Virus record (IMG/VR): IMGVR_UViG_3300021356_000160
Coordinates: 1 to 24,464 of that record
Reading direction: 5' to 3' (one strand)
Length of the DNA stretch: 24,464 bases
DNA from: a virus
The position numbers and the translations under genes are program-made. The notes beneath the pieces were generated by a model. That model was not told the origin of the DNA. It saw nothing but the letters and a program-made list of their open reading frames with translations, and searched no databases. Of the stretch, positions 1-24,464 are shown piece by piece; within the stretch, counting starts at the first letter, position 1; every line of letters begins with the position of its first letter.

Positions 1-24
1 TGGCGGCGGTGGTGGTGGAGGAGG
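1..24 (-). repeat. Polyproline codon run at the truncated end of the DUF4815 gene
   Basis: Eight consecutive proline codons (CCT, CCA and CCG) follow a Thr-rich stretch (TTTTVLTGTTFT). The run reaches the window edge, so its full length is unknown. A polyproline segment usually forms a stiff linker between domains, which suggests that another domain follows outside the window. Confidence 0.8.
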
Positions 25-3000
25 AGTGAAGGTAGTTCCTGTCAATACTGTTGTGGTTGTTGAACCAACTGTAGTTGTAGCTGTAGTTGTGCCTGTAAAC
101 ACCTCACGAGGTACTTCCTCTCTTTCGGCACGAACTTCGACCCTCGCGTTTCTTACAGAAACAATGGTTTCTTGTACCGTCTCTAAAGTTCCAGATGCAG
201 TATAAGTTTCTGAAGCCAGTGTTAAAGCATCTTCTGGACTATTTTGTTTATTGTCAATCAGAACAAATGTTTTTGTCCCAGTAGTAAACTTAGGATTTGC
301 ATTAATTGATGGTGAAGGAATAAAGAAACTTCCTAGAATATCAGAACTTAAATCAGTAATAAGTCTGCTATTGGAAATTCTAGCGCGGGCACCAGAAGTG
401 CCACCATAAAGAATCATTCCTGTCTCAATATGTCCAAAAAACTCTCCGGCAGCTTGTTCTGCAAGAGCTAAGGTATCAACATTAAGAAGTGTAGATGTTG
501 CTGAATATGTTGAGGGAAGCGTTGCAGCATCTCCTAATGCAAATAATTCAAATTCACCTCTTTGTGCTTCATCTGATTTTGATCCAACAGTTGAAGTATA
601 TGGATTACTTGCATATACTCTAGTTGGTGCATTATATGGTCCAGACTTATGGTTTGGTTGGCATAATCTAAATCTAATTTGGAATCCAGTTCTAAATGAT
701 GCGCCGCCAGCAGCAAGACTCTTAATTGGTCTTCCAAAAACAGTCTCTCCAACTTGGAAAGATCCTGAAAGCATCTGAACTTCCAAAAGTTTTGGAACAC
801 AAAATCTAGATACATCAACACCTTCAAAGAATGGATAAACTTGTGTTAGTGGTTTAAATCCTCTACCAACAAATTCAATATTTCTAGATCTCATAAAAGA
901 GATTACCTCTCTGCTGAGAGTTCTATCTCCAAGACTTTCGGTTTCAAACTGTGGTGTAATTAACTGCCTTCTACCATTTCTAAAGTTAAATCCAACCCTA
1001 AAGTTGTCAGTAAAAGTATCTTGGAAAGTGGTTCTGGTGGTTGCTTGGAACCTATTAGTTCTAGTTCCACCATTTTCAGCAGTATTGGTGGAGAAGTTTC
1101 TGCGACCTGTAACTTCAGTTCTTTGTCTTCTGCGAACAGTGGTTCTAGTTCCAGTCCATTGAGTTTGCCATGCATTCCAAAGAACTGGTGTAAGACCTGT
1201 CTGTGGATCAAATCCACCAAACTGTCTGGCAGCAATATCTACAGTGCTTGCATAATTTCCTTCAACATCAATAACCTTTGCCCTAACTCTAGCAGTATCA
1301 GTCCAAGTATCTGATGCTGGAGTTAATTTAATGTTTGCTCTCCAGAAACTTAATAAGAATGGAGTTACAAATTCAGATCTAGTTGCATATTCTTGGGCAA
1401 GATATTCAACCTCATCATAATCTAGGGTAATAACATCACCAGTTCTTGCAACATTATTTCCTTCCAGGTCGTTAACTAAAGAATTTAATGTTAAGTCTGC
1501 AGTTGCAGGATTAACCGGGCCAGGTACTAAATCAATAGCATTTGTATAATGTGATGGCCTACACTCTTTGTTAGATTGATCAATACTATTTTTAATAACT
1601 CTACTATCTTCCTGTGCTAAGAAAGATGTAAAGTTGTCTACAAAGAAACCTGACTTAAATTTGTTTAATCCCGCATTATCAGGAACAAATAAATTGGCAG
1701 TTTCTGTTTCCAAAACAGAAAGTGAAGTATAATACTCTAAGTTTCTAATTCTATCTTCCAGTTTTCCAATATCACGCATCGTATATCTCTTGTGATCCAA
1801 GAAATGAATGGATGCATCTTCAGTTCTATAAAGATATGGTGGTAATGTGATTGTTGCAATTTCTAATGCATTATCAATAGGGTCTGGTTTTTCCGGATTC
1901 TCTGCTGGATTACCTAGTTTTACAACAAAGGTTCCTAGTTCATCGAGGTATAATCTATCAATTCTTCCACCATAGAAAGAATAATTTGTTACAATAGACT
2001 CATCGGAAGCTAAAATATTAGTAGCAGAGTTACCAGAGGCAGTAAAAGATCTACCTAAAAATTCGAGAGGAGATCTAGTTGATTCTGCAAGAGTATAGTC
2101 AGATACTTTTGGTCTGATATCAATAATGTCAGTATTTCTATTTCCATTAATTGACTGAATTTCACTACCATACTCAAAAATATTGTACGAGTTAGTTGTC
2201 GTTATGTCTCCATCATCAGAAGACTCATAATATCCATTTTTAAAATAAATTTTTAATTGCTTAGATGGTTCTTTGGCGTTGGAATTTCTAGTTAAAAATC
2301 CATAGTCATAGAAAGTTGATTTCTGCCCATTATTAAATGTATAATTTGCCGAAACATCTTTACTAGGAATATCTAAAGATGAAATTACTGCTTGTAGATT
2401 GGATTCTTCAAAAGTAACGGTTTCTCCCTCACTAAAACCAAAATCATTTAAATCAATATAACTAATTTGCTCATCCGCAACTTTTTCCGCTACTACAGCA
2501 ACTGATCCCGAAATTTTACCTACAATTTTTTCTCCAATTATTAAATCAGAAGTTTTACCTGTAGGTCCGGTAATGGATGATAAAGTTAACTTGGGTGCAG
2601 AAGCCTCTGAAGTGCTATTTGACTCAAAAATTCCTAAAATTTCTAGAACATCACCAGTATTTAATGCAATTCTTTCATCTTGAACTCTTGTTCCATATGG
2701 ATAATTGCCATATGATAGACCATCATTTAAAGTTGTAGCTCCAATACCAGATCCGGTCAGTTTAGATGCACTAACAACTAAAGTGTTTACTCTATTCTTT
2801 CTCTTGAGTTTTGCTTTGGGTTTTACTTTTTTAATTGTAGTAACTAATTTTGCCTCCATGTTGGCAGACAAATCAGTTCCAATGTTATTAATTTGAAGAA
2901 CTGTGTTGCCACTCGTAAATGACATTTTATCTGATGTCAACACCTCTGTGGTTCCATCAGCTCTAACAAGAGAATATCTCTCTTCATCAAATGCTAGGAA

Positions 3001-5208
3001 TGTCTCATTATTTCCACTAACAACACCAGAGTTTAATTGGTTATCCGTAGTAATAATAACATCAAAAGACTTTCTAATAGTTAATTGTGCATCGCTAAGA
3101 TCAACACTAGCAATGTTCCTCTTCGGCATTTCTGTAAATAACCGATTGTCACTTGCATCTGCTAAAGGAGTGCTAACCAGTCTTAAATCAGATACACTTA
3201 CAATATTTGCTGCACCTACCTGAGGTATTTGACCTTCACTTACTTTTGATACTGTAGTAACACCTGTTATTGTGACCTGAGAACTACCAACACTAACAAT
3301 TCTAGCTAGTGTTTGTGTTGATTGAATAGTTGCAATACCGGTATTTGTAAATGCGAGTATATTGCCAACTTTCAGATCTCCAGGGAATCTTTCTGAAATA
3401 CTAGTTACAGTACTGATGCCACTGCTACGAATTCTATCTGTAACTTGTGCTTGTCCAAAGAAGAAAGAATCTTTTTGAATAGTATCTGCAACAAAAGTTA
3501 ATCCAGCTCCAACAACTCCTGGACCAACCGACACAGAAGGACCACCATAAATTGCCTTCACATCAGCCATTGAATATGCTGTTACTGCAGTGGCAACTCT
3601 AGTATCTTCTATACCATTAAAGATAAATGGTTCATTAAGAAGAAAAGTTCCTGTAGTATCATAAAGTTGTATGGATGTACTATCTGATACAGAATCTCTT
3701 AAAAAAGCTGTAGATCCACTATACTTACCTTTTACAAAAGTTGGTACAGTGAGAGTAGTTGATTCATTTAATGTTATATTTGTCTGCAATCTAACATCAA
3801 ACAAAGAAATGTCCCACTGATTTATAGTAGAAAATTCCGAATCATAAGATCCTGATTCTAGAGCGCAATCATATATTCTTGCTAATCCAATTTCTTCACC
3901 AGGAGCATCAGTGCTTACACCCGCTCTTTGGTCTCTTAAACTTACAATGTATGTGTTTCCAATACCAATTTCAGGAGCTCCCTTAATATTATTTGCTCTT
4001 ACAGTAACTCCCGTGTTATAATTTATTGCTTGATTTTCTAAAAGAGCAGCATCTCTTGGTTTAGGAAAACTTGCATAACTGGTATCTAAAGTTCTTACTT
4101 CATATCCTTTGACAAATGCTTTTCCTGGGGAAATAGCATATAATCCAATATCATCGCTTACCTCTCTTCCATCCCTAGTTTCTTGACCTTCTTGATAAAT
4201 TCCATCATTGCCAAGATTATTATTAAGAGAGTCTCTAACTTCCACTCCAAATGGGGTAACTGTATAATCTCCAGACTCTGCAAATGTTCTTCTAGCTAAT
4301 TCATCTCTCAGTAATTTATATTGAGAAGTATCAGTAACGCGGTCAGTCTGAATAACACCATCTTGAACTTTTGCAAGTTCTACAAAATTATTATCATTAG
4401 TATCCTCATAAGATTTAAATGCCAAAGTGCATTTAATTTTTAATCTATCTGCACCAGGTGCTGCATAATTATTAAATCCTTTTGAGTTATCTGCTAAAGT
4501 TGGATCCTCATCAGCATTAACAACGCTTTCTTGAATATTAAATCCAATTCTTCCTGTAGGAAGATTGTCATATTGATCTAATAAGATAGTTTGTGCGTCA
4601 ATGTTGACAAAATTGCCTCTAATAAAATAAACACCATTATCTACAGAGAAAGAAGCACCAGTAGTTACGCAATTTTCTGTTAGTGTTGACGCAAAAGACT
4701 CTCCGGCGGCAACAAAAACATTATTTTCTGGTCCTGAGACAATATCTTCATCACATGCTAAAAGTTCCCCATCATCAAACTCTGATTGAGCATTATCTCT
4801 AATGTTTGATGAAAGATATGAAATATATATCGTGGTAATATTAAAAGTGCTTTCTTCTGGAGTGATAAAATTTACAACCTCAGCAGTAACTCCAGAAGTA
4901 AGACCATATATTCTTTTACCTACCAGTTGAGATAAGTATGCACTGACGGGTATACCTAAGTGAGTTGGGTTTATAGAAACACCAGTATATCCAGTATCAT
5001 AAGTGGTATTTCCTGGAATTACTTTGGCTCCCTCTTTGAACATGTGGGAACCAAATTGCTCAATTTGGTTTTGAAGAATCGACTGTAATCCTGTCAGTTC
5101 CCTTGCTTGAACAGGGTATCCAGGTTTAAACAGAACCTTATAATAATCATTTGATGAATCAAAATCATCAAAATATGGTGATACATTGAGGTTGGTTTGT
5201 TGCGCCAT
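1..5208 (-). CDS. DUF4815-type virion structural protein, C-terminus outside the window
   Basis: The frame stays open from ATG at 5208 to the left edge, giving 1736 codons with no stop inside the window, so the protein is truncated only by the window. The N-terminus (NLNVSPYFDDF at residues 6-16, then PGYPVQARELTGLQ and an ILQNQIEQFG segment by residue 50) is the signature of the DUF4815 family found in T4-like cyanophages, where members are annotated as baseplate or tail structural proteins. A predicted coiled-coil-like stretch (RDIGKLEDRIRNLEYY, about residues 1143-1158) is followed by an Arg/Thr-rich stretch (about 1353-1415, including TVRRRQR). The last visible residues are a run of eight prolines. 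The start lies six bases after the gp8 stop (TAA TAA ACC ATG), with no clear Shine-Dalgarno site, suggesting co-transcription and coupling with gp8. By gene position it may do the work of T4 gp9/gp10, but I see no sequence support for that equivalence. Confidence 0.88.
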   Translation of the reverse strand, partial: MAQQTNLNVSPYFDDFDSSNDYYKVLFKPGYPVQARELTGLQSILQNQIEQFGSHMFKEGAKVIPGNTTYDTGYTGVSINPTHLGIPVSAYLSQLVGKRIYGLTSGVTAEVVNFITPEESTFNITTIYISYLSSNIRDNAQSEFDDGELLACDEDIVSGPENNVFVAAGESFASTLTENCVTTGASFSVDNGVYFIRGNFVNIDAQTILLDQYDNLPTGRIGFNIQESVVNADEDPTLADNSKGFNNYAAPGADRLKIKCTLAFKSYEDTNDNNFVELAKVQDGVIQTDRVTDTSQYKLLRDELARRTFAESGDYTVTPFGVEVRDSLNNNLGNDGIYQEGQETRDGREVSDDIGLYAISPGKAFVKGYEVRTLDTSYASFPKPRDAALLENQAINYNTGVTVRANNIKGAPEIGIGNTYIVSLRDQRAGVSTDAPGEEIGLARIYDCALESGSYDSEFSTINQWDISLFDVRLQTNITLNESTTLTVPTFVKGKYSGSTAFLRDSVSDSTSIQLYDTTGTFLLNEPFIFNGIEDTRVATAVTAYSMADVKAIYGGPSVSVGPGVVGAGLTFVADTIQKDSFFFGQAQVTDRIRSSGISTVTSISERFPGDLKVGNILAFTNTGIATIQSTQTLARIVSVGSSQVTITGVTTVSKVSEGQIPQVGAANIVSVSDLRLVSTPLADASDNRLFTEMPKRNIASVDLSDAQLTIRKSFDVIITTDNQLNSGVVSGNNETFLAFDEERYSLVRADGTTEVLTSDKMSFTSGNTVLQINNIGTDLSANMEAKLVTTIKKVKPKAKLKRKNRVNTLVVSASKLTGSGIGATTLNDGLSYGNYPYGTRVQDERIALNTGDVLEILGIFESNSTSEASAPKLTLSSITGPTGKTSDLIIGEKIVGKISGSVAVVAEKVADEQISYIDLNDFGFSEGETVTFEESNLQAVISSLDIPSKDVSANYTFNNGQKSTFYDYGFLTRNSNAKEPSKQLKIYFKNGYYESSDDGDITTTNSYNIFEYGSEIQSINGNRNTDIIDIRPKVSDYTLAESTRSPLEFLGRSFTASGNSATNILASDESIVTNYSFYGGRIDRLYLDELGTFVVKLGNPAENPEKPDPIDNALEIATITLPPYLYRTEDASIHFLDHKRYTMRDIGKLEDRIRNLEYYTSLSVLETETANLFVPDNAGLNKFKSGFFVDNFTSFLAQEDSRVIKNSIDQSNKECRPSHYTNAIDLVPGPVNPATADLTLNSLVNDLEGNNVARTGDVITLDYDEVEYLAQEYATRSEFVTPFLLSFWRANIKLTPASDTWTDTARVRAKVIDVEGNYASTVDIAARQFGGFDPQTGLTPVLWNAWQTQWTGTRTTVRRRQRTEVTGRRNFSTNTAENGGTRTNRFQATTRTTFQDTFTDNFRVGFNFRNGRRQLITPQFETESLGDRTLSREVISFMRSRNIEFVGRGFKPLTQVYPFFEGVDVSRFCVPKLLEVQMLSGSFQVGETVFGRPIKSLAAGGASFRTGFQIRFRLCQPNHKSGPYNAPTRVYASNPYTSTVGSKSDEAQRGEFELFALGDAATLPSTYSATSTLLNVDTLALAEQAAGEFFGHIETGMILYGGTSGARARISNSRLITDLSSDILGSFFIPSPSINANPKFTTGTKTFVLIDNKQNSPEDALTLASETYTASGTLETVQETIVSVRNARVEVRAEREEVPREVFTGTTTATTTVGSTTTTVLTGTTFTPPPPPPPP

Positions 5209-5214
5209 GGTTTA

Positions 5215-6765
5215 TTAGAACTGCAGTATAATTTTTATATCTTCTTTTTGGTTGGAAGATCTCGTAATAGCTGGTCGGTTGTCAATATAAATTATATCTC
5301 CAGAATATTTTTTGACCTCTGGATTTGACAAACCATTTGTAAATGATTGTCCAAGGTAATATGTTCTATTATTTAGAGTGGTAGAGAGACCGCTAAATGT
5401 GGTTGAAATACTTAATCCAGCAGTTGTTCCAACTATACTAAAAGATCCATTCCCAGATACTGAAGACGAGAATCTTGTTAATTCGTAACCATATTGTGGG
5501 TTTGTTTGAGCAGTTCCAACAGTGTTAAATCCTGCAAGAGTTCTATCTTGCCAGTATTTTAAAACACCAGTAACTTGATCATAACTGATAACTCTACCAA
5601 TGGCAGTAACTCCTGTACCAACAGTTTGAGTGATAGTAGAATCTGCAGTGAAAGTTGCAGAACTGTATCCAGTTCCGACTAATCTCATCGCATAAACTGC
5701 ACTTGCTTTTGACAATGAAAGATTTGAAGTAGAATTGTATGCTTTAGGGTTTTTTACAATACCAATTCTAGAAACTTGGTTTCCAGTAATAAAATCTGGA
5801 TTTTCATCATCATTTTCAATTCTTGCATATAAGAGTGCATTTTTGGCACCCAATTCTCTGTAGATATCTTTCCCATGGCCACCTGGAGGTGACATTATGA
5901 CTTCAAGACTTGGTAGAGTTGTTCCTGTTGGAACATTTCCTGCAACTAAATCAACAGTACCGAAGGAATAATCTTTTCCTGGATTTGATACTGTAACACT
6001 GTCAACCTGTTGATCGTTATTAATAACAACAGTACACTCTGCACCAGACCCATCTCCTTTAATGGGAACTCTAGTATAAGTTCTGTTTGCAGTTCCTAAT
6101 CCAACACCTCTATTTTGAACAATGACCGTTTTAATGCTACCATCAACAGCATTGTCTCTCACTGCAGCATGATCATTGCTAGTTTCCCAGTTCAAAGGAA
6201 CTGGCATAAAATCGGTAGAATCAAATTTAATTAAATCAGATGGTTTTATAGTATAAAGATATTTCCAAATATACCCATCACCACTCGTTCCTGCTGCTCT
6301 CGGTTCCAAATCAGTAAATGTTGGTTCATCCAAGGAAGGCCTTCCATCTGGATTTTCTGGATTTGTTCCGTTGTCTAAACAAATGTAGACTCTGTAATCA
6401 CTATTAATCGCATAATAATTTGCAGAATATAATGAGGTTCCATTACCATTCCTTGGAATTTTTGCTATGCTGTAATCATGTCTGTAATAGTCATAAGTTG
6501 TGCCAGAGTTCCAAGATACTTTTTTGATGACAAGTTTAATGTCTTCTGAAGTTATCTTTTTCAAAGCGATCATGGTATCCCATGTATCGTTAGCTTGACT
6601 AAAGTTGTCAGTAGGGCTAGGGGGATCATCATCCCAGTCAGACTGAACATCTGTTGGGTTTGGTAATCCAACAAAAGCATAATATGAATTATCAGAAGTA
6701 GTCACGCCAGAAACAAAGTTTTTCGCGTTTAAAATTCTAATCTGATCAGTTATAATTGCAGCCAT
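5215..6765 (-). CDS. 8: Baseplate wedge subunit gp8-like
   Basis: This 516-aa protein follows the gp7-position gene, as gene 8 follows gene 7 in T4. Its N-terminus (ITDQIRILNAKNFVSGV at residues 5-21, then YYAFVGLPNP), the HDYSIAKIPRN segment near residue 96, and GTSGDGYIWKYLYTI at 159-173 match the cyanophage gp8 family as I know it. T4 gp8 (334 aa) is a dimeric wedge component linking gp10, gp7 and gp6. The extra length here lies in a C-terminal half rich in Gly/Ser/Thr and beta-type sequence, including one GKDY repeat of the kind that abounds in the preceding giant protein. The start is ATG 32 bases after the preceding stop. There is no strong Shine-Dalgarno site, but a late-promoter-like motif lies upstream. 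The gene ends with tandem TAA stops, six bases before the DUF4815 gene. Confidence 0.85.
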   Translation of the reverse strand: MAAIITDQIRILNAKNFVSGVTTSDNSYYAFVGLPNPTDVQSDWDDDPPSPTDNFSQANDTWDTMIALKKITSEDIKLVIKKVSWNSGTTYDYYRHDYSIAKIPRNGNGTSLYSANYYAINSDYRVYICLDNGTNPENPDGRPSLDEPTFTDLEPRAAGTSGDGYIWKYLYTIKPSDLIKFDSTDFMPVPLNWETSNDHAAVRDNAVDGSIKTVIVQNRGVGLGTANRTYTRVPIKGDGSGAECTVVINNDQQVDSVTVSNPGKDYSFGTVDLVAGNVPTGTTLPSLEVIMSPPGGHGKDIYRELGAKNALLYARIENDDENPDFITGNQVSRIGIVKNPKAYNSTSNLSLSKASAVYAMRLVGTGYSSATFTADSTITQTVGTGVTAIGRVISYDQVTGVLKYWQDRTLAGFNTVGTAQTNPQYGYELTRFSSSVSGNGSFSIVGTTAGLSISTTFSGLSTTLNNRTYYLGQSFTNGLSNPEVKKYSGDIIYIDNRPAITRSSNQKEDIKIILQF

Positions 6766-6784
6766 TTTGAGCAGGATTTTTCTT

Positions 6785-6792
6785 TATTTAGT
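6785..6792 (-). promoter_or_regulatory. Putative T4-type late promoter before gp8
   Basis: The minus strand reads ACTAAATA, which matches six of eight positions of the T4 late -10 motif TATAAATA. It lies in the 32-base gap between the giant gene and gp8, 19 bases upstream of the gp8 ATG. Its placement in one of the few intergenic gaps, at nearly the same distance as the motif before gp25, supports a real late promoter, though AT-rich DNA yields such motifs by chance. Confidence 0.45.
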
Positions 6793-6797
6793 ATGAA

Positions 6798-9700
6798 TCA
6801 GGTACTATAACTTTTGACCTTCAGTGATTTTTGTCTAACCACTACAGGGCCTGTTTCAATTCCAGTAATACCGTTGGTGGTATTTACTGTATATGCTTGA
6901 CTTTTATTTCTATCGGTCAATTGCAATTTACCCCAACTATATTCGCCATAGAAGTGACTGACTGCCAATCCAGTCAATCCATCTGTAGAACTAACACTCA
7001 CAACAACTTGGGTTACTGTAGTTTGACCAAAACCAATAGCATCGGTTGTTACACCAGTGGTAACATGAGCAGCTCTGTATACGCCATCCATAAAGGTTGT
7101 ACCAACGCCCACAACAGCGTTGTTTTCATCCAGAGAGGTTAGACCGCCACCAACATTTGAATTCCTAATGACAAACAAATCACCAGTACCAATTCCACTT
7201 GCAGTGATTGCAGATGGTTGAGTAATATCACTATTTCTCAAGAATGAATCGTATGGGATAACGAGATCAAGAACAAGTCCAGTAACTGCAACACCCGCTA
7301 TAGATGTTGTGCCGATACCGGTAATAATTCCAAAGTCTCCAGAATAAGAATCAATTGTATTTGTTTCAGTTACAAATGTTGGAGGCCCAATCAATACTCT
7401 AGGATGAGTTGTTTGTGCATAACCAGTGCCACTAGTATCAACAGAAATGGCAGTTACAGATCCTCCAGAGATGGTTGCAGTGGCAGTTGCTCCAGAAGTT
7501 GTTCCTAATCCAACAGGAGTTTGTATTGATACAGTTGGAACGCTTGTATAACCTTTACCGCCATCTGAAATGACTATGGAGGTGACCGTTGTACCCACTC
7601 CAACAACTGCTGTTGCAGCAGCTGCTACTTTCTGAGGATTATCTATGAAAAGAATATCCTTTTGGAAATCAGTATTAACTTTATTCTCATTCTTAGCGTT
7701 AAAGAATGGTCTTACATTATCAACACTAATAATTGTGGATCCAATTCCAACAGATTTAATTAAATATGTCGATGGGAAAATATTTGCATTATAAAGATCT
7801 CTCGCTTTACTAATTTGCTTACCAGCAACAAATCTATCCTCAGTCTGTCGGCACCATTTGACAGGCCTTAACATTCTAGTCTTATCACTAAGACCACCAC
7901 CAGAATATGGATTTGTGTCCACAGAACTTGAAGATGTTATCTCAGAGACGGTGCGCTCATCTTCTTGTAGGAACCTATCTTGATTTATATTCAGAGGAGT
8001 TTGTTTTAGTCTTCTATCATATCCAATCGTCAAATCATCACCAGTCTTCACTGTTTCGATGATATCTCTATCAATAACATCAGCACCACCAGTTCCTCTA
8101 TAGAAAATCAGTTTGAATGTATCACCTGCTTTAGGTGCCTCTTCAAAACTAAAGTTACTTCCACCAGTAAAGAAGTATGATTCATCGGGAACTTGAAGAA
8201 TATCATTGACAAAAAGTAATAATGTGTCCTGAACTTTTATAAGTGATCCGGGTGCGGCCTGAATGGAGAAAGAATTTCCATTCAAGGTGATTGGGAATGT
8301 CTTCGTTACTCCATCAAACAATGAAGATACATCATCAAGAACTTGAAGTTGTCCAATAGACCATGCAGTAAATAAATCAGAATCAATTTCTAAAATATCA
8401 ACTTTAAATTCTTCAAAGTTTGAAGATCCTGTTGTAGGTATTCCAGTTGCACCGCCAGAAGGAATAGTTAAAATATGTCCAACTCCATAGCCATATCCGG
8501 TGTTTGATATTGAGAAATCTATGACACTAGATCCTTGACCAACAACAACATCAATGGTGGCGTTTACTCCACCAGATCCAAGAGAATCTGAACTATATGA
8601 CAACGGAATATTTACATAACTATGTGGTTCATCAATAATTACCTTAAGTAATTGATTTACTTTACCACATCTTGCGTAATTGTGAGGTCTAGTAGAAATA
8701 CCACTGTCAACCTCAAACTGAGTGGTGCTCAGGACTCTAAGAACAGGAGTTCCGTCATAAGCAGGATCTTGACCACTAGCTGAGTTATTATTTGCTCTAG
8801 GTGCGATTATTACAGGTTGAATGGTTCCTCCCGTAATGAAGTTATCAAGAGTTAATCCTGCTCCAACATTAATACTAAACTGAGTTGCACTTGCAACACC
8901 TGCGACAGATACTCCACAGAAGGCATCATCAGTTGATCTTGGGAATGTGTGAGTAGGGGCACTTCCATCAGATTCTGCTGACATGCCAAGTTCATTTAAT
9001 AATACATCACTACTCTTTCCTGTAGTAGAAAGACCATGTGCAGCGGATGTGGTTACCGTCATAATACCGCTGACAGAATTATAAACTGCACTTTGAACAC
9101 CAACAGCAGGTGCATAATCGCAAGTAAATGCGATTCCAGAAAGAACTACCTCATTGCCAACACTTAATCCATGTGCAGTTAATGTTGTAATCGTAGTAAT
9201 ACCAGTAATAGAAGTGTATCCTACATTAGAAATATCTCTAGGAACATAGAATACTCTAGAATCTGTTACAGCAACTCCAGTGATGTGACCACCGGAGATT
9301 GCAGCAGTACCAATCGCAACAATGTCGGCACCGTTTATACTTTCCCTCTGAATTGAGACATTTACAGTTTGTATTCCAGATCTATAACCAGAACCAGTAT
9401 TTCCAATAGAAATAGATGCGATAGTTCCTGCAGCAGAAACAATAGCAGTTCCTCCAGCAGCTACAAGTGGTTGATAACCAAATCCTTCGGACGATCCTAC
9501 AGAAACAATAACGCCACCAACTGGGATATTTGCATTATTTGGATCATATCCAACAGAACTTGCAGTTCCTGTGAATCTTATACTGGAAATACCGCCAACT
9601 TCAGTTAAAGAATAATTATAGTTATTTCCAGGTCCTTGGAAGATGTTATTAATCAATACCACTGCGTTATTTGTGGCAACTCCACTAACATTAGTACCAT

Positions 9701-12700
9701 TGTTAACTGTTAGAGAGAACTCTTTTTCTTTTCCAGTAAATTGTTGACCAATATCATCATACAAATAATTCTGGGAATAGGCCTCTGATGAAGATCCTCT
9801 TGTTCCAGATCTGAGGAAGACTCTTCCATTAAACGAAGATGATGTAGTTATTCCAGTCCAATCTCTAGAGTCTGGTGGATTTGTCGGCAATTCAACGGGA
9901 TTCAGTCCACTGGGAGCTTCAGCAAAGTTTACATAGTTATCAACAATATTATACCCACCTCTGAGTTTAGTGACTAGAGATCCTGTATCATGACCCACGA
10001 TTGGAGTTCCCAACCATCCTCTTTGAACCCTAACAGCATTGGTACTTCCGATACCAACACCAAGAATTTTCATGATCTCTCCAGTGTCAGCCGCTCCAAC
10101 TCTAACATAATCTGCGCCAAAGAATGATGTTATTCCTGAGAATCTAAGAAGATCTGTATTCCTAATTGCACCTTCTGATATGAATGTTGTAACCGAAGTT
10201 CCTGCAACGGGTGATTGAATAACATTATCAATTGAGAATATAACCTTTTGGTTTTGATTTTTAGAAGTAAAACTATGCGATGTTCCAACACCAACACTAG
10301 TCAAATCAAGAGGAACTGCAATTGCTTTAAGAGCGTCTTCTGCAGATCTTGCTAATTTGATTTTACTATCACTTTGCTTAATAACAAATACGGATGTTGG
10401 TAATTGAGTTGTAGATCCAACTCCAACGAAAGTAGTTCTAGCAATACCGATAGCGTGAGTTCCAATTCCAGTGGAAGGTGCATATACAACTTCCTCACCA
10501 GTTACAAAGAAGTGATCGGGTATGGTGATAGTGTTACTTGATAAGTCAACAACATTTGTTGAAGATCCATCAACAACTCTTCTAAACACATCAAGAGACT
10601 TGTGTTGGATATTAAATTGCCTCTTAACGCTATTTTGAGTTCCTGTATATACTGCATCTGAGTTCTGAATTGCTGCATTACCAAAATCGATTTCAGATTC
10701 TCCACCAACAACTCTTCCACCAGGACTTGGAGATTCATTGGTTTCAGGTCTCATGGCATTCATGTAAGTTTTTACTTCAATATCTGCACCAGCATCTGGT
10801 GTAAAAGTTACTTCGGTATAATTTGATCCATCACCTGCTCTTCTTGCGCTGATTGTGCCAAGTCCTACAAAAGCACCAGATCCAATCTGAGTATTGCCAT
10901 ACTCGACAATTTGGACATTTTCGGGATCTTCGTCATTATAATCATCAATAATCAGAACTTCAGACACCTCATATCTGCCATTTGTTGTATCAGATACCTG
11001 AACAAAACAATACGCTGCATCATATGCATCACTATAACTTGCAATTCCTACAGCTACTGGCATTGTTGTTGATCCAATAGAAGTAGATTTGGCCTCAATA
11101 GAACTATGTGTAAGTTCATATGTACCAATTCCAGTATATCCCTCAGAGGACAATCCGACAGTTATTGTATTAACACTTGCAGTGGTTAGTCCTGCAATAG
11201 GAGTGTAAGTCACTCTTATATCACTTCCACTAATAGAGGCACCAAATGTTCCTATATTTGATCCAGTTGAATATGCATCTGTTGAATGTATTGTTAGTTG
11301 ACCATATTCCATCAATTGAACATCTGTTCCATCATGAACCAAAGTCAATTCGTCATATTCGACAGAACCATCGCTAGCTTCAACATTGACAAGTATTTTT
11401 GCTGATCTAGATCCAGAAGTGGTTGTTCCAATACCTGCCATAGTTACAATTGTTGTCTCCGCACCGCCAGCCATTTGAACAACTGATGATGCAATACTAA
11501 CCAATCCACCAGGGAAATCTGTTGCTGTTGACTCTCCAATAACAGTGCTGCCAACAGAAATATATTCTTGTGTAGTGGTAACACCTAAAGTATTAGTATC
11601 AATGTTATATGAGAACAATCTTACATTATAATTGTTAAGTTCAAATTTATTTGGGAAGAATTGTAAAACAGATTCTGCACCTTCAATTACTGAATCAAAA
11701 GATCCAAGATCAAGAACTGTATCAAGTGCTCCGTATTGGTTGATCATTGCAAATCCACGCCCAGTGTCATAGAGGGCATTGACAAGCATAATCTGCCTTT
11801 CGCCAGTAAATAATCTATCTTGAATATATGCTATGAATTTTTGAGCTCTGTTGTTACCCAATCTTCCCCTAAAAACTTCTTCAAATTTAGTGGTTCTAGC
11901 ATTATTATTAAATTCGTCACTAAAATCATCTACAGAAAGAACTCTATTTCCAACTGATTCTGCATAGTCCTGAAGAATTCTTGTGCTAAATGAAATTTCA
12001 TCAGAATAATCTCTAAGACTTCCTCTTAGGAAATTTTCAGATACTAAATCAAAATTATTAACACAATTTAAGTCAGCTACACTTTGTAGATTGAATATTA
12101 AATCAACACTTTGATCTGTAACTGGCCTCAAAGTGGTTTGAGATGTTCTGGGGAGATTAGACTCAATATCGAGACTTGCAAATTTTCTAAATCCAGCAGC
12201 ATGATTTAATTGGGATACAACATCTTCCCATTCCTCTAACGGAACTTGTGACTTAATAGAATATGAGAAATTTTGATAATATTCATTATCATGTATTCTT
12301 TGAGACTCATTATTTAAAAATCCCTTATCATATTCCCAACCATTATTTACGAGAGAGAAATAATCTACATCATAAGTAGTTTCAAAAGAAATTTTTTCTT
12401 TAATTAAACCCTTTTTTCCGGTTTGATCTGATTTAATAATATCTCCAACTACAAAATCTTCTGAACTTTCAACGGTCAAATATTTGTTTTCTGCGTCCCA
12501 CTCAAATACATCCGCAGATTGATTTCCATTGTTGACACTTTCTCCCGCTTCAAAAATATTTGCTCTTAATGTAGAGTCAAATTGTGGGAAATCCCTCTCT
12601 CTAACTAAAATTGCTGATGAGTTTTTAGCATCAAATTTACCAGTTGTTTGTCCCGATGAAACCTGCCCAGCCATGCTATAAGTAACAACACCAACAGAAC

Positions 12701-15700
12701 CTAAGTTCTGGAATACCTCAGTAATTTCAAATCTAACATAATCATAATTTTCAGAATTAAATCCTAATGCAGTTGATCCAATACCAACACTGACATTTTC
12801 TACAAGAACTTTATCACCAACTTCAAGTGGGAAAGTATCATTTGTGCTAAACGCATCTTTAAGATTTACTGTTACTTCTTCAGTAACATCATCATATGTA
12901 AAGTTCTTTGCTCTAATGCCATTGGGGTTTCCAACAGGAATGATTGTTGGATCAACATTTGACAGATTATTGGTATTTTGTAGAATCTCTACTTCATTTT
13001 TATCTAAAGGATACCTTAGTTTTACATCAATAATTTCTTTTTTAGTTTTTCCATCAAGAACAACTAAACTTGGAGCAGTGTTGTATCCTCTACCCAAAGA
13101 AGTAATTCCAATAGATTCAAATCCAGTTAATGGTTCAATTCTAAATGTTTGTGGAAGTTTGGCTGTAGGTCTAAGTGTGAAATCTGATGAATAATCAAAT
13201 CCAATATTTGTTAATGAAATTGACTCGACTTTACCTATCGTAGTGCTAGATGGCTCTAATAACGCTCCACTACCAAGAGAACTTGAAATGGTTGAAATGC
13301 CAGGAATTATTTCATACCCATTACCCTTATTTGTTACAGAAACCTCAGTTATAGAACCATATGCAGTAGGTGAATTTGTTGTATAAGATAATTTTGATAC
13401 ATTATTTGCGTATGATGATAATTCAGGAACTTCTCTAAGATTATATGTGAAGTCATTATCACCAGAAACTGTTATTTCATGAGAACCAGAATACTTACTG
13501 TTTTGAATTGTAAGTTTATTTGATGGGGAATCATCATCTTCTCGAATTTCTTTATTGACGGGTAAATTGCTAAGATCTTTAATTGGAGATAATCTATAAT
13601 AAAGTATTTCTGGCGTATTCTCTTTTATTCTAAGAGTAACTCTGGCATCAGTTGTTACACCAACATCCCCTGTTTTTGTTACATCAAAAGATCCGTCGTC
13701 ATTAAGAGATCCAGTACCAAAATATTCATTATTAAAGTTTTCATCTGTATAGAATTTTAAGTCAAACGCTGGGAAGGATGTTGCATTTTGGGTATAAGAT
13801 AAAGTACTATCAGATACATTAAAGTTTACGACTGAATTTTTATATAATTTTATTTGTGGATTTACTGGATAAATTTCTCCACTAGACGCCGTACTAATGG
13901 CAACAAAATTGGGAAGACTTTTTGTTACTTGGAATTTATCATTTGTTAATTGGATCGTATCCTTATCAACAACATAAACAAAATACTCTTTGTCAGTTTC
14001 TAATCCTCCAGATGGAGAATCTGCTATATGAATTATTTTTTGACCAGTTTCCAGTCCATGATCACTGAGACTTATTGAACTTCTTGATCCAGTTGCACTT
14101 GTGGCGGTTGTTATTCCACCAGAAGTGAAAGCCAGACCAGTAATTATGGATTTTCTATTTGCCTTATTATAGAAAACATTAATCGATGTTGAATTCTCTG
14201 GGCTAACATTGATATTGACAGTATCTTCATTTAATAATCCATGAGTTCCTGCAGTAGATACAGTTACTAGATTTTTTTCAACTTTTCCTTTAATGACTGG
14301 ATATGTTGTTTTAAGACTATGGTATGTGCCAGTTCCTATTCCAAGGAAGTATACAAGACCTTGATGTAAGGTAGTATCTGCAACTCCAACAAATGAACCT
14401 GTGGATCCAATACCAATTTTTACTGTAGAAAGTCCAATAAAATCAACACCAAGATCTGCTACAAATAGTGACGAGTGTTGATTGAGGAGAGTGGTATCAG
14501 GATCTGTAACACCATTGCCAACTATGGAATGAGTTGCTATTCCAATAGAATCTCCTCCATTTGTTTGATAAGTTACAACATCTCCTGTTCTTAATCTATG
14601 GTTAGGTAAATAAATTGCTCTAGTTTCAACAAAAATTTGAGTTTTTCCAGACCCTGGATTTGAAATTGATAAAGTTGTTCCAATTCCAACTGATATACTA
14701 CCACTTTGAGCTAAACCCACTGCTTCAGATGGGTTAAAATATAACTCTTTATTAATTTTACTTGAAATACTGGTATTAATACCAGTATTGAATACAATTC
14801 TTCTTGGTAGAGATCTTAAACTTGTTGATTCGGTATGAGAAGTGCCAACTGTAGAATTTTCTTGTCTTAAAACTCTAATTCTTGATGAAAATCTATCAAC
14901 ATTTAAAATTCTAACATTTTCGTTGCCTATTTTAAAAATATCATTTTCAGACATTCCTAAATCACCTGCAACTGAGAAATAGGTTACAATTCCTGTAGCA
15001 CCAATATTATCAACTGCTTTGGTAAGAGATAATCCTGTTGTATTCACTCCAACAGAAACAAAGTCTCTCAGTTCTGATGTCGTAGTTGTTAATCCGGATA
15101 TGGTAACAATATCACGATTAATTAATCCGTGCGAAGCAGTGTTTATCCCCAATACTTGGTTTGAACCTAGTTTATAAAATTCAAAATTGTTTAAAGTAAT
15201 TGTATCAACGCTTATTGTACTGATTCCTTGACCAGAAACTTGATTAACTACTCCACTTGGGACGAATGAATTATTTTCTTGCTTTTTAAAGACAATCCTA
15301 TCCCCAACTTGATAATTTTGTCCACCTGTTAAGATTCCTATTGAATCTACAGAACCTTTTTTAACAAACTTAAGTTTTGATTCTTGTTCAACTTCTCTAT
15401 AAGACTGCTTTATGTAATCATATCCACTATAATCATTTTCTAAAGAATATGGATGCGTATTACGAGCCCAGGAAGTTTCGTTCAGATCAATGCTGTCTTG
15501 TCTAGATGCTGGATTAAAGTTAAAAGAGTTTGGAATCGAATAAAAACTATCTCCAACTAAGTATGGGAATTTTGGTTGTTTGTAATTTTTAAAGATACCA
15601 TCTCCAGACGCAACAATATCAATGGTTGAAAAATATGCATATACTCCATTTGGGTACTCTGGAGTAACGCAAAATCTTCCATTATGCTTATCAAGAAAAG

Positions 15701-18700
15701 ACTCATCAGTGCTCTCTAACCACAGAAAATCTTCAATAAAAAATTCTGGAGGAAATTCACTTGTTGGTGGTCTAGTCGTCTTTAAATTTAAAGTATATCC
15801 AGACTTCATCTGAACTACTGTTCCACCAGATTTTGTAGAATATCCATATGGACCATAAATTGGATTTCCATCATAGGCCCATCCAATTATGGGAGAGTGT
15901 GCATCTGAAGTGCCTTCAGACCCATTTATTAAAGTTAAATCTTTTTTGCCAAATAAAGTTTTTCCATCAGATGATGACCCATATAAAACAGACCTCAATG
16001 TTCTGGGTGCATATACATAACTACACTGCAATCCAGATCCAGATACGGGTGTTGATATAAAAACATCATCCGCAGTTATTGATGGTAGATTTTTTCTAAA
16101 TTTATTAACTGTCCATTGCTGAATATTTGGTTTAAAGGTGGCATTTTTTCCTGATGATACTACATCTATAGATGTAGTGGAAGATCCATATCCAACTCCA
16201 GAATTTGCAATGTTTATTGAAACAATATTGCCCAAAGAATTTAATTCTGGGATAAGTACAGCCCCAGTACCAATTCCAAGAACTTTAATTTCTGGTGCAG
16301 AGTTGTAATCTGTTCCTGCAGCTCCAATTACAACATCAGTAATTCTTCCATTGGTTATAATAGGAGTTATCTCTCCACCTCTTCCAGAATTTAAATCTAA
16401 AAGAGGAGGCCTTTCATAATTCAATATATTGGTAACTCCATATCCAACACCATTATTTTCTAAGAAAATATCTACAATTTCTCCTCTAACAATTGGTTGA
16501 ATTTGAGCTTCAAAAGTCTTTCCTTCAATTGTACCAATTCCTAGATTTCCTGTGATTGATACCAATATATCTTGATAATTAAAAGTATGAGTTCCGGACC
16601 CAATATTACTAAAGTTTTGATATTGCTTAGTTTTATAATAGAAATCCGACTGAGTTGTTCCAACACCAACTGCAGATAATTTGAATTGATCTTCATTTAC
16701 AACTGTTACATAATATTCTGAAGAATTTGTCAGTCCACCTATCGCATTTCCGGTAGTAGTATATTTTAAAATTTCTCCACTATCATACCCATGGGATTTA
16801 ATGTTGATTAAATTTGAAGATGTGCTTACTCCAGCAGAGTCGCAGTTAGTTTTTCTATTTTTATACCCACTACCACTATTTGTTACGACAATAGAACTTA
16901 CTACTGATTTTCCTTCCAAAGAATTAAGTGAATGAATTCCTTCACCAAAATCAGTAAATCCAACTGTTCCTAATCCAACAGAAGATTCGCTTAAATTATT
17001 ATGTAAAGTTATTGTGTAGTTATTAACAACATTTACATAATAAGTAGCATCTGTATTAAGTCCAACAAGTGCTTTTTTCCCAAAAGTTTTATAAACTACC
17101 TTTTCGCCTGTTCTAAATTTATGTGTTGTAGAAAACCCAATAGTAGATGTATCAACACCAATTCTGGCAGAACCTATACCACTAGCATCAAAGGTGACAT
17201 TGTGGGGCACTGTGACCATCTTAGCTTCAGCTGTAGCACCTTCACCAGATCCTCCTGAGATTTTAACTGTTGGAGTATTAAGATAATCAAACCCTGAGTC
17301 AATAACTCTAATTTCTTTTAAATTTCCTTCAACAGCACAGAATCCAGTAGCTCCAGAACCGACTGAATCAGTTATTCCTAAAACAGGAGGATTTATCACA
17401 TCATAATCTTCTCCCCCATTGGCAACTAAGACAGAAGATACTTCTCCATAAAAACACTTATCTGTTGATTTATAGTTTAGAACTTCAACTCCATTAATTA
17501 AAATGCCACTGTATCCTGGGTAGGTTTTATATTCTTTTCTGTCTTTAGATGGAGATTTTACTTCTCTGAATATTTTTTGTGGTTCAATTTTTCTTTCACT
17601 AAATTCTGCTTTTTCAAAATCATTACTCGTGATGGTTACGGTGTCACTAGAACCCTCAACTTCTACAAAAATGCCATTGTGAATATTTGCTCTACTTCTA
17701 GCTAACTTAATAGTTGTATCACTAACTCGTTTGACAAAATAAATTCCTTCATCAAATAAAGAACTAATAACAAATTCTTGATCAATCCTTACACCATTAG
17801 CTAAAGTTCTCTCAACAGAACCTTTTTGTGGAGTATATTTAATTCTATCTCCAGTGTATAAATTGTGATCTACTCCCGATACAATTTGAATATCAGTGCT
17901 TCCAACAACAAATGTTCCTGAAATAGTAAATTTTTGAATAGTTGGATCTAATTTTACGTCAGAATCTGCAGGTAATGAAGATGATGCTACAAGGATTTTA
18001 GATGACTTTGGATCATCGACAATTATATCATGTGGAAATGGTGTGTGCTTTGCTCCAACCATTCTAACACCTGTTTCTGGATGTTCATGATATGGGCCAT
18101 AGTATGGTTTTCCATTAACAAATCCAACATCTGGTTTTACATAAACATTTTGAATATTTGCTGTTAATGAATTTAAGTTGGTGTGTATATTTGAATCAAC
18201 TTTTATTATTTTTCTAGTTACTTTTGATATAATAGAAGCATCAGATATTCCAGTTCCTCTAAAAATGCATGTATTATTACTAAAAACATCAGTGACTACA
18301 AATTCATCTGGCAATATTTGATTATTACGATCTGTTAGAGTCAATAAATCCCCTATTCTAAGGATGTGATTATCTTTTGTTACCAATTTATAGGTATTGT
18401 TTGAAGCATCAACTAGAATAAGACTTTCGACCTCATAGTATTGAGCAGTATTGAATATCCAGTGATTTTCTTTTATAGACTCTCCCGGTTTTCCTAAAGT
18501 TTTTATTTTTACTTTAGAGTCTTTTTTCTGATAATATGTATTTGCAGGAATGCGAATACCGTTAAGAACAGATCTAATTTTTACTCTAACACCATTATCG
18601 GTGGGACTTCCAACATATGCAAAGGTATTTTGATCAATGGATGTGCCATCTTTTACATTTCCAGTAATTCCAGTAACATCAATATCTAAAAACTGGTTTA

Positions 18701-19784
18701 CAGTCTTTGAATAGTATGTACAAACTCCAATAGTTCCATTATCATACTGAAAACTTAATGTGCCCTCATTGGGGAATCCGATAGTGGTATCAACATCTAT
18801 AAACGATTGTCCAACTCCCACAGAACCAATTACATAGGTTTTAGGATGTGGTGAAAAGTTTCCATATAACAATTCTGTTGTTCCATCATTTTGAGTTAAA
18901 GATCCGTCAATAGCTATCTTGTAATACTCTGCTGTGGAAATACCAGAGTATATTTTTTCTACACTCGATACTGGAGCATATGCTTTTCTAATATTTTCAA
19001 ATCCATCTTGAAAGAGAGTTCTATTAAGTAAATTGTCAGGATCTCCCTCTACAACTTCGACGACTAAATTTCTATCTATTTTATAGTTTGCGTCTGAAGG
19101 TGTGATTACTGAATCAATAGGACGAATTATTTCTGCTTTTTTTCCGTACAGAGCTTTAAAAAGAATTTCAAAAGACTTATCAGTTCCTCTCGAAGAGTAA
19201 AAACTTTTAGAATTCTTAATAAAAGATCTTTGATTTAATTGCGAAAATAAGTCTTTATCGCTTAAACCATTTAAAAGTTGTTTTTTTGTTTTTCTTAAAA
19301 ATTCATCTAAAAATAAAACATTGAGATTTTCTACTTTAGCGTAAACCTCATGCTCAGCCGCATTACTATTATTAAAAACTAATTCTTCAGCATCACTACC
19401 ATTACCATAAGAAGTAATTCCAGCAAATCCTCTAATACATGCAACGAAATTTACATCTGTTTTATATCGATAATATATAACTTCATCATCAATTTTGATT
19501 AAACCATCAGAATCCGGAAATCCTTCAGTGCTTTCGACATATATATCGCCATCTCTGAACCGATCTAGATCATATGTCAGAACAGTTTCTTTGACATAAC
19601 CATCAGTTGTAGATCTTTTTAAATATTCATCAATATTTTGAATTATATCAAGAGGGCCACCTTGATATTCTTGAGATCTATAGTATCTTGATAAAAATTG
19701 CCCAATCAAAGGAAATTCTTCCCTCACATAAGAGGGTAATTGGTTCTCAACGATGTGACTAATTTTTACTCTGTTTTCTTTCAT
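6798..19784 (-). CDS. Giant 4328-aa baseplate-cluster structural protein in the gp7 position, with YHYH motif
   Basis: This single open frame of 12,987 bases lies between gp6 and gp8, where T4 has gene 7 (baseplate wedge initiator, 1032 aa). The N-terminal 230 residues (HIVENQLPSYVREEFPLIGQ, YYRSQEYQGGPLD, FYSSRGTDKSFEILFKALYG) belong to a family typical of T4-like cyanophages. Next come a GKPYYGPYHEHP motif (residues 558-569), a YHYH-type motif (1296-1315), a conserved-looking region with FSYSIKSQVPLEEW (about 2500-2540), a segment with NNRAQKFIAYIQDRLFTGER (about 2640-2735), a duplicated module (2794-3011) and a C-terminus with FYGEYSWGKL. Between these are many beta-rich repeats: GxGYxxxP units, HGLxTGxxVxY units and GIGT/GVGTT motifs. 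No signal peptide or membrane segment is seen. It starts nine bases after the gp6 stop with an A-rich leader and no Shine-Dalgarno site. A role in the wedge or a peripheral baseplate/tail fibre structure is inferred from position and family; equivalence to gp7 is not proven. Confidence 0.88.
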   Translation of the reverse strand: MKENRVKISHIVENQLPSYVREEFPLIGQFLSRYYRSQEYQGGPLDIIQNIDEYLKRSTTDGYVKETVLTYDLDRFRDGDIYVESTEGFPDSDGLIKIDDEVIYYRYKTDVNFVACIRGFAGITSYGNGSDAEELVFNNSNAAEHEVYAKVENLNVLFLDEFLRKTKKQLLNGLSDKDLFSQLNQRSFIKNSKSFYSSRGTDKSFEILFKALYGKKAEIIRPIDSVITPSDANYKIDRNLVVEVVEGDPDNLLNRTLFQDGFENIRKAYAPVSSVEKIYSGISTAEYYKIAIDGSLTQNDGTTELLYGNFSPHPKTYVIGSVGVGQSFIDVDTTIGFPNEGTLSFQYDNGTIGVCTYYSKTVNQFLDIDVTGITGNVKDGTSIDQNTFAYVGSPTDNGVRVKIRSVLNGIRIPANTYYQKKDSKVKIKTLGKPGESIKENHWIFNTAQYYEVESLILVDASNNTYKLVTKDNHILRIGDLLTLTDRNNQILPDEFVVTDVFSNNTCIFRGTGISDASIISKVTRKIIKVDSNIHTNLNSLTANIQNVYVKPDVGFVNGKPYYGPYHEHPETGVRMVGAKHTPFPHDIIVDDPKSSKILVASSSLPADSDVKLDPTIQKFTISGTFVVGSTDIQIVSGVDHNLYTGDRIKYTPQKGSVERTLANGVRIDQEFVISSLFDEGIYFVKRVSDTTIKLARSRANIHNGIFVEVEGSSDTVTITSNDFEKAEFSERKIEPQKIFREVKSPSKDRKEYKTYPGYSGILINGVEVLNYKSTDKCFYGEVSSVLVANGGEDYDVINPPVLGITDSVGSGATGFCAVEGNLKEIRVIDSGFDYLNTPTVKISGGSGEGATAEAKMVTVPHNVTFDASGIGSARIGVDTSTIGFSTTHKFRTGEKVVYKTFGKKALVGLNTDATYYVNVVNNYTITLHNNLSESSVGLGTVGFTDFGEGIHSLNSLEGKSVVSSIVVTNSGSGYKNRKTNCDSAGVSTSSNLINIKSHGYDSGEILKYTTTGNAIGGLTNSSEYYVTVVNEDQFKLSAVGVGTTQSDFYYKTKQYQNFSNIGSGTHTFNYQDILVSITGNLGIGTIEGKTFEAQIQPIVRGEIVDIFLENNGVGYGVTNILNYERPPLLDLNSGRGGEITPIITNGRITDVVIGAAGTDYNSAPEIKVLGIGTGAVLIPELNSLGNIVSINIANSGVGYGSSTTSIDVVSSGKNATFKPNIQQWTVNKFRKNLPSITADDVFISTPVSGSGLQCSYVYAPRTLRSVLYGSSSDGKTLFGKKDLTLINGSEGTSDAHSPIIGWAYDGNPIYGPYGYSTKSGGTVVQMKSGYTLNLKTTRPPTSEFPPEFFIEDFLWLESTDESFLDKHNGRFCVTPEYPNGVYAYFSTIDIVASGDGIFKNYKQPKFPYLVGDSFYSIPNSFNFNPASRQDSIDLNETSWARNTHPYSLENDYSGYDYIKQSYREVEQESKLKFVKKGSVDSIGILTGGQNYQVGDRIVFKKQENNSFVPSGVVNQVSGQGISTISVDTITLNNFEFYKLGSNQVLGINTASHGLINRDIVTISGLTTTTSELRDFVSVGVNTTGLSLTKAVDNIGATGIVTYFSVAGDLGMSENDIFKIGNENVRILNVDRFSSRIRVLRQENSTVGTSHTESTSLRSLPRRIVFNTGINTSISSKINKELYFNPSEAVGLAQSGSISVGIGTTLSISNPGSGKTQIFVETRAIYLPNHRLRTGDVVTYQTNGGDSIGIATHSIVGNGVTDPDTTLLNQHSSLFVADLGVDFIGLSTVKIGIGSTGSFVGVADTTLHQGLVYFLGIGTGTYHSLKTTYPVIKGKVEKNLVTVSTAGTHGLLNEDTVNINVSPENSTSINVFYNKANRKSIITGLAFTSGGITTATSATGSRSSISLSDHGLETGQKIIHIADSPSGGLETDKEYFVYVVDKDTIQLTNDKFQVTKSLPNFVAISTASSGEIYPVNPQIKLYKNSVVNFNVSDSTLSYTQNATSFPAFDLKFYTDENFNNEYFGTGSLNDDGSFDVTKTGDVGVTTDARVTLRIKENTPEILYYRLSPIKDLSNLPVNKEIREDDDSPSNKLTIQNSKYSGSHEITVSGDNDFTYNLREVPELSSYANNVSKLSYTTNSPTAYGSITEVSVTNKGNGYEIIPGISTISSSLGSGALLEPSSTTIGKVESISLTNIGFDYSSDFTLRPTAKLPQTFRIEPLTGFESIGITSLGRGYNTAPSLVVLDGKTKKEIIDVKLRYPLDKNEVEILQNTNNLSNVDPTIIPVGNPNGIRAKNFTYDDVTEEVTVNLKDAFSTNDTFPLEVGDKVLVENVSVGIGSTALGFNSENYDYVRFEITEVFQNLGSVGVVTYSMAGQVSSGQTTGKFDAKNSSAILVRERDFPQFDSTLRANIFEAGESVNNGNQSADVFEWDAENKYLTVESSEDFVVGDIIKSDQTGKKGLIKEKISFETTYDVDYFSLVNNGWEYDKGFLNNESQRIHDNEYYQNFSYSIKSQVPLEEWEDVVSQLNHAAGFRKFASLDIESNLPRTSQTTLRPVTDQSVDLIFNLQSVADLNCVNNFDLVSENFLRGSLRDYSDEISFSTRILQDYAESVGNRVLSVDDFSDEFNNNARTTKFEEVFRGRLGNNRAQKFIAYIQDRLFTGERQIMLVNALYDTGRGFAMINQYGALDTVLDLGSFDSVIEGAESVLQFFPNKFELNNYNVRLFSYNIDTNTLGVTTTQEYISVGSTVIGESTATDFPGGLVSIASSVVQMAGGAETTIVTMAGIGTTTSGSRSAKILVNVEASDGSVEYDELTLVHDGTDVQLMEYGQLTIHSTDAYSTGSNIGTFGASISGSDIRVTYTPIAGLTTASVNTITVGLSSEGYTGIGTYELTHSSIEAKSTSIGSTTMPVAVGIASYSDAYDAAYCFVQVSDTTNGRYEVSEVLIIDDYNDEDPENVQIVEYGNTQIGSGAFVGLGTISARRAGDGSNYTEVTFTPDAGADIEVKTYMNAMRPETNESPSPGGRVVGGESEIDFGNAAIQNSDAVYTGTQNSVKRQFNIQHKSLDVFRRVVDGSSTNVVDLSSNTITIPDHFFVTGEEVVYAPSTGIGTHAIGIARTTFVGVGSTTQLPTSVFVIKQSDSKIKLARSAEDALKAIAVPLDLTSVGVGTSHSFTSKNQNQKVIFSIDNVIQSPVAGTSVTTFISEGAIRNTDLLRFSGITSFFGADYVRVGAADTGEIMKILGVGIGSTNAVRVQRGWLGTPIVGHDTGSLVTKLRGGYNIVDNYVNFAEAPSGLNPVELPTNPPDSRDWTGITTSSSFNGRVFLRSGTRGSSSEAYSQNYLYDDIGQQFTGKEKEFSLTVNNGTNVSGVATNNAVVLINNIFQGPGNNYNYSLTEVGGISSIRFTGTASSVGYDPNNANIPVGGVIVSVGSSEGFGYQPLVAAGGTAIVSAAGTIASISIGNTGSGYRSGIQTVNVSIQRESINGADIVAIGTAAISGGHITGVAVTDSRVFYVPRDISNVGYTSITGITTITTLTAHGLSVGNEVVLSGIAFTCDYAPAVGVQSAVYNSVSGIMTVTTSAAHGLSTTGKSSDVLLNELGMSAESDGSAPTHTFPRSTDDAFCGVSVAGVASATQFSINVGAGLTLDNFITGGTIQPVIIAPRANNNSASGQDPAYDGTPVLRVLSTTQFEVDSGISTRPHNYARCGKVNQLLKVIIDEPHSYVNIPLSYSSDSLGSGGVNATIDVVVGQGSSVIDFSISNTGYGYGVGHILTIPSGGATGIPTTGSSNFEEFKVDILEIDSDLFTAWSIGQLQVLDDVSSLFDGVTKTFPITLNGNSFSIQAAPGSLIKVQDTLLLFVNDILQVPDESYFFTGGSNFSFEEAPKAGDTFKLIFYRGTGGADVIDRDIIETVKTGDDLTIGYDRRLKQTPLNINQDRFLQEDERTVSEITSSSSVDTNPYSGGGLSDKTRMLRPVKWCRQTEDRFVAGKQISKARDLYNANIFPSTYLIKSVGIGSTIISVDNVRPFFNAKNENKVNTDFQKDILFIDNPQKVAAAATAVVGVGTTVTSIVISDGGKGYTSVPTVSIQTPVGLGTTSGATATATISGGSVTAISVDTSGTGYAQTTHPRVLIGPPTFVTETNTIDSYSGDFGIITGIGTTSIAGVAVTGLVLDLVIPYDSFLRNSDITQPSAITASGIGTGDLFVIRNSNVGGGLTSLDENNAVVGVGTTFMDGVYRAAHVTTGVTTDAIGFGQTTVTQVVVSVSSTDGLTGLAVSHFYGEYSWGKLQLTDRNKSQAYTVNTTNGITGIETGPVVVRQKSLKVKSYST
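10752..11018 (-). repeat. Second copy of a duplicated ~87-residue module in the giant protein
   Basis: Residues 2923-3011 of the giant protein. It shares an ordered set of positions with the module at 2794-2878: VQIVEYG, then GLGTISA, then EVTFTPDAG, ending in a V-rich strand. It differs enough at the residue level that the duplication is old. It is probably a beta-sandwich-like domain by its alternating pattern. I do not recognise a named family with certainty. Confidence 0.6.
11151..11405 (-). repeat. First copy of a duplicated ~87-residue module in the giant protein
   Basis: Residues 2794-2878 of the giant protein. The order of motifs is SAKILVNVE, then VQLMEYG, then NIGTFGA, then RVTYTPIAG, then a closing strand. 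It is separated from the second copy by 44 residues that contain a GIGT motif and a Ser/Thr-rich linker. Confidence 0.6.
15840..15899 (-). other. YHYH-domain motif within the giant protein
   Basis: Residues 1296-1315 read HSPIIGWAYDGNPIYGPYGY. The pattern of a GWAYDGNPIYGP core preceded by His is the hallmark of the YHYH domain, which occurs in many cyanophage structural proteins and in some bacterial secreted proteins. Its biochemical function is unknown to me. Here it lies in the middle third of the protein, between two blocks of GxGY repeats. Confidence 0.75.
18039..18116 (-). other. His/Tyr-rich GPYHEHP motif within the giant protein
   Basis: Residues 557-582 begin NGKPYYGPYHEHPETG and continue to VGAKHT. 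It resembles a second YHYH-like element: both have a [KN]P-[IY]-YGPY core. The extra His residues (566, 568, 581) could bind a metal, but this is inference. Similar GPxHxHP segments occur in other cyanophage structural proteins as I recall them. Confidence 0.55.
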
Positions 19785-19793
19785 TTGTTTTTG

Positions 19794-21728
19794 TTATCTT
19801 ACGATATTTCCTGCACTATAGCTGGAACTGACTGTGTAGTTGGAACCCGATGGACTTGACCCAGAACTGATTTGATCAACAATCATTTCAACAGAAGTTT
19901 TATCTAATTGAAGATAAAGATCTTGCAAACCAATAACATCATTTGATAGTGGGCATGTCGATATTTCTAAAATTTGTTGACTATCTTTGGTTTTTCCTGA
20001 AATAACATTGATTGGATTTAATGTTATTCGACCCTTTTCATAATTTACTAAACCAACACCACTTCTTCTTATGATAGGAGTAGTAGATTCTGGAGTTGCT
20101 AAAGAAATTAAATTAATAACTCCAGTTTTTTTATCAGCATTAGGGACATCAGTAAGGTAAACATCCTCATTAATATCTATCACCCTAAATGCAGAGGATT
20201 TTATGTTATATCCATTCATAGATTTAACATAGAATTCATTTCCAAAATCAATCGCATATTCTGCAAATTGATTCAATGCCAATCTCAAATCTCTTCTAAT
20301 GTTGATGGTCGTTATGTTTGAGGTTACTGCAGAGTGACTTTGGTCAATTAATCTTAAAAATTGACTATATTTGAATCTTGCACCATATCTATTTAATTCA
20401 CTTGAATCGGCGTACTTTGTAATATTATCTTGTATTTTTGATGCTAATGCATTTGCATTAGGTGCTAAACTTGGATTGTAATATACTTTACTTTCTGCCT
20501 CTACAAAAAGATATTTTAGATCTAAAATTTCTGGAATAATACCTGCAACAGAATATTTTCTAAGATCTCTCTTTATATTTTCTTTAATTGTATTTGGTAT
20601 AAAATCGCCATTTCGTGGTTTTATGCTAATAAAAACTTTTCCATACTGTGGAGGCACCAAATCCTCTCCACCATATACCGAAATTGACTCAGATTCAGGA
20701 TAAATTTTATTCGGAATCAATATTTCAAAATCATTTGCAGTTAATGCTCTATTTTGTGTTGCATAAATTTGAGGAGCATATTTTCTGACAGACTCAACAC
20801 TTTCAATCTCTTCACCACCACTAGAGGGTAGATCTGCAGTAATTAAAGATATTCCACTTGTTACTGGAAAAGTCGTGCTTCCCTTAGTATACTCCAATCT
20901 TCCACTGAAAAGAAAATCAACTATACCGTCTCCCGCTGGCCCAGTTGTTCTGATATAAGATACTTCGATAACACTACCATTTTGCAATTCTTGACCAAAA
21001 ATACCGTCTCCAAAAATTAATTCATACCTTTCATCTTCTACTTCTTGTATGAAATAAATTTTTGAGTTGCCATTAATAGCAGAGCCCATTTTTTCGTCAA
21101 ATAAGTCATCTTGACGAGTATATTTCAGACTAATAGTTGAATTTTCTGTTGGTTTTACTTTTACGACTAATGTGTCTAAGTCTATTCCAGAGTTTGTCAG
21201 TAAAAATCTTTGATTTGAATTTGATGTGTCAACCTCAAATTGCTGATTTACAACAGTTCCTTCGTAAATCTCAATTTGATCAAATAAAGCTACTTCATCA
21301 ATAACACCTACAGTAATATCTTCAGTTATACCAAAAACATAAGACTGATTGTTAAAGTTTCCCCCAGATGCAGCAATTGGTCCTTTCTTTAAAGTTACTG
21401 TGGATGGTGGGTTTGCAACATTCGACAAATCTGCAAAGAAATTAATCGTTGTTCTTGATGATTTCTTAGATCTGGGTACATATCCAATGTTTCTTGCAAG
21501 AGATACAACATTTTCTCTTAGTGTTGCACTGTCAATGAATACCTCATTTGCAACCATATTGGCATTGTATGAGGTAATATAGGTGTTGTATGCTAATACA
21601 TCAAGAATTGTTGACAGATTAGATCCCTCAAAATCATAATCAGTGAAATTTGAGTATGTTTTTAAATAATTTTTGAGAGTATCCTTAATCTGGTCAAAGT
21701 CCAGACTAGAAAAATTTAAAAGGGACAT
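19794..21728 (-). CDS. 6: Baseplate wedge subunit gp6
   Basis: At 644 aa it is close to T4 gp6 (660 aa). The N-terminus (LLNFSSLDFDQIKDTLKNYL, then FEGSNLSTILDVLAYNTYI and ENVVSLARNIGYVPRS by residue 88) is the well-conserved start of phage gp6/baseplate J-like proteins. The central part around residues 310-345 (VRKYAPQIYATQNRALTANDFEIL) is the baseplate_J-type core with its NRALTANDFE motif. gp6 forms the iris-like ring that ties wedges together around the tail tube and binds gp25 and gp7. Its ATG directly abuts the gp25 TAA (TAAATG) with no gap and no Shine-Dalgarno site, so translation is probably coupled to gp25. The C-terminal 20 residues are Ser/Gly-rich. Confidence 0.95.
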   Translation of the reverse strand: MSLLNFSSLDFDQIKDTLKNYLKTYSNFTDYDFEGSNLSTILDVLAYNTYITSYNANMVANEVFIDSATLRENVVSLARNIGYVPRSKKSSRTTINFFADLSNVANPPSTVTLKKGPIAASGGNFNNQSYVFGITEDITVGVIDEVALFDQIEIYEGTVVNQQFEVDTSNSNQRFLLTNSGIDLDTLVVKVKPTENSTISLKYTRQDDLFDEKMGSAINGNSKIYFIQEVEDERYELIFGDGIFGQELQNGSVIEVSYIRTTGPAGDGIVDFLFSGRLEYTKGSTTFPVTSGISLITADLPSSGGEEIESVESVRKYAPQIYATQNRALTANDFEILIPNKIYPESESISVYGGEDLVPPQYGKVFISIKPRNGDFIPNTIKENIKRDLRKYSVAGIIPEILDLKYLFVEAESKVYYNPSLAPNANALASKIQDNITKYADSSELNRYGARFKYSQFLRLIDQSHSAVTSNITTINIRRDLRLALNQFAEYAIDFGNEFYVKSMNGYNIKSSAFRVIDINEDVYLTDVPNADKKTGVINLISLATPESTTPIIRRSGVGLVNYEKGRITLNPINVISGKTKDSQQILEISTCPLSNDVIGLQDLYLQLDKTSVEMIVDQISSGSSPSGSNYTVSSSYSAGNIVR

Positions 21729-22130
21729 TTATCTTGTCGGTAGCAATACAAACTCTAATTGTTGTGGCGGAATATCAATGCCAATGATACGATAGGTCAA
21801 TTTTACATCAAAAGCATTATTATCATAGTCTGGAGTAGTTTCAACAGAGATCAAAGAAACTCTAGGCTCATAATTATTGATTGAATTTTCAATCTCATCA
21901 CGAATTGAAATTGCACTTATTTCATCAATATTTTCAAAAAGCAATTTTGTTACATTTGATCCAAAATCAGGATCAAAAAACTTCTCTCCAGGGGATGTTG
22001 AAATAATATTTCTTATAGAACGTGCTATAGCATTTGCATTTTTAAGCACCACAAGATCATTATTCAGGGGATTTGCCTGAAAACTTGCACTTAGATCCCT
22101 AAAAGATTGACTTACCCGTTCTAAAGGCAC
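21729..22130 (-). CDS. 25: Baseplate wedge subunit gp25
   Basis: This 133-aa protein is of the GPW/gp25 family and matches the T4 gp25 length (132 aa). Visible family features are RVSQSFRDLSASF at residues 5-17, SPGEKFFDPDFGSNV at 46-60, and the EPR core motif at 88-90 (NNYEPRV), which in T4 docks gp25 with gp6 in the wedge and sheath-initiation complex. The chosen start is GTG at 22130, because the protein then begins MPLERVSQSF as its relatives do; there is no upstream in-frame ATG that fits and no clear Shine-Dalgarno site. A late-promoter motif lies 21 bases upstream. The gene heads the baseplate cluster, and its stop abuts the gp6 start. Confidence 0.93.
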   Translation of the reverse strand: MPLERVSQSFRDLSASFQANPLNNDLVVLKNANAIARSIRNIISTSPGEKFFDPDFGSNVTKLLFENIDEISAISIRDEIENSINNYEPRVSLISVETTPDYDNNAFDVKLTYRIIGIDIPPQQLEFVLLPTR

Positions 22131-22151
22131 CAGAACACAGCGATTATGAGT

Positions 22152-22159
22152 TATTTATT
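22152..22159 (-). promoter_or_regulatory. Putative T4-type late promoter before gp25
   Basis: The minus strand reads AATAAATA, seven of eight matches to the T4 late motif TATAAATA. It sits in the 31-base gap upstream of gp25, 21 bases before its GTG start, which would give a short leader. As in T4, such a promoter needs only the -10-like element, recognised by the phage late sigma factor (gp55). It is the best late-promoter candidate in the window. Confidence 0.6.
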
Positions 22160-22161
22160 CA

Positions 22162-22362
22162 CTAAAATTCAGTTAATACTGTGGGTTCAGTGCCGTATTC
22201 CCAGTCATCATAGTCATCATCATTACGAATCTTCTCATGAATCTCTTTTTGCACCTTAAAATTGTGTTTTTTGGGTGTTAGATCATCATTTGCGATTTCA
22301 CGAAGCATTTTTTGATGCTGATCATTAGCTAAATTGTCTAAAAAGTCGTTATTCGGAGTCAT
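22162..22362 (-). CDS. Small hypothetical protein, 66 aa
   Basis: I place the start at ATG 22362 (MTPNNDFLDNL) because it has an AGAGG site four bases upstream and overlaps the preceding 227-aa gene by only 14 bases, as expected in a phage operon. A longer reading of the same frame from 22506 would overlap that gene by over 150 bases and adds a basic, unconvincing N-terminus. The protein is charged: a mainly helical-looking N-terminal half (DQHQKMLREIANDD), a Lys-rich middle and an acidic, Tyr/Trp-bearing tail (NDDDYDDWEYG). No known domain is recognised. Its position just before gp25 suggests a virion or assembly role, but that is only inference. Confidence 0.7.
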   Translation of the reverse strand: MTPNNDFLDNLANDQHQKMLREIANDDLTPKKHNFKVQKEIHEKIRNDDDYDDWEYGTEPTVLTEF

Positions 22363-23032
22363 TTTCCTCTTTTTTGAATGAATTTTCGCGTTCTTTTGCG
22401 GTTTTCCAGAAATATTCGTCTTCACGACCCATTCCGAGTCGCTCATAACCGTTTTCAACACTATAATATTCGGTCGAAACCTTAAAATCAGGCATTTTGG
22501 GGTCAACAGGAGTCAAACTGTTATCATAGATACGCATTCTATTGTTTGGATAGAGTGCATATTGTCCATTATCTAGTTCAATCAGGTTTGATGACTTGTG
22601 TTCAGCAGGATTTTCACTTGTTGCATAGTCAATGGCATCAGGATCCTGGTGATAATTGTCTAGAGTACAAATGTATGTACCTTTTTGAATACCAAAATCT
22701 CTTGTATACAGTTCATAGTCCATGGAGCCAATAAATTGCTTCTGAACAGCAACAACACCATAGTCCATACAGTTCCAGAACTGCAGGTTAGGAAGGTCCA
22801 TATCGGGGTCTGGAAGCGCCGGAGACGAGAGAAACGCGCTTATAGGTAGTTTGTCATACATTGCCGCATATTCCGGCAAATAGGTCTCAAAATAAAAAGC
22901 ACGCCCAGGAATCGACTTTGCCGATACCCAGACGCCCTTTACAAATTCACCGTGACCTGATTGATGGTCAGTGAGATATTCTTTACGAACCCAAACCTCA
23001 ACCGAGGGGAGGTTACAAATAAGTGCAGCCAT
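22349..23032 (-). CDS. Conserved cyanophage-type hypothetical protein, 227 aa
   Basis: The protein (MAALICNLPSVEVWVRKEYL at the N-terminus) resembles an unknown family I recall from T4-like cyanophages near the baseplate genes. It is aromatic-rich, with PGRAFYFETYLPEYAAMYDKLP at about 42-63, FWNCMDYGVVAVQKQFIGS at about 85-103 and a charged C-terminal tail (WKTAKERENSFKKEE). The middle contains LDNGQYALYPNNRMRIYDNS, a compact beta-like stretch. There is no signal peptide, no membrane segment and no catalytic motif that I recognise. The ATG at 23032 is preceded by a weak late-promoter motif and no good Shine-Dalgarno site. The stop lies inside the next gene (14-base overlap), indicating translational coupling. 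Confidence 0.85.
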   Translation of the reverse strand: MAALICNLPSVEVWVRKEYLTDHQSGHGEFVKGVWVSAKSIPGRAFYFETYLPEYAAMYDKLPISAFLSSPALPDPDMDLPNLQFWNCMDYGVVAVQKQFIGSMDYELYTRDFGIQKGTYICTLDNYHQDPDAIDYATSENPAEHKSSNLIELDNGQYALYPNNRMRIYDNSLTPVDPKMPDFKVSTEYYSVENGYERLGMGREDEYFWKTAKERENSFKKEENDSE

Positions 23033-23053
23033 TATGAATTAATGTATCTTCAC

Positions 23054-23197
23054 TTATTTACCTTGTCCCCGATAAGCTTTCTTTTTACCATTACGCGAGG
23101 ACGCGGCCAATTTTGTATTCACCGAGCGGCCTTGACGAGTCTTTTTCGGTGGTGCCTTTTGGAAATCATTACTTCCACCACTAAACATTCTTGCCAT
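23054..23197 (-). CDS. Small, very basic hypothetical protein, 47 aa
   Basis: The frame runs from ATG 23197 to TAA 23054-23056 and fills the gap between its neighbours. Support comes from a strong GGAGGA ribosome site eight bases upstream and from a start one base after the stop of the 61-aa gene. The sequence begins MARMFSGGSNDFQ and ends KKKAYRGQGK. It has 13 Lys/Arg and one acidic residue among 47, so it should be strongly positive and probably disordered, able to bind nucleic acid or acidic surfaces. No family is assigned with certainty, though similar short basic proteins ending in YRGQGK seem to occur in related phages. Confidence 0.75.
   Translation of the reverse strand: MARMFSGGSNDFQKAPPKKTRQGRSVNTKLAASSRNGKKKAYRGQGK
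23055..23062 (-). promoter_or_regulatory. Weak late-promoter-like motif before the 227-aa gene
   Basis: The minus strand reads GGTAAATA, six of eight matches to TATAAATA, 22 bases before the ATG at 23032. It overlaps the last codons of the 47-aa gene. The distance agrees with the motifs before gp25 and gp8, which is the main reason to record it; by sequence alone it could be chance. Confidence 0.3.
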
Positions 23198-23198
23198 T

Positions 23199-23384
23199 TC
23201 AACATTCCTCCATAGAGATTAAATTTGCATCGATCATATCCTTCCCTTCTGAAGGACTTTCATAATACCTTTCTGCAAGGTCTTGCATTACTTCGAGACA
23301 CGCCTCATGCGAGAGATTTTCATAGATCGTCTCTCCCGCATAAAGCACATTAAAACGAACCTCAGATGACACGAGTTTTTTCAT
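23199..23384 (-). CDS. Small hypothetical protein, 61 aa
   Basis: The ATG at 23384 overlaps the end of the 255-aa gene by 23 bases, and the TGA stop is one base before the 47-aa start. The protein has a short beta-like N-terminus (EVRFNVLYAGETIYENLS) followed by an amphipathic helix (EACLEVMQDLAERYYE) and an acidic tail. The pattern [FY]-x-[IV]-YA-E-Y-NLS plus helix also appears in the 63-aa protein at 24178-24369, suggesting that the two are distant paralogues. The function is unknown. The Shine-Dalgarno site is weak, so translation likely depends on coupling to the upstream gene. Confidence 0.8.
   Translation of the reverse strand: MKKLVSSEVRFNVLYAGETIYENLSHEACLEVMQDLAERYYESPSEGKDMIDANLISMEEC
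23206..23211 (-). promoter_or_regulatory. Strong ribosome binding site of the 47-aa gene
   Basis: The minus strand reads GGAGGA, eight bases before ATG 23197 and inside the end of the 61-aa gene. It is the best Shine-Dalgarno match in this cluster and decides that the short 47-aa frame is a real gene. Confidence 0.75.
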
Positions 23385-24129
23385 GACCTACACGAATACG
23401 AGGATCGCACCAGATTTCAAAACCTTCATCCTTAGCATCAAGACAGAATGAGACATCCTCACCACACATGTCCTGTACTTCACCAGACTCAAAGACTTGC
23501 ATCTTAGGTGCAAACCAAGGGTATTCCAGATTCTCAAAGACACCATTCTTGATCAGTACCCAACCAAAACCTGTATAATCAACAGTAAAAGGCTTCTTAC
23601 GCTTACTGATGGATTCGACAGTTTCGTGATTCATCACTCCACCATTCTTACGGAAATCATCCTCTTCCAACCAGTGTGCGACAGAGGTTGTGTGTCCATC
23701 TTCTGTAGCATACCAACCAGCAGTAATTTCACGCTCTGTACCATCTTCACTCAGAGCCAGATCACAGAGTTGCCAGAACTTGGTTGAATCAAAAACAATA
23801 TCACTATCAATCCACAACTGATAGTCATACTGCAACTTACCATCCCAAGGAATTTGCTTTGATCCACGGAGAACATTTGCACCCAATACTTTACAACGGG
23901 CAAAGTTCACCATAGAAGAATAATCTTGACTGATCTGAATACTCATACCATTCTGTACCATATCAAAGCACAGTTGTACAAAGTTCTTCAGAAAGGTATA
24001 TGAACATCCACGACCAGGAAGACAGAATACAATTGCCTTACCTCGCATCCGTTCCTTAATTGCATCGATATCCCATTCAGGTGCTTTTTGTTTCGGTGCA
24101 ACAGTTTTAACTTTAAATCCTTTAGCCAT
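23362..24129 (-). CDS. GT-A-type (family 2-like) glycosyltransferase-like protein, 255 aa
   Basis: After a Lys-rich start the fold-like order is clear: a strand IVFCLPGRGCSYTFL (33-47), helix FVQLCFDMVQNG, SSMVNFARCKVLGANVLRGS (71-90), then the metal-binding DxD motif in LWIDSDIVF (DSD at 108-110). EITAGWYATEDG (134-145) follows, then GFGWVLIKNGVFENLEYPWF (187-206), a GED acidic motif at 223-225 that could supply the catalytic base, and a late His in RIRVGHEK (249). This is the layout of GT-A nucleotide-sugar glycosyltransferases. Donor and acceptor cannot be read from the sequence; phage DNA, a virion protein or host glycan are all possible. A sigma-70-like promoter lies directly upstream. 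A GAAGG site 12 bases before the ATG is a spaced-out Shine-Dalgarno site. Confidence 0.75.
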   Translation of the reverse strand: MAKGFKVKTVAPKQKAPEWDIDAIKERMRGKAIVFCLPGRGCSYTFLKNFVQLCFDMVQNGMSIQISQDYSSMVNFARCKVLGANVLRGSKQIPWDGKLQYDYQLWIDSDIVFDSTKFWQLCDLALSEDGTEREITAGWYATEDGHTTSVAHWLEEDDFRKNGGVMNHETVESISKRKKPFTVDYTGFGWVLIKNGVFENLEYPWFAPKMQVFESGEVQDMCGEDVSFCLDAKDEGFEIWCDPRIRVGHEKTRVI

Positions 24130-24152
24130 AGTTTTGAATAACCTTCAGTTCA

Positions 24153-24181
24153 ATTCTATCGTAGTATGTAGTCAGTGTCAA
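24153..24181 (-). promoter_or_regulatory. Near-consensus sigma-70 promoter before the glycosyltransferase-like gene
   Basis: On the minus strand a perfect -35 TTGACA (24176-24181) is followed by exactly 17 bases and a -10 TAGAAT (24153-24158), five of six matches to TATAAT. The predicted start of transcription, near 24146, precedes ATG 24129 by about 17 bases. The -35 box overlaps the TGA stop of the 63-aa gene. Such a host-type promoter would allow expression of the 255-aa gene and the small genes after it before, or independently of, late transcription. Confidence 0.7.
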
Positions 24182-24369
24182 TATGAATGTTCGGTCTTGT
24201 CCATAATGGTGGCACTACATTCCTCATATGACAAATCCTCAAGTTGATAATCAGTCTGCATTAGACCAACCATCCCCTTGAGGGTATTCCATGTTTTATT
24301 AAATTGTGATTCACTTAGATTGTTATATAAACATTCTTCTTTTGCATAGATGTGGTATATCTTAGTCAT
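24178..24369 (-). CDS. Small hypothetical protein, 63 aa
   Basis: The start MTKIYHIYAKEE is preceded by AAGGAG with a short spacing of about three bases. The protein shows YHIYAKEECLYNNLS, then a helix (SQFNKTWNTLKGMVGLM) and an acidic end (LEDLSYEEC). It resembles small unknown proteins of T4-like cyanophages and, more distantly, the 61-aa protein on the other side of the glycosyltransferase-like gene. Its stop lies within the -35 box of the next promoter. The function is unknown. It follows a terminator-like hairpin, so it should have its own promoter, but I cannot see a convincing one in the 30 bases before it. Confidence 0.75.
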   Translation of the reverse strand: MTKIYHIYAKEECLYNNLSESQFNKTWNTLKGMVGLMQTDYQLEDLSYEECSATIMDKTEHSY

Positions 24370-24396
24370 ATCTCCTTATGTGTGTTTACAATATCT

Positions 24397-24452
24397 AGTT
24401 CAAAAAAAACCTATAGGGGCGTTTTGGCCCTGCAAAAATTTTTTTTTGAACT
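24397..24452. terminator. Probable intrinsic (possibly bidirectional) terminator at the right edge
   Basis: Perfect 13-base arms, AGTTCAAAAAAAA at 24397-24409 and its complement at 24440-24452, enclose a GC-rich hairpin (AGGG at 24415-24418 pairing with CCCT at 24428-24431, plus one C-G pair; loop GTTTT). Read on the minus strand, the hairpin is followed shortly by eight T residues, as in a rho-independent terminator; on the plus strand nine T residues follow. The gene to be terminated would be upstream on the minus strand, outside the window; a TGA at 24458-24460 could be its stop. Confidence 0.6.
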
Positions 24453-24464
24453 TGAAATCACTCT

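Follow-up and report, generated by a model that had tools for sequence, protein, structure and literature searches.

The window, the whole stretch of DNA analysed here, is a virus record of 24,464 bases and contains, in local order, gp25, gp6, a very long gene in the position of gp7, and gp8, with gp25 lying upstream. The long gene is a reading frame of 4328 codons on the minus strand (6798-19784) that has no interruption, and it is placed between gp6 and gp8 as is gp7 of T4. The predicted mass of its product is 465.7 kDa, compared to 119.2 kDa for T4 gp7. The genes and the parts of the protein are listed in Table 1. In addition, positions 1-5208 encode a DUF4815 protein in the VrlC position, which runs off the contig end and whose readable frame terminates in eight consecutive prolines, possibly marking an assembly break. 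A further frame of 227 aa (22349-23032) equals SSM2_093 of S-SM2 (L003:12615-13298, 227 aa, annotated as purM) in position and length, the two features compared; since the window frame has no Pfam match, the purM name looks doubtful.

Table 1. Genes and protein features of the window, with residue numbers of the gp7-position protein
Feature	Residues	Coordinates	Strand	Basis or remark
gp7-position gene, 4328 aa	1-4328	6798..19784	-	Single unbroken ORF; match to PHROG 2885 'baseplate wedge subunit' over residues 594-4324
gp6 baseplate wedge protein, 644 aa, neighbour		19794..21728	-	Pfam Gp6-like_1st
gp8 baseplate wedge protein, 516 aa, neighbour		5215..6765	-	Pfam Phage-Gp8, E 6e-15
N-core, first helical part	1-58	19611..19784	-	Corresponds to 1-53 of Desulfovibrio phage gp7, whose alignment with T4 begins at 645
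Small beta module in N-core	62-127	19404..19601	-	Profile self-comparison; missing in Desulfovibrio phage and phiM12 gp7
N-core, second part	154-293	18906..19325	-	186-293 corresponds to T4 gp7 725-814
Large insertion (~2147 residues), repeated beta-rich modules	294-2440	12465..18905	-	Tiled profiles, module map
YHYH-type domain in insertion	~1180-1430	15495..16247	-	PF14240; Pfam match 15615-15911
C-core	2441-2540	12165..12464	-	Corresponds to T4 gp7 817-889
Three-copy module after core	2637-3000	10785..11876	-	Missing in S-CAM9 and L025/L034
C-terminal unit	3052-4328	6801..10631	-	Separate gene of 1042-1044 aa in L028 and L031-L033
Variable slot	3508-3715	8640..9263	-	0-733 residues in relatives

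End-to-end homologues of the protein are present in independent contigs from other metagenomes, with 92% identity in L006 and L007 and about 80% in L009. The dN/dS of the entire protein against its relatives is 0.12-0.17, indicating purifying selection along its length, and the insertion shows no relaxation. A chance frame or an assembly artefact is dismissed because of these full-length copies and the low dN/dS, and the long single frame read in a preliminary description of this DNA is real.

The same description took the length of the protein to be unusual, while allowing that a length and order shared among relatives would be typical of the family. The comparison across cyanophages gave the latter result: the domain order is shared, and giant size is characteristic of cyanophage gp7. 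In every cyanophage examined, a giant gene of 1937-7351 aa is located between gp6 and gp8 or gp9, and in a few of them it is present as two or three separate genes. Its length is 4067 aa in Bellamy, 4156 in S-SM2, 5195 in P-SSM2, 4307 in P-TIM68, 4454 in P-HM2, 3884 in S-CAM9, 4225 in ACG-2014f, 3895 in S-SRM01, 4314 in S-CAM7, 3274 in Syn1, 6376 in Syn33, 7351 in P-TIM40, 7312 in P-SSM4, 6619 in S-SZBM1, and 1937 in S-CREM2. In S-SSM7 (L036:2362-21456), a gp9-like gene separates two gp7 genes encoding 3007 and 3001 aa, and YPR-type repeats form a long array in the second half, at residues ~307-1962. In Syn33 (L040) and P-SSM4 (L047), the gene after the giant gp7 is annotated as gp9 and not gp8. 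Fusion of gp8 into the 6376-aa Syn33 protein was considered and rejected, as matches to the gp8 profile in it are confined to short repeats; for P-SSM4, no match to the gp8 profile was reported.

Scanning IMG/VR with a profile gave at least 587 related stretches, and the giant gene occurs in hundreds of ocean contigs. Many of the isolate genes already bear the names gp7, 'baseplate wedge initiator' or 'baseplate wedge subunit', and PHROG 2885, the giant cyanophage gp7 family, matches the window protein with 3360.6 bits. The window protein is a new addition to a known, previously annotated and well-populated family of ocean phages. It shares with the giant gp7 proteins of Bellamy, S-SM2, P-TIM68, and P-SSM2 the gene position, ~28-45% identity, and the components N-core, insertion with a YHYH-type region, C-core, and C-terminal unit, whereas the exact length (as in P-SSM4 and P-TIM40) and the occupancy of the slot differ.

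The relation to T4 gp7 was analysed with an 18-row family alignment divided into 29 overlapping tiles, each compared with five T4-type gp7 proteins. Matches at E<0.01 were obtained in only three of the tiles (1-250, 151-400, and 2401-2650), while reversed-tile controls gave zero matches to the T4-type gp7 alignment at this threshold. Window residues 186-293 align with T4 gp7 725-814 (hhalign E 4e-10, 96.7%), and in the tiled scan residues 2441-2533 align with T4 817-889 (hhalign E 0.0019, 14.5% probability). A wider alignment gave E 1.3e-5 and 81% probability for the C-core; the N half reached E 1.8e-10. The match of the C-core to T4 alone is modest at the level of profiles. An hmmsearch with residues 1-560 and 44 relatives against 177,635 PDB sequences placed T4 gp7 726-758 at the top (E 6.9e-6). 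Weak matches of N-terminus profiles with short helices of toxins (E 0.07 or higher) were discarded as chance, and the phage tail protein domain TIGR02242, with E 1e-5 for phiM12 gp7 and 0.049 for the window, was not used.

The two segments are also connected through a compact relative, the 586-aa gp7 encoded by Desulfovibrio phage 7757. The alignment of its residues 8-279 with T4 645-888 has E 7e-7; the N-terminal part of this protein matches the window N-core (E 7.7e-9), and residues 186-298 match the C-core family of the window (E 2e-14). Both half-cores are present in this protein, whereas its core is unbroken and the large insertion is missing. T4 gp7 (1032 aa; PDB 5hx2 and 5iv5) likewise shares with the window protein the core at 645-897 and the position between gp6 and gp8. 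In contrast, the T4 core is contiguous, its residues 1-640 are extra, and it is devoid of the 2147-residue insertion and the C-terminal unit. T4 residues 1-640 had no counterpart in the window protein in the 29-tile scan, and since they are missing from the gp7 of phiM12 and of the Desulfovibrio phage too, these domains are not a feature of the wider family. Because the matches ending at window residue 293 and starting at 2441 fall on adjacent T4 positions, and in order, the profiles support the T4-type gp7 assignment with a core that is intact but opened at T4 ~814/817. The preliminary description of a gp7-position protein expanded by insertions is therefore right in its architecture, namely two T4-homologous segments with an insertion and an extension, and wrong in regarding the length as exceptional. 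Its conserved segments are real, with the N-terminus and ~2440-2540 being the two halves of the gp7 core and the C-terminus being kept in relatives; so are its repeat-rich spans, which comprise at least five module families with 2-7 copies each in a profile self-comparison.

The insertion (residues 294-2440) had no T4 gp7 match in the tiled profiles, and its size forms a series among the relatives. The same two motifs are 119 residues apart in T4 and 148 in the Desulfovibrio phage; L028 has 2058 residues between them, the window 2300, and P-SSM4 2851. Measured by alignment, the gap is several hundred residues in HTVC008M and phiM12, and about 1,600-1,700 in S-CREM2, whose gp7 stops just past the C-core. 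The gp7 of the Sinorhizobium phage phiM12 (1007 aa) and I899_gp055 of the Pelagibacter phage HTVC008M (1016 aa) have both half-cores with an insertion between them as in the window; in contrast, these inserts are several hundred residues only, and there is no window-like C-terminal unit. The N-core also has smaller insertions, namely residues 62-127 in the window and ~500 residues in Syn33 and S-SZBM1, the latter at the 106/109 junction of the window.

Copies of the modules recur along the chain. The beta module is present at 62-127, 311-377, 1601-1666, and 3202-3265. The H-x-L-TGD module is found at 613-704, 857-949, 975-1038, 1705-1800, 1869-1969, and 3054-3150, and the GxGY module at 768-841, 1121-1206, 2114-2205, 2219-2281, 3437-3513, 3713-3787, and 4049-4127. 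The three-copy module occupies 2637-2737, 2780-2888, and 2912-3000, and a further pair lies at 3337-3405 and 3812-3881. The gp8 of the window (5215-6765) also has a GxGY-type stretch, whose profile positions ~203-294 match many spots in the gp7 of Syn33 and P-HM2, so modules are common to different wedge proteins.

Fission points in the relatives coincide with module boundaries. Window residues 3052-4287 correspond to a gene of its own in L028 and L031-L033, which overlaps by one base with an upstream gene of 2757-2760 aa; in L030 this gene is cut off by the contig end, and S-CREM2 is without the C-terminal unit. In L010 and L016, another fission is located after about residue 410. The short N-terminal gp7 of these loci (L010, 3600-3860; L016, 3610-3874) has a Ser/Gly-rich tail finishing in GYGY, and a tail of the same kind finishes the gp6 of L028 (3200-3272).

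Within the C-terminal unit, one site is highly variable. Among relatives that are 76-93% identical, indels of at least 8 aa occur at 3507-3715 only. The slot is 'empty' (13-15 aa) in about 40 loci, and the lengths of filled slots cluster at 104, 207-217, 402-417, 522-523, 627-635, and 731-733 aa. Its dN/dS is 0.27-0.30 against L006 and L009, with faster evolution in two of three comparisons. Many filled slots contain YPR-motif repeats, the profile of which also matches arrays in the gp7 of P-SSM2, P-SSM4, S-SSM7, and P-HM2, and a query of the phage collection with the slot module gave six records only. Exchange of the slot contents is suggested by two relatives: L006 shares 98% identity with the window over the C-terminal segment and 80% over the slot, and the slot of L007 is 99% identical to that of the window.

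Models of the terminal regions were also obtained. Residues 1-560 gave a mean pLDDT of 67.8, with helices at 8-58 and a helical core of low confidence. Among the PDB hits listed by Foldseek for this low-confidence model, T4 gp7 did not appear and only beta-barrel fragments of unrelated proteins were present, while in a viral library the model retrieved other cyanophage gp7 proteins and compact 'baseplate wedge subunit' models of ~500-650 aa. The model of residues 3129-4328 is beta-rich with an unstructured slot (pLDDT 64.4), and a Foldseek search of the PDB with it gave nothing at E<0.001.

Published mass spectrometry gives family-level support to the expectation that the protein is part of the virion, through two homologues. 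ORF122 of S-CREM2 was found in virions with 91 unique peptides and 27.2% coverage (PMC10665884). S-SZBM1_208, of 6619 aa, was found with 71 peptides, 13.5% coverage, and an emPAI of 0.41 (PMC9146016). It contains the N-core, the C-core, and the C-terminal segment, and its core is split as in the window.

Taken together, the window protein is probably the gp7 of a T4-like marine phage of the Kyanoviridae type, with a core opened by modules, an extended C-terminus, and probable host-contact arms. Residues 1-58, 154-293, and 2441-2540 would fold together into the conserved gp7 core, which by analogy with T4 would pair with gp6 and gp25 in each wedge. One permissive site of the core, between T4 814 and 817, would have received a chain of beta-rich modules of ~2147 residues including the YHYH-type domain, and a second chain would have been fused to the C-terminus. 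Both chains probably project outward as large peripheral arms of each wedge. T4 has six wedges with one gp7 in each, and at this number the window protein would total ~2.8 MDa, compared to 0.7 MDa in T4. The arms most likely help to reach or bind the host surface, and the variable slot would alter their length or contacts. Such a role is suggested by the modular, variable slot and by the lack of long tail fibres reported for S-SZBM1 (PMC9146016). Mutations in baseplate and tail proteins of cyanophages are described in two experimental-evolution studies; no gp7 homologue is named in the passages concerned, and these studies are not used as evidence here.

A serious, though unlikely, alternative is that the inserted modules have no role in host contact and are near-neutral structural bulk or stabilisers of the baseplate rim. 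The range of 1937-7351 aa among cyanophages implies that no particular length is needed, and neither a recognised receptor-binding domain nor a significant fold match was found. On the other hand, the dN/dS of ~0.12-0.17 overall without relaxation in the insertion, and the retention of the YHYH region in all aligned cyanophage-type homologues (16 of 16 proteins or fragments, S-CREM2 included), argue against neutral bulk.

The YHYH region itself could make the protein a tail-borne enzyme, in which an active metal-dependent hydrolase opens the cell envelope. The region matches PF14240 (E 4.9e-22 and E 4.1e-25). However, the family motif GxYxYF, which we take to be the position of the canonical metal-binding histidines, reads GVYAYF in the window and has no histidine; one histidine (HSPI) is conserved in the alignment of cyanophage-type gp7 proteins. 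Even though metal-dependent hydrolase activity is predicted for YHYH domains that are joined to tail or baseplate proteins (PMC7824862), an active enzyme is improbable here.

It is still less probable that the gene encodes an unrelated giant virion protein or adhesin at the gp7 position. T4 Gp7 has been described as missing from pelagimyophages and cyanomyophages and apparently substituted by VrlC (PMC7029224), and another study placed gp7 in the non-cyanophage core and termed it highly divergent (PMC3037559). The proposal that gp7 was lost agrees with the empty result of a single-sequence PDB search with the window protein, and with the fact that most of this protein has no T4 counterpart. 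In contrast, two of its segments match adjacent positions of the T4 gp7 core and are bridged by compact gp7 proteins, a DUF4815 protein occupies the VrlC position after gp8 and coexists with the giant gp7, and I899_gp055 of HTVC008M (L213:33435-36485), between gp6 and gp8, bears both half-cores (N-core E 2e-17, C-core E 1.1e-14). These matches indicate that gp7 is present in cyanophages and pelagimyophages with an opened core, contrary to PMC7029224, and an opened core with a lengthened tail explains why some authors thought it missing. I899_gp055 is labelled 'head closure Hc2', as are PHROG 460 and 3465, which also match gp7 proteins; this label may thus be spreading wrongly. Two 'baseplate wedge initiator' genes tested in HTVC008M carry no gp7 core. 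Finally, an assembly fusion of at least two genes, or cleavage of the product into separately acting proteins, would fit the separate genes with one-base stop/start overlaps in relatives and is very improbable, given that unbroken frames of full length occur repeatedly in independent contigs and in isolates, and that the 6619-aa homologue was identified in virions; even so, the product may be cleaved.

An earlier description of the split gp7 core was not found in the open-licence papers searched. New here are the division of the core, the series of insertions, the points of fission, the variable slot, and the correction of the reported absence of gp7. Cyanophages and SAR11 phages are very abundant, and their counterparts of the T4 baseplate parts have been unsettled. 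The presence of gp7 in an opened form corrects the published statement that it is missing, and the labels 'head closure Hc2' and 'baseplate wedge initiator' are flagged as unreliable in the pelagiphage. Moreover, one insertion site, modular arms, and a variable slot provide a concrete hypothesis for the host-contact surfaces of these phages. As a tentative extension, the site at T4 ~814/817 might be a growth point for host-contact machinery across T4-like phages, and the cyanophage gp7 might bear adsorption arms that may replace the long tail fibres.
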